From NCBI GenBank assembly GCA_030374765.1, contig JARGXX010000115.1:1403501-1467500 (forward strand): a stretch of DNA of 64,000 nt, in the 5' to 3' direction. The notes under the pieces are model-generated. The model was not told the origin of the DNA. It was given only the letters and a program-made list of their open reading frames with translations, and searched no databases. How positions within the stretch are numbered: position 1 is the first letter of the stretch; each line of letters starts with the position of its first letter. Shown here in pieces: positions 1 through 64,000 of this stretch. Origin of the DNA: Agarophyton chilense (Eukaryota > Rhodophyta > Florideophyceae > Gracilariales > Gracilariaceae). A program made the translations under genes and the position numbers.

Positions 1-1389
1 GCGTACAATACGCAAGTGCATACCTCTACAAAGACGGCACCGTTCGACCTCGTGCTCTCACGTAACCCTCCGGCTTTACCGGTTGCGCTCGACGACGAGA
101 CAGAATTGGACGCGCCGATCGCGGCTAAGTACCATCTGAAATAGAGGAATGACCTGAAGGCCAGAGCGGAAGAAGCCGCTCAAGAGTTATCGGAGACGCA
201 AGCTCGCTATAAGCGAAAATATGACGCCAGAAGCCGAAGAGGAAATCCGGCAATCCGAGTAGGAGATCACGTCTTCGTGCGAGTTGAAAAACCGGACAAA
301 CAGGAAGAATCTCGTCATCAGTTGTTGCCGATAGCGGCTGGACCCTTCAAAGTGGTGGACCTTGATGAAGACACAATGGTCATCAAGACAGGTGAGGACG
401 TTGAACGTGTATTGCGCGATCGCGTTGAAGTCGCGCCTAACCCGCGAGTGGAAGTCCAGGTATCTGGTAGAACTAAGGATGCAAGTGCGACGGAACGTCA
501 AGGCAAAAGCCAAAGTGACTCTGGGGAGAGTGAACCGTCACCAATGGCTCGAGCGGAGGAGAAAGCTCCTGATCTCCCACCACCGGCGGTTGCGTACGCC
601 AATCACGGACAGCTTCCGAAATATCGGGATATGCCCCGTGGCACGCACACACCCGTAAGTACAGAAATGGAACCTGAAAGCAGGAAAGATGTTTTGGAAT
701 TTGGCCCCAAGGACTTGGAAACGAGTGCACGCAAAAACGCGCCTTTGCCGCTTCAGGCTGAACCGTCAGGTGAAGCGCCACTCGCTGTTCTGCCGATATC
801 GGCTCCCATCCTTCGTGGGCAGGAAGAAGAAGAGGTATCGCCTCCTGTCGTGGTGCAAGCACCATCGTCCCCCGAACAGCGGTCAGAATCGGATAAACCG
901 AAGGAAGTTCATCCACGAATGGAATTGAGAAGTAGCAAGAAGTACGCGTCTTTGGAACCTGGAAAACGGGATAGCTCTTTATCTGAGAAAGGTTCTCAAG
1001 GAATGAGTACACTGCCCCTGAGGGCAGAACGACAGTTAGTCGACGAGCGAACGCTTAGCGACGCTGAGACTGCTAACACAGAAACGCTTGGGTCAGCCCT
1101 AAGGCATTTCAAACCTGTTAACAGGAGTCTCGCGCCAACAGCGAAAGCATTGGGAAACGCCCAGGAATATGTTATGGATCGCATATGTGAACATGGCGAG
1201 CATGAAGATACCAGAGAATTACTGTATCGAGTCCGTTGGTACGGTTTTCCTCCGGAAGCGGATACGTGGGAAGCTATAGCTCATATCCCCCGTTCGCAGC
1301 TCGTGCGATATCATCGACGCATGCGATTACCACTCCCCAGGGAGATCGACTCCTCGATAGTCGGGCTCATCGGCGTATCCCATTTTTAA
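1..1389 (+). CDS. Element E pol 3' part: integrase C-terminal region, tail and chromodomain
   Basis: The start matches the end of a retroviral-type integrase (AYNTQVH-type segment, then a GPF/Y-like module around 300-450 with AGPFKVVDLD). A hydrophilic tail of about 230 residues follows, and then a chromodomain at about 1165-1320 (EYVMDRI, RVRWYGF, ADTWEAI). In the chromovirus branch of Ty3/gypsy such a domain directs integration toward particular chromatin marks. The same order (integrase, long tail, chromodomain, stop) is seen in element B. Treated as a fossil fragment. Confidence 0.82.
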
Positions 1390-1660
1390 GTATGGGCTAC
1401 AAAGGTAGTAAAAACTCGAAAGGCGAGAAGAAAACAAGAAGTCATGTGGAAGAAAATTGAAAACACGTAAGCACAGGACATTTACTGATTATCACCTAGG
1501 ACAAACTCAAGAAGCGAGAAGAAGAAGTTAATAACTCGAGAAGCGAGAAGAGATGAAGACTAGAAGATAAGGAGGGAACGTGAAGACACGAAGTCACCGG
1601 GGTTTATGGGTATCAAGTCATCACCGCAAGGGTGTTGACTAGGAGTCTTTTCTAGGATTA

Positions 1661-3487
1661 TCAAAGAGACGTGCGAGCACGCAGGTTCGCAAGAAGCTGT
1701 GCGCGATCACCCTCAACTTGGTCCACGGGAAAGCTCGCATCTAAGAAGAACTGCCTCAGCGGATCCAAGCCTGGATCTTCGACCGTCACTGCACTCGGTT
1801 GTTGGGTAAACCCATGAGAGTACTCTTGAGCAACTCCCGCCGCTGCGGATTGATCGACGGAAGTCGCTTTGCCTGCCAGCTCTGGCTCGTCCTCGTAACC
1901 GAGTTCAGCCTCAGCTCCCGGCGCTTCCTCATACGGTTCCTCTCCGTTCTCGGATGGAGTAGCGTCGTACACGTATCCAGTAAGCTGGTTCGGTGGCATG
2001 TCACGCGGGTCCTCCCGAAGAAAGCGAGCCTGCTCGGAGGTGATCAACTGGCGCGTCCAGGGGTCGTACCAAACGAAATCTCCAGCACTTGCTGTTCGTC
2101 CAGGAGAATGGTTGTAGTGTCTTGCACGGGTTCGGCGAGCGGATTGATCAGCTGGCACTCCAGACCAGTCGACACTGTCGATTACATCCACAATATGGAG
2201 GAAGTTGGCATGGTCCGCACGGGATCCCAGGACAAGGGAAAGATCGAGTTCTCTCGGATACTTTCGCGCTGTGGGCGACATGTACCAAACTCTAAAGGTA
2301 TCATATGCATCCCACAGGAGGAAGACGGCCATCTTGGCGTTAAACTCGGTATAAACTACCGTCCAATATCCCGAGAACGGGTCGTTAACCAACGCGGACC
2401 CGATGTAGGAGATCGCCGGTGGGAGCTCCACAGGGCAACCACGAGGACTCTCGATCGCTGCCCAATGCTCCGGAATACCGATGTAGCGCCCGAAGCGCGC
2501 GTTCCGCCGGATGCAGTCAATCTCGATCATTTGATACGGCACCAAATAGCCCAAACGTGATAGAGTACGACGTTCCCAACGGGAATAATCCGAATAGGGA
2601 GTGTCACGCTTTCGAAGGAAGCGGAACTCCGCACGGAGACGAGGTTGCTGAAAGCAGAAAGCTGCATCACGCACACTGCGCACACCGCGCCAACCGCTAA
2701 CATCGACTTCAACGAGTGTCTCGATATTCGAGTAACCTTCACCATCGGTACGGGCTTTCCAGGTATCTAGTTCCCAGTCCTGTGGGAGGAGAACCGTACT
2801 GATGAATCAGCGAAGACGCTTGTAAATCAGCTTGGTGAACCGCGTACGGGCTTCGGACAAGGTTTCCGTTGAATATCGCGCAATCGCGTTGTCTGGCAAA
2901 GCAATATGGCTCGCCCAGTCGTCGGTATAAATCGCATGTTCCGGAATACCGTCGAGGAAGTACCCACCGTGTACATACTGTTGTATCAACGCGTCATCGC
3001 GGATAGCAACTGGATCAAACCAGGGCGCTTGCGCGAAAAGTTCAACGTTGTCGAGAGTATCTCGTCCATAGGAATCCGCAGGGTGCGGGTAGCTCCGCTG
3101 AGCACGACGAGAAGGAGCTCGAATTACACCCGCAGCAGCGGCGTGAGCCGCGTTCGGCATTGGAGCCACGGTTGGCTGAGGTAACGGTACCGACCGGAAT
3201 CCGGTGTACGGTGTGTGGAACGAACGGTATGGACCGAGTTGAGCAGTAGGCTGCGACGCATAACCAGCAGTGTTGGACGGAGCCCCAGAAGGCACATCCT
3301 CAGAGGAGGGCTGAAACGGGTTTGACCCGGCGTTCGGAATCATCGGGAGAGATCGACCTGAAGAGCGGTGAGGAACAGAATGCTGTTCAGAACTGTAAGA
3401 GTTGGTCGGGCGGCGAGGAATTCGTGATGACAATGAGTACCCGGAACACCGGTCCGACTGCGTATAAACGCTTCTTGCGTCCCTCAT
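1661..3487 (-). CDS. Element E antisense ORF (convergent to pol)
   Basis: An ORF region on the strand opposite to pol, read toward it. N-terminal part (about 2807-3487): Pro/Ser-rich, then APWFDPVAIRDDALIQQY. C-terminal part (about 1661-2683): LRAEFRFL, LVPYQMIEI, VELPPAISYIGS, NDPFSGYWTVV, WYMSP, GDFVWYDPW and an acidic Glu-rich tail. The same blocks in the same order occur in the opposite-strand ORFs of C, A and B. No known domain was recognised; no signal peptide or membrane helix is evident. Function unknown. It is in more than one piece. Confidence 0.75.
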
Positions 3488-3526
3488 GGTTCGCGCTTAA
3501 CGAGGGGGGTAGGTAGTATTCTACTA

Positions 3527-4202
3527 TGTCGGGGAATCCGATGGGATGATTTTTCGCGAAGTCGCAGTTGGAACTCATAAGTGAGTGATGTCATCAAACT
3601 TGTGATATGAAACGGCACACCGCGTAGAATGCCAGGAGGCAGGGTACATTAGTGGAACACGTGGTATTACGAGTGGACTGATTTGCAACGGCGCATGTAG
3701 GGGCGATCCACGTGGCAGGTTTTACTACCCTTTGTAGCTAGACGTCCATTAGGGACCATTCCCATACAGTGGTTTGGCTAAGTGGCTGAGCACTGGGTAT
3801 TATTTATATATTTATTTGGGCACTCACACTGGCACACAGTATATAGTGTACCAGAGGTGAGCGCCAACTCCAAGTAAAGGAGACAACATGGGCATTATGA
3901 CTATTCTGTTCCTCGCTTAGGATTCCTTAACCGTAGATCCGGACGAGCTATAATAGATAGTCAGCCCCCAACCACTTCACGAGCCGTCTCGTACCTACGT
4001 TCCATCAACGTTTTACAGTTGCACTGTACACACTCGCTGGCGAGTAGTGGCCTTACACCCCACTTCCATCTCGCTGGTGTTGTAGCTCTACCACCCCTTT
4101 TCCTTCGCCGCAAGCGACCCATCGGCAGTCCGAACGCTGTCGCAGGTGTCTGCTCTCTCCGTTAGAGCGGATACTACACAAAACACTTCACCGACCCGCA
4201 TA
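3527..4202. other. Non-coding stretch, probable 3' LTR of element E
   Basis: No gene seen. It follows a polypurine-like run (3499-3516) and holds two CACGTG boxes (3658-3663 and 3709-3714), a motif also found in the LTRs of families 1 and 2. An AT-rich patch with a TATA-like run lies near 3810-3830. The LTR boundary cannot be fixed because the partner LTR is outside the window. Confidence 0.4.
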
Positions 4203-4970
4203 ATGGCTATCAACCTCCGCCCTAACAAATATACTCACTTCAGCTCTATCGACTTCCGCCCCAACTTCCACCATCTCGATCAGCTTTATCACTGACCACA
4301 AGGGAATGCACAGGCCCTCATGTCAGTATCACCCATCCTTCAACCGATTCCTTTTACCATCACACTTATAACGCCACCTCCCCAAACCACCAACCAAGCC
4401 AAGCGATACCCCGACGCAAACCACTGGACCGCAGCGCATGATGACAAACTAGACACACTAGAAAAACACGGAACAATTGAATGGATTCCAAGCTCTAAAT
4501 TACAACCACAAATCAAGACCATTCCACAGAAAATGACCTACCGCTACAAATGATCGAAGGATGGCTCTACAACAAGACACAAAGCAAGATGAAACTTGCG
4601 TGGAGACTGCATGATCACACGTGTACATTTTGATCTCGATCGCGTCACCACTTACACAACTGAACGCCCCTCAACCAGATCCCTTATTTGTCTATCTGCC
4701 GCTCGACCTTAAACTAGAACAATTTGACATATCATCTGCATTCATCCACAAACCATATGAACATTCCACACCTGTATTCGTGCGACAAATCCCGCGCTTC
4801 AATGGTTACTACAAACACAAGGGCCGAGCAAGGATGCTCAAAGAAAACCCGTATGGTACCCCTCCTGCCTCCCACATATATTTCGATTCATTAGCATCAT
4901 TCCTAAAAAGAAAAGGCTACACTCCAACTAAAAGCGCCTTCCCCACCCAAGTCCATGATAGATGATCTCT
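4203..4970 (+). mobile_element. Ty1/copia pol remnant, reverse transcriptase part (left piece)
   Basis: Seen: copia-type RT start around 4404-4545 (DANHWTAAHDDKLDTLEKHGT) and a later RT block (4700-4950) with KLEQFDISSAFI, NPYGTPPASHIY and FLKRKGYTPTKSA, matching the copia pattern of AFLNG / LYGLKQAPR / GF-S-D. It is an old, broken fossil. The matching RNase H end of a copia pol lies on the same strand at 19,203-19,600, on the far side of elements C and D, so the two are probably halves of one element separated by later insertions. Part of the RT region is not seen on either side. Confidence 0.65.
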
Positions 4971-5067
4971 ACGACACTCCCCGGTCCCGAACCAAAATAC
5001 GAAGACTAGGGCCACCAACACTCTTTCTAAATTAGCGTAATGAAAGATTCCTGGACTGTACCATCCA

Positions 5068-5916
5068 TGAAAAGCAACGTCCTCCAGGGAGGTTTTTGGG
5101 AACTTAAGTTTTTTCCGGAGCCTCCGGCGTGCAACCTCGTTATGAGTAGGAGTAATCCGTTTTCACGGCGATGGCCGGAACGCCGGTGATGCACCGGTGG
5201 GACCGGGTGCCATACACGTGGCCGCATCGCCCGCGCGACACGTGGCCGCCAGATTGGCCCCTTTGTTAGACGGTCATTTAGCTATTTAGGATAGACTTTA
5301 TTTATTCTATTCTACGGTGACTACAGTATTTAGGCCGCCGGCCTCGCGGCCGCCGGTCCAGTAAAGTCTCCCCAACAAGGGTGATCTTGGCTCTGGGTCG
5401 AACCGCCTGCGTGGATATACAACTCCTTACGGAGGGATTTCCCGTGGTGCACGGCTTCCCAACCCCCTTGGACGTTCAAGCAGCCTTCGTGTGTTGGGTA
5501 TCTATTCTCACTTTCGTGGTTACGCCCGTGTATACCGTTTGCTACACCCGGCAGTGCCGGCTATTCTCGAGTCCCCTCTTGCGACTCGTGGTCAACCTCG
5601 CCCTCTTGCCTCCGTTCCCATTTTCCTTCCCTTTTCCTCCCCTTCATTGGGCAATTCCCGCTCTTGCGGCTCGCACTGACACCTGTCGTGCTCGCCACTC
5701 GTGTGGGTTTTGCCTCCTCAGAGGATACGCAAGCACCGCTTCGGCGGATATTCTCGGCTTCTTTCAGCCTCCCTGCGCCCGTCGCGACGGTTCGGCTCCG
5801 GCTTACACCCGGCATTGCGCGCCGATCCCTGGGAGGGCTCTACTGCGCCGGCTACCTCGTGAGAGGAAGATCCGGACGTCTTCGTAGGTTTTCTCCCTTG
5901 GGGGCATTGTCCTACA
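5068..5916 (+). repeat. 5' LTR of element C (family 1)
   Basis: 849 bp, opening TGAAAAGCAACG and closing CATTGTCCTACA (TG..CA ends). The reverse complement matches 36,220-37,084 and 45,470-46,334 (both LTRs of A) and 18,290-19,202 (LTR of D). It has an AT-rich patch (TATTTATTCTAT) near 5290-5320 and one copy of the 24-bp G-box unit. The several 60-175 codon open frames inside it are shadows, since none is kept consistently among LTR copies. Confidence 0.85.
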
Positions 5917-5919
5917 AAT

Positions 5920-5937
5920 TGGTCTCCCGACTTAGAA
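5920..5937 (+). other. Primer-binding site of element C
   Basis: TGGTCTCCCGACTTAGAA begins three bases after the LTR end. The TGG start fits pairing with the CCA end of a tRNA. The same site is present in A and D with small differences, and in the unrelated-LTR family-2 element B. The tRNA identity is not known to me. Confidence 0.7.
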
Positions 5938-6039
5938 GTCAAGACCGCTTGTGTCCTCTCTGAGGTTGTTTTCCGTTTAACGGGTTTTCTCCGGTCTCAC
6001 CGGTTTGCTTTCTATTCTTCCGTCGAGACGGTGTGGCAA

Positions 6040-8151
6040 ATGCCAAGGAAACCGCCTAGCATGGGGCGTCCTGCAACACGCAGCCGTTCCCGCCAAAGCG
6101 GTGATGCCAGGGGCACTGATGTTCCACAGGCCCTGGCTCCAACACCCCATTCCCGGGAGATACCGGTCACCGGCACTGAAGACCCGCAGCCCAATTCCGG
6201 GTTAACGACCGTCGCAACGGTGGTTTCTCCGCCTCCGCGGTTGGTCGACCAAGCGCGGATTGTACGCTTGGAAGAGCAGCTCGGCTCCCTGCGGGCTGCT
6301 CACAATACCCTCTCGAGGGAGTTCACCTCTTCACGAGGAAGCCTCGCTAACCCCCCTCCAAGTGAGTTAGCCGAGGATATCCGCGTATTGCGGTCGGACG
6401 TCAATACACTACTCGAGTGTTTTGGCGCTCCGTCTTCCTTCGCAGAAGGTATGGAGAATCGCTTCGAGCGTCTCCGAAGCCAACTTGAGTCGGTCGAGAG
6501 GACGTTAACCTCGCCCGCGAACGCGGCTAGACCGGTTGTCTCTCATCGAGAGACCTAGTCGCGGAACCGGAAGAGCCGGAAGAACCGGGATTCTAACCGT
6601 AAGCACGGACACCCGTCCGACTCATCATCTGAGTCGGACGGTAAACCGAGTGACTCGGAGAGTTCCGATTCGTCGGTGAGCGATGACCCACAGGATCGTT
6701 ATGGGCGCTCTTCCTGCTCAAAGCGGTCCTCTGCCACCTACGGGGCCATCCGGTCGCGCCCCAAGGGTCGGCGACATGCGGGCCTCAAACACTTGAAGCC
6801 CACCAACCCTCTGTACGGGACACTCCTGTCCTACCGGTATTACCGGCTAGAAGATTCCTCTTTAGGTCGGACACCGCGTGACACGGGTAAAGTGAAAGAC
6901 TGCATCAAGCGGATGCAGCTTTCACTTCGTAACCAGTCGTTTACTGGGGATGATCCAATTCTGGTCTTGGATTTCCTACACCGCTTTGTAGCGGAAGCCG
7001 ATATACTCGGAATGAACGAAGGACAAGCCTACGTGGCGCTACCCTACTTTCTACGGGGTGTCGCTGAAGATCAGTTTTTGTCGGTTCGGGGCTCGTCACG
7101 AGCCTCCGAAGGAGGTGTGACCTGCTGGCCCGAGGCCGTGCAGTACCTCCTGCATTCCTACGCAACCAACTCCGCGATACAAGCGGCGATACTCGCTTTG
7201 CGAGACACTCGACAATGCTCCGGCGAGCTCGAGACCGATTACTCGGTACGCCTGAATAAGGCTTTCCACCGTTGTGGTAATGTATACCCCGCTGGGGAAC
7301 GCTGTACGATGTTCATTGATGGCTTGGATCCAGCCATCAAGACTCTTGTCGCCCGTTACAGGGAACAAGAGCCGAAGGTGACCTAGCTTGAACTCGTACA
7401 GTTTGCCCGCGCAGAGGGAGATGCACTACGTGCACGCAATCCGGGAACCCGGTCGAAGGCCGCTAAAGCATTGCTGCTTGAGTCGGACTCTTCTTCACCG
7501 TCATTTGCGACGGATGGCATCCCCAAACAGGGTTATGACAATATGAATGTCATCCATCACGATGGTTTATCTATTCCGACAACGGAATTACCGTCTACGA
7601 CGGATGGCTCGGTCGAATCAACCGCAAGGGACCCGGAGAACGGGCAGGTCTTTTATCTTAATGACCGCCGCACTCCGGCCCCCCGCGTGCCGTACTCGAA
7701 CGGAATGACACGAAGTCAGCGCCCTGGATGGGTCGGAAACCGGGAACCCGGAAGCTACACCGATGCTCGGAATGCCGTACCGCGAAACGCGGGAGTGACG
7801 TCGGTGTGCCACTTGTGCTACGAGCGCGGGCACACCTCCCCGCAATGCCTTTTATCGCTACGCGATATGGCGCGAGTGGTGGATAATTACGAAGCCCTCT
7901 CCCCGCAGGAGAAGGGCTCCGTGCCACTCACGTCATATCTCCGCGCGAAGACGGACTTCCCCAACGCATTGGCTCACACTCCGAATTCTCGGTACAAACC
8001 GGCTCAGCCGGCACGCGCCGCACCAGCGCCAAACCACTCAGGTGGATCTCAACCCGCTCCTGCGGTAGCTACCGTGCAACGGAATCATGCACTCGTTGCC
8101 GAGGAAGTTGGGCCTTCGCCCGACCAGAACCCTGTACAGGGAAAAGAATAG
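6040..8151 (+). CDS. Element C gag
   Basis: The ATG at 6040 (MPRKPPSMG) opens a Gag polyprotein. The N-terminal half is Arg/Ser-rich with coiled-coil-like leucine spacing (6240-6500) and an RS-like stretch (6560-6680). The capsid-like region lies at about 6790-7380 (KPTNPLYGTLLSYRYY, RGVAEDQF, GGVTCWPEAVQYLL, FIDGLDPAIKTL). A CCHC zinc knuckle, CHLCYERGHTSPQC (CX2CX4HX4C), lies near 7807-7848. Such Gags form the virus-like particle and bind element RNA. Fossil copy with a few breaks. Confidence 0.8.
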
Positions 8152-8173
8152 AGGGAGTCTCCCCTTCGGGAGA
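8139..8173 (+). promoter_or_regulatory. Probable -1 ribosomal frameshift signal at the gag/pol junction
   Basis: Heptamer GGGAAAA at 8139-8145 lies in the Gag frame as G GGA AAA, just ahead of the Gag stop, and pol lies in the -1 frame. Twelve bases downstream a stem can form: TCTCCC (8158-8163), loop CTTC, GGGAGA (8168-8173). Heptamer and stem recur in D (heptamer 16,061-16,067, minus strand) and A (43,242-43,248, minus strand). B has GAAAAAC at the equivalent site with its own short stem. -1 frameshifting at gag/pol is a known strategy in Ty3/gypsy elements and retroviruses. Confidence 0.6.
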
Positions 8174-8186
8174 GGCGTCCTCAGAG

Positions 8187-10819
8187 TTGAGGCTGACGAC
8201 GCCCGAGGCGCCGATGCCTCGCTCCCCGGTGAAAATCCTGACAAGGAAGGACACCGCAGACGCGGACTCTAAACACCTCGGTGTTTTGCGTCGACCGTGG
8301 AAACGGGTACATCACAACCGGTTCCCGGAAAGAGTCATGGTCATGGCGAAGCGAAACTTGAAAGTTTACGCTGACCTAGGCCTTACTACCAAGTTCATGG
8401 TGCATTTTCTCACTGTGTTGGATACAGGTACAGAACCGAACTTCGTCGTGGAATCTATCCTACCACCTGCTTTGCAGTCGCAAATCCGCCGTGGCGTAGC
8501 ATTAGACGCCGCTCACGCTGGTAACAACCCGTTAGAAACGGTTGGAGTGATCGATTTGGTGGTACGCTTAGGACCCTGCGTCGTGAGGCTGCACTTTATT
8601 GTCTGTCGGTCACTCCCCGCCCCTCTCATCTTGGGTTGTGATTTTTGCGACCGTTTCGTCGAAGCGATTGTACCCCGCTTAACGCGTGTGGAATTGGACG
8701 ATAGATCCTCTGTTCCCATCGTCCGCCGTCCGCCGAAGCGTGCATCGAAGAAGCATGTTCCTCTTCCTGCTGCACAGGAGTTCCCCGCCGCTTTTCGCGA
8801 GTCTACAAAGCTTCGTGTCGACGAGTCGATTTTCATTCCGCCAAAGTCCCACTCTTGGGTGTGTGTCAGTTCTCGTCAGCACGGTACTCGAATCGTTCGA
8901 CCGATACCATCACTGTCGAACAGGCATCAACTCGCTTTCGCGGATGGAATGGTTCACATTGAGCCCGACAAGTCGTTTTGTGTATGTGTTTCCAACTTTG
9001 GAGAGAAACACCGGTATCTGGTTAGGAACCAAGTCATCGGAAGAGTTGCTCCTCACCCCATGTCTATCTTTACCCTTCAAGGGGATCGTACCGGTTCAAC
9101 CGGAATGGGTCACCCTGAGGAGGGCGATAATCTCGTCGGAGGTCCCCAGTCTACGCTGAACTTATCCACACTGCCGTGTGTGTCGCCACCAGCATTACTG
9201 GTTAACTTATCCAATGGTTCTTGGATTGCTGTCATCGACTACCGTCGGTTCTGCACGACTGACGTCGGAAAGATACCACCTCAGTTGGTGAATTTCAAAG
9301 CCCAGCCATTGCTGGATGGGCTACCGAATTGTTCGGATCATGAGAGTTGCTGGAACTCGTGGCTTTCAGTAATGCCTTCCGCTGTTCAGCGTTCGATGGC
9401 CTGCATACGCCCAAGGCGCAGAGGAGGGCCATTTAACAGAACTCTGGATGCTTCAGCCCCTCGTAACGAGGATGGTTCTCAGAATCCCTCGCATATTGCG
9501 GAAGTTCCTGTTTCTACGGTAGGGCTAATATATCCCATCCAGATGGTTGCTTTACCCGCCAATAAGCGATTCCCGCTCTACAACCCACCCGTGGGACTCT
9601 CTGATATACCGATTCAATCGGACGCTGGCCTGAATGGCCTTTCTTCTCTCACCCACTGCGCGGTGTCTATCCCCGCCAGTTGGGCGTTTCTACCACTCTC
9701 TATGCCGCTCCGTGTAAGGAGGGAGAGGGGACCCGCTCAATCGCGGAAGCATCGCCGTCGCAACGGAAGTTTAACCGGACACCCCGGGCAAGGCCCCCGA
9801 GCGGGCAACCGGCATCGTCGCCGGACGCCAATCCGCTCCCGCGGGACGCGGCGGTCAACCCGACCGCCACGCAACCCCGCAAAGGGAACCAAGGCGCTCG
9901 AAGACCCGAAGCCGGGAAGCGAGATCCTACGGACGCTCCGCATCGCGTGGAAGCAACTGAGGGCTCCCCGCACATTCGCGGTTGCACACCGAGCGTTTCG
10001 GTCGATACCGGTACTCCGGCAGGCGCTGCGCAAGCAGGTCTAGCGAGCCACTCCGTTGAGAACGGTACGAACCCCATGGGGGAAAAGGGGCGCAACGACA
10101 AGTCGAAAACCTCCTCCCTTGCCGAACAATCGGAGCCAACCGTCCGCGACGGCCCGACCGCCCGTCCTCAAGGTCACGTGACCCGGGCGGGAGATCGGAC
10201 CAATGGGCACCCGGCATCCCGGTCATTGGCTGACAGCCACCCCGCGGAGACGGATCGCCGGGACGGTGGACCACTCACCGCCCGCGGCGCACCGCACGGC
10301 GGAAACTGCCCACCAATGGGAACGCCGCATGCCGCAAATCAAGCGGAGGCCTTCGGCGAACCGTCACCAAGACGGAAGGATCCCCGCAAACTCGCGGTAA
10401 GAGCGGACTTCAGGGAAGCCCCTACCACCCAGCGGAAACACAACCCGGCCGCGCCGGCAACTTCCGCGAAGCGGTACGGCAGCCCCGGCAACCCGGCAAC
10501 AACTGCAGAGTGGAATGACAAACCGGGTGACCCGGAACAGGTGACGACGAGCCCAGCACCACGCGGCGCTGAGGCCCGGGTCACCACCACCCGGCAAGGC
10601 CGGCAAGTTTACGTGCAGGATTACGTCCACGACCGAATCGTCGGACATAGCTACGATGGGCACGGGTTGCTCCAGTACCGGACCCGCTGGTACGGATACG
10701 GGCCGGAGTGGGACACCCCGGAGCCCATCGAGCACCTCCCGCGCTCCACGGTAATGCGATACCACCGCCTTGCGAGGACCGCACTCCCAGCCACGCTGGT
10801 AAACGCCCAAGAGGGATAA
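8187..10819 (+). CDS. Element C pol: protease, tail and chromodomain
   Basis: The aspartic protease-like region is at about 8340-8700 (VLDTGTEPNFV, the usual DTG active-site context; LILGCDFCDRF downstream). A long Pro/Arg/Thr-rich low-complexity tail follows (9700-10,600), then a chromodomain at about 10,605-10,770 (VYVQDYVHDRI, QYRTRWYGYG, DTPEPIEHLP). No RT, RNase H or integrase core is recognised. The final 379 residues differ from those of element D at only two positions by eye. Fossil, reduced and broken. Confidence 0.75.
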
Positions 10820-11151
10820 ACCGTGAACACGGAATGGAATGGCTGATGGTGCCACGCACCATCTCCGTCCATGCCCCAACGCGGGGAAGGAAGCAACCGC
10901 TCACGCTATCCCAACCTCGTTGGTGGTCGTGCCAGTTACCTGGTCCGCGCGCGAAGCGCCCACCGTTAAACACGGAACTCCCAGCTAGGCTGGTTCCCTG
11001 CAACGCCGGAACCCCGGTTGAAGGCCGGTACCCCGGAAAGAAAGAAGTGGACTTGGGAAAAAGCGTCGGAAAGGCGACCCTCTTCTTTTATTTCTCACTA
11101 CTGGCAAGGGCGCCCTAGAGGCGCCGCCCTACATTCTACCGGAAGCTCCGG

Positions 11152-12927
11152 TCATTCCTCCGCACGAGGTGGACCCCCGCCCAGGCGGTTGGCTAAGGCA
11201 TCCCGCATGGCGGCCACATCACCGGAGATCTCGGAAGGGCGAAGCCCCACCTCCCGAAGGAAGCGCGCGATGACCTCGCCCCGCTCCGCGCTAGCGGCGG
11301 TGGCGGGCCCGCCCGCCACCGATGGAGTCGGATAGGAATCCGTTCGCACGGCATCAGCAGCCCCGGATGGAGCCGCACCACCGTATTCAACGGACTCCTC
11401 ACCGGCCTCGCCGGACTCGTCACCCTCCATCGGAGCGTAACCCGGATCCTCCGGTTCGTTGTCGACCATCGGGTCACCATCCGCATAGTCGCGGTAATAG
11501 TCGCTCGAGTCGACATACCCTCGCGGGTGGTCGGCCGGGACTTCACGCGGCGCATGCCGGTTGGCTTCCGCTTCCTCGCGGCTGATCTCGTGGTACTCCC
11601 AGGGGTCGAAGTAGATGAAATCCCCCGCTAGCGCGGTATTCTTCCCGAATCCGGGGCCAGACCTGCTACGCGGTTGAATGCGTTGGGAGTTCCCCAGCGG
11701 GACCTCATCCCACTGGACCCCCTCCACAAAGTCGAGGAGGCCCAGCATCTCTTCTTCGTTTGCCTCGCCTCCGAGGGGGATGCGCATGTCCAAACGGCGG
11801 ATCGCAGCCCGCACACGCGGTGGCACGTACCACAATCGGTATTGGTCGTACGCCTCAGCGAGGATAAAAGCCGCAATGCGGACGGCCCATTCACTTACCA
11901 CGACGGACCACCACCCCGACTGGGGATCGTTCAAGAACGATGACCCTACATAGGTGAAGACTGGGGGCAGCTCAATGAAGCAACCCCAGCACGCCTCCAA
12001 GGAGGACCACCAGTCTGGGAGACTGACGTACCGACCACGTCGGTGAGCAGGCGCGATGCGCTCAATCTCCGTGTTCTGGTACGGTACGAAATACCCGGTC
12101 CGGGCCCGCCAACGCCGCTCATCGCGGATGAAGTTCTGAAGGAAGTTCGAGCGCGACTGCCGCGGTTGGTAGCGGAACTCTGCCCGAAGAATCGGTCGTA
12201 CCCAGCAAAGGGCTTCTTGCCGAGCGATCGGGGTGCCCCTCCAAGCGAGGGTTTCCAATCCGTTAAGACGGTCGCAGTACGACATTTCCTCGCGAGTGCG
12301 GTAAAGGTGGACGTCGAATTCGACCTCTGGCGGTATCGGGAACTCGAAAGGCGCCCGATGGTGCCTGAGATAAGCGATCCGCACAAGCGCGGCGTGAGCC
12401 TCCGCAGAGGATTCACCGCGTCGGCGGACTATGTGGTGTACCGGGATGGCGATACGATTACGCCAATCCCAGGACATGGTCACCACGCCGGGCAGGTCGC
12501 CCGGGAGCATCTCCGAATTATCGGTGTAGGACTGGATCAAATCCTCGTCGCGGACAGCCAATGGGTGAAACCAAGGCGCATACCGCAACATCGCGGAGCC
12601 ATGCCGAGTTCTCGGATTTGCACCCACAAGGGCGTCGTAGGTCGGCCACTGCGGTGGGTCCGCCTGTCCGCGAAAGCGGGCGCCAATACGGCGGTCTTCG
12701 TACGCGAGGTTGGTAATATCCCCAGGGTGGGGCGCGGACCGGAAGCCGGTGTAACCGCCAAGGGCGGGAGTCGCGGATGTGTTATGACGGCCGGGGTTGG
12801 ACATGGTGCGTGTTGGTGTGCTGTTGTTGGAATCGGATGCAGAGAGCGTGCGTGGGATCCTTGGTGAAGGTGTGTTGGTTTCCGGAGACCCGGTGTCGGA
12901 CGCGCTCTTATCATGACGAGCTGCCAT
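11152..12927 (-). CDS. Element C antisense ORF, open throughout
   Basis: About 592 residues on minus from ATG at 12,927 (MAARHDKSASD), 48 bp inside the 3' LTR edge, to 11,152; convergent with pol. N-terminal ~100 residues are Ser/Thr/Pro-rich. Conserved core blocks: APWFHPLAVRDEDLIQSY, DWRNRIAIP, PILRAEFRYQPRQSRSNF, YFVPYQNTEIERI, CWGCFIELPPVFTYVGS, NDPQSGWWSVVVSEWA, LWYVPP, GDFIYFDPWEYHEISREEA. Then an acidic, low-complexity tail and a short helical end. No signal peptide, membrane helix or catalytic motif is seen, and no family is recognised. Conservation with B and E, which have different LTRs, argues for a real protein. It could assist Gag or RNA, act as a silencing suppressor, or bind host chromatin: all speculative. 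Confidence 0.78.
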   Translation of the reverse strand: MAARHDKSASDTGSPETNTPSPRIPRTLSASDSNNSTPTRTMSNPGRHNTSATPALGGYTGFRSAPHPGDITNLAYEDRRIGARFRGQADPPQWPTYDALVGANPRTRHGSAMLRYAPWFHPLAVRDEDLIQSYTDNSEMLPGDLPGVVTMSWDWRNRIAIPVHHIVRRRGESSAEAHAALVRIAYLRHHRAPFEFPIPPEVEFDVHLYRTREEMSYCDRLNGLETLAWRGTPIARQEALCWVRPILRAEFRYQPRQSRSNFLQNFIRDERRWRARTGYFVPYQNTEIERIAPAHRRGRYVSLPDWWSSLEACWGCFIELPPVFTYVGSSFLNDPQSGWWSVVVSEWAVRIAAFILAEAYDQYRLWYVPPRVRAAIRRLDMRIPLGGEANEEEMLGLLDFVEGVQWDEVPLGNSQRIQPRSRSGPGFGKNTALAGDFIYFDPWEYHEISREEAEANRHAPREVPADHPRGYVDSSDYYRDYADGDPMVDNEPEDPGYAPMEGDESGEAGEESVEYGGAAPSGAADAVRTDSYPTPSVAGGPATAASAERGEVIARFLREVGLRPSEISGDVAAMRDALANRLGGGPPRAEE

Positions 12928-12960
12928 GCCGACTTCCCCTTCGAGATGTTCGCCCTGTCT

Positions 12961-13217
12961 TAAGGGGGGGGATATGAAGAGCAACGCCCTCCAGGGAGGT
13001 TTTTGGGGACTTAAGTTTTTTCCGGAGCCTCCGGCGTGCAAGCTCGTTATGAGTAGGAGTAATCCGCTTTCACGGCGACACCCGGAACGCCGGTGATGCC
13101 CCGGCGGGACCGAGTGCCATACACGTGGCCGCCAGATTGGCTCCTTTTGTTAGACCGACATTTAGCTATTTAGGATAGACTTTATTTGTTGTATTCTACG
13201 GTGACTACAGTACTTAG
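12961..13217 (+). repeat. Polypurine tract and partial 3' LTR of element C
   Basis: The run at 12,961-12,975 (TTAAGGGGGGGGATA) is a polypurine tract, where plus-strand DNA synthesis is normally primed. The LTR begins TGAAGAGCAACG at 12,976 and matches the 5' LTR until 13,217, where sequence from inverted element D takes over. It has no copy of the 24-bp G-box unit, unlike the 5' LTR. Confidence 0.78.
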
Positions 13218-13386
13218 ACAGCTGGGAGTTCCGTGTTTAACGGTGGGCGCTTCGCGCGCGGACCAGGTAACTGGCACGACCACCAACGAGGTTGGGATAG
13301 CGTGAGCGGTTGCTTCCTTCCCCGCGTTGGGGCATGGACGGAGATGGTGCGTGGCACCATCAGCCATTCCATTCCGTGTTCACGGT

Positions 13387-16019
13387 TTATCCCTCTTGGG
13401 CGTTTACCAGCGTGGCTGGGAGTGCGGTCCTCGCAAGGCGGTGGTATCGCATTACCGTGGAGCGCGGGAGGTGCTCGATGGGCTCCGGGGTGTCCCACTC
13501 CGGCCCGTATCCGTACCAGCGGGTCCGGTACTGGAGCAACCCGTGCCCATCGTAGCTATGTCCGACGATTCGGTCGTGGACGTAATCCTGCACGTAAACT
13601 TGCCGGCCTTGCCGGGTGGTGGTGACCCGGGCCTCAGCGCCGCGTGGTGCTGGGCTCGTCGTCACCTGTTCCGGGTCACCCGGTTTGTCATTCCACTCTG
13701 CAGTTGTTGCCGGGTTGCCGGGGCTGCCGTACCGCTTCGCGGAAGTTGCCGGCGCGGCCGGGTTGTGTTTCCGCTGGGTGGTAGGGGCTTCCCTGAAGTC
13801 CGCTCTTACCGCGAGTTTGCGGGGATCCTTCCGTCTTGGTGACGGTTCGCCGAAGGCCTCCGCTTGATTTGCGGCATGCGGCGTTCCCATTGGTGGGCAG
13901 TTTCCGCCGTGCGGTGCGCCGCGGGCGGTGAGTGGTCCACCGTCCCGGCGATCCGTCTCCGCGGGGTGGCTGTCAGCCAATGACCGGGATGCCGGGTGCC
14001 CATTGGTCCGATCTCCCGCCCGGGTCACGTGACCTTGAGGACGGGTGGTCGGGCCGTCGCGGACGGTTGGCTCCGATTGTTCGGCAAGGGAGGAGGTTTT
14101 CGACTTGTCGTTGCGCCCCTTTTCCCCCATGGGGTTCGTACCGTTCTCAACGGAGTGGCTCGCTGGACCTGCTTGCGCAGCGCCTGCCGGAGTACCGGTA
14201 TCGACCGAAACGCTCGGTGTGCAACCGCGAATGTGCGGGGAGCCCTCAGTTGCTTCCACGCGATGCGGAGCGTCCGTAGGGTCTCGCTTCCCGGCTTCGG
14301 GTCTTCGAGCGCCTTGGTTCCCTTTGCGGGGTTGCGTGGCGGTCGGGTTGACCGCCGCGTCCCGCGGGAGCGGATTGGCGTCCGGCGACGATGCCGGTTG
14401 CCCGCTCGGGGGCCTTGCCCGGGGTGTCCGGTTAAACTTCCGTTGCGACGGCGATGCTTCCGCGATTGAGCGGGTCCCCTCTCCCTCCTTACACGGAGCG
14501 GCATAGAGAGTGGTAGAAACGCCCAACTGGCGGGGATAGACACCGCGCAGTGGGTGAGAGAAGAAAGGCCATTCAGGCCAGTGTCCGATTGAATCGGTAT
14601 ATCAGAGAGTCCCACGGGTGGGTTGTAGAGCGGGAATCGCTTATTGGCGGGTAAAGCAACCATCTGGATGGGATAGATTAGCCCTACCGTAGAAACAGGA
14701 ACTTCCGCAATATGCGAGGGATTCTGAGAACCATCCTCGTTGCGAGGGGCTGAAGCATCCAGAGTTCTGTTAAATGGCCCTCCTCTGCGCCTTGGGCGTA
14801 TGCAGGCCATCGAACGCTGAACAGCGGAAGGCATTACTGAAAGCCACGAGTTCCAGCAACTCTCATGATCCGAACAATTCGGTAGCCCATCCAGCAATGG
14901 CTGGGCTTTGAAATTCACCAACTGAGGTGGTATCTTTCCGACGTCAGTCGTGCAGAACCGACGGTAGTCGATGACAGCAATCCAAGAACCATTGGATAAG
15001 TTAACCAGTAATGCTGGTGGCGACACACACGGCAGTGTGGATAAGTTCAGCGTAGACTGGGGACCTCCGACGAGATTATCGCCCTCCTCAGGGTGACCCA
15101 TTCCGGTTGAACCGGTACGATCCCCTTGAAGGGTAAAGATAGACATGGGGTGAGGAGCAACTCTTCCGATGACTTGGTTCCTAACCAGATACCGGTGTTT
15201 CTCTCCAAAGTTGGAAACACATACACAAAACGACTTGTCGGGCTCAATGTGAACCATTCCATCCGCGAAAGCGAGTTGATGCCTGTTCGACAGTGATGGT
15301 ATCGGTCAAACGATTCGAGTACCGTGCTGACGAGAACTGACACGCACCCAAGAGTGGGACTTTGGCGGAATGAAAATCGACTCGTCGACACGAAGCTTTG
15401 TAGACTCGCGAAAAACGGCGGGGAACTCCTGTGCAGCAGGAAGAGGAACATGCTTCTTCGATGCACGCTTCGGCGGACGGCGGACGATGGGAACAGAGGA
15501 TCCATCGTCCAATTCCACACGCGTTAAGCGGGGTAGAATCGCTTCGACGAAACGGTCGCAAAAATCACAATCCAAGATGAGAGGGGCGGGGAGTGACCGA
15601 CAGACAATAAAGTGCAGCTTCACGACGCAGGGTCCTAAGCGTACCACCAAATCGATCACTCCAACCGTTTCTAACGGGTTATTACCAGCGTCAGCGGCGT
15701 CTAATGCTACGCCACGGCGGATTTGCGACTGCAAAGCAGGTGGTAGGATAGATTCCACGACGAAGTTCGGTTCTGTACCTGTATCCAACACAGTGAGAAA
15801 ATGCACCATGAACTTGGTAGTAAGGCCTAGGTCAGCGTAAACTTTAAAGTTTCCCTTCGCCATGACCATGACTCTTTCCGGGAACCGGTTGTGATGTACC
15901 CGTTTCCACGGTCGACGCAAAACACCGAGGTGTTTAGAGTCCGCGTCTGCAGTGTCCTTCCTTGTCAGGATTTTCACCGGGGAGCGAGGCATCGGCGCCT
16001 CGGGCGTCGTCAGCCTCAA
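13387..16019 (-). CDS. Element D pol: protease, tail and chromodomain
   Basis: Same content as element C pol: protease-like region (about 15,500-15,860, with VLDTGTEPNF), Pro/Arg-rich tail and chromodomain (about 13,435-13,600, VYVQDYVHDRI, RTRWYGYG). No RT, RNase H or integrase core is recognisable. Nearly residue-identical to C over the last 379 residues. Fossil. Confidence 0.72.
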
Positions 16020-16054
16020 CTCTGAGGACGCCTCTCCCGAAGGGGAGACTCCCT

Positions 16055-18166
16055 CTATTCTTTTCCCTGTACAGGGTTCTGGTCGGGCGAAGGCCCAACT
16101 TCCTCGGCAACGAGGGCATGATTCCGTTGCACGGTAGCTACCGCAGGAGCGGGTTGAGATCCACCTGAGTGGTTTGGCGCTGGTGCGGCGCGTGCCGGCT
16201 GAGCCGGTTTGTACCGAGAATTCGGAGTGTGAGCCAATGCGTTGGGGAAGTCCGTCTTCGCGCGGAGATATGACGTGAGTGGCACGGAGCCCTTCTCCTG
16301 CGGGGAGAGGGCTTCGTAATTATCCACCACTCGCGCCATATCGCGTAGCGATAAAAGGCATTGCGGGGAGGTGTGCCCGCGCTCGTAGCACAAGTGGCAC
16401 ACCGACGTCACTCCCGCGTTTCGCGGTACGGCATTCCGAGCATCGGTGTAGCTTCCGGGTTCCCGGTTTCCAACCCATCCAGGGCGCTGACTTCGTGTCA
16501 TTCCGTTCGAGTACGGCACACGGGGGGCCGGAGTGCGGCGGTCATTAAGATAAAAGACCTGCCCGTTCTCCGTGTCCCTTGCGGTTGATTCGACCGAGCC
16601 ATCCGTCGTAGACGGTAATTCCGTTGTCGGAATAGATAAACCATCGTGATGGATGACATTCATATTGTCATAACCCTGTTTGGGGATGCCATCCGTCGCA
16701 AATGACGGTGAAGAAGAGTCCGACTCAAGCAGCAATGCTTTAGCGGCCTTCGACCGGGTTCCCGGATTGCGTGCACGTAGTGCATCTCCCTCTGCGCGGG
16801 CAAACTGTACGAGTTCAAGCTAGGTCACCTTCGGCTCTTGTTCCCTGTAACGGGCGACAAGAGTCTTGATGGCTGGATCCAAGCCATCAATGAACATCGT
16901 ACAGCGTTCCCCAGCGGGGTATACATTACCACAACGGTGGAAAGCCTTATTCAGGCGTACCGAGTAATCGGTCTCGAGCTCGCCGGAGCATTGTCGAGTG
17001 TCTCGCAAAGCGAGTATCGCCGCTTGTATCGCGGAGTTGGTTGCGTAGGAATGCAGGAGGTACTGCACGGCCTCGGGCCAGCAGGTCACACCTCCTTCGG
17101 AGGCTCGTGACGAGCCCCGAACCGACAAAAACTGATCTTCAGCGACACCCCGTAGAAAGTAGGGTAGCGCCACGTAGGCTTGTCCTTCGTTCATTCCGAG
17201 TATATCGGCTTCCGCTACAAAGCGGTGTAGGAAATCCAAGACCAGAATTGGATCATCCCCAGTAAACGACTGGTTACGAAGTGAAAGCTGCATCCGCTTG
17301 ATGCAGTCTTTCACTTTACCCGTGTCACGCGGTGTCCGACCTAAAGAGGAATCTTCTAGCCGGTAATACCGGTAGGACAGGAGTGTCCCGTACAGAGGGT
17401 TGGTGGGCTTCAAGTGTTTGAGGCCCGCATGTCGCCGACCCTTGGGGCGCGACCGGATGGCCCCGTAGGTGGCAGAGGACCGCTTTGAGCAGGAAGAGCG
17501 CCCATAACGATCCTGTGGGTCATCGCTCACCGACGAATCGGAACTCTCCGAGTCACTCGGTTTACCGTCCGACTCAGATGATGAGTCGGACGGGTGTCCG
17601 TGCTTACGGTTAGAATCCCGGTTCTTCCGGCTCTTCCGGTTCCGCGACTGGGTCTCTCGATGAGAGACAACCGGTCTAGCCGCGTTCGCGGGCGAGGTTA
17701 ACGTCCTCTCGACCGACTCAAGTCGGCTTCGGAGACGCTCGAAGCGATTCTCCATACCTTCTGCGAAGGAAGACGGAGCGCCAAAACACTCGAGTAGTGT
17801 ATTGACGTCCGACTGCAATACGCGGATATCCTCGGCTAACTCACTTGGAGGGGGGTTAGCGAGGCTTCCTCGTAAAGAGGTGAACTCCCTCGAGAGGGTA
17901 TTGTGAGCAGCCCGCAGGGAGCGGAGCTGCTCTTCCAAGCGTACAATCCGCGCTTGGTCGACCAACCGCGGAGGCGGAGAAACCACCGTTGCGACGGTCG
18001 TTAACCCGGAATCGGGCTGCGGGTCTTCAGTGCCGGTGACCGGTATCTACCGGGAATGGGGTTTTGGAGCCAGGGCCTGTGTAACATCAGTGCCCCTGGC
18101 ATCACCGCTTTGGCGGGAACGGCTGCGTGTTGCAGGAGGCTCCATGCTAGGCGGTTTCCTTGGCAT
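16055..18166 (-). CDS. Element D gag
   Basis: Minus-strand Gag from ATG at 18,166 with the same parts as C: Arg/Ser-rich N-terminus, capsid-like region (about 16,830-17,420), CCHC knuckle CHLCYERGHTSPQC (about 16,358-16,399). The slippery heptamer is at 16,061-16,067. Across most of its length it is almost identical to C, but the first ~150 bp and the adjoining leader and LTR are more diverged and closer to element A. Fossil with few breaks. Confidence 0.75.
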
Positions 18167-18289
18167 TGGCAGCACCGTCTCGACGGAAGAATAGAAAGCA
18201 AACCGGTGAGACCGGAGAAACCCTGTTAAACGGAAAACAACCTCAGAGAGGACACAAGAAGTCTTGACTTTTAAGTCGGGAGACCAATT

Positions 18290-19202
18290 TGTAGGACAAT
18301 GCCGCCAAGGGGGAAAACCTACGAAGACGTCCGGATCTTCCTCTCACGAGGTAACCGGCGCGGTAGAGCCCTCCCAGGTATCGGCGCGCAATGCCGGGTG
18401 TAAGCTGGAGCCGAACCGTCGCGACGGGCGCAGGGAGGCTGAAAGAAGCCGAGAATATCCGCCGAAGCGGTGCTTGCGTATCCTCTGAGGAGGCAAAACC
18501 CACGAGAGTGGCGAGCACAACAGGTGTCAGTGCGAGCCGCAAGAGTGGGAATTGCCCAATGAAGGGGAGGAAAAGGGAAGGAAAATGGGAACGGGAGGCA
18601 AGAGGGCGAGGTTGACCACGAGTCGCAAGAGGGGACTCGGGAATAGCCGGCACTGCCGGGTGTAGCAAACCGTATACACGGGCGGAACCACGAAGTGGGA
18701 ATAGATACCCAACACACGAAGGCTGCTTGAACGTCCAAGGGGGTTGGGAAGCCGTGCACCACGGGAAATCTCTCCCTAAGGAGTTGTACATCCGCGCAGG
18801 CGGTTCGACCCAGAGCCAAGATCTGAAAGACCAAGATCACCCTTGTTGGGGAGACTTTACTGGACCGGCGGCCGCGAGGCCGGCGGCCTAAGTACTGTAG
18901 TCACCGTAGAATACAACAAATAAAGTCTATCTTAAATAGCTAAATGTCGGTCTAACAAAAGGGGCCAATCTGGCGGCCACGTGTCGCGCGGGCGCTGCGG
19001 CCACGTGTCGCGCGGGCGCTGCGGCCACGTGTCGCGCGGGCGCTGCGGCCACGTGTATGGCACCCGGTCGTGCCGGTGCATCACCGGCGTTCCGGGTGTC
19101 GCTGTGAAAGCGGAGAACTCCTACTCATAACGAGGTTGCACGCCGGAAGCTCCGGAAAAAACTTAAGTCCCCAAAAACCTCCCTGGAGGACGTTGCTCTT
19201 CA
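18290..19202 (-). repeat. LTR of element D, with expanded 24-bp repeat
   Basis: 913 bp. Read on plus it starts TGTAGGACAATG and ends GTTGCTCTTCA. Its extra length comes from additional copies of the 24-bp G-box unit at 18,977-19,048. Over about 350 aligned bases it differs from the C 5' LTR at around 3-4% of positions by eye, far more than the internal regions differ. Confidence 0.82.
18977..19048. repeat. 24-bp tandem repeat in LTR, three units
   Basis: Three perfect 24-bp units, each opening CCACGTGTCGCGCGGGCGCT, followed by a partial CCACGTGT. Unit number varies among family-1 LTRs: three here, one in the C 5' LTR (slightly altered) and in both A LTRs, none in the C 3' LTR. Each unit holds a CACGTG G-box, so unit number may alter LTR promoter strength (inference). 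Confidence 0.85.
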
Positions 19203-19600
19203 ACCTCTTCACACAAAGCCCATGTATGTCGCCATCGACAAAGCAGAAGACAATTGCTCTCTCGAAACGCGAAGCAGGATATTTCGCAGCGTCAGCGGCC
19301 TCTTCGCAAACAATATGGCTGTGCTGAATACTTTTTAACATTGGTTACTTTTTGAAGTCCACGACTCCATTACAAATGGACAATAACGCCGCAATTTTGG
19401 TAGCAAATCAAACCGCTCCCACCACGCATCGGAAGTATATTGACCTCTGCATAGATTACTTCCATGATCTCATCAAAAGCAATCACATCGATATCTAGCA
19501 CACCCCTACCATTTCTATGTTTGCAGACGTCCTGACGAAAGCGCTCAAGAAAAAGACGTTCACTTGATGTCAAGACGCTTTCAACAGCGTGCTTCCACCA
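19203..19600 (+). mobile_element. Ty1/copia pol remnant, RNase H part (right piece)
   Basis: Translated on plus, this gives the copia RNase H signature KQKTIALSKREAGYFAASAA..TIWL, a KYIDLCIDYFHDLI block (compare KHIDIRHHFIRE), and the closing FADVLTKALKK (compare ADILTKAL). It begins directly at the outer edge of the element D LTR. It is on the same strand and in logical order with the RT piece at 4203-4970. Old fossil, broken. Confidence 0.65.
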
Positions 19601-20883
19601 ACACCAATCTACCATCAGCGTGCAGGTAAATGCTAGACTGCACAAACAACCCACGATGATGGTAGTTTTTCAGCACAGCTAGACTGCACACACACGACAC
19701 ACACGTGAAACACCGTACTAGACGTATAGTCCCGACCGACGTCGCACCCGAGAGTATAGAGAAGGACCACCGTTGTCCGTTACATGGTATGCTTGCCAAA
19801 CCCATCTGAATTGCAGTAATATAGATAATTTAGCCACTATAGCACACTGGTAGTCTTGCTCTTTATGATTATCTGCTTTCCGGGATTCAGGGAGCATTGG
19901 CAACGATTCGTGTGGGGGCAATTTTTTTGAATATTTGTTGAAAATAATTTTAGATAATTTACTATTCTGTTTTTTGGAAAAGTTTTGATACCGGTTTTGC
20001 GATTGCATTTCTTTTCATAACAATGCCCCATCTTACAATTGTTGTGATCAACTATTTTGGAACTCAAGAACTGACAGAAAGGTCTACTGGTGGAGATGCT
20101 TTTACGATGGTAGCGAGCTATCAGTGGAAGTCAAACAGCAGAAATACAAAATCAAGCCATAGGAATTGAGTTTGTTGATCGTAAATCCCGTCAGGTGGAG
20201 CTTTCTGCTGAGAAATAGTATTAGTTTCTACTGCTGGAATTTTGCCGCATAATTTAAAAAAATGAACTAGGGAGGAGCGCTGGATGCTTCAGTTTTGTTC
20301 GTAGTACAATCTGATTCCGGCTCCTTATTCTTATCCGAGGAACGGAACACTAAATGGAGAGGAAAAAGGTTGAGTTTAAAAAAGGGGGTTTTATCTCTTC
20401 GGACAACTGGACGAGGTGGGAGTGATGGAAGGCGGGGATGAATATGTAAGATGATATTGTAGAAAAGAGGCAGCGAGCTTACCCGCTGTATTCTGCTGGT
20501 CGGGATCAACGCTTGTCCGTTGCACTTGGAACGTAATTAAATTTTAGTATAAGCTTGTGAACCTTACCATGACAGGTGCAGCAAAAGCAACAAGGATACG
20601 ACTTTATCAGAAAAAGCAGAAATCCAATTTGTGGAAAAAAGAACTCTGGAGGTGAGAAAAGAGTGGAAACAATGAACAAAGATATGCGGTCAGGAAAAAA
20701 ACAGAGAATAATAGTTGATGAATCGATATGATGAGCTGTGTAGCTCTGACAGAAGCTGATGGGTCCTCTGAGAAAACCCTTCGTACACCGCAATGCGCTG
20801 CGATTCCGCAGGGAGCAATGTGTCACGTTCGTTGCCCTTGTTGTGGCCTCCGTCGTCGTTGAGGGGCGATTGTTTTATTCGGT
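19601..20883. other. Unassigned non-coding stretch
   Basis: No gene recognised. It has a short CA-rich run near 19,685-19,710 and is AT-rich from about 19,900 to 20,260. It may include the old copia 3' LTR, but no boundary can be drawn. Open frames here are short and unsupported. Confidence 0.4.
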
Positions 20884-21083
20884 ATGAGTCGTACGGACCA
20901 AACCGTGCCGAACAAATATTATTGACCGAGTCGTGCGGACTAAACCGTGCCGAAGAAATATTATTGACCGAGTCGTGCGGACCAAACCGTGCCGAACAAA
21001 TATTATTGATCGAGTCGTGCGGGCCAAACCGGGCCGAAGAAATATTATAGACTGAGTCGTGCGGACCAAAACGGTGCTGTCCA
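20884..21083. repeat. 42-bp minisatellite, about 4.7 units
   Basis: Tandem 42-bp units beginning GAGTCGTGCGGACCAAACCG. Successive units alternate GCCGAACAA and GCCGAAGAA, so the underlying unit may be an 84-bp dimer. Since 42 is a multiple of three, all frames stay open through it; on minus the repeat reads as 14-residue units of the type SARFGPHDSVNNI inside a 178-codon open frame (20,690-21,226). Whether that frame is a gene is doubtful. Confidence 0.85.
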
Positions 21084-22407
21084 AGCCGTTCTCCCGAAGA
21101 CGTACCAGCCATCTCGCCCATATTCGCGTCGAAAACTGTTGTGGCATGACAAAAGCTATAATTCTCTGTTTTTGCGTTCGTCACCCCTGTAAGTGAGCGC
21201 TGAAGATATACAGTAGATGGCAGCACGGAACGCCGGCTAGGAACTATGTTTTAAACCGCATGTGGATCAAACCTAACGCGGTGTTAAACAATTAGAGCCA
21301 CATTGGGCAATGGACAGTTGTTGTTTTCATTATCTCCATATATGATTTTTGCCCTAACTTTTTTGGTAGCAACATCTCAACCTGTTTACTTTTTTTTGGT
21401 CGTGTCCACGAAGTCGAGCAAGACCGCCTTCCATTCCGCAGCTGTTGTTGTGTATATCATTGAGGAGAAAAAAGCTTTGCATCTGGTTTGACTTGTTCCA
21501 CAACGGTTGATTTTTCTTGCCGACCAAGAGATTGCACTGGTCTTCAATGCTTAAAGCAATGGAGGGCCTTTGTTGCGTCCGACATCATTATCAGCCCAAT
21601 TCAATGGCTGTCCTGCCGCTGGTATAGCCCCACCACATGGATGGAACGCAATCAATTGCATTGCAATCATGTTGTGGGAAATCTGGAGTGAAAGTGTCAT
21701 ATTTATTCATTTATCCAGAGATTGCGTTCCGAACAAATTTCGACGCACAAAAAATAACATCAGAATGATCAAGATAATTTTCATTGAGACGAACGAGACG
21801 TGTCTCAGAATTCGATCAGGTCCAAGCGTGCTGACCAACTTGCTCTCTTCGGTCGTGTCGGTGTCATTATAATTTGAGATCAGATCTATAAAGCGTGATT
21901 GTTCCGTTGACTGGCTGGTCGCTGCCCACGATGAAAAAATGCTGTCCACTTGTCACCGACGAGTCCGGTCCCCGTCGTACAATACTTTGAGAATACAGAG
22001 GGCCACAGCGGGGGACTGACCACGGCCCCACTGGGTATGACAACCCAGGCGTGCAACAGTGCATATTAGACCAGCTGTGGGCGCTGTGCAAATTGCACAG
22101 CGATTGCACGCGCCCATTGGCGCTCGAAGTTGACTGCCTCCCAACTCGGCAGTCGCACGCCAAGAGCATCATTCGCATTGTTTGATCATCGGCGATCAAT
22201 ATACGCGCACGGCGGCACAACAGTGGCGTTCGTGCTTGATGCCCGCCTTATTCTCCTCTCAATCGGCCCCCAACACTTTCCCTCCATCTCCCCCCTCGTC
22301 GACTAACTTTTGATCCACTCATCTCTCCTTCGCGAGCACAAAGTCTCACATCAATTTCGATCCCCACATACTTGTTTGATCCCAGAACGTTCGCCCAGAC
22401 CCTGCCA
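21084..22407. other. Unassigned stretch, includes upstream region of the GRP170 gene
   Basis: No gene recognised between the minisatellite and the chaperone gene. The last ~150 bases (22,250-22,407) are C/T-rich, as often seen just upstream of compact algal genes. No clear TATA box near the start codon. Confidence 0.4.
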
Positions 22408-25203
22408 ATGTTGCCTCGTCTTTCCGCCCCCCCCTTTCTGGCTGCGTTGCTCGTCGTCACCCTCCTTTCATCATGCAAGGCCAGTCTAATGGCCGTCGAT
22501 CTGGGTCTGGCATACACCAAGGTTGCCGTGGCTCGTCCAGGAAAGGGGCTCGAACTCGTCACCAATGAGCAGTCCAAACGTAAAACCCCTTCGGCCGTTG
22601 CCTTCACCACAGAAGGCGAGCGTCTTTTCGGCGATGCCGCCATTGCATACGCCGCCAAAGCCCCTGCCCGCGCCGTATTGGACGGCCGCGCTGTCATTGG
22701 CCAATGTACCCCGCAATCCCACCCTGGTCCGTTCTGCGAACGCTCGCGCTATACGGTCGATGGCGTCGCTGACTTTACGGGCGAGGAGATCATGGCTATG
22801 TTGCTTTCCATGTCTAGAAGACAGGCTTCCACCGCCTTGGGTGGCGCTCCTGTCAAGGATGTCGCTGTCACCGTACCATCTTGGTTTGACCAACGTCAAC
22901 GCATGGCCATTGCCGATGCCGCGCGTGTGGCAGGTCTCAATTGTCTTGGTGTCGTAAACTCCAACACTGCCGCTGCCATCAAATATGCCTTGGATGGCAA
23001 GGCCAAGCCTTCCGAAGAGGCCATCGCTGCTGCGAAGCAAAAGGACAAGAAGAAGCGAACACCGAAGACTATCACACAAACGGTCATGTTCTACGATCTC
23101 GGCGCCAGTGGTGCGTCGGCGTCCATCGCCCAATTCACGTCCGACGTGTCTTCGGGTTCTGTCTCGCGCGTCAAAATGCTCTCCCATGCCTGGGAACACG
23201 GCGTTGGAGGACGTCTACTGGACTCAGTGGTGATTGAACGATTGGCTGATGCGTTCGATGAACAGCGCGGTGCGGGTGCCACTCCGGCTCGTGATATTCC
23301 CCGTGTCATGATGCGGCTCAGAAAGGAAGCGCAGAAAGTTCGCGAGGTTTTGAGCGCTAACACGGAAACCTTTGTTTCGGTTGCTAGCTTACACGACGAT
23401 GTGGATCTGAGGACGACCGTTTCCCGCGCGGACTTTGAAGCAGATGCGGCCCCCATGTTTAAGCTTGTGGGTGCTCCAGCAAAGGCTGCGTTGCATAAAG
23501 CCGGATTAAGTAGCGCAGATCTGGATGCCGTCGTGCCGTTTGGAGGCGCTAGTCGCACCCCAAAGGTGCAGGTGGAGATTTGCAATGCGCTGGGCATCAG
23601 CTCTTTGAACAAGAGCATCAACACTGATGAGGCAGCTGTTATGGGGGCTGTGTTCTTCGCAGCGTCTCTGAGCAGTACTTTTCGGGTGCGCAAGCTCGAC
23701 TTTGAGGATTTATTTGATAGGCCCATCTCGGCGGAGATTGAAAAGGAGTCCAAGTCCGGCATATTTTCTGGCTCTGGTAAGCCTGCAGTTCAAAGAGTGG
23801 AACTGTTCCCTGCAGGTGCAGCGAAGATGCCATCTAAGAAAACGCTTAGTTTGAACAAGAAGACTGATTTCGGTCTTCAGTTGTTCCTTGACCTGGACAG
23901 CTCCGGAGTAAGTCGTTTTCCAGAGCGCACGCTATACGCGAATATCAAGGTCAAAAATGTGGCTGATGTGTTGAAGAAGCTCAAGGACTCGTCGAAGGCC
24001 AAATCAACTACACCCAGAGTGGCGCTGACCTTCCACGTCGACCGCAGCGGGATCATCCGAGTTGGCACTGCCGAGAGCTCTGTGGACGAGACGGTAGTCG
24101 TTGAACGTGAGGTGATCATCGAGGATGAGAAAACGCCAAAGAACAAGTCTGAAGAAAAGCAGGAGCAGACAGCAGAGAGTTCCTCTGGTAGTAAAGCGAC
24201 TGAGACCGCTTCAGGGGAAGAAGAGAGCTATTCACCTGAAGCGGAGCAGAAGAGTGAGAGCGACGGGTCAAAGGACGATTCCGAAGACAAAACGAAGAAA
24301 ACGAAGAAAAAGAAGACAAAGACTGAAAAGTCTACTCAGACAATTGTTCATCGACTGCCCCTCACGGTTGAGTATGTAGAAGGAGAGGGCGTGCACGGTA
24401 TGCAGATGTCTGGCAAGCAACTGGAAGCTGCCAAGAAGGTGTTGAAGAACCTGGAGGATGCTGACAATGAACGAGTGGAGCGTGCCGATGCTCTCAACGC
24501 GCTCGAGGGATATATTTTGGAAATTCGATCAAAAGTTCGGAGCTCTGAGGAGGATGATGACTTGTACAAGGTGTCAACGGAGGAGGAGCGTGATCAGATT
24601 GTTTCTGCATTTGATGAAGCAGAAGATTGGATGTACACAGATGATGCGAAACAAACTGCTAATTTGCGCAAGAAGCATCACGAGCTTCAAAGGATGTACT
24701 CGCCATTGGAGACAAGGGCTGTGGAGCTGGCCAAGCGCCCTCAAGCTCTCCGGATGCTGTCTTCCGCCACTGATATGAGTTTGGAGCAAATTGTGTCTTT
24801 GCGTGAGATTCATGTGCAGCGAAATAGTGACAAGGTGGCAGAGTTTGACGATGTGATCGAATTTACACATTCTGTTAAGGCATGGGTGACGGAAACCGAG
24901 TCTCAGCAAGCGGGCAAATCCCTCACGGAAGAACCCGTTGTGACTGTGAGACAAATCATGGAGAAGGGAATGTCGTTGAAAACGAGGGTTGAGAATACGT
25001 TAAAGATGCAACCCCCCCAACTGCCGGAAACGCCTGCGGCTGAGACTGATGAGGGCGTGACCGCTGAAGCCGAAGCGAATTCCACGGCAAGTGGTACGAG
25101 TGACGTGGACGAAGATGAGATTGTTGTCGGCCCAGGACCTAACGTTGAATCAGCAAAGGCCGGCGCGGCTTCCGGGGCTGGCGGGGGAAAGGACGAACTG
25201 TAG
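22408..25203 (+). CDS. HYOU1: ER-lumenal Hsp110/GRP170-type chaperone (HYOU1/Lhs1 family)
   Basis: 931 residues from ATG at 22,408. That start gives a classical signal peptide (MLPRLSAPPFLAALLVVTLL); an in-frame ATG at 22,372 would add 12 residues ahead of it. Hsp70-type ATPase domain: phosphate-1 motif DLGLAYTK (residues 31-38), VAVTVPSWFDQRQR, phosphate-2-like FYDLGASGAS, adenosine motif VPFGGASRTPKV. Then a substrate-binding beta domain interrupted by a Glu/Ser/Lys-rich loop (about 571-645), a long helical C-terminal region, and a terminal KDEL that retains it in the ER. Length and the large acidic loop fit GRP170/HYOU1, the nucleotide exchange factor and holdase partner of BiP, rather than BiP itself. 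No intron. The loop is the least conserved part of the family. Confidence 0.92.
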   Translation: MLPRLSAPPFLAALLVVTLLSSCKASLMAVDLGLAYTKVAVARPGKGLELVTNEQSKRKTPSAVAFTTEGERLFGDAAIAYAAKAPARAVLDGRAVIGQCTPQSHPGPFCERSRYTVDGVADFTGEEIMAMLLSMSRRQASTALGGAPVKDVAVTVPSWFDQRQRMAIADAARVAGLNCLGVVNSNTAAAIKYALDGKAKPSEEAIAAAKQKDKKKRTPKTITQTVMFYDLGASGASASIAQFTSDVSSGSVSRVKMLSHAWEHGVGGRLLDSVVIERLADAFDEQRGAGATPARDIPRVMMRLRKEAQKVREVLSANTETFVSVASLHDDVDLRTTVSRADFEADAAPMFKLVGAPAKAALHKAGLSSADLDAVVPFGGASRTPKVQVEICNALGISSLNKSINTDEAAVMGAVFFAASLSSTFRVRKLDFEDLFDRPISAEIEKESKSGIFSGSGKPAVQRVELFPAGAAKMPSKKTLSLNKKTDFGLQLFLDLDSSGVSRFPERTLYANIKVKNVADVLKKLKDSSKAKSTTPRVALTFHVDRSGIIRVGTAESSVDETVVVEREVIIEDEKTPKNKSEEKQEQTAESSSGSKATETASGEEESYSPEAEQKSESDGSKDDSEDKTKKTKKKKTKTEKSTQTIVHRLPLTVEYVEGEGVHGMQMSGKQLEAAKKVLKNLEDADNERVERADALNALEGYILEIRSKVRSSEEDDDLYKVSTEEERDQIVSAFDEAEDWMYTDDAKQTANLRKKHHELQRMYSPLETRAVELAKRPQALRMLSSATDMSLEQIVSLREIHVQRNSDKVAEFDDVIEFTHSVKAWVTETESQQAGKSLTEEPVVTVRQIMEKGMSLKTRVENTLKMQPPQLPETPAAETDEGVTAEAEANSTASGTSDVDEDEIVVGPGPNVESAKAGAASGAGGGKDEL

Positions 25204-25677
25204 CAGCGTTTCATTGTATTTAACGAAAAGTAGGTGAAGGATAGTAGTGTTGTTACTTTGTGTGTGTTGACAGAAGAGAGAATAATAATGATGCACTGTA
25301 CCTAACTGAAATATGACTCGCGGGTCGGGCCATGCGCACGGACGTGGCTGTTGTACCAACGGAAGAATCGCGCACGTGGAGCAGTGGCAGGGACGGAGGG
25401 GTACGTAGTGAAGAGGGGTTAGGGCGGTGGTCACGGTGAGTGTTGTAATTAGCGAAGGTAGGGCACGGAATATTTGTATAGTGGGTGTCTGGCTGGCCCT
25501 GGCGCTGGTGAGGATGTGGGCTAACGTTTACGTGATAGGGCAGGGTTTGCTAACACACATGTAAACGATGGGTACCGTCGGTAACTGCGTTATGGTGCTT
25601 GTTGTATGCGGTGCTCACTCGCTAAGCGACGAGCGGTAAGCGTTTGAGGTAAGCGTTTGCGGTAGATGGTTATGGGC
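25204..25677. other. Intergenic region between convergent genes (GRP170 and GPX-like)
   Basis: 474 bp between two convergent stop codons. No gene or repeat recognised. It must hold both 3' ends; an AATAATAATG-type AT patch lies near 25,280. Confidence 0.5.
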
Positions 25678-26328
25678 TCAAAGCGCTTTGTCGATGGCTT
25701 GCTCGATTTCTTGGTCGGTAGCCGAGTTGCCAAAGCGAGCAACAGGCTGGCCGGACTTGTCGAAGACGAATCGGCCATCAAAGTTCCAGGAAATGGATGC
25801 GGGGAATTTTGATTTGGCCAACTCGATGATGGGGTGCTGATCAGGACCGTTGACGTTTGAGCGTTGCATGATAAGAAGCTTATTGGCGCGCTGCAGGGCA
25901 AAGGTTTTGATTTGGTCAGCCGAGCCGCTCTCCTGAAAGCCGAAGGAGTTGCACGGAATGGCAACGGCGACAAAATGATCAGGTGAGTACTTGTCGGTAA
26001 GCTTTTTGAAGAGGGCGTAGCCAGCTTGGGTGTAGCCGCAGGCGGAGGCGACATTCATGACAAAGACGACCTTTCCATCGAAAAGGCTGGGCGAGAGCTG
26101 ATTTCCATCAATATCTTTCATGGGGGGCAGATCGGATAGGCTCATGGCGGGGGAGGAGGAGGCGTCGGCGTGGACGGCGGCAAACGGGGCGGCGAACAGC
26201 GTGGCAGAGAGCAAGGCGCGGCCGAAGAAGGAGGTGGGTGGGCGCGATACGGCGGGGCGCGAAGCGTACAGCGGGGCGGAGAATGCGCGGCGCGCCAGCG
26301 TTAGCGCAGGCGGGACGAAGAACAGCAT
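25678..26328 (-). CDS. Glutathione peroxidase-like thiol peroxidase, probably plastid thylakoid-targeted
   Basis: 216 residues from ATG at 26,328 (an in-frame ATG at 26,550 would add 74 low-complexity residues). Leader: MLFFVPPALTLARRAFSA, basic and Ser/Ala-rich with Phe near the start, as in red algal plastid transit peptides; then a hydrophobic stretch (ALLSATLFAAPFAAVHADA) ending in an AxA-type site, suggesting a second thylakoid-lumen signal. Peroxidase domain: NVASACGYT with the peroxidatic Cys, IPCNSFGFQES, ISWNFDGRFVFDKSG with the Trp-Asn pair. Odd: the usual catalytic Gln of the PCNQFG motif is Ser, and the plant-type resolving Cys position (FVC-R in plants) is Leu (TFALQRAN). It may be slow, use another reductant, or have a changed role. 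No selenocysteine codon: the active-site residue is encoded as Cys. Confidence 0.82.
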   Translation of the reverse strand: MLFFVPPALTLARRAFSAPLYASRPAVSRPPTSFFGRALLSATLFAAPFAAVHADASSSPAMSLSDLPPMKDIDGNQLSPSLFDGKVVFVMNVASACGYTQAGYALFKKLTDKYSPDHFVAVAIPCNSFGFQESGSADQIKTFALQRANKLLIMQRSNVNGPDQHPIIELAKSKFPASISWNFDGRFVFDKSGQPVARFGNSATDQEIEQAIDKAL

Positions 26329-26673
26329 GACGGGAGACGCGTGATGAAGGGCGGAGGGGGCGGGAGGAAGCAAACGTGTGGGCGCGAGGGAGGGGGGGAG
26401 GGGATCGACCGGGGCTGCGGTGGAAGACGTGACGACGACTGGCGAGACGCCAGCAAAGAGATCGGGCGGCGCACGTGAGGGGCGCAACCGCCGCAAATAA
26501 CCGACGAGTTTGGAGTTTCCGCCGAATCTGGAAAACGGCGCGTCCAACAATTGCTAAAAGACGCGCATGCGGAGCACAGCAACTGCGAAACAATCTCCGC
26601 CGTCTCCGCCGCCTCCACCGTCTCCGCCGCCTCCGTCGCTTCCAACACCTCCGACACCTCTGCTGTGCACGCC
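26329..26673. promoter_or_regulatory. Shared region between divergent GPX-like and VIR3-like genes
   Basis: 345 bp between the preferred start codons of two head-to-head genes, both with plastid-type leaders, so it probably serves as a two-way promoter. It is GC-rich, with a CTCCGCCGCC-type repeat at about 26,596-26,650. Upstream ATGs on both strands (26,550 minus and 26,551 plus) are in frame with the two genes, so true starts could lie further out and overlap. Confidence 0.5.
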
Positions 26674-27894
26674 ATGTCCGCCACGCGCGCCGCCGCCATC
26701 GCCGCGCCACGGCGGCTCTGTTTCCGCGCGCCGCTGCCGCCGTGTTCCTCCGCGCACTCGCCCCTTCTTGGTGTCGCATCCTGCAAATTCCGCACTCGTT
26801 TGCATTCGTCTTGTACCATCGTTGCCACCAAAGCTTCGCCGCGCTCGTGCGCCCACCGTGCCACCAATGGAATCCAGCACTCAGTCACTTACATCCAGCA
26901 AACAGCGCTCGGCCGTGCGCAACAGCTCGCAACAGCCGTGCAACTTATCGACACCACGTGCCTCTCGCTCGCTCCCCCCTCCACAACCGCCCCTTCTTCT
27001 TCTTCCTCCTCCTCCGCCGCTGCTGAGCTCGACGCGGCCCAAACGCTCACCACGTTGTACACCGAGCTCAACAACGCCCAAATCCTACGTGCGTTCAACA
27101 GCGTCGCGCTGTCATTATCGCCCAACAGCACGCTGCAAAAGGCAAGGCAGCTCCAGTCACTTGCAGAGCAAGCCAACATTTCATTATCTTCGCTCACGCC
27201 TAAAACGCGCACACTGGTTCGCTGGCAGCTGGCCGGCGCCCTCGTTGTCATCGTCATGCTGCAGTTGCTGCGTGTCGTCGGCGCGCAGCAACTGGCGCAG
27301 CCCGTGCTGCTGGCCTTATTCAGCACTTACCTCTTAGACATGTTCATCCTTCAAGGCATTGTGTTTGAGAGCATCTACACCACAATTGCGCCGTCGTACA
27401 GCGCCAAAATTATCACACACGAGAGCGGACACTTTTTGAGCGCCTATCTGCTGGGTTTTGGCATCCAGGCGTACGCACTGTCGGCACGACAGGCTCGACA
27501 GAAGGGACTGCGTGGCCAGGGCGCCACCTTATTCACTGACGTACAGCTGCAAAGCGAGATGAGTCGCGGGCAGTTAACAACGCGCATGATCGAGCGATAT
27601 GCCGTTGTGCTAATGGCTGGCATTGCTGCCGAGGCTATTGAATACGGCGAGGCAGAAGGAGGTGACAGTGATGTGCGTGCGCTGCTGCAATTACTGCAGG
27701 GATTGTCTCCGAGTTGGAATGAGGACGATGTGCGAGTGCTGGCCAGGTGGGCGGCGCTGCAGGCCATCGTACTGCTGAGACGGCACAAGTCGGCATTGCA
27801 CGCGCTCGCGGCGGCCATGAGTGAGAACAGCACCGTGGGCACATGTGTACAGAGAATAGAGGCCACCGTACATGACGACAAAAACGACTTGTAG
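26674..27894 (+). CDS. VIR3-like plastid membrane zinc metalloprotease (M41-like, no AAA domain)
   Basis: 406 residues from ATG at 26,674 (MSATRAAAIAAPRRLCFRAP, a good plastid transit peptide); an upstream in-frame ATG at 26,551 is possible. Ser-rich linker, then hydrophobic membrane segments around residues 188-205 and 208-232, the metalloprotease motif HESGH (249-253) in ITHESGHFLSAYLLGFGI, GATLFTDVQLQSEM, RYAVVLMAGIAAEAIEYGEAEGGDSDV, and a C-terminal WAALQAIVLLRRHKSAL block. These blocks match plant proteins of the Arabidopsis AT1G56180/VIRESCENT3 type, which resemble FtsH proteases but lack the ATPase. The likely role is plastid membrane protein quality control (from family knowledge). 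No intron. Head-to-head with the GPX-like gene. Confidence 0.78.
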   Translation: MSATRAAAIAAPRRLCFRAPLPPCSSAHSPLLGVASCKFRTRLHSSCTIVATKASPRSCAHRATNGIQHSVTYIQQTALGRAQQLATAVQLIDTTCLSLAPPSTTAPSSSSSSSAAAELDAAQTLTTLYTELNNAQILRAFNSVALSLSPNSTLQKARQLQSLAEQANISLSSLTPKTRTLVRWQLAGALVVIVMLQLLRVVGAQQLAQPVLLALFSTYLLDMFILQGIVFESIYTTIAPSYSAKIITHESGHFLSAYLLGFGIQAYALSARQARQKGLRGQGATLFTDVQLQSEMSRGQLTTRMIERYAVVLMAGIAAEAIEYGEAEGGDSDVRALLQLLQGLSPSWNEDDVRVLARWAALQAIVLLRRHKSALHALAAAMSENSTVGTCVQRIEATVHDDKNDL

Positions 27895-27958
27895 ACGTGC
27901 AGGCAAAGGGTAACCGCTGTGAGCTTTATACAATCCTCTTTTAAACACAACATTTGAT

Positions 27959-27988
27959 AACAACAACAACAACAACAACAACAACAAT
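27959..27988. repeat. (CAA)n microsatellite between convergent genes
   Basis: About ten CAA/AAC triplets within the 112-bp gap between the VIR3-like stop (27,894) and the MYB stop (28,007). It lies in what must be the 3' untranslated region of one or both genes. Confidence 0.9.
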
Positions 27989-28006
27989 AAGACAAACAAA
28001 AGTGAA

Positions 28007-28975
28007 TCATGACGGCGGCAGCCGCCGAGAGTACGACGATGCAGCAGCGTACCGCACGCCATCGTACGCGCCGGGCGAGTGCGATGATGATAGCCACAGC
28101 GGCGGCGAGCATGCGTACGGCGAACGATAAGAGCGGTCGAGAAGCGCTTGTGACGGAGGCGGAGGCGGCGGCGGCGGAGGCGGCGGAGGCGGCGCATGCG
28201 ATAGCGACACGGACGGCAGGCGCACGGGCGGCAGGTGCACAGACGGCAGGCGCACAGTTGGCAGCGGCACAGACGGCAACGGAACGGACGCCAGGGTGCA
28301 ATTGGAGCTGCAGGGCGATAGCGAACAGGGCGAGCCATGTGCAACAAAGGAGTGCAGCGCAGGCGACAGAGCGTGCGGGGCGGCATGCACGGTGCTGATA
28401 ATGTGCTCGATGGAGGAGGCGGTGGGCGCAACAGCTGAACACTCCTTCATGGCGCGTTTGAGAGTAGAATTGAAGCGGTTCTTGACGGAGTTGTCGGTGC
28501 GACCTGGCAGCAGCTGCGCAATGGCGCTCCAACGATTGCCCAGACGGCGGTGGGCATCCAAAATGATGCGATCCTCCCTCATGTTCCAGTTCTTCTTCTT
28601 GAGCGTGGGGTTGAGTTGGTTGATCCAGCGTTCGCGCGCCTGCTTGCCGGTACGACGCGGGATCTGGCGCGCAATGGCGGACCAGTGGCGCGCGCCGTAT
28701 TTGGACACTAGTTGCAGCAGAAGCTGATCCTCCTCGCGGCGCCACGGGCCGCGTGTGGAGGAGGGCGAGCGATGGTAGGTGGACGGCGGCGTTGGGGGGG
28801 ACGGCGGCTGGCGAGGGTGCGACCGCGATGGGGATGGAAATTGCGACGGGGACGGGGAGCGCGGGGGATCGGGCTCCAGGTCGGTGACGGAGGAGGTCTG
28901 CGAAGGCGGGTGCTGGGGGGGCGTGGGGGCGTTGAGCAGGTCCTGCACTGAGATGCGGCGTTGGGGGCCGGGCAT
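28007..28975 (-). CDS. R2R3-type MYB DNA-binding protein
   Basis: 322 residues from ATG at 28,975. Pro/Ser-rich N-terminus, then two MYB repeats: R2 at 75-124 ([36 protein letters not shown]) and R3 at about 127-175 ([38 protein letters not shown]). The repeats resemble R2 and R3 of animal c-Myb and plant MYB3R more than typical plant R2R3 proteins ([17 protein letters not shown]). R1 is not present. The third R3 aromatic is Phe instead of Trp (KNRFNS). The C-terminus has repeated PLPSV/RLPSV units and a run of about 13 prolines from a GGC-type repeat. Likely a nuclear transcription regulator; target unknown. No intron. Confidence 0.88.
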
Positions 28976-29608
28976 GGCGGGGCTGTTGGATGGAGCAGCT
29001 TGCAGTATGTGCGATGGGTGGGGGGGGCTGAGGATTGTGAGGGAGGAGAAGGGGGTGGGGGGGAGGCTTTAAGAAGGAGGAGGGAAGGGTGGTGGAGGTG
29101 TTGTTGGGGATTGTTGAGGATTGTAATTGAAGCGAGGAGATGGGAGCGGCGACAGACGACGGGACAGTGGGACAGTGGGGAACGGGGGAGGGGAACGAAA
29201 GAGAGAGACAGAGACTGGGGGGGGGGGAATGGACGCAAGAGATGGGGGAGAGCAAGAGATAGAGATGGAGGGGGAGGGCGGAGGTGCGCAAGCGGCTTTT
29301 GTAGAAGGAGCGGGAGGGGGAGGGGGGGGGGGGGGGGGGGTGCAGGTGACGCGTGTACGGCGCGTGGGGGAGTGGGGGAGGGTCGCTGGTGGCGGGCCGG
29401 AAAGCGGCGCATGGCGTGCGGTGCTGCGCGTGACGGTGGGGAGGTGGCGCGTTACGGTGGGGGCCGACGCGTGCGCGACGCGTGCCGCAAGTGCGACTGG
29501 CTTCGAGCGGCTTCGGCGGCGGGTGACAGCGCGGTGGGGGAGAGGAGGGAGAGAAACGCGACGGTCGAGAAACACGACGGCCGAGAAACGCGCCGGCGAA
29601 AAAAGAAA
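28976..29608. promoter_or_regulatory. Shared divergent promoter region of MYB and cytochrome b5 genes, with G-tracts
   Basis: 633 bp between head-to-head start codons. Strongly G-rich on plus: a run of about 12 G near 29,217-29,228 and about 20 G near 29,320-29,340, with many GGG/GGGG tracts around them, so G-quadruplexes are possible. Open frames here are composition artefacts. Confidence 0.5.
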
Positions 29609-30226
29609 ATGTCAGACGCACCGTCGTCGCCGTCGTCGTCGCCGTCGTCGCCGTCGTCGTCGCCGTCGTCGTCGCCGTCGTCGCCGTCGTCGTCGGCGGC
29701 GTCGCGGTCGTTGCCGGTGCCGGCCGATCAGATGCGCGCCACCGGCGGCGGCGCGACTCGACGACGCGCGCCGCTGCCGCCGGGACGCTCGCAGTTGGAT
29801 TGGTTGCGCGAGTGTGCGCAACACTCATCTCGTGCGTCGCGGCCGCGCGACGTAGCGCGCGCTGAGCTGCGCGCGCATGGCGACGCGCAATCCATGTGGG
29901 TGGCGTTGCGCGGCGCTGTGTTTGATGTGACGCGCTATGCGCGCTTCCACCCCGGCGGCCACGCCATTCTGCTCGCCGCCGCCGGCACCGTACGTCAGCG
30001 CTGTTTGCTTGTTGCGCTTGCTGCTCCGTTTCTCACTCGCGCTTGTGTGTGTGTGTGTGTGTGTGTTTGCTGCGCGCGCGCTCAGGATGTCACCGAGCTG
30101 TTCAATCGCTATCACCCGTGGGTCAATGCGGACTTTATGCTGGCACACTGCTACCTGGGCGCGCTCGTCGATGAAGAAAACGACGGCGACGGCGACGGCG
30201 ACGCGCAGGCGGAAAGCGCCCAATAG
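29609..30226 (+). CDS. Cytochrome b5-domain haem protein, NCB5OR-like b5 type (two exons)
   Basis: Exons 29,609-29,989 and 30,086-30,226; 173 residues. N-terminus: a long Ser/Pro repeat from a TCG-type microsatellite (29,621-29,700). Then LDWLREC, WVALRGAVFDVTRYARFHPG and, in exon 2, DVTELFNRYHPWVNADFMLA. Haem ligands are His114 (HPGG) and His137 (YHPWVN). The WVN after the second His and the preceding LDWLR helix resemble the b5 domain of NCB5OR/CYB5R4 rather than microsomal b5, and no membrane anchor follows, so a soluble electron carrier is likely. Intron (29,990-30,085): GTACGT..CTCAG, 96 nt, holding a TG repeat. It has no in-frame stop, so a retained intron would insert 32 residues between the haem ligands. 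Confidence 0.82.
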   Translation: MSDAPSSPSSSPSSPSSSPSSSPSSPSSSAASRSLPVPADQMRATGGGATRRRAPLPPGRSQLDWLRECAQHSSRASRPRDVARAELRAHGDAQSMWVALRGAVFDVTRYARFHPGGHAILLAAAGTVRQRCLLVALAAPFLTRACVCVCVCVCCARAQDVTELFNRYHPWVNADFMLAHCYLGALVDEENDGDGDGDAQAESAQ

Positions 30227-30237
30227 CCGAAAAGCGC

Positions 30238-31493
30238 TCAGCGCGCGCGCCCCACCACGAGCACAAGCGCCAGCTCGGCAACCCACACGGGCGCTAGCAG
30301 CACGTTGAACGGGAAACGCGAGCCCACCGAGCCTAACAGCTGCGCGTACAGTCCCAGCGCCGCGAGCAAGGCCCACGCGCCCACCGTCGCGTAGCGCGCC
30401 GCGCTCGCCGTCGCCGCGTCCATCATGCCGCGTCGCACGCCGTACTGCACCGCCGCCGACACCAACATGGCGCTGCCGCGCGTGGCACACAACACGCTGC
30501 TCACCGCGCGCGCCAGCGCCCAGCTGAGACACATTCCAGCATACCGAAACGCGTACCTGTTGACAACCTTTGGTCATTGTGCGCGCGTCAAAACTCTTGC
30601 GCTCGTTAGTTGTAGTTCACATTAAACATTGCCTGTGCTGTGCTGCTGCGAGTATCACGTACCGATATCCATTTTTCTTGCGGCTCGGCCAGCCATAGGC
30701 GCAACAAGGCGCTAGAAAACGGTGACAACATGGCACACAGCACGTCGCCGATGGCCGATCCCAGCGTGATGGCCGCCGCGAAGCGCACCCTGAGCGTGGC
30801 CGTGATGGCCACCATGGCCATGGCCAGACCCTCCAGCGCCGCCGACACGTTGTCGGGGTTCACCGACGCGCTCAGCACCGCGAGCCGCCGCACGGCCAGC
30901 TCGGACGCTGCCAGCTGCTTGACGTCCTCCACGCCGTCCGCGTTGTCATCGAGCTACACAGTCCACACGCGCGAGCTCCAAAAAAAAGTCAGCGCACACG
31001 CCATGGAAAAGAGAAACAGATTCGCTTCGCGCCCAACACGCAGAGCACGTACCTGGTTGTCGTTGTTCAGCGCGCGTCGTGCGCTTTGCAGCTCGTAGTA
31101 GAGCGCGGTGAAGGCCAGTCGGATGCGATGCCAGCCAAAGCGGCGCGTGGCCTCGATGGACGCCACCACGGTGACAAACTCGCCGCCGAACAGTAGAAGA
31201 AATAGCGCGTAGATCAGCGGTAGCCACACTTGCGGCTGGTAAGGCTGCGCCACGCGCCACGCGCTGACGCCCGTGCTCACCAACGCGTCCGACACGCGCG
31301 CGACCGTGTGCACCACCGACGCCAGTTGCAGTAGCGCGGATGGCGGCGGCGACGACGATGACGACGACGACGACGACGACTGCGACTGCGATGAGGCTGA
31401 CGCGTGCGGCGCGCGGCGTGACGTAGGAGGCACGCGCGCGAAGGACTGTCGCGCGGCGGTGGCACGTTGGCGAAGCGTCTCGAGCGTTTCCAT
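30238..31493 (-). CDS. Multi-pass membrane protein of unknown function (three exons)
   Basis: Minus exons 31,493-31,053, 30,953-30,663 and 30,567-30,238; 353 residues. Introns are 99 and 95 nt, each GTACGTG..AG, and both are phase 0. The start at 31,493 (METLETLRQ) was chosen because upstream sequence looks non-coding. Ser repeat near residue 40-52, then WLPLIYALFLLLFGGEFVTV (membrane), RRFGWHRIRLAF, an acidic loop LDDNADGVEDV at the exon 1/2 joint that recalls part of an EF-hand loop, hydrophobic ALEGLAMAMVAITATLRVRF and FAAAITLGSAIGDVL, WISVVNRYAFRYAGMCLSWA, and C-terminal helices ending FPFNVLLAPVWVAELALVLV. I recall similar uncharacterised proteins in other algae and protists, but cannot name a family. 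The stop is 11 bp from the cytochrome b5 stop. Confidence 0.72.
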
Positions 31494-34400
31494 GACGGGC
31501 GCGGGGGGGGGGAAGGGGGGAGCGCGACCAACGGACGAGAGACGATCGAGACACGCGCTTGGTCGCGTTGCCTTGTTTTTTTGCATCAGCTTTTGACGTT
31601 TCTCAATTCGTGTGTCCAATGTAAAGCTACCACGCGCCATATCTCTTTCATCACGCCGTGGAGAAATAGGGGACCCCGCCTTCCCCCTCAAAACGGCGCG
31701 CGCCCCCGCGCCCGTACGCCGCCGCCGCACGCTCGACTGTTACCGGCTCAGCTAACTACAGTCTACATTTACAGCCTCTTGTGTTGACGTCAGTCGTATA
31801 TCACGCTGCGCCCTGCTTTTACAGAGCTACTTGGCTACACGTCGCGCCCCCTTGCGAGTGCGGCCCATCACGTCGCGATCTGTCGCGGCACTCGCACCAA
31901 TCGCCCATGCGCTTCCACAGCGCACGCGCTCGACGAAATGCGCTGCTCACTGACAACCATCTCCATCGTGCACGCCCACTTTTCGGCGAGGAATTCTTTG
32001 CGCACGCTCTCGTAATACTACATATACTTGCGCACTAGCCTCATAGCGCAACAAGCGCCCAATGACCCTCTGCTAAACACGCCTTTCACGCATAGACTGT
32101 TACGACCTTTGAATCCTTCAAAACCAAAGTGATGAGCTCCATTAAAACGTGATAATTCGTCGCCCCTTAGCGCTACAGTTGGCACCTTCATGTCGTGGCA
32201 ACCTCTATGCCTTTGGAAACGTCGAAACGCCACCTGTTCGAGTGCTGTCCTTGGCTCACACGCCTTCTTCTCTAATTGCATACCCTTCCTCAACCAATCA
32301 CACTTGTACCCTTGTCATACCGCTTTCGTTCTCCAACCTCGTCGATGCTCCACCCTGCGCACCTTGGTCTCTACACGTTCGCATGCGATGACCCACCTTT
32401 GAGGGCAGCACCGTTGAACCGTTGAGCATGCCGCGCGCATTATCGTCAATCGAGCGAAACAGTGTGCTTTAGAATCCTCATTTTCTATTCCTCTCTCCCC
32501 AAAGTCGGAGGGACGAACGCTGATAGTTCGTTTATTTGTCTGGATTCTTTTCTTTTTTTCCCCGACGTGCAGCCAGCCACAATCTTATTGCCAAATAAAC
32601 CAAATGCTGTCATAGTACAAAGGACGACACGAATCGACTGATAAGTGTTCTTCTTGTAGAATGTCGCCCCCAAAACTGGTAGCAACATTTCTAACCCTCA
32701 TCTTCTGTCGCCTTTGACACAAATAATTCGCCCTTAATTTCAAACTTTGCGATACACAGTCACCCCACAAAGTTAGCCACATCATCTGTCACTTTCTAGA
32801 AGCAAAAAACCCTTGTGTCACAGTGACAAGACTTAACCTCCAAGGCTATTTCTTCACATCTCTCACCTACGTGTTTCTTCTTGTACCTCAGCGATGCTTG
32901 TAAATTTCTCTGCTTCACGAAGATTTACGATTACAAATCAAACATGATCCCCAATTTCTCCCACATTTCATTTAAAATTATTGGAGCTGAAACAACTCTT
33001 ATTTTGGTGTTTAGCAAATCATCAGATTTCGGCCCATTTTACAATATCCGTAGACCACACCATGCAACCCGTTGGAAGTATTAATACATCGCCATCGATT
33101 CAAACACAAAAAAAGAACGGCCTAGCGTTGCATACAAGTAATGGTTGGAACAAAAAACCTGCTGAAAAAAATTAAGGAAACTAGGAAACCAAATTACCAA
33201 ATACGATTTAAGCGGACCAAGTTCTCCTGTACGTTTATCTCTACTGTTCACTTTACTACATATTCATTGAGATTGCTCAAGTGAGCATCAATCAGCAGAA
33301 TGGACAACTAGCGGAGCGAGCACAGAAGCCGGAGTATTGCAGATACTATAATCCGCAAATTGAAACAAAGATACCCATTCATGACGCAGTCTGGTTTCCC
33401 GGAGATATTCGGAAAACACACTCGAACTATTTCTCACTAGATCGGACTCATGCCCAGCCAATAGAATGCTGAGGCGATGACAATTCTGCAAAGATCTTTG
33501 CAGAATTTGGTAAGAGAAATTACAGTGAAATACTCGACGTAGAATTCTCACTTGCGACGTTAGCAGCAAAATTCTCTTCCGTTAAAAAAGAGCAATAAGA
33601 GCACCCCTATGGTTGGACCCAACGGCCTAACTTTGGACTACTCTAAGAAAATCGCACGTCTATCGTATCAAAATGCAGATCCAAATTGGGCATTGGAGCC
33701 ATATTCTGTTCCAAATCACCTCAATTTTAGTATTCAAAGAGTGGCTCAAGTAAGTGCTTTGCACGGCTACGTTTTTTCCTTATTGATGAGGCCTTGCTGC
33801 ATTGTTGGCATAGTTCCGTTTTTACGTTATTCCCGTAGTATTCGCACATGTGTTCCCTATTGGTGGGCTAGCGCACACGTGCTAGCGCCAGCCAATCGCG
33901 AGCCGTTGAACTCCAGTTGCACCCACCCGAGTGCCACGGTACGCTATTGGTCGGCTAGCTCACACGTGTTGTCTATAGCTATTTATCTGCCAGTGCGAGT
34001 GCAACCGCAACTGTGTCAATCTGTAGCTAACCAAACACAAAATTTACTTACTAATGTACAATTGAAAAGATACGATAATAATAAATGAAAAAACATTCAT
34101 TTAACACACTATCTTCGAAGCTATAAAAGCTTTAAATCAGTCGTATCTAGCCTACAGTTCAACGCTTTCAAGACAAAAGCGATAAAAATGGGAGAAAAAC
34201 ATACCAAAAACCTTTTAAATACAATTGCAAAAGTTCCACCAACGTTTTTAGCAAACTTTGTTTTTTTTATGCATTACTGCTAAATAAACTACTGTGGTAC
34301 ACGGCGCATCCTGGCAACGATTTGGGTCCACCACGTGGCATAACTACCTCATCGGAGAAGCTCACCATACTACACAGACAGCACCGTACCACTTGTAATA

Positions 34401-35395
34401 AGGCAATGAATTGAACAAATTTTGTGAACCACTTTCGAAACGTTTTTTCGTCATTGCGTGAGAGGCACGAGAAATATCAAAAGTGAGAGAATTTAACTTC
34501 TGTCCTATACGGTTTATTTCGGGATATGTATACAATTTATATAAGAATCATCTGCCATATACAGACGGCAGCAAAAACGTAGTATAAAAAAAGATGTACA
34601 GAGTAAAATTGCTTTCAAAAGGAAAGCACCAGTTCTTTTAAAGTTTCCATCTTCAGAGTACTCCGAAATCTCTTTCCTCGTAACCGGAGGCATAGTCATA
34701 AATTAACGCTTCAAAGTCCACATAGTCCATATTTATATCATCATCGCGCCAAGTTAAGTTGAATTTTTCATCAGCATGGTTTTGGACTGAAAACGATAAA
34801 ATTATTATATATACGGACTCTACCGAATTGCAACGCCAATAACGGTGTTTTTTCTGCGCTGTTCAAAATCGGATAAGCCTAAAGCCATACTCTTGAAAAC
34901 GACGCGGACATACAGGCCGCAGCCACCAACGATGAATGACTCGCAAGTAAAGAAAAAGAGGCGGCCAACTTACGATGAGCTCTAAAAATTTTCTTCGGGT
35001 CACGCGTACAAAGAAAGAACCAGATCTAGTTCTAGATGGCAATATAATAGCCACCAAAATGCGTCTTGTCACGGTCTCAGGCTCCAGTTTAGTAAAAATA
35101 GAATAAACGAGCTTAGAGTTAAGAAAACCCGACAATTTTTCTTGCGTGATAAAAATAGTCTATTTTTTATCGTTTTTCGTCTTTAATGCATCTACTACAA
35201 GCAAAAAGTGACTTAAGGTACGACTGCCGAACATTGTTTTGATAAGGCGTCTGTAATGTGCAGATGCATCCTCTTTGTCTTCCGAAACAACTGTCAAGGA
35301 ATGGTTAGCTCATAAAAGTGAAAGCCTGAGACGGAAAATCATAATTTAAATATGAATTATACCAGATTTGCCCAGATACTTCTTTTTAAGATTAT
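31494..35395. other. AT-rich region without recognised genes
   Basis: Nearly 4 kb, clearly more AT-rich than the gene island. No open frame here resembles a known protein; the longest (33,609-34,088, plus) has no recognised domain. It holds a duplicated CCAAT/G-box motif (33,857-33,973) and a CTATAAAAGC TATA-like box near 34,121 followed by only a 31-codon open frame at 34,189. Probably decayed mobile DNA plus intergenic sequence. Confidence 0.45.
33857..33973 (+). promoter_or_regulatory. Duplicated CCAAT-box plus G-box module
   Basis: Two ~28-bp copies, 33,857-33,886 and 33,944-33,973, both reading CTATTGGT.GGCTAGC.CACACGTG. Each pairs an ATTGG (reverse CCAAT) with an overlapping NheI-like GCTAGC and CACGTG. 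A further CCAAT is at 33,892. A TATTTAT run follows the second copy. It looks like a promoter or old LTR fragment, but no downstream gene is recognised. Confidence 0.4.
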
Positions 35396-35400
35396 TATAA

Positions 35401-36219
35401 TGTGGAGCAAAACCCGGCGACGGGAAGTGCTCTCAAGGTGTTCGAAGCCTTGCTCCCTGAGGGAGGCAGACTCAGAGACAGAGCCCTCCGTTCCACCCGT
35501 AGTGCGGGGTGTAACTCCCACGGGGAATTCCGGCAGTACCGACGGAGGTGAGGGGTAGAAACCGTGGATCGGGAATGGGTATGGGTATCCCAAAGAATGG
35601 GGGAAAATCCGGCGAAGAGGAAAAACGGGGCGAGGGTCGGGCACTAACAGGCACCGGACCCGAGAACCAGAAAAGGGGCGAAACAACAAAAGAAACCCAA
35701 TACAGGGGCGAAAACCTGTTCTCGAAAGGAAACACAAAAAGCACGCAACAAGTAAGCAGAACCCCCACGGGGTATCGTGCACGCAGGTCGTCTGAGCGGT
35801 CCCAAGGGGGTGGTTGCACGGAACCCAAACGTGGGCACTCTCCAAGTGGAGTCGTGTCCCTACGCAGGCGTTGCTAACCAGAGCCCGTTCCGGGTTGTAA
35901 GGCCGAAACGATGGCGACGAAGAACCTCTAAAGGTATCGAAGACCAACCTTGGTTCCCATTTACTCTGAGCTTCGGACTGTCAGATCTCATCTCCCTAAG
36001 TAGGGCCCACTAACTAAACTCTACAGTAGTGCACACCTGCTCAGGGCCATACACGTGGAGATCCCACTGCCAGGGCCCAAAAGTCCAACGTTCTACAAAT
36101 ATCCGAAAATCGGTGCCAAAATTAAGCCACGTGTATCACGGGGCCAATCAAGCCATGGGCCATCCGAATTTTCCCTTATAGGCGAAATATAACCAGAAAA
36201 CAGTGCCACCTCAGCACAC
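35401..36219 (-). repeat. Left LTR of element B, first piece
   Basis: Starts TGTGGAGCAAAACCC and matches 56,401-57,219. It is interrupted at 36,219/36,220 by element A and resumes at 46,335. CACGTG boxes occur here as in the right LTR. Confidence 0.9.
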
Positions 36220-37084
36220 TGTAGGACAATGCCCCCAAGGGGGAAAACCTATGAAAACGTCCGGATCTTCCTCTAACGAGGTAAACGGCGCGGTAGAGCC
36301 CTCCCAGGGATCGGCGCGCAATGCCGGGTGTAAGCCGGAGCCGAACCGTCGCGACGGGCGCAGGGAGGCTGAAAGAAGCCGAGAATATCCGCCGAAGCGG
36401 TGCTTGCGTATCCTCTGAGGAGGCAAAACCCACGAGAGTGGCGAGCACGACAGGTGTCAGTGCGAGCCGCAAGAGCGGGAATTGTCCAATGAAGGGGAGG
36501 AAAAGGGAAGGAAAATGGGAACGAAGGCAAGAGGGCGAGGTTGACCACGAGTCGCAAGAGAGGACTCGGGAATAGCCGGCACTGCCGGGTGTAGCAAACC
36601 GTATACACGGGCGGAACCACGAAAGTGAGAATAGATACCCAACACACGAAGTCTGCTTGAACGTCCAAGGGGGTTGGGAAGCCGTGCACCACGGGAAATC
36701 TCTCCCTAAGGAGTTGTATATCCGCGCAGGCGGTTCGACCCAGAGCCAAGATCTGGACGACCAAGATCACCCTTCTTGGGGAGACTTTACTGGACCGGCG
36801 GCCGCGAGGCCGGCGGCCTAAGTACTGTAGTCACCGTAGAATAGAATAAATAAAGTCTATCCTAAATAGCTAAATGTCGGTCTAACAAAAGGGGCCAATC
36901 TGGCGGCCACGTGTCGCGCGGGCGCTGCGGCCACGTGTATGGCACTCGGTCCCGCCGGGGCATCACCGGCGTTCCGGGTGTCGCCGTGAAAGCGGATTAC
37001 TCCTACTCATAACGAGCTTGCACGCCGGAGGCTCCGGAAAAAACTTAAGTCCCCAAAAACCTCCCTGGAGGACGTTGCTCTTCA
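36220..37084 (-). repeat. 3' LTR of element A (left)
   Basis: 865 bp, family 1, with one 24-bp G-box unit at about 36,907-36,930. The adjoining internal run read on minus (TTAAGGGGGGGGATA) is the polypurine tract. Confidence 0.9.
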
Positions 37085-37131
37085 TATCCCCCCCCTTAAG
37101 ACAGGGCGAACATCTCGAAGAGGAAGTCGGC

Positions 37132-38907
37132 ATGGCAGCTCGTCATGATAAGAGCGCGTCCGACACCGGGTCTCCGGAAACCAACACACCTTCACCAAGG
37201 ATCCCACGCACGCTCTCTGCATCCGATTCCAACAACAGCACACCAACACGCACCATGTCCAACCCCGGCCGTCATAACACATCTGCGACTCCCGCCCTTG
37301 GCGGTTCCACCGGCTTCCGGTCCGCGCCCCACCCTGGGGATATTACCAACCTCGCGTACGAAGACCGCCGTATTGGCGCCCGCTTTCGCGGACAGGCGGA
37401 CCCACCGCAGTGGCCGACCTACGACGCCCTTGTGGGTGCAAATCCGAGAACTCGGCATGGCTCCGCGATGTTGCTGTATGCGCCTTGGTTTCACCCATTG
37501 GCTGTCCGCGACGAGGATTTGATCCAGTCCTACACCGATAATTCGGAGATGCTCCCGGGCGACCTGCCCGGCGTGGTGACCATGTCCTGGGATTGGCGTA
37601 ATCGTATCGCCATCCCGGTACACCACATACTCCGCCGACGCGGTGAATCCTCTGCGGAGGCTCAGACCGCGCTCGTGCGGATCGCTTATCTCAGGCACCA
37701 TCGGGCGCCTTTCGAGTTCCCGATACCGCCAGAGGTCGAATTCGACGTCCACCTTTACCGCACTCGCGGGGAAATGTCGTACTGTGACCGTCTTAACGGA
37801 TTGGAAACCCTCGCTTGGAGGGGCACACCGATCGCTCGGCAAGAAACCCTTTGCTGGGCACGACCGATTCTTCGGGCAGAGTTCCGCTATCAACCGCGGC
37901 AATCGCGCTCGAACTTCCTTCAGAACTTCATCCGCGATGACCGGCGTTGGCGGGCCCGGACCGGGTATTTCGTACCGTACCAGAACACGGAGATTGAGCG
38001 CATCGCGCCTGCTCACCGACGTGGTCGGTACGTCAGTCTCCCAGACTGGTGGTCCTCCTTGGAGGCGTGCTGGGGTTGCTTCGTTGAGCTGCCCCCAGTA
38101 TTCACCTATGTAGGGTCGTCGTTCTTGAACGATCCCCAGTCGGGGTGGTGGTCCGTCGTGGTAAGCGAATGGGCCGTCCGCACTGCGGCTTTTATCCTCA
38201 CTGAGGCGTACGACCAATACCGATTGTGGTACGTGCCACCGCGTGTGCGGGCTGCGATCCGTCGTTTGGACATGCGCATCCCCCTCGGGGGCGAGGCGAA
38301 CGAAGAAGAGATGCTGGGCCTCCTCGACTTTGTGGAGGGGGTCCAGTGGGATCAGGTCCCGCTGGAGAACTCCCAACGCATTCAACCGCGTCGCGGGTCT
38401 GGCCCCGGACTCGGGAGGAATACCGCGCTAGCGGGGGATTTCGTCTACTTCGACCCCTGGGAGTACCACGAGATCAGCCGCGAGGAAGCGGAAGCCAACC
38501 GGCATGCGCCGCGTGAAGTCCCGGCCGACCACCCGCGAGGGTATGTCGACTCGAGCGACTATTACCGTGACTATGCGGATGGTGACCCGATGGTCGACAA
38601 CGAACCGGAGGATCCGGGTTATGCTCCGATGGAGGGTGACGAGTCCGGCGAGGCCGGTGAGGAGTCCGTTGAATACGGTGGTGCGGCTCCATCCGGGGCT
38701 GCTGATGCCGTGCGAACGGATTCCTATCCGACTCCATCGGTGGCGGGCCCGCCCGCAACCGTCGCTGGCGCCGAGCGGGGCGAGGTCATCGCGCGCTTCC
38801 TTTCGGGAGGTGGGGCTTCGCCCTTCCGAGATCTCGGGTGATGTGGCCGCCATGCGGCATGCCTTAGCCAACCGCCTGGGCGGGGGTCCACCTCGTGCGG
38901 AGGAATG
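37132..38907 (+). CDS. Element A antisense ORF (convergent to pol)
   Basis: Plus-strand ORF from ATG at 37,132 (MAARHDKSASDTG), 48 bp inside the LTR edge, closely matching the ORF of element C: Ser/Thr/Pro-rich start, APWFHPLAVRDEDLIQSY (about 37,480), YFVPYQNTEIERI, CWGCFVELPPVFTYVGS, NDPQSGWWSVVVSEWA, LWYVPP, GDFVYFDPWEYHEISREEA, acidic tail. Differences from C are scattered and mostly conservative. No known domain. Near-complete fossil with a break near its end. Confidence 0.78.
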
Positions 38908-39240
38908 ACCGGAGCTTCCGGTAGAATGTAGGGCGGCGCCTCTAGGGCGCCCTTGCCAGTAGTGAGAAATAAAAGAAGAGGGTCGCCTTTCCGACGCTCT
39001 TTCCCAAGTCCACTTCTTTCTTTCCGGGGTACCGGCCTTCAACCGGGGTTCCGGCGTTGCAGGGAACCAGCCTAGCTGGGAGTCCCGTGTTTAACGGTGG
39101 GCGCTTCGCGCGCGGACCAGGTAACTGGCACGACCACCAACGAGGTTGGGATAGCGTGAGCGGTTGCTTCCTTCCCCGCGTTGGGGCATGGACGGAGATG
39201 GCGCGTGGCGCCATCAGCCATTCCATTCCGTGTTCACGGT

Positions 39241-42200
39241 TTATCCCTCTTGGGCGTTTACCAGCGTGGCTGGGAGTGCGGTCCCTGCAAGGCGGTGGTA
39301 TCGCATTTCCGCAGAGCGCGGGAGGTGCTCGATGGGCTCTGGGGTGTCCCACTCCGGCCCGTATCCGTACCAGCGGGTCCGGTACTGGAGCAACCCGTGC
39401 CCATCGTAGCTATGTCCGACGATTCGGTCGAGGACGTACTCCTGCACGTAAACTTGACGGCCTTGCCGGGTGGTGGTGACCCGAGCCTCAGCGCCGCGTG
39501 GTGCTGGGCTCGTCGTCGCCTGTTCCGGGTCACCCGGTTTGTCATTCCGCTCTGAGGTTGTTGCCGGGTTGCCGGGGCTGCCGTACCGCTTCGCGGAAGT
39601 TGCCGGCGCGGCCGGGTTGTGTTCCCGCTGGGCGGTAGGGGCTTCCCTGAAGTCCGCTCTTACCGCGAGTTTGCGGGGGTCCTTCCGTCTTGGTGACGGT
39701 TCGCCGGAGGCCTCCGCTTGATTTGCGGCATGTGGCGTTCCCATTGGTGGGCAGTTTCCGCCGTGCAGTGCGCCGCTGGCGGTGAGTGGTTCACCGTCCC
39801 GGCGGTCCGCCTCCGCGGGGTGACTGTCAGCCAATGACCGGGATGCCGGGTGCCCATTGGTCCGATCTCCCGCCCGGGTCACGTGACCTTGAGGACAGGT
39901 GGTCGGGCCGTCGCGGACGGTTGGCTCCCATTGTTCGGCAAGGGAGGCGGTTTTCGACTTGTCGTTGCGCCCTTTTTCCCCCATGGGGTTCGTACCGTTC
40001 TCAACGGAGTGCCTCGCTAGACCTGCTTGCGCAGCGCCCGCCGGAGTACCGGTATCGACCGAAACGCTCGGTGTGCGACCGGGAATGTGCGGGGAGCCCT
40101 TAGTTGCTTCCATGCGATGCGGAGCGTCCGTAGGGTTTCGCTTCCCGGCTTCGGGTCTTCGAGCGCCTCGGTTCCCCTTTCGGGGTTGTGTGGCGGTCGG
40201 ATTGACCGCCGCGTCCCGCGGGAGCGGAGTAACGTCCGGCGACGATGCCGGATGCCCGCTCGGGGGCCTTGCCCGGGGTGTCCGGTTAAACTTCCGTTGC
40301 GACGGCGATGCTTCCGCGATTGAGCGGGTTCCCTCTCCCTCCTTAGACGGAGCGACGGGTGATGGTGGGCTAACCGCATGGCGGGTATAAATACCGCTGC
40401 GCGGCGCCCGTAAGGGTAGCTGGCCGCGAGGGCCAGGTGTTTCCGGCATTGACGGTGGTTCCGATAAAGTCGGTATATCGGAGAGACCCCGTGAGGGGTG
40501 CGGTACCACGGCGGGGCTTCTAAGCCATGGTGCCACGGGTACGGGTGTTTCATTCTCGCGCGCTGCGAGTAGCTCATCCATTTCCATGGTGTCTTCCCCG
40601 GTTTCGGGCCAATCCGACTCCGTCGGTGTTTCCCTTTCCAAGGTAAAGCATGGGATCTCGTCGACCTCCGGGTCGGCAAGTGCTTCACCTGTCGTAGGTA
40701 ATCGAGAGAGGGCGTCTGCTTGGGTGTTCTGGACACCCTTTTTGTAGACGACCTCGAAGTCGAATTCCGCTAAGCGGAGGCGCCACCGCATTAAGCGGCC
40801 AGAAGGATCTGCGATGTTCAGCAGCCACCTCAACGAGGCATGGTCCGTGTACACGGTGAAATGAACGCCCATGAGGTATGGGCGTAGAGTGGATATCGCC
40901 CAGACCACTGCGAGGCACTCCTTCTCGGAGACCGAGTAGTTGCGCTCGTGGACGTTCAGCGTGCGGGACCAATAGCCAATTGGTTTGCGTTCCCCCTCGG
41001 GGGTGGTTTGGAACAGTGCGCAGCCCACCTGGTGGTCGCTGGCGTCGGTGTCGATGGAGTAGGGAAGCCCAGGTTTGGGCAAGGATAGGATGGGAGCTGT
41101 CGTAACTGCCTTAATCAAGGAGTGAAAAGATTCCGACTGATCGGTGGTAAATGGCGCAAGCTTCGGTGGCTGGCCCTTCCGCAGTAGCGCGTTTAGCGGA
41201 GCGGCGATATCCGAGAAACTCGGTATAAACCGTCGATAGACGTTGACCAGACCTAAAAAGGAGCGGAGCTCCGTTTGAGTACGGGGCTCCTTCGCCTCGC
41301 AGAGGGACTTGATACGAACTTGTTCGATCATTAACCGTCCTGGACGGATGACGTGCCCGAGATACTTCACCGTGTCGGTGAAGAACTCGCACTTCCTCAA
41401 CTTGAGGGTTATTCCTGCGTCTCGCAGTACGGTCATCACGTCCCGCACGTTGGTCAGGTGATCGTCCAGGTTTCTGGAAAACACAATGATGTCGTCCAAG
41501 TAGACAAGGCACGTGCGCCACTTGAAACGCGACATCAGTATGTCTATTGCCCTTTGAAAGGTGGCCGGTGCATTGGTTAAACCAAACGGCATCCGCTTGA
41601 AGCGGTAGGAACCCGAGTGGCAAACAAACGCGGTTTTGTCTCGGTCCTCTTCCCGGACTGGGACTTGCCAGTAGCCCCAGTTAGCGTCCAGAGCCGTAAA
41701 CACGGTAGCGTCCCCGAGCGAGTCTATACACTCGTCCATGCGTGGAATCGGGTAGGTGTCCCTCACGGTGACGGCATTGAGGCGGCGGTAGTCAACGCAA
41801 AACCTCCACGTGCCGTCAGACTTGAGGGCCAGCACCACCGGTGAAGCCCAAGGAGATTGGGCGGGCTCGATGACTCCAGCACGGAGCATCTTGTCCACCT
41901 GAAATTCTTCCTCCTCCCGAGCTTTCGGTCCCGCCCTGTAAGGGGGTTGTGCAACCGGACGTGCGTCCGGTAGCAAGTCTATCCGATGTTCGGTTGTATT
42001 GATCTCACCCAGCGAGCCGTCCCACATTGTGGTAAACTCGCGTAGCATTCCGCGTAAGCGGTCCCGGTGTGAGACCGGTACATGACTCAGGTCCAGGTCC
42101 TCGAGGGCCTTGATCGGGTCTATCTTATCGTAGCTCGTAGGCTGTGCCCTGGTGTCAGGTGTGGGAACCGACGAGGTCGGAAATGCATCCGTCTTGACGG

Positions 42201-43344
42201 TTTTATCGAGCGCCAACTGCTGTGCCTCCCCGGAGGTTTCTGCACCGGATACCGGGAAACCATCCTCGGTAGAGGGAGTTATCCCGAGTACTTCGGCAGC
42301 CGTCACCTTTGTAGGGAGCATCGCGAGCGGGTGCGGCGTCACAGACCCAATGACTTGGTTCTTTGCCAGCGTCTGGGGAGCCTTCCCCAGATTGGCAACC
42401 AACACCCTGAAAGGGGAATTCGGCGTGACTTGCACGATTCCGTTCGCAACGGTTAACTGAAATTTCTCGTACAACGAGGGCAAGGGCTGAACAACCCGAA
42501 GACCGTGTTGACGGGAATTAACTGAAACCATAACCTGGCTCTCTGGGGGTATGGTTACTGACGAGGCAACGCGTAGCTTCGTAGACTCCCGGTTCTTCGG
42601 TGTGGGTTTCTGCGCAGCAGGTAGAGGAACGTGTTTCCTCGATGCCCGCTTCAGCGGTTGACGAACAATGGGGACGGTCGATCTGTCCTCAAGTTCCACC
42701 TGCTTAAGGCGTGGGCGGATGGCGTCGACAAACCTGTCGCAGTAGTCACATCCCAGTATAACTGGCGCGGCCAGCGAGCGGCACACAATAAAAGTTAGTT
42801 TAACCACCATCCGCCCTAGCATGACGACCAGGTCGATCACACCAGCCGTTTTCAACGGGTTATTATTGGCGTCCGACACGTCGGGTAGCGTTTCAGAACG
42901 GATGAGTGACCGCAATGGCGGGGGTAAAACCGATTCCACAATAAAGTTCGGCCCAGCACCTGTATCCAGGACAGTGAGATGTCTCACCATAAACTGCGTG
43001 TGCAGACCAAGGTCAGCGTAAACCTTGTAGTTACGCTTGGCCATTACCAATACTCTATCCGGGATCCGGTTATTTCTAATCCGTATCCACGGTCGACGCA
43101 ACACACCGAGGTTTTTAGAGTCCGCGTCTGCGGTGTCCTTCCTTGTCAGGATTTTCACCGGGGAGCGAGGCATCGGCGCCTCGGGCGTCGTCAGCCTCAA
43201 CTCTGAGGACGCCTCTCCCGAAGGGGAGACGCCCTCTATTCTTTTCCCTGTACAGGGTCCTGGTCGGGCGAAGGCCCGACTTCCTCGGCAACGAGTGCAT
43301 GATTCCGTTGCACGGTAGCTACCGCAGGAGCGGGTTGAGGTCAA
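39241..43344 (-). CDS. Element A pol: protease, reverse transcriptase, RNase H, chromodomain
   Basis: An open frame of 1367 codons on minus. Protease-like VLDTGAGPNFIVES; RT with DATVFTALDANWGYWQVPV and the catalytic box LVYLDDIIVFS, then VKYLGHVIRPG; RNase H with YSIDTDASDHQVGC and the later VVYKKGVQNTQADALSRL. It then passes into a low-complexity tail (PHPSRGLSDIP) and a chromodomain (VYVQEYVLDRI, RTRWYGYGPEWDTPEP). No HHCC finger or DDE integrase core is recognised between RNase H and the tail, although B carries both there. It lies in the -1 frame relative to gag. Confidence 0.85.
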   Translation of the reverse strand: MTSTRSCGSYRATESCTRCRGSRAFARPGPCTGKRIEGVSPSGEASSELRLTTPEAPMPRSPVKILTRKDTADADSKNLGVLRRPWIRIRNNRIPDRVLVMAKRNYKVYADLGLHTQFMVRHLTVLDTGAGPNFIVESVLPPPLRSLIRSETLPDVSDANNNPLKTAGVIDLVVMLGRMVVKLTFIVCRSLAAPVILGCDYCDRFVDAIRPRLKQVELEDRSTVPIVRQPLKRASRKHVPLPAAQKPTPKNRESTKLRVASSVTIPPESQVMVSVNSRQHGLRVVQPLPSLYEKFQLTVANGIVQVTPNSPFRVLVANLGKAPQTLAKNQVIGSVTPHPLAMLPTKVTAAEVLGITPSTEDGFPVSGAETSGEAQQLALDKTVKTDAFPTSSVPTPDTRAQPTSYDKIDPIKALEDLDLSHVPVSHRDRLRGMLREFTTMWDGSLGEINTTEHRIDLLPDARPVAQPPYRAGPKAREEEEFQVDKMLRAGVIEPAQSPWASPVVLALKSDGTWRFCVDYRRLNAVTVRDTYPIPRMDECIDSLGDATVFTALDANWGYWQVPVREEDRDKTAFVCHSGSYRFKRMPFGLTNAPATFQRAIDILMSRFKWRTCLVYLDDIIVFSRNLDDHLTNVRDVMTVLRDAGITLKLRKCEFFTDTVKYLGHVIRPGRLMIEQVRIKSLCEAKEPRTQTELRSFLGLVNVYRRFIPSFSDIAAPLNALLRKGQPPKLAPFTTDQSESFHSLIKAVTTAPILSLPKPGLPYSIDTDASDHQVGCALFQTTPEGERKPIGYWSRTLNVHERNYSVSEKECLAVVWAISTLRPYLMGVHFTVYTDHASLRWLLNIADPSGRLMRWRLRLAEFDFEVVYKKGVQNTQADALSRLPTTGEALADPEVDEIPCFTLERETPTESDWPETGEDTMEMDELLAARENETPVPVAPWLRSPAVVPHPSRGLSDIPTLSEPPSMPETPGPRGQLPLRAPRSGIYTRHAVSPPSPVAPSKEGEGTRSIAEASPSQRKFNRTPRARPPSGHPASSPDVTPLPRDAAVNPTATQPRKGNRGARRPEAGKRNPTDAPHRMEATKGSPHIPGRTPSVSVDTGTPAGAAQAGLARHSVENGTNPMGEKGRNDKSKTASLAEQWEPTVRDGPTTCPQGHVTRAGDRTNGHPASRSLADSHPAEADRRDGEPLTASGALHGGNCPPMGTPHAANQAEASGEPSPRRKDPRKLAVRADFREAPTAQREHNPAAPATSAKRYGSPGNPATTSERNDKPGDPEQATTSPAPRGAEARVTTTRQGRQVYVQEYVLDRIVGHSYDGHGLLQYRTRWYGYGPEWDTPEPIEHLPRSAEMRYHRLAGTALPATLVNAQEG

Positions 43345-45346
43345 CCAGCGTGGTTTGGCGCAGGTGCGGCGCGTGCCGGCTGAGCCGGTTTGTACCGAGA
43401 ATTCGGAGTGTGAGCCAATGCGTTGGGGAAGTCCGTCTTCGCGCGGAGATATGACGTGAGTGGCACGGAGCCCTTCTCCTGCGGGGAGAGGGCTTCGTAA
43501 TTATCCACCACTCGCGCCATATCGCGTAGCGATAAAAGGCATTGCGGGGAGGTGTGCCCGCGCTCGTAGCAAAAGTGGCACACCAATGTCACTCCTGCGT
43601 TTCGCGGTACGGCATTCCGAGCATCGGTGTATCTTCCGGGTTCCCGGTTTCCAACCCATCCAGGGCGCTGACTTCGTGTCATTCCGTTCGAGTACGGCAT
43701 ACGGGGGGCCGGAGTGCGGCGGTCATTAAGATAAAAGACCTGCCCGTTCTCCGTGTCCCTTGCGGTTGAGTCAACCGAGCCATCCGTCGTAGACGGTTAT
43801 TCCGTTGTCGGAATAGATAAACCATCGTGATGGATGACATTCATATTGTCATAACCCTGTTTGGGGATGCCATCCGTCGCAAATGACGGTGAAGAAGAGT
43901 CTGACTCAAGCAGCAATGCTTTAGCGGCCTTCGACCGGGTTCCCGGATTGCGTGCACGTAGTGCATCTCCCTCTGCGCGGGCAAACTGTACGAGTTCAAG
44001 GTAGGTCACCTTCGGCTCTTGTTCCCTGTAACGGGCGACAAGAGTCTTGATGGCTGGATCCAAGCCATCAATGAACATCGTACAGCGTTCCCCAGCGGGG
44101 TATACATTACCACAACGGTGGAAAGCCTTATTCAGGCGTACCGAGTAATCGGTCTCGAGCTCGCCGGAGCGTTGTCGAGTGTCTCGCAAAGCGAGTATCT
44201 CCGCTTGTATCGCGGTGTTGGTTGCGTAGGAACGCAGGAGGTACTGCACGGACTCGGGCCAGCAGGTCACACCTCCTTCGGAGGCTCGCGACGAGCCCCG
44301 AACCGACATAAACTGATCTTCAGCGACACCCCGTAGAAAGTAGGGTAGCGCCACGTAGGCTTGTCCTTCGTTCATTCCGAGTATATCGGCTTCTGCTACA
44401 AAGCGGTGTAGGAAATCCAAGAGCAGAATTGGATCATCCCCAGTAAACTACTGGTTACGAAGTGAAAGCTGCATCCGCTTGATGCAGTCTTTCACTTTAC
44501 CCGTGTCACGCGGTGTCCGACCTAAAGAGGAATCTTCTAGCCGGTAATACCGGTAGGACAGGAGTGTCCTGTACAGAGGGTTGGTGGGCTTCAAGGGTTT
44601 GAGGCCCGGATGTCGCCGACCCTTGGGGCGCGACCGGATGGCCCCGTAGGTGGTAGAGGACCGCTTTGAGCGGGAAGAGCGCCCATAACGATCCTGTGGG
44701 TCATCGCTCACCGACGAATCGGAACTCTCCGAGTCACTCGGTTTACCGTCCGACTCAGATGATGAGTCGGACGGGTGTCCGTGCTTACGGTTAGAATCCC
44801 GGTTCTTCCGGCTCTTCCGGTTCCGCGACTGGGTCTCTCGATGAGAGACAACCGGTCTAGCCGCGTTCGCGGGCGAGGTTAACGTCCTCTCGACCGACTC
44901 AAGTCGGCTTCGTAGACGCTCGAAGCGATTCTCCATACCTTCTGCGAAGGAAGACGGAGCGCCAAAACACTCGAGTAGTGTATTGACGTCCGACCGCAAT
45001 ACGCGGATATCCTCGGCTAACTCACTCGTAGGGGGTTAGCGAGGCTTCCTCGTAAAGAGGTGAACTCCATCGAGAGGGTATTGTGAGCAGCCCGCAGGGA
45101 GCGGAGCTGCTCTTCCAAGCGTACAATCCGCGCTTGGTCGACCAACCGCGGAGGCGGAGAAACCACCGTTGCGACGGTCGTTAACCCGGAATCGGGCTGC
45201 GGGTCTTCAGTGCCGGTGACCGGTATCTCCCGGGAAGCCGGTGTTGGAGCCAGGGCCTGTGGAACATCAGTGCCCCTGGCATCACCGCTCTGGCGGGAAC
45301 GGCTGCGTGTTGCAGGAGGCTCCATGCTAGGCGGTTTCCTTGGCAT
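43341..45346 (-). CDS. Element A gag
   Basis: Minus-strand Gag from ATG at 45,346 (MPRKPPSM). Same layout as C: coiled-coil-like segment, RS-like stretch, capsid-like KPTNPLYRTLLSYRYY and FIDGLDPAIKTL, and the zinc knuckle CHFCYERGHTSPQC. Slippery heptamer at 43,242-43,248 on minus. Fossil with a few breaks. Confidence 0.78.
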
Positions 45347-45469
45347 TGGCCACACCGTCTCGACGGAAGAATAGAAAGCAAACCGGTGAGACCGGAGAAA
45401 ACCCGTTAAACGTAAAACAACCTCAGAGAGGACACAAGCGGTCTTGACTTCTAAGTGGGGAGACCAATT

Positions 45470-46334
45470 TGTAGGACAATGCCCCCAAGGAGGAAAACCT
45501 ATGAAGACGTCCGGATCTTCCTCTCACGAGGTAACCGGGGCGGTAGAGCCCTCCCAGGGATCGGCGCGCAATGCCGGGTGTAAGCCGGAGCCGAACCGTC
45601 GCGACGGGCGCAGGGAGGCTGAAAGAAGCCGAGAATATCCGCCGAAGCGGTGCTTGCGTATCCTCTGAGGAGGCAAAACCCACGAGAGTGGCGAGCACGA
45701 CAGGTGTCAGTGCGAGCCGCAAGAGCGGGAATTGCCCAATGAAGGGGAGGAAAATGGAAGGAATATGGGAACGGAGGCAAGAGGGCGAGGTTGACCACGA
45801 GTCCCAAGAGGGGACTCGGGAATAGCCGGCACTGCCGGGTGTAGCAAACCGTATACACGGGCGGAACCACGAAAGTGAGAATAGATACCCAACACACGAA
45901 GTCTGCTTGAACGTCCAAGGGGGTTGGGAAGCCGTACACCACGGAAAATCCCTCCGTAAAGAGTTGTATATCCGCGCAGGCGGTTCGACCCAGAGCCAAG
46001 ATCTGGAAGACCAAGATCACCCTTCTTGGGAAGACTTTATTGGACCGGCGGCCGCGAGCCCGGCGGCCTAAGTACTGTAGTCACCGTAGAATAGAATAAA
46101 TAAAGTCTATCCTAAATAGCTAAATGTCGGTCTAACAAAAGGGGCCAATCTGGCGGCCACGTGTCGCGCGGGCGCTGCGGCCACGTGTATGGCACCCGGT
46201 CCCGCCGGTGCATCACCGGCGTTCCGGGTGTCGCCGTGAAAGCGGATCACTCCTACTCATAACGAGGTTGCACGCCGGAGGCTCCGGAAAAAACTTAAGT
46301 CCCCAAAAACCTCCCTGGAGGACGTTGCTCTTCA
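45470..46334 (-). repeat. 5' LTR of element A (right)
   Basis: 865 bp, paired with 36,220-37,084. The primer-binding site lies just inside on minus (about 45,449-45,466, TGGTCTCC..ACTTAGAA), three bases from the LTR edge. One 24-bp G-box unit at about 46,157-46,180. Confidence 0.9.
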
Positions 46335-46433
46335 CAAACCTTAGAGGGGATCATAATCATAACCCTCGGAGGGTTCAATCCTCATTCTATGAGTTGCATC
46401 TTCAAGAGTCCCCTGACTGGGCGTTGCTCTACA
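46335..46433 (-). repeat. Left LTR of element B, second piece
   Basis: Continues the B LTR after the insertion of A and matches 57,215-57,313 with about three differences. It ends GCGTTGCTCTACA. The adjoining internal run is a polypurine tract on minus (TTAAGGAGGGGGAGA). Confidence 0.88.
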
Positions 46434-46514
46434 TCTCCCCCTCCTTAAGACGAGGAAGAACATTCTGAGCTGCGGGTGTCTAACTTTACGATCACTATAC
46501 ATACTTCTTTCCCA

Positions 46515-48371
46515 ATGGGGTCCTTCACCACTTCTGAGGATCGCCACAAAACCGGCACATCGGTACAACTTTCTTCTACTCCTCCGACTTTCGGCGATAC
46601 GCAACTTCTCGCAGCAGCGGTTTCGACTAGCCCTCTCAAGGGAATGAACCCATACGTCATCAACCCACTCTCGGGGCCATCGGCCTCCGCGCCGGCGGAC
46701 AACGAAGCTCCCCAGCAGGGTGGATATTTCTCCGGTTTGGATGCGGCTCCGTCAGGTACCGAACCTTCCGCCTCGGCGGGCAACCGACATCCTCAGAAGG
46801 ATTTGGACATCACCGCGGTGGCGTGGAACTCCGCTCATGCGATGCCCTTGGTAGCAAACTCCAGAGGTTGGATCTCAAACGAATCCTTTCGAAGGTGGAG
46901 TCCCCTCACCGATCCGGTGATATATTCCCGCGCTCCGTGGTTCCATCCGACAGCGGTTCGCGACGATGAGCTCATCGACTCCTACGTGGAGGACGGCTTA
47001 TTGCCGGGTGGCCTACCTGTTGAGGTTGTACGTTCTCCCGATTGGAGAGCGCGGGTAGCCATAGAGCCTCAGTGTCAATACCGCAGTAGTGGGGAGTCCC
47101 TGGACAAGTCGCGCGCAGCGATGGCGGCTCTGGCCTACCAGCGATTGGAGAGGTCACGCTTTGACCATCTGGTTCCCCCGGAGTACGGGTTCGATGTCGC
47201 CTACTACCGCACGTACGGTGAGGTCTCCTACGGGGATAACCTGGCAGCCTTTCCCGAAGCCCAGTTCCGCGGACCGGGTTTTCCTCTCCGAGAAGATATG
47301 CTCCAATGGAGTCGTCCCATCCTTCGGGCTGAATTCAGATACCTTCAGCGGTAGTTTACCCAGTATGGGTTCGATCGACGCGTGCGCTTCGAGCGCCGCT
47401 CGCGCTCCCGTTTCAGGTTCCTTGTCCCGTATCCTCACGTGGAACTGGAGCGTATCCGTAACATGGCGAAGGTTGGGCGATTCGTGCCCCTTCCAGCTTG
47501 GTGGAGTAAGGTCGAGGTCCCCCGAGGGTGCTTTGCTGAACTGCCCCCATGTATCTACTATATCGGGTCTCGTTTGATGCACGACCCGAACTCGGGATAC
47601 TGGGCCCTCGTTGCAGCCGAGTGGGCAGCCCGCGTAGCGGCGCACCTCCTCTGGGATGCTCATGACCATTTCCGTATCTGGTATATTCCTCCGATGCTAC
47701 GGACCATCATGCGTCAGATCGACCTTGTCCCAGCGTTGGGTTCGGCCAGCAACGTGCAGGACCTGTATCCAATCTTGGACGTGATCGACAACACCCAATG
47801 GGATCGAGTTCCAGTGGCAAATCAGCCCGCAGGGGAAGGATCCGCGCGAGACAAGTCTCCTGGCCGGTACGATCCGGGCTCCGGTAACTGGGTCTATTAC
47901 AATCCCTTCGAAGGGGTTCGCATCAGCGCGGCGCAAGCACGGGCGCTGATTGACTCGCCTCGACCGATGCCGGTTGGACACCCGACGGGGTTCAGTTATA
48001 TTGACGATTACGAGTACGAGCCTCCAGTAGACCTGGACGATCCAGCGTTGGATAACGAAGTGCCAGCTCATAGTGGAGTACTCCCTGTGGAGCCATCTGC
48101 ACCCTTCCAACCAGTGGGAACGACCTCAGCTGCGGCGGCGAATGCATCCGGTGGCGGTCCATCTGCTCCCCCCGGGTGGGGTGTGAACACCCTTGCGCAG
48201 GCGCCGGTTGCCACTCCGCAAGCGGATAGTGTGCGACAAGACCTCGTGAACGCAGGCATTCCGATTCCCCCGGGTATGACGGATGTGAGCCAGATGTTGG
48301 CTTTCGCCTCGGCGTACCATCAGGGTCAGAATCCCAACGGTGGGGCGGGTCCCTCCTCGGGCTTTCCGTAG
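46515..48371 (+). CDS. Element B antisense ORF (convergent to pol)
   Basis: Plus-strand ORF region starting near ATG 46,515 (MGSFTTSEDRHK), about 80 bp from the LTR edge. Blocks: APWFHPTAVRDDELIDSY (about 46,933), LVPPEYGFDVAYYRTYGEV, PILRAEFRYLQR, FLVPYPHVELERI, RGCFAELPPCIYYIGS, NDP-type HDPNSGYWALVAAEWA, RIWYIPP, GNWVYYNPFEGVRISAAQA, then a Pro/Ala/Gly-rich tail. Same order as in C, A and E, with roughly 40% similar residues by eye to C. No signal peptide or membrane helix. In more than one piece. Confidence 0.75.
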
Positions 48372-48768
48372 TTCCGCCTTCGGGCAATTGTAGAGTCCAT
48401 AGCTTGGCGACAATAGTAAACTTCTGATATTTGCATAACTTCTTTTCTTCTTCCTTCCTAGGATCTTAACTTCTACTTCATCTTCTTCCTTATTAGGATC
48501 TTCTTCATCTTCGTCTTCGACTTCTTCCCTTCCTAGGGTCCAATCTTCTTCTTAATCTTCTTCTCCACTTCGTGGGTCTTCTTTTCCTTTTTCATTATAA
48601 ACTGCCCCGATAACCGGTGTTGTGTTCCCCGGTTAACGGCGCTAGGCCGAGGGCCAGTAGACCTTCCCTCTCAATACGTGTTCTTCGGCATACTCTCCTC
48701 AATTCCTCTTCAGAGGTCCAACATCTTCCTCACTTCGAGGTCCCATCCACAACAGTTCCCGTGGTGGC
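48372..48768. other. Pyrimidine-rich spacer between convergent ORFs of element B
   Basis: No gene. Plus-strand CTTCTTCTT-type tract at about 48,435-48,600 (purine-rich in the gag-pol sense). Element E has a comparable purine-rich stretch at 1395-1600 at the same place in its layout. The spacer may carry the 3' ends of both convergent transcripts (inference). Confidence 0.5.
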
Positions 48769-49608
48769 TTACCCGACTTGGGCACGATCCAGACTTGGAG
48801 GCAAGGTTACCCGAGCGCGTCGGTGATAGGATAAAACCTTAGACCTCGGAAGGTTCTCAATGGGTTCCACTGTATCCTCATCAGGCGATAATCCGTACCA
48901 TCGGACTTGGTAGCGAACTTCTCCCTCGGGGGTGTAGATGTGACGCACGATGCGATCGATAACGAATTCCTGCGGGTACACTTTTCCCTGTTCGGGCTTC
49001 TCTTCCATCTTGGAACGCTCTAGTTCCCTTGAGGGTGTCAACGTAGGGTCTAGACACACCCCGGTGGGTTCTTTTCCGTGTTGCGAGCGGGTCTCAGCAC
49101 TTCGTCCAAACGGCGCCGAGTGGCCTGTGGGCTACGTTGTAACTTCCGTCTACGGAGTCAAAACGGCCCACTTTTGGATTCTTCTTAAAGCTGAGATCTT
49201 CCCGATAGCAACGGTGTTCTTAGATTCCGTGACGGTTGAGAAACCGCGACGCCGTAGCGTCTCCAATCTCAGGGGGGTAAGACTTCAACGTCAACCCGAG
49301 CTACGGGGACGAAGGTTGCTCTTGTGCAACGCGCCGTGCGACGGAGGCGGTTTGCGCGACGGTTGGTCTTCAGAGCCTTTTGATTGGCTTAGTGAGGCGG
49401 TTTGCGCGACGGTTGGTCGTCAGAGCCTTTTGATTGGCTCGGTGCCATTTGACGTGTGCCACATAAATGCGCGGGCGCCGGTTGCCACTCCGCAAGCGGA
49501 TGTGAGGTGGCGCTTTCGGCACGCGCTAGCACTCTCCTGAGCTGTCCCCGACGGGTCTCACTCATTTCTTTCCCATTCCTGAGGGTTCCAATGTCTCCAT
49601 AGGAGTTC
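48769..49608 (-). CDS. Element B chromodomain end and variable tail
   Basis: Chromodomain at 48,769-49,059 on minus: YPQEFVIDRIVRHIY, EVRYQVRWYGLSPDEDT, EPIENLPRSKVLSYHRR. Between it and the long pol frame lies a tail region (49,060-49,608) holding a 50-bp tandem duplication at 49,344-49,443. It corresponds to the end of pol in E and C. Fossil. Confidence 0.75.
49344..49443. repeat. 50-bp tandem duplication inside element B
   Basis: Two 50-bp units (49,344-49,393 and 49,394-49,443), each opening GAGGCGGTTTGCGCGACGGT, with a few differences. It lies between the long pol frame and the chromodomain. Confidence 0.85.
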
Positions 49609-52600
49609 CTATTCCCATTCCATAACGAAGAGCCAAATTTGGTCAACCTCGTCGTCGACATCTTCTCCGTGCGGGTCCGCTGACACAGCTCGTTCCCGAG
49701 AAAGCGGGGTTTGAGTGTGCGACACCTCAGTGTCTCTTCCGCGGCGGCGGGTGATCGTCGGCTCTGTAGGCGTTCCGAGTGCAGAGTTCTCCACACGACT
49801 CTCCCTAGGCGGGTTTTCGTCATCTTTTCTGACGTAGTGCTCGGCTGGGTCGGCGGTGATGTCGCTACCCATACGCTGGGGTTGTGACTTCTCTGTCGCC
49901 GGCTCGGTCGGGCTCGCCGTCTCACTGTGAGAACTAGATTCCCTGTTAGGGCGACTGGCTGACGCCGAAACATCGTCCTGCGAAGGAACTAAGTCCTCCT
50001 CCCCCTCCTTAGGCGGAGAGCCAGGAGGCTTGACTACCTCCGGTGGGGGAGTAACTCTGTAAGAGTTCGTTGGCTGGGCCCTTGAGGGAGCGGGCCCAGG
50101 TTCGGAAGTATCCGAAGTTTCCGGTAGGTCGGTTAAACCACGTTCGGGGTGCGGAAGTATAACGGGGCGGGTGTTCGAATCTCTGCCTGACGGGTTAACT
50201 TCCGTTGAATCATCCCCTGTTGAGGGCGTTGGTGCCGACACCACTTCCACATTTGGGTTGGGCGCTCGTGTGATGCGGTCCCTGGAGATCCGTTTGTGGC
50301 GGTTAGCGATATCCAATACCACCGTGTCCGGGTCTACAGAAACCACCCGATAGGGTCCGTCCACAATTGGCGAAAGCTTTTGCCTACGTTCCTTTTCAGG
50401 ATTGTAGTATTCCTTTCGAAGGAAGACGAAGTCGTCGGGCTCCACCTGAGGTAGAGGTTTACGAACCCGATTGTCAAAGTCCTTCTTGTAGGCGCGTTGA
50501 GCTTTGTCCATTGCTTTCCGGGCTATCGGCACCATCTTCGTAAGCCACTCCTTCCAGGCTTCTCGGTACAATCCCGGTGACGGGTACGTTGACAGCGTCG
50601 GTTGAGCCTCGATGGCGACCGGCGGCGGTGTCCTCGACAGTACCAGTTCGAATGGGGATAACGATGTAACCCGATGTACCTGGGTGTTGTATGCATACGT
50701 AATGGCGTCTGTGTACAAGTCCCAATTTTTGGGGTGATCCGCAACATACGATCTCAAAGCGTTGAGTATCGTGCGGTTAAACCTCTCCACCTGGCCATTT
50801 TCCTGAGGGTGATACGTAGTAACAAATAAATTCCTTACATCAAGGATTCGACATACATCCTGAAAGAACTTTGATGCGAATTGCCCTCCGTTGTCGGATA
50901 ACAACTGCACCGGCGGTCCATATACGAACACCCAATGGGTCACGAACGCTTGCGCGACGGTAGCGGCGGTGATCCGCTTCAGCGGCACAGTTCTCGTTAG
51001 CTTAGAGAATCTGTCAGAAATGACAAGCAGATACCGATGACCTCGGGGCGTTCTGATAAACTCCCCTAGGATGTCTATGGCCACGAATTCGAGTGGAGCC
51101 CGTGCCGGGAACAGCGTCAACTTCTTAGAGTGCTTCCGAAGTTTGACGTCATTCTTGGCGCAATTGGCGCAGGCCCGTCTGACGGCGTAACAATCGAATG
51201 CCATTGCCAGCCAGTAAAAGTCCCTTCTCAACGTGAGGTACAGTTTTCTTCCCCCGGGGTGGGCGCCAACCTTCAAATAGTGAGTGAGGTGTAATACCCT
51301 CTGTTGTAGGGTGTGCGGCACCACTATCCTTGGGCGAGGTCCAACGGTCCTGATTAGGTAACCCTGATCGTCGTCCTCGAAAGGTAACTGAAATCCTCCG
51401 TTGAGGCGAGCCCGAATCCGTGTACAGAATGGGTCGAGCTGTTGCTCGCGTATCATCTCCTCTGGAGAGATAGGTATAAAAGAGCCGGTCGGCGAATCCA
51501 GACTCTCGTTGACGAGTATATCGTCACAAACATCATCCGTCAGCGGTTGAGCTCCTCCCTCGAGGTCCGATGCCATAAAGCATGGGATGTCATCGTCCTC
51601 GTATGGTTCCGTTTCCGCTGTGGTTCCGAAGCGGGATAGTGCATCAGCCTGAGTGTTCAGCTTCCCTTTCTTGTACAGGATCTCAAAGTCGAATTCCGAC
51701 AGTCGGAGACGCCAGCGCATAAGGCGGCCCGACGGTTCGGAGATCTCCAGGAGCCAACGCAAGCATGCGTGGTCCGTATGGACTTTGAAACGAGTACCCA
51801 TCAGATAGGGGCGAAGTGTAGCTAAGGCCCACAGAACGGCTAAACATTCTTTCTCGGAGACCGAGTAGTTCCTTTCATGGACATTCAGGGAACGTGACCA
51901 GTACCCAATAGGGTGACGTTCACCATCCTTAGAGGATTGGAACAGTGCACACCCTACTTGGTTTGCACTAGCATCTGTGTCCACTTCGTAAGGGAGCCCA
52001 GGATTGGGTAGAGCCAAGATTGGCGGTGATGTTACGGCATTCACCAGTGCCGTGAAGGCAGACGCTTCCGCGTCGCCAAAAGGTTCCAGTTCCACTGGTT
52101 GTCCCTTCGTCAGGAGCCTGTTGAGGGGGGTGGCAATATCCGCAAAGTTCGGGACGAATAGGCGATACACGTTACACAGACCTAAGAAGGATCGCAACTC
52201 CGTTTGAGTTTTCGGGTGTTTTGCTTCCTTCAAGGATTTCACTCGTACTTCATCGATTGAAAGCTGTCCGGGACGGATGATATGACCCAGATACTTAACC
52301 GAATCGGTGAAAAACTCGCACTTCTTGAGTTTCAAGGTGATTCCCGAGTCGCGGAGTATCTTCATTACGTCCCTGACGTGTTCGAGGTGGTCATCCAGGT
52401 TGTTGGAGAAGACAATAATGTCGTCTAAATACACTAGACACGTCCTCCACTTGAAGGGAGCCAACAGAATGTCTATCGCCCGTTGAAACGTTGCAGGGGC
52501 ATTTGTCAACCCAAAAGGCATCCTCCGGAATCGGAAAAGTCCTTGATGACACACGAAAGCCGTTTTGTCTCGATCTTCCTCCCTAATAGGGACTTGCCAG

Positions 52601-54141
52601 TAGCCCGAATTGGCGTCGAGGGTAGAGAAAACAGTAGCGCTCCCAAGGGAGTCGATGTATTCGTCCATCCGAGGGATCGGGTACACATCCTTAATGGTTA
52701 CCTCGTTCAGGCGTCTGTAATCGATGCATAAACGCCACGATCCATCCGGTTTCGGAACTAACACCACTGGTGAGGCCCAAGCGGACTGGGCAGGTTCAAT
52801 TACGCCCGCTTCAAGCATCTTCTCCACCTGAGATTTCTCCTCTTCCCGAGCTTTCGGTCCAGCCCTGTAAGGGTGTTGGGCAATAGGCCGAGTGTTCGGT
52901 AACAAGTCGATGCGGTGTTCTGTAATCCCAATAGTTCCAAGGGACCCATCCCACATGGGGGTAAATTCACGAAGCATGTGCCTCAGCTTCTCCCGATGAG
53001 ATGCGGGTACATGGTTGAGATCCCATTTTTCCAATTCCTGAACAGGATCCGTCTGGTCTGCTCCTGTGATAGGGGCCGTAACCTCCTGAGGTTTAAAGTG
53101 TTCAGCGTGTGGAGCTGTAGTCGTATGCTCACTGTCTTCCGCGATTTCGGCAGTGTCCTCCCCCTCCTTAGGGTCCGCCACACCAAGGACCTCTGCGATA
53201 GAGATCTTTGTAGGTACGACCGCATGCGGGTGTGGAAGAACAGAACCCAGGATCTGGTGTTTGACCAAATGCTGCGTTGTCTTTCCGAAGTTGGCTACCA
53301 AAACCTTGAAAGGTTTATCCGGTTCCACGGAGACAACCCCATTCGCAAGGGCGAGTTGACGCCGCGTATACAGAGACGGGTTCGGTTGTGCCACATGCAC
53401 ACCAATTTGCTTGGTAACAACTGTGACCCAAACCTGGGTTTCTGGCGGGATAGCCACTGACTTCGCAACCTTTACCCGTGTAGACACCGGGTCCTTCTTC
53501 ACAGAATTCTGCGCGACGGGGAGAGGGACGCGTGTTCGCGCTGCTCCCTGTAAGTTTTTACGAACGATTGGGATCGTAGACCCGTCTTCGAGTTCCACAG
53601 TTCTATTCCGAGGACGGATGGCTTCCACGAAGCGGTCGCAAAAGTCACAACCCAGTATGACTGATGCTGCAAGTGACTTGCATACAATAAACTCCATTTG
53701 AACGGGATAGGAGCCTAACCTCACCATGAGGGAAATTGTACCCAGTGTCCGTAGCGGGTTGTTGTTCGCATCGGCGATATCCAAACGTGGACCGGTACAA
53801 ACTTGAACCCGGAGCAGCGGGGGTAACAATTCCACATGAATTAAGTTAGGAGCGGCTCCTGTATCCAGGACAGATATTTGACGAACCATAAACTGGTTGG
53901 ACAGGCCGAAGTCGGCGAATACTTTATAATTCCGCTTGGCAATTACCATAACTCGATCCGGAATACGGAGATTACGGGACCGTATCCACGGGCGACGGAG
54001 GACACTAAAGTATCCCGAGTTAACGTCGGTGTCAGCCGTTTTCCTTGAAAGGATTGTCACAGCTGGGGAGCGAAGCTGGAGCGCCTCAAGCGTCTTCAAC
54101 TCCGGCTTAAAAGACGCCCCTCCCGCAGGGGAGACTCCCAA
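49609..54141 (-). CDS. Element B pol: protease, RT, RNase H, integrase
   Basis: 1510 codons open on minus. Protease VLDTGAAPNLIHVE; RT with ATVFSTLDANSGYWQVP, LVYLDDIIVFSNNL, VKYLGHIIRPGQLS; RNase H with YEVDTDASANQVGC and ILYKKGKLNTQADALSRF; integrase finger (HYLKVGAHPGGRKLY..CANCAKN) and core (FVAIDILGEF, LLSDNGGQFASKFF, TYHPQENGQVERFNRT); GPY/F module (GPYRVVSVDPDTVVLD) and a Pro/Ser-rich tail. This is the most complete pol in the window and the likeliest kind of source for enzymes acting on reduced family members (inference; LTRs differ between families). It lies in the -1 frame after gag. Confidence 0.92.
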   Translation of the reverse strand: MGVSPAGGASFKPELKTLEALQLRSPAVTILSRKTADTDVNSGYFSVLRRPWIRSRNLRIPDRVMVIAKRNYKVFADFGLSNQFMVRQISVLDTGAAPNLIHVELLPPLLRVQVCTGPRLDIADANNNPLRTLGTISLMVRLGSYPVQMEFIVCKSLAASVILGCDFCDRFVEAIRPRNRTVELEDGSTIPIVRKNLQGAARTRVPLPVAQNSVKKDPVSTRVKVAKSVAIPPETQVWVTVVTKQIGVHVAQPNPSLYTRRQLALANGVVSVEPDKPFKVLVANFGKTTQHLVKHQILGSVLPHPHAVVPTKISIAEVLGVADPKEGEDTAEIAEDSEHTTTAPHAEHFKPQEVTAPITGADQTDPVQELEKWDLNHVPASHREKLRHMLREFTPMWDGSLGTIGITEHRIDLLPNTRPIAQHPYRAGPKAREEEKSQVEKMLEAGVIEPAQSAWASPVVLVPKPDGSWRLCIDYRRLNEVTIKDVYPIPRMDEYIDSLGSATVFSTLDANSGYWQVPIREEDRDKTAFVCHQGLFRFRRMPFGLTNAPATFQRAIDILLAPFKWRTCLVYLDDIIVFSNNLDDHLEHVRDVMKILRDSGITLKLKKCEFFTDSVKYLGHIIRPGQLSIDEVRVKSLKEAKHPKTQTELRSFLGLCNVYRLFVPNFADIATPLNRLLTKGQPVELEPFGDAEASAFTALVNAVTSPPILALPNPGLPYEVDTDASANQVGCALFQSSKDGERHPIGYWSRSLNVHERNYSVSEKECLAVLWALATLRPYLMGTRFKVHTDHACLRWLLEISEPSGRLMRWRLRLSEFDFEILYKKGKLNTQADALSRFGTTAETEPYEDDDIPCFMASDLEGGAQPLTDDVCDDILVNESLDSPTGSFIPISPEEMIREQQLDPFCTRIRARLNGGFQLPFEDDDQGYLIRTVGPRPRIVVPHTLQQRVLHLTHYLKVGAHPGGRKLYLTLRRDFYWLAMAFDCYAVRRACANCAKNDVKLRKHSKKLTLFPARAPLEFVAIDILGEFIRTPRGHRYLLVISDRFSKLTRTVPLKRITAATVAQAFVTHWVFVYGPPVQLLSDNGGQFASKFFQDVCRILDVRNLFVTTYHPQENGQVERFNRTILNALRSYVADHPKNWDLYTDAITYAYNTQVHRVTSLSPFELVLSRTPPPVAIEAQPTLSTYPSPGLYREAWKEWLTKMVPIARKAMDKAQRAYKKDFDNRVRKPLPQVEPDDFVFLRKEYYNPEKERRQKLSPIVDGPYRVVSVDPDTVVLDIANRHKRISRDRITRAPNPNVEVVSAPTPSTGDDSTEVNPSGRDSNTRPVILPHPERGLTDLPETSDTSEPGPAPSRAQPTNSYRVTPPPEVVKPPGSPPKEGEEDLVPSQDDVSASASRPNRESSSHSETASPTEPATEKSQPQRMGSDITADPAEHYVRKDDENPPRESRVENSALGTPTEPTITRRRGRDTEVSHTQTPLSRERAVSADPHGEDVDDEVDQIWLFVMEWE

Positions 54142-54153
54142 GTTTAGTTTTTC
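54130..54153 (-). promoter_or_regulatory. Probable -1 frameshift signal of element B
   Basis: Minus-strand heptamer GAAAAAC (54,153-54,147) directly before the gag stop, followed by a short stem-loop of type CTCCC CTGC GGGAG. The position is equivalent to the GGGAAAA signal of elements A, C and D. Pol is in the -1 frame. Confidence 0.5.
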
Positions 54154-56173
54154 GAAGCGGACCCCACCGAATTCGGTGCAGCTGCCTCGAAGGGGACCGG
54201 TTGTTCCCCGTTCGCGGGTGCAAGTTCTGTATCCCTGTCAGCAAGGTGAGCTCGGAGTATCCTTTGTTCCTCATAGGACCTACTCGGGACTCGAGCTTTC
54301 TCCTCAGGGGTCAGAGCCTCGTACTGAGCGATAATTCGTGAACCCTCCCGCAGGGGAAATGTGCAGTCTGGTGCTTTGTGACCACGGAGGTAACACAAAT
54401 AGCAAATCAGCTCTGCCGGGTTCGGTTGAGGACGTGAATCCACGCGACGTGGTGCTGTATCCCTCCATCCGGGGCGAGAGAACCGAGCAGCGGTATTCGC
54501 AAAAGGTAGCGATGCAGCTGGCACTCTTCGTCCTTGGGTATAGAGCGCAGGGTCTTCATCCGTAGTCGGAGCGGATGTCGACGGCAACTCAGACGTACCC
54601 ATAGATTCGGGGTTCCTTCCCATGAAGTGAATGTTATCATTGACCCCCACAGGGGCAGGGGCTTCTGCGAGTGACAAAGACGAGTTACCTCCATCGGCGA
54701 GGAGTGCACTTGTCGGCCGACTCTTTCGGTTCTGCCGGGCACGGAGAGTATCCCCCTCAGCCTGGGCGTACTGAACCAGTTCCAAGTAGGTCAGCTTGCG
54801 CTTCTCTTCCCGATGTCGGGCAACCAATGCCCTTATCGAGGGGTCCAAACCATCCACAAACATGGAGCATCTCTCGTAGGCGGGGAATACATTCCCGCAT
54901 CGGTGAAACGCTTTATTCAAGCGAGTTGAATACACCGTTTCGGTTTCCATCGGCTTCTGCCGCGTATCCCTTAATGCAAGGGTTGCTTCCTGAATCTCAT
55001 TTCCAGTAGCGTATGACCTCAAGAGGTACTGCACCGCTTCGGGCCAGCACGTGACTCCCCCTTCCGAGGCTCGGGATGATCCACAGACGGAGTTGAACTG
55101 GTCTTCAGGCATCCCCTTTAAGAAATAGGGTAATGCAAGATACGCTTGCGCTTCACTCATACCGAGGATGTCAGCCTCCTGGACGAACCTCGCAAGGAAA
55201 TCGAGCACCAGAATTGGGTCTGTTCCTGTGAACTCCCTCTTCTGTAGGGTGATGCTCAGCCTTTTGATGTAGTCCTTGACCTTACCCGTTCCGCGGGATG
55301 TGCGATCTCCCGAAGGGTTATCCAACCGGTAATAGCGGTACGATAGCAGCTTCCGATAGAGAGGATTCGTCGGCTTCAGCTCCCTTAATCCAAGGTGTTT
55401 CCTACCCTTCTTCCGGGTACGGATTGCCCCTTGAGAGGTGTAAGTAGCCTTCGACCGAGTCGCCCGGGATGACCGGCGTCCATCTTCACTATCCGAAGAT
55501 TCGGAGGACGAACTCGATGACGAGCGATTGGGATCGGAATCCGATAAATCCTCTTGGAGGTGAACCCTCTTCTTGGACTTGCGGCGGTCCCGTTTAGCGG
55601 AGCGGTGTTCTTCGTCTTCCGAAACGTCGGGTTTATCCTTCGAGGCTTCTGTGTCTCCGTCCATACGGATAATGGCCTCGAGGGTGTCCAGCCGAGCTCG
55701 GAAGCGTTCCGCTTGCACGCGGTGTTCCTCCACGAGGCTCCGGTACTCCTGGATAAAGACCCCAGGGGTACCAAAGCTTTCCAAAAGGGAGTTCACATCC
55801 CTTCTCAGGGTACGAAGGTCATCGGCGACTCCCCGCACCGGGCGTCCTCCTCCTTGAGGCGGAGGGTAGTAACCTCCTGAAGGAGCTCGATGTGAGCCGC
55901 GTTGGCGATATCGATTCGAGTCTCCAGGCGCTGTAATTCAGGGTCGGCCCGACTTCGGGGTGCTGCTGAGGGGGTCTCCACCACTGGAGCTGGGCCCACA
56001 GCCACGACCTCTCGAGGACCTGAAACCACTGAGGGTGCTCTTCGAGTGTCCGGATCGATACCGGAATCGTTCCGACCTTCGGGAATTGAGCTCCTCGGCC
56101 TAGGCGGGGCCGGGGGCACTGAATCCGCTTGACGGTTCGATCCAGTCCTGGAACCATGGGTAGGCGGCGTCAT
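54144..56173 (-). CDS. Element B gag
   Basis: Minus-strand Gag region from ATG at 56,173 (MTPPTHGSRTG). N-terminal Pro/Arg-rich part, coiled-coil-like Leu spacing (LRTLRRDVNSLLESFG, shared with family 1), acidic/RS-like stretch (about 55,440-55,640), capsid-like KPTNPLYRKLLSYRYYRLDN and MFVDGLDPSIRALVARHREE, and a CCHC knuckle CYLCYLRGHKAPDC (about 54,381-54,422). Related to the family-1 Gag at perhaps 60% in the capsid region by eye. In more than one frame; fossil. Confidence 0.82.
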
Positions 56174-56380
56174 GCTGCAGACACGACACCAACGATTCGG
56201 GGTAACGATTAAATTCGATCACGAGATTCCCGGAGAACGGATGACGTAACACAAAACAAAAATAAAAACCAATTCCACCCTTTTCAAAGGGGACCACTAC
56301 AACAAATCTTCACGACGGTGCTTCCTCTTCCAAGAGATATTCCAACACGTGGATGACCAACCCAAAAGTACGAGAACGGA

Positions 56381-56398
56381 TTCTAAGTCGGGAGACCA
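56381..56398 (-). other. Primer-binding site of element B
   Basis: Read on minus, TGGTCTCCCGACTTAGAA, two bases from the LTR edge at 56,401. It matches the site in family-1 element C although the LTRs are unrelated, so both families use the same tRNA primer. Confidence 0.7.
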
Positions 56399-56400
56399 CT

Positions 56401-57313
56401 TGTGGAGCAAAACCCGGCGACGGGAAGTGCTCTCAAGGTGTTCGAAGCCTTGCTCCCTGGGGGAGGCAGACTCAGAGACAGAGCCCTCCGTTCCACCCGT
56501 AGTGTGGGGTGTAACTCCCACGGGGGATTCCGGCAGTACCGACGGAGGTGAGGGGTAGAAACCGTGGATCGGGAATGGGTATGGGTATCCCAAAGAATGG
56601 GGGAAAATCCGGCGAAGAGGAAAAACGGGGCGAGGGTCGGGCACTAACAGGCACCGGACCCGAGAACCAGAAAAGGGGCGAAACAACAAAAGAAACCCAA
56701 TACAGGGGCGAAAACCTGTCCTCGAAAGGAAATACAAAAAGCACGCAACAAGTAAGCAGAACCCCCACGGGGTATCGTGCACGCAGGTAGTCTGAGCGGT
56801 CCCAAGGGGGTGGTTGCACGGAACCCAAACGTGGGCACTCTCCAAGTGGAGTTGTATCCCTACGCAGGCGTTGCTAACCAGAGCCCGTTCCGGGTTGTAA
56901 GGCCGAAACGATGGCGACGAAGAACCTCTAAAGGTATCGAAGACCAACCTTGGTTACCATTTACTTTGGGCTTCGGACTGTCAGATCTCAACTCCCTAAG
57001 TAGGGCCCACTAACTAAACTCTACAGTAGTGCACACCTGCTCAGGGCCATACACGTGGAGATCCCACTGCCAGGGCCCAAAAGTCCAACGTTCTACAAAT
57101 ATCCGAAAATCGGTGCCAAAATTAAGCCACGTGTATCACGGGGCCAATCCAGCCATGGGCCATCCGAATTTTCCCTTATAGGCGAAATATAACCAGAAAA
57201 CAGTGCCACCTCAGAACACCTTAGAAGGGATCATAATCATAACCCTCGGAGGGTTCAATCCTCATTCTATGAGTTGCATCTTCAAGTATCCCCTGACTGG
57301 GCGTTGCTCTACA
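56401..57313 (-). repeat. 5' LTR of element B (right, intact)
   Basis: 913 bp, TGTGGAGCAAAACC..GTTGCTCTACA on plus. CACGTG boxes at about 57,053 and 57,129. The last ~20 bases on plus (GCGTTGCTCTACA) resemble the family-1 LTR end (GTTGCTCTTCA), which suggests shared terminal bases for integrase recognition. Followed by the TATAA target duplication. Confidence 0.9.
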
Positions 57314-57318
57314 TATAA

Positions 57319-59096
57319 CACCTCCAAAAGTTTTTTAACATGTGGTGTTGGAATAGTTTCTCTGGTTCATAGACAGATTTTTCGTATAGTGGCAGAAGGG
57401 TTGACCTTTGAGGTTGTCGATATACTACACTGACCTTGTAGGTGATGGATGCGAGGAATCATCGGCCACACAGCTCCGGGAAAGCTACCATCTAGGTGTT
57501 GTCAGCCACGTGTAGTGTTGACATGTACCTTCTGGTTGAGTAATTGTTAGTAATAGTAATTGTAATTATATTTATTTTAGTACAGTAGTGGAGTGGCCAC
57601 CTGGCACTGTAGCCAGTGCTGGCCAGGTCTCTGGCCCTAGGTCAGAGACCGTGCCTTGCTGGCACCTCCCGGGTGATCTGGAGAGTACAGTCCACTGCAT
57701 ATAGGGAACTGCACCTCCCCCATCCTAATCTGATAAAGAGAGGCACCACTTGGGTCACGTCTATACCTTTTGGTTTATTGTTTATCAACTACCACACAGG
57801 CTTTCCCGCGCGTCGACGCCTACCATCGTTCACCTACACGGTATAGGCTAGTTGCCCCGCCGTTTGCCCCTGCGGGTTTTCACGGTTCCCTGTTACCATC
57901 GAGGTTTATTACGTCTAGCTTCTAAGGTTAAGCATCACCACGCTCCCTACGGTTGAGCGTCACGACGCTCCCGAGACAAGACAGTAGCATACCCCAGGGG
58001 TGATTATACAACAAGATTTTGATTTTTCCCTACCAGATATCTCCCCAGATTCTAATTTAGATTTCAATAACATAACGGCTTTCGATCCTTTGGTGAGACG
58101 AGGATTCGTTTTGGGGGACATAATAGCCAAGGGATCGAAAATATGGTGGTGGGAGAGGAGACCATCGAGACGAACCAGAATGTAGGTGTGTCTGTGATGA
58201 CGATAATTTTGAGATCATTGAACGGCTTTGGGTGGATTCTTGTATCAGCTACTCTTCTACTATTGGCGCGAAATATATGGCGCGAAAAATGGGGATCCGG
58301 TATGCTTCTGCACAGACAGCATTACATGTAAGAGGAATCATAGATAGTATAAAAGATTGACAAAATTGAAGGCGGCGAACAGTGATAACCCAAATAAATA
58401 GTCAGGAAGAAAGGAAAGATCGAAACTTTTGTTTCGGCTTAAATTCTAAAGTGCCATTCGCTATTGATCTCTGTGGCTATAGTAGTAAATAGGACAATAG
58501 TGGGGACTGACCCGCAAGGGTTTTGTGACCGGCCACATTTAAGTATGAGGCAAGCCAAATAAAAGGGCGAGACCCGTACATCAATGTTCCTATTTTAGGC
58601 ATCTCAGCGAAACTTTCCAACTTTTTGGGTAGACTTTCGCTGTCATTCTGTACGCATTTAACCAATTTCGCTGGGTCTTGGCACAGCACTGGGTCTTCTT
58701 GACCAAGATTTGGGATCAAGATGTAGGTCTTCAATGACGTCAAACCAGTTTTGCCATGGGACAAATACAATTAAACAATACTTTCGAAATTAGATTTGGA
58801 CTATCTAAATAGGAAAAATCTTTCCCCAATGTGATATAATTCCTCATACTGTGCATCCATGGAGCGTCCAAAATTCTGTTGCCACGGTTTATAGTTTACA
58901 GTAGCCGGAGCTTCCCTCCGTGTTGTTGGCCTGTAATCCTATCTGTCTGCGTTCGTGTACAGTATCCTAGTACGCTAGCTTTCGGCGCCATTATGTGATA
59001 ACGGTTAACACTGTAGAGGGCCTATGAAGAACTAGAGTGAACTGCTTCGCTCCGCGTATTATTTACTGATCCGCAGAAAACGAGCAGATATTAACG
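57319..59096. other. Unassigned stretch with LTR-like features
   Basis: No gene recognised. It has CACGTG at 57,507-57,512, an AT-rich run (57,540-57,585) followed by CCACCTGGCACTG-type sequence, and a 25-bp imperfect tandem duplication at 57,926-57,975 (GGTTAAGCATCACCACGCTC / GGTTGAGCGTCACGACGCTC). It could include a solo LTR of another family; no paired copy was found. Confidence 0.35.
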
Positions 59097-59695
59097 ATGC
59101 CTGCTGGAATCTCTCCATCCATGTTTCTACACCATTATCGAACTTTCATGAACAACACCAATACCAGCAGATCTATTCTCTCCCAAAACCGCTTCCGTTC
59201 TTTGTTTGGTGTTTCACCGTCCGTGTCGGTTATTGTTTGGTCCCGAAAAACTCCACTGCGGCCATCTTGTGCTAGCCCTTTAGACATGCTTTGGGCCCCG
59301 TGCTTTCTCAAATGCTACGCATGGGAACATGTCAATTCTTCAATATCTGGGGGTGATGAAAAGAACTTTCGAAAATGGTCCTGGAAATTCGTTCGACTCA
59401 TTGAAAATCTTGCCGTGAAACGTTGTGCTGTACGTATTTCGTACTTTCTATGGCGGTGACGTTCATAACACTACTACTTTTTGAAAAGCAGGTCCGCTGG
59501 GAGTGTAGACTGTTTCACTCTGCCTACCGTTCTTGTCTATCATCGGTGGATGGAACGGACTCTAGAATCATGGAACCATCCCATTTCGATTCTCAATGGT
59601 ACTCCCATAAATTCAAAGGTCCTGGGTTGAGGTATGAGTGTAACGCAATGGCGGGTGGGTCAGCGAACGTGTATCGACCGGTGGTAGCGTGGTAG
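59097..59695 (+). pseudogene. PIF/Harbinger-like DDE transposase, 5' fragment with an intron
   Basis: Seen on plus: NRFRSLFGVSPSVSVIVW, LDMLWAPCFLKCYAWEHV, DEKNFRKWSWKFVRLIENL, then after a 62-nt GT..AG intron (59,430-59,491, GTACGT..AAAAGCAG, phase 0) VRWECRLF and CLSSVDGTDSRIMEP, FDSQWYSHKFKGPGLRYEC. These match the protist DDE_Tnp_4/Harbinger pattern of FGVSP, LLWALMFLK, EKTFRKW and SVDGTDFRI..WYSHKF..PGLRYE. The Asp of VDGTD is the first catalytic residue. Coding similarity stops after about 59,665, where the frame runs into a stop at 59,693, so the second Asp, the Glu and the rest of the domain are absent. No terminal inverted repeats were found. Confidence 0.65.
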
Positions 59696-61439
59696 AGCGG
59701 ATCCTAAGTTTCGAATCCTTGACGGCAGCACTCCTAGAGTACTTGGTGCAATGGGCTGGCGTTTACTGCGTAGTCCTACAGGTTGGAGCTACGAAAACGA
59801 TGGCTTGAAGACCAAAGAGTGGAATCAATAGACCAAAGGGGTTTATTTAGAATCCTAACGGTGCCTGCCGTACTTTAAGGAGAAAGCGTCACTCGAGCCA
59901 GGTGAATAGTACTGGAGAGGCGCTGGGATCGCCCTTGCACTTTAATGGTAATCTATTACACTAATTAAAATAAATTAATAATCTACATGGGACCACCTGA
60001 AGTCGACCCGTCCACGTGTCTGTAAGATATCTCAGGGCCCGGCGGCTTACAGAGCTCAACTGTTATCATCGCTCCTTCACATATCTCCTTTCTCAGGATT
60101 CGGCCGTCACGGCGAAGCCCAGATGGCCTCATGCTTGACCCAGGAGACGCGAGCACTTAGTTGCTCCCGGTACCACTGGTCGCAACGGGACGTCGCGTCG
60201 TCATCGCCTGCAGGGATGCAAGGACTCATGAGCTGGGCATTGGCGCCGAAGGGCAATTAATTGGCGTAAGGACCAAAACTCCCACGCACCGTGAGCGCTG
60301 GCCGTAGTTGCATCGCCGGCGTATTCCTCGCGTCGCGTTGCCGAGACGGTCTATTGGCTTCTTCCTTAGTCTCCGTTCCTCCTTTGGAAACCCTCCGCGC
60401 TTCGTCCACCGTGGTTTACGCCTCTCAGTCCGCCCGGGTCGATTCCGTCACTTCGCCTTAACATCGTGGTTTTTTTCCATTGGCCGCGCGCGATTCCGAA
60501 CTCGCACTACAACCCTGTCGGATATGCCCTTCTCCCTCCAGACTTTGTCGCTTCCGTCGGTCGTTCTACTCACTTCCCGGCGGACCAGCGTGTGGGCAGC
60601 GGAATTATGGCTTCTAAGAACCAAGCGAGAAGCTCCTCGGTATACCAAGTGACTTACGAACGTTCTGGGGACCACTATGGTCATACCACCGGACGAAACC
60701 CGCGGGTAGTGTGTAATGCCATTCCACCGTACCGTTGATATTACTGCCTCGATGGACATTGGGACAGTCCTGAGGGAAGCTCGCTCCTAAGCGCGTCGCT
60801 TGGCGCGCTACGCCGCGGTTGTCCAACAGGGTCAAGATCTGAAGACCGCTATGGTAACTCTCCTGCAGCAGAATACAAAAATGATGTCCCGAAGAGTTAC
60901 TCCCTACTTGGATGCCTGGTATGGTCTAGATTTGAGCGACCGGGAGGCTTCCGATGGTGACAGTAGTTCTTCAGGTGAATCACCGCCGAAGAAGTGTGCT
61001 TGGCTCGCTGGGGCCGGTTCTGGTGGTCCAGTTGGCTCCTCGGGTGACCGTAGTCCCGGTTGCGCTTCTGCAGGTTCCAATGAGGACGACGGAGTTACTC
61101 CAGCCCTGCCCCTCGTGAGTCCTGTTGGTGTTCCGAACGTTTCCGCGAACCTTGAGGTCATGGTGAGGGCTGTTCTACCTCTGTTAGTAGTCAAATAAAT
61201 AATGTTTGTGCTTTCCCAAGGTCGTTCTGGTATCTCAAACATGCGTTCCCCGGAATGGCGTCCAATCATGAGAGCGATTCAGGTCTTTCTCAGGTGTCTA
61301 GCCGAAGGGCTGACCTTATTTTCTGCTGCGAGAGCTACGAAGAACTGTCCTACTCCGGCGAACCGTCGTGTCGCGAGGCGGTTTGGAAGGCGTTTTGGGA
61401 TTATTGGGGCCAATTATTGCCCCCTCCTGAAGGCCGCGC
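59696..61439. other. Unassigned stretch left of element F
   Basis: CACGTG at 60,013-60,018 next to an AT-rich run, perhaps part of a 3' LTR of element F. Several short plus-strand open frames (60,308-60,652, 60,800-61,198, 61,202-61,528) lie where A, B, C and E carry their opposite-strand ORF. However, I see no similarity to that protein; the frame at 60,800 is acidic/Ser-rich (REASDGDSSSSGESPPKK). Confidence 0.4.
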
Positions 61440-62759
61440 TCCGAGTGGCTGATTCTGCGCCAATAGCGTGCGATAGAATTAGCAGGAATGGTTTGAGGCT
61501 CTTGCCAAGTATCTTCCTCAGGGTGTAGCCGAACCAGCGGACGCGATAGCGCATAGGCGGAGATGATGCGCTCAATCACATATTCCGGATGGTGTTCAAT
61601 TTCCGGAAAGAGAGTGTGGTCCAGAGGGGCGAATCCATCGGAGTCAGTTGGGAGAGATGGGTCATAGTAGTTGGCGTTGGCCTTCGGGTCCGTGGGGCTA
61701 GTCGAGTGCGCGGGACCTGCCTTAGGAGGATTGGAGACTTGAGCGTCGACTTGAGGTCGTGTTTATTTAGTTGGGTTAGGGGGCTGGGACTTTGGTGGTC
61801 TGCAGGAACTGGTAGCCCGTATCACGCGTCTAATAGACACGGTGTCTTGTAGGCCGTTAATTAACAACATGATGGTGTGTTCATTGGCCTTAAGGACTTT
61901 GTATGGTCCTGTAGATCGTCGTAAGAGCTTCCGCGTAGTGTCCTCGAGTTCCCCACTGTCCTTTGGTGGGCGGTCCAGGTAAACCAGGTCTCCTCTCCCA
62001 AAGGTCGGTGTGTTCCAAACGGCTTTGTCGAAATTGATCTTGCAGCGCCGTTGGGCTTTGGTTAGTACAGCTCTCGCCTATTGGATAATGCGGTCGATGC
62101 GTCGGCGCGAGTAGCGCTTCGCCTGGGTAGGAGTCATACCTTCGGTTATGTCCTGGGGTATGATAGACTTTTGAAGGTCAACAGCTATCGGTGGCGGCGC
62201 TTTTGTTAACGTTAAGTCGAACGGTGTTGTCCCTGTGGAAGCGTGCACCTGCGTGTTGGAGGCACAAAACAATGGCTCAGCGTAGTCGTCCCAGTCCAAT
62301 TAGTGCTCCGATATGTAGTGTTCCAATCGGTCCGGAAGGGTGCGGTTGAAGCCTTCGGCGTGGCCATTTGTCTGCGGGTGGTACGCCTTGGTGGTCACAT
62401 GTTTGATTCCTGAGTTAGCACAAATGTGTAAGAAGAATTTGGATACAAACTGTCTGCCGTTATCCGTAAGGAGGTAGAGTGTCATGCCATATGGTTATAC
62501 ACAGTGGGACAAGATGGCCGTGAAGACATCCGTGGCCGTTGGTTTTCTTAAGGGTAGGGCTCGGATAAGTTTGGTAATCCTATCGGTGATAACCAAAACA
62601 AACCGTTTCCCATGGGACGACCTAGGCAAACGCCCAAGTATATCCATCGCGACAAGTTCCATCGGACCTGCGGCGGGGAAGAGCTTCAACTTGGCCTGAT
62701 GGTTGGCGCGAGACCCTCTGATCTGTGCGCACGATGCGCAGTTCCGTGCGGTTGGTATT
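61440..62759 (-). CDS. Element F integrase core, GPY module and chromodomain
   Basis: In several pieces on minus: LVAMDILGRLPRSSHGKRFV and LLTDNGRQFVSKFF..TTKAYHPQTNGHAEGFNRT (integrase core), NTQVHASTGTTPFDLTLTK, a GDLVYLDRPP..STGPYKVLKANEHTI module (about 61,870-62,050), and a chromodomain near 61,450-61,610 (PEYVIERIISAYAL, PEEDTWQEPQTIP). Fossil. Confidence 0.75.
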
Positions 62760-63839
62760 TCATAGGTTCTGCGCCATTAGTGGCCGGTAGAAGAACTTCC
62801 TTAGGATCTGGTACATTCCTCGCCCTCCAGGATGGCCAGCCAAGCGGGGGAAATGGGCGAAGTAGAGGAATCGAGCCCTTAGCGAAGTTGGTATGACCCG
62901 TTGGAGTGCGCCATCCAGCGATAAGCGGCGACATAGTAGTCCAAATCGGTCATAGTCGAACACGTATCCAGGGGTTCCTACCAATAGGGCTGTTTCCTTG
63001 CAGTATTCGTCTTCGACCTGCGCCTGTAGAAGTTCTTCAATAATTATAGGGAGGAGTTCTTTTTCCTCCGGGGCTATCGCATTAAAATGAGGTGGTGCCG
63101 AATTGGGCGGTACTGTTTCCCAGTCCAATAGATACACTTCGTTCTCCTTTACCTCAGGATCCTCCAGGTACACCTTACCCATAAAGTCATCTGTCTCCGT
63201 GTAGTTTTGAGGTCCATCATCTGTGAAGAGGGTGGGAATCAGGTCGTCCAAAGGGGTGTCATCAGTTCCGTCGGTTATGATTCGCAAGAGGGCATCTGCT
63301 GCCTGGTGCTTGATGCCTGGTCTATAGGTTATCTCGCAGTCATATTCAGGGAGCCTGAGGCGCCACCAAGCGAGGCGACTGGATGCATCGGTCATATTGA
63401 GTATCCAGCGGAGTGAATCATGGTCTGTCCCACTGGTAAAGCTGGTTCCCTCGAGGTACGGACGAAGTGTCAATATAGACCATACGATGGGTAGACATTC
63501 CTTTTCGGTCGTACTGTAGTTTCGCTCCGCGCTGGTGAGCGTCCTCCTCCAGTAGCCAATAGGTCGATAGTCCTTCGGTGATTTCTGTTCCTGTAGCAGT
63601 GCACAACCCACTTGTACATCAGAGGCATCTGTGTACAGAACGAAAGGACTATTGGGCGTTGGTAAAGCCAATATGGGTGTGCTCAGCAATTTGTCCTTTA
63701 GTGTCTGAAATGCCTCGTACTGGTCGTCGGTAAGGGCCTCGAACTCCGAAGGTGTTCCCTTCTTCAGCATCGCGTTGAGAGGGGCCGAGATCTTGGCAGA
63801 ACCTTGGACGAACCGTCGATAAACGTTGCACAAGCCCAC
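62760..63839 (-). CDS. Element F pol: RT end, RNase H and integrase finger region
   Basis: An open minus frame of 359 codons: GLCNVYRRFVQGSAKISAPL (RT thumb/connection), FVLYTDASDVQVGCALLQ (RNase H), YRPIGYWRRTLTSAERNYST, ITYRPGIKHQAADALLRI, then FAHFPRLAGHPGGRGMYQIL (integrase N-terminal finger). Fossil. Confidence 0.82.
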   Translation of the reverse strand: MGLCNVYRRFVQGSAKISAPLNAMLKKGTPSEFEALTDDQYEAFQTLKDKLLSTPILALPTPNSPFVLYTDASDVQVGCALLQEQKSPKDYRPIGYWRRTLTSAERNYSTTEKECLPIVWSILTLRPYLEGTSFTSGTDHDSLRWILNMTDASSRLAWWRLRLPEYDCEITYRPGIKHQAADALLRIITDGTDDTPLDDLIPTLFTDDGPQNYTETDDFMGKVYLEDPEVKENEVYLLDWETVPPNSAPPHFNAIAPEEKELLPIIIEELLQAQVEDEYCKETALLVGTPGYVFDYDRFGLLCRRLSLDGALQRVIPTSLRARFLYFAHFPRLAGHPGGRGMYQILRKFFYRPLMAQNL

Positions 63840-64000
63840 GAAGGATCGTAATTCAGTGTGGGTCCTAGGAGGCTTAGCCTGCCGAATCGCATTTTGTGGT
63901 CCGTGTGGCCACCTTTAGCTTTCCTGGGAGGACGATGTGACCGAGATAGCCCACCAAAGCCTAGAAGAAGGCGCATTTTCGGAGTTCAAGTGTTACTCCA

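Follow-up and report, generated by a model that had tools for sequence, protein, structure and literature searches.

Introduction

The closest described counterparts of the genes reported here are antisense ORFs of plant Ty3/gypsy retrotransposons. According to extracts of PMC7264820, maize Grande (gene23), rice RIRE2 and Silene Retand carry an antisense gene, called aORF-3R, between pol and the 3' LTR. These genes are present in many copies and their function is unknown; in the case of Grande gene23, an antisense transcript starts from a promoter upstream of the gene and the protein is nuclear (PMC7264820, extracts). Retand, a non-chromovirus, has a region of 2,933-6,566 bp between pol and the 3' LTR (PMC11963269, extracts), and the role of the plant Ty3/gypsy antisense ORFs is presented as an open question in the extracts of both sources. 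Other examples mentioned there are Boty, an LTR element of the fungus Botrytis with an antisense ORF between pol and the 3' LTR, HTLV with its antisense promoter inside the 3' LTR (both PMC7264820), and HBZ, named as an antisense retroviral gene (PMC11963269).

In this work we analysed a stretch of 64,000 nucleotides from the red alga Agarophyton chilense (contig JARGXX010000115.1, positions 1,403,501 to 1,467,500), hereafter the window, and related copies elsewhere in the genome (79.76 Mb in 135 contigs). Like the genes of Grande, RIRE2 and Retand, the red-algal frames (aORFs) are antisense and lie between pol and the 3' LTR; the same can be said of Boty, to which they are likened by description only, and they share with HTLV-1 HBZ that they are antisense genes, a comparison of how such genes may work. 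The pol-3' LTR region is about 2.2 kb in elements A and C, unlike the longer one of Retand, and unlike in plant aORF-3R the ATG lies 47-81 bp from the LTR (A, C and B). In contrast to the non-chromovirus Retand, the red-algal elements B and E have a chromodomain scoring above the Pfam cut-off. The elements resemble chromoviruses in this chromodomain at the end of pol (A and C being below the cut-off), a likeness drawn from domain content, and differ from them in that A, C and the inverted copy C' have no integrase.

An earlier note on this DNA had put the aORF forward as a candidate for an undescribed system. This was too broad: the arrangement is already known from the plant antisense ORFs, and only the protein family and the host lineage appear to be undescribed. 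In a literature search by titles and the beginnings of abstracts, with subscription papers and repeat databases outside its range, no report of such an ORF in Ty3/gypsy elements of red algae came up. As far as these searches reach, three things appear to be new: the protein, its occurrence in red-algal elements with chromodomains, and its retention by copies that lack integrase.

Results

Four homologous antisense frames

The window contains four homologous aORFs, in elements C, A, B and E, all located between pol and the 3' LTR and convergent with pol (Table 1). When the C, E and B proteins were compared with the window by tblastn (E up to 1e-3), matches were obtained at just these four places, and the translated frames are clearly related to each other in BLASTP (C-B 1e-100, C-E 2e-80, B-E 8e-83). 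These results bear out the four antisense ORFs adjoining the 3' LTR that the earlier note had pointed to. The ORF of about 550-600 aa which it ascribed to all four elements needs qualification: the homologous frame is there in each of them, whereas C is the only one in which it is fully open. The ordered sequence blocks noticed in the proteins of E, B and the A/C family were found in the same order in alignments of 8 and 16 aORF sequences, several of which are partial. Elsewhere in the genome, stop-free aORFs were counted in 49 of the 74 best-scoring C-like copies, in 15 of the 72 best-scoring E-like copies and in 38 of the 71 best-scoring B-like copies, the last two sets having been counted by hand.

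Table 1. Positions of the aORFs and of the parts of their host elements in the window
Feature	Position	Strand	Remarks
aORF of element C	11152..12927	-	fully open, 591 aa; core about residues 117-443
aORF of element A	37132..38841	+	95% identical to C, same family; frameshift near 38823, stop 38839-38841
aORF of element B	46515..48371	+	618 codons, one in-frame TAG at 47352-47354
aORF of element E	1661..3487	-	608 codons, one in-frame TGA at 2807-2809
3' LTR of element C	12975..13225		ends after about 250 bp at inverted copy C'; one CACGTG site
Purine tract, candidate polypurine tract	12962..12974	+	adjoins 3' LTR of C, inside the short aORF leader
pol C-terminal end of C	9680..10819	+	chromodomain-like end, 20.0 bits, below cut-off; convergent with aORF
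pol C-terminal end of E	277..1389	+	chromodomain, 29.4 bits; convergent with aORF
3' LTR of element A	36220..37084		865 bp; two CACGTG sites in U3
5' LTR of element A	45470..46334		97.2% identical to 3' LTR of A
pol of A	39241..43344	-	RT, RNase H, linker, chromodomain-like end (19.2 bits); no integrase
3' LTR of element B, outer part	35401..36219		rest at about 46335-46433 (A inserted); TATAA before it
5' LTR of element B	56401..57313		TATAA after it
pol of B	49609..54141	-	RT, RNase H, integrase (H2C2, rve)
chromodomain of B	48789..48987 (about)	-	38.3 bits; beyond the stops that end the long pol frame in this copy
gag of B	54144..55838	-	CX2CX4HX4C knuckle, read by eye

The host elements

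Element B (about 35401-57313, minus strand) is flanked by TATAA on both sides. Insertion of element A (36220-46334, with CACAC and CAAAC as flanks) has split the 3' LTR of B in two; one part is 98.3% identical to the 5' LTR over 819 bp, the other 96.9% over 97 bp. Element C starts at about 5068, and its 3' LTR is interrupted by the inverted copy C' (13220-19202). C and the truncated C' stand head to head and are 99% complementary (5612-10986 and 13220-18594), the result of a rearrangement or an assembly effect. The gag of element E lies outside the window, and the inner edge of its LTR is approximate.

Elements A, C and C' are incomplete. A has no integrase domain, its RNase H leading directly into the linker and the chromodomain-like end, and C and C' have no RT/RNase H either; in C, positions 8898-9706 occupy the place of 40354-42489 in A. 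The stops of the pol end and of the aORF of C are 332 bp apart. At the Pfam cut-off of 25.1 bits, chromodomains were called at the pol C-terminus of E and B, whereas the ends of A and C score below it (Table 1); the designation as chromodomain elements, used in the earlier note for all four, is borne out at this cut-off for E and B, while C and A have a chromodomain-like end.

A, B and E have LTRs that share a few short matches and are otherwise unrelated: one match of 38 nt links A and B (79% identity, E 5e-5), all the others having E values of 0.028 or worse. The Gags of B and of A/C share about 50% identity over 535-542 aa. The unrelated LTRs of the initial description were thus confirmed for A, B and E, and its diverged Gags for B versus A/C, the gag of E being beyond the window.

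The window also holds a further Ty3/gypsy pol fragment (61814-63999, minus strand) with RNase H and integrase, 36-56% identical to A and B over the longer matches; tblastn within the window detected no aORF near it. Host-type genes lie between the elements, encoding HSP70 (22372-25203, plus strand), glutathione peroxidase (25678-26550, minus strand) and a cytochrome b5-like protein (28961-30226, plus strand). A 42-bp tandem repeat of 4.4 copies (20886-21070) is located outside the described elements, and Rfam and tRNA scans of the 64 kb found nothing.

The aORF is under selection as a protein

The aORF is a real, protein-coding gene kept by selection on the protein. Between families, the codon differences at positions 1, 2 and 3 were 0.47-0.49, 0.42-0.45 and 0.66-0.73, as determined from 449 core codons of 666 alignment columns in 13 intact unique copies (6 C, 2 E and 5 B). 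The omega values obtained with the MG model of IQ-TREE were 0.151 for four sequences (last value in the log, 0.165 before it) and 0.280 for 13 sequences, figures that are rough because dS was saturated and kappa was fixed at 1. Within families the NG86 dN/dS was 0.50 for C (24 copies), 0.75 for E (22 copies) and 0.48 for B (7 copies), all biased toward conservation since the copies had been picked by their score with the aORF protein. The dN/dS near 1 that the earlier note had named as contrary evidence was thus not observed within the families, and between them the ratio is lower still. For C these calculations used 28 of 32 sequences, 24 of them unique, leaving out window copy A (misaligned after its frameshift) and L014, L016 and L025 (length); for E 26 of 31 were kept, 22 unique, with L041, L042, L045, L051 and L052 left out by length; all seven B sequences were kept. 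Among these sequences, L001 is the C copy of the window and L031 its E copy.

At 28 loci of family C, pN/pS was 0.52 (0.42-0.67) for the aORF and, in the same copies, 0.68 (0.55-0.83) for the pol end; by region of the aORF it was 0.40 in the core (residues 118-443), 0.83 in the N-terminus and 0.80 in the last 48 residues. In family E the aORF (0.74) showed no extra constraint relative to the pol end (0.73; 27 loci). The choice of copies by aORF score biases these ratios toward conservation too.

Could the frame be open by chance or through coding on the other strand? The sequence is GC-rich (0.628 in C, 0.595 in one B copy), which lengthens chance frames, and there are other long frames opposite the aORF. 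However, of the six frames compared between C, B and E, conservation is highest in that of the aORF (255-308 bits), whereas the mirrored pol-sense frame reaches 133-160 bits and contains 20-28 stops, which disposes of the other-strand constraint considered at the outset; taken together, the pol-sense frames opposite the aORF have 2-28 stops and are less conserved. The codon-position pattern and omega speak against such an origin as well. On the strand control, the codon positions, omega and pN/pS we rejected this explanation, which we regard as extremely improbable.

Linkage to pol and copies without integrase

Sixty genomic loci (30 C-like and 30 E-like, chosen by their aORF) were retrieved together with their flanks, and in every one the aORF faces the pol end; six B copies were taken without flanks. 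The count from the pol side started from the pol end of A, and 70 of 4931 first-look places were scored. A listed aORF partner was found for 47 of these 70 pol tails, with a gap of 337-343 bp in 38 of the 47; as the partner lists consist of the best-scoring copies, 47 is a lower bound. It should be added that some of the scored copies are near-identical tandem or duplicated copies. Three C-family copies at C68:3138181-3158347 have a regular spacing of 9197 bp; they may be tandem elements sharing LTRs, or an assembly effect.

Twenty-eight of the 70 pol tails, A included, have no integrase and are arranged like A. A listed aORF partner accompanies 23 of the 28, and of these partners 17 are stop-free in the scored stretch, five have a stop and that of A is frameshifted. 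Among the other 42 pol tails, some with open frames of up to 1847 aa that we judged by their length able to hold integrase, 24 have a listed partner, 17 of them stop-free. Copies without some of their own enzymes thus often still carry the aORF. The pN/pS values of aORF and pol end were 0.55 and 0.53 in six integrase-less copies and 0.51 and 0.75 in 20 other listed copies; in the integrase-less copies constraint on the aORF is therefore visible, yet not above that on the pol end.

These data bear on the idea that the aORF is a captured host gene or the gene of a nested element, a mere hitchhiker. An antisense gene at the edge of an element would fit such an origin. Against it, the gene occupies the same place in three families with unrelated LTRs, selection on it persists, and its 12 protein matches (see below) have neither a Pfam domain nor a functional name; we consider a hitchhiker very unlikely.

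The leader and the U3 region

A leader of 47 bp (A and C) or 80-81 bp (B) lies between the LTR and the ATG, in close agreement with the 48 and about 80 bp given in the earlier note, and it holds the polypurine tract. If the aORF is transcribed, the promoter is expected in the LTR, since only this short leader separates the LTR from the ATG.

In each of the LTRs of A, B and E there are two CACGTG sites, at a distance of 138-263 bp from the inner edge (approximate for E). Among shuffled LTRs, 0 to 1.1% reached the observed count, E having been tested at three because one palindromic site was counted twice. Within 420 nt of the ATG, the 30 C loci had two sites in 24 cases, one in three, none in two and more than two in one, and the 30 E loci had two in 18 cases, one in 11 and more than two in one. 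It may be gag-pol alone that makes use of the CACGTG sites. The U3 of C' contains a 24-bp unit with CACGTG in 3.5 tandem copies (18973-19056), an enhancer-like structure; most other copies have fewer sites.

The protein

The aORF protein begins with a low-complexity N-terminus in which S, T, P, G and A abound. This is followed by a core of some 330 residues, neutral, rich in Arg and Trp and probably folded, then by an acidic tail and a short conserved C-terminal motif. In six aORF proteins the C-terminal tail has a net charge of -5 to -20, and hydropathy revealed no transmembrane helix, the highest Kyte-Doolittle mean over 19 residues being 1.45. In these composition tests the intact copies L036 (E) and L062 (B) replaced the broken window copies, and the N-terminus and core of E were left unsplit for hydropathy and charge. 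An Env-like ORF (aORF-3S) was dismissed as the frame is antisense and has no transmembrane helix by hydropathy.

Arg makes up 7.6-10.8% of the proteins of C, A and the intact B and E copies, and Lys 0.2-1.1%. Gag and pol pieces from these elements have 3.2-5.1% Lys, and 1.6-1.8% would be expected from base composition alone. The ratio K/(K+R) is 0.02-0.13 in C, A, B and E and 0.24-0.37 in gag and pol pieces. Two other aORF proteins are less Lys-poor, P0005 with 3.1% (ratio 0.22) and P0006 with 1.8%. As base composition explains part of the lysine scarcity, we take it as a lead only to function. Basic runs of three or more residues occur in three of the six proteins, and none of the six has a clear nuclear localisation signal.

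Three protein searches returned 12 distinct homologs. Six of them carry an organism name and all six are from red algae: Gracilariopsis chorda (two), Gracilaria domingensis (one) and Agarophyton chilense (three). Three partial A. chilense proteins share 86-95% identity with the B protein. Pfam, NCBIfam and PHROGs yielded no credible known-family relative, in agreement with the earlier note, which had seen no known domain and no membrane helix, and Pfam detected no DNA-binding or dsRNA-binding domain. The best PDB matches (phosphatases, E 1.3 and 1.2) were taken as chance, and no relative was confirmed among 26 pattern matches in viral contigs and 55 in genome contigs.

Membership in the Retand/TRP28 family (PF04195) was rejected: 16 aORF proteins gave no PF04195 match at E up to 10, in a search where most matches with E above about 0.1 are removed by the filters of HMMER. 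HBZ is a bZIP protein, and a regulator of this type was likewise set aside, the aORF proteins having no bZIP match in Pfam. A second Gag was also discarded on the grounds of an hhalign probability of 0.2 against the gag of B and of no match to a Pfam Gag family.

Discussion

The homologous frame recurs in three families, the protein is under selection, its place convergent with pol is fixed, and it is present in integrase-less copies. For what the gene does, the explanation that we favour, and to which we give about an even chance, is that the aORF is an accessory gene of a red-algal Ty3/gypsy lineage, transcribed from U3, and that its product is a nuclear regulatory or integration-stage factor. 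The aORF mRNA would start in the U3 of the 3' LTR, because just 47-81 bp, polypurine tract included, lie between the LTR and the ATG, and the U3 with its CACGTG sites would drive gag-pol in one direction and the aORF in the other. The product would act mainly on its own element family and would rather not be a structural or membrane protein. These last steps are the more tentative ones, and the role of the product is the weakest part of the explanation. Grande gene23 offers a precedent, in kind, for a nuclear antisense product.

It is also possible that the protein, instead of being a regulator, forms part of the particle or helps in replication, for instance as a second protein that binds nucleic acid or aids assembly. 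The high Arg content would suit such a role; the divergence of the aORF between families is near that of the pol end (C-E identity 32% vs 29%), and the gene is present in integrase-less copies, among them element A of the window, which still has gag. On the other hand, the protein resembles neither its own Gag nor any Pfam domain, and it would be unusual for a particle protein to be translated from an antisense RNA of its own. On balance we find this role rather unlikely.

A different function would be to counter host silencing: antisense and gag-pol RNA would form dsRNA, and the protein made from the same antisense RNA would blunt the response. The dsRNA idea has been proposed for antisense ORFs (PMC7264820, extracts); the suppressor role is our addition. 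If both transcripts are made, the anatomy of the element implies that they converge and overlap, and an Arg-rich protein could bind RNA, but Pfam found no dsRNA-binding domain, and we think this function decidedly unlikely.

Returning to the accessory gene transcribed from U3, a narrower version of it can be formulated, in which a protein of an unknown family, expressed from a bidirectional U3, favours its own element, and elements without integrase (C also without RT) that rely on relatives keep the aORF. Such a cis-favouring accessory gene is a doubtful proposition, which we put forward as a suggestion. As the aORF persists in integrase-less copies and in the RT-less C, these constitute a natural test of whether the product acts in cis, for its own element, or in trans, for the whole family. 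With three families, more than 70 scored copies in each and a genome of 80 Mb, tests of expression and selection are practical. A red-algal protein with no detectable kinship to the plant ones and encoded in the same place would suggest that this architecture arose repeatedly or that it predates its known proteins.
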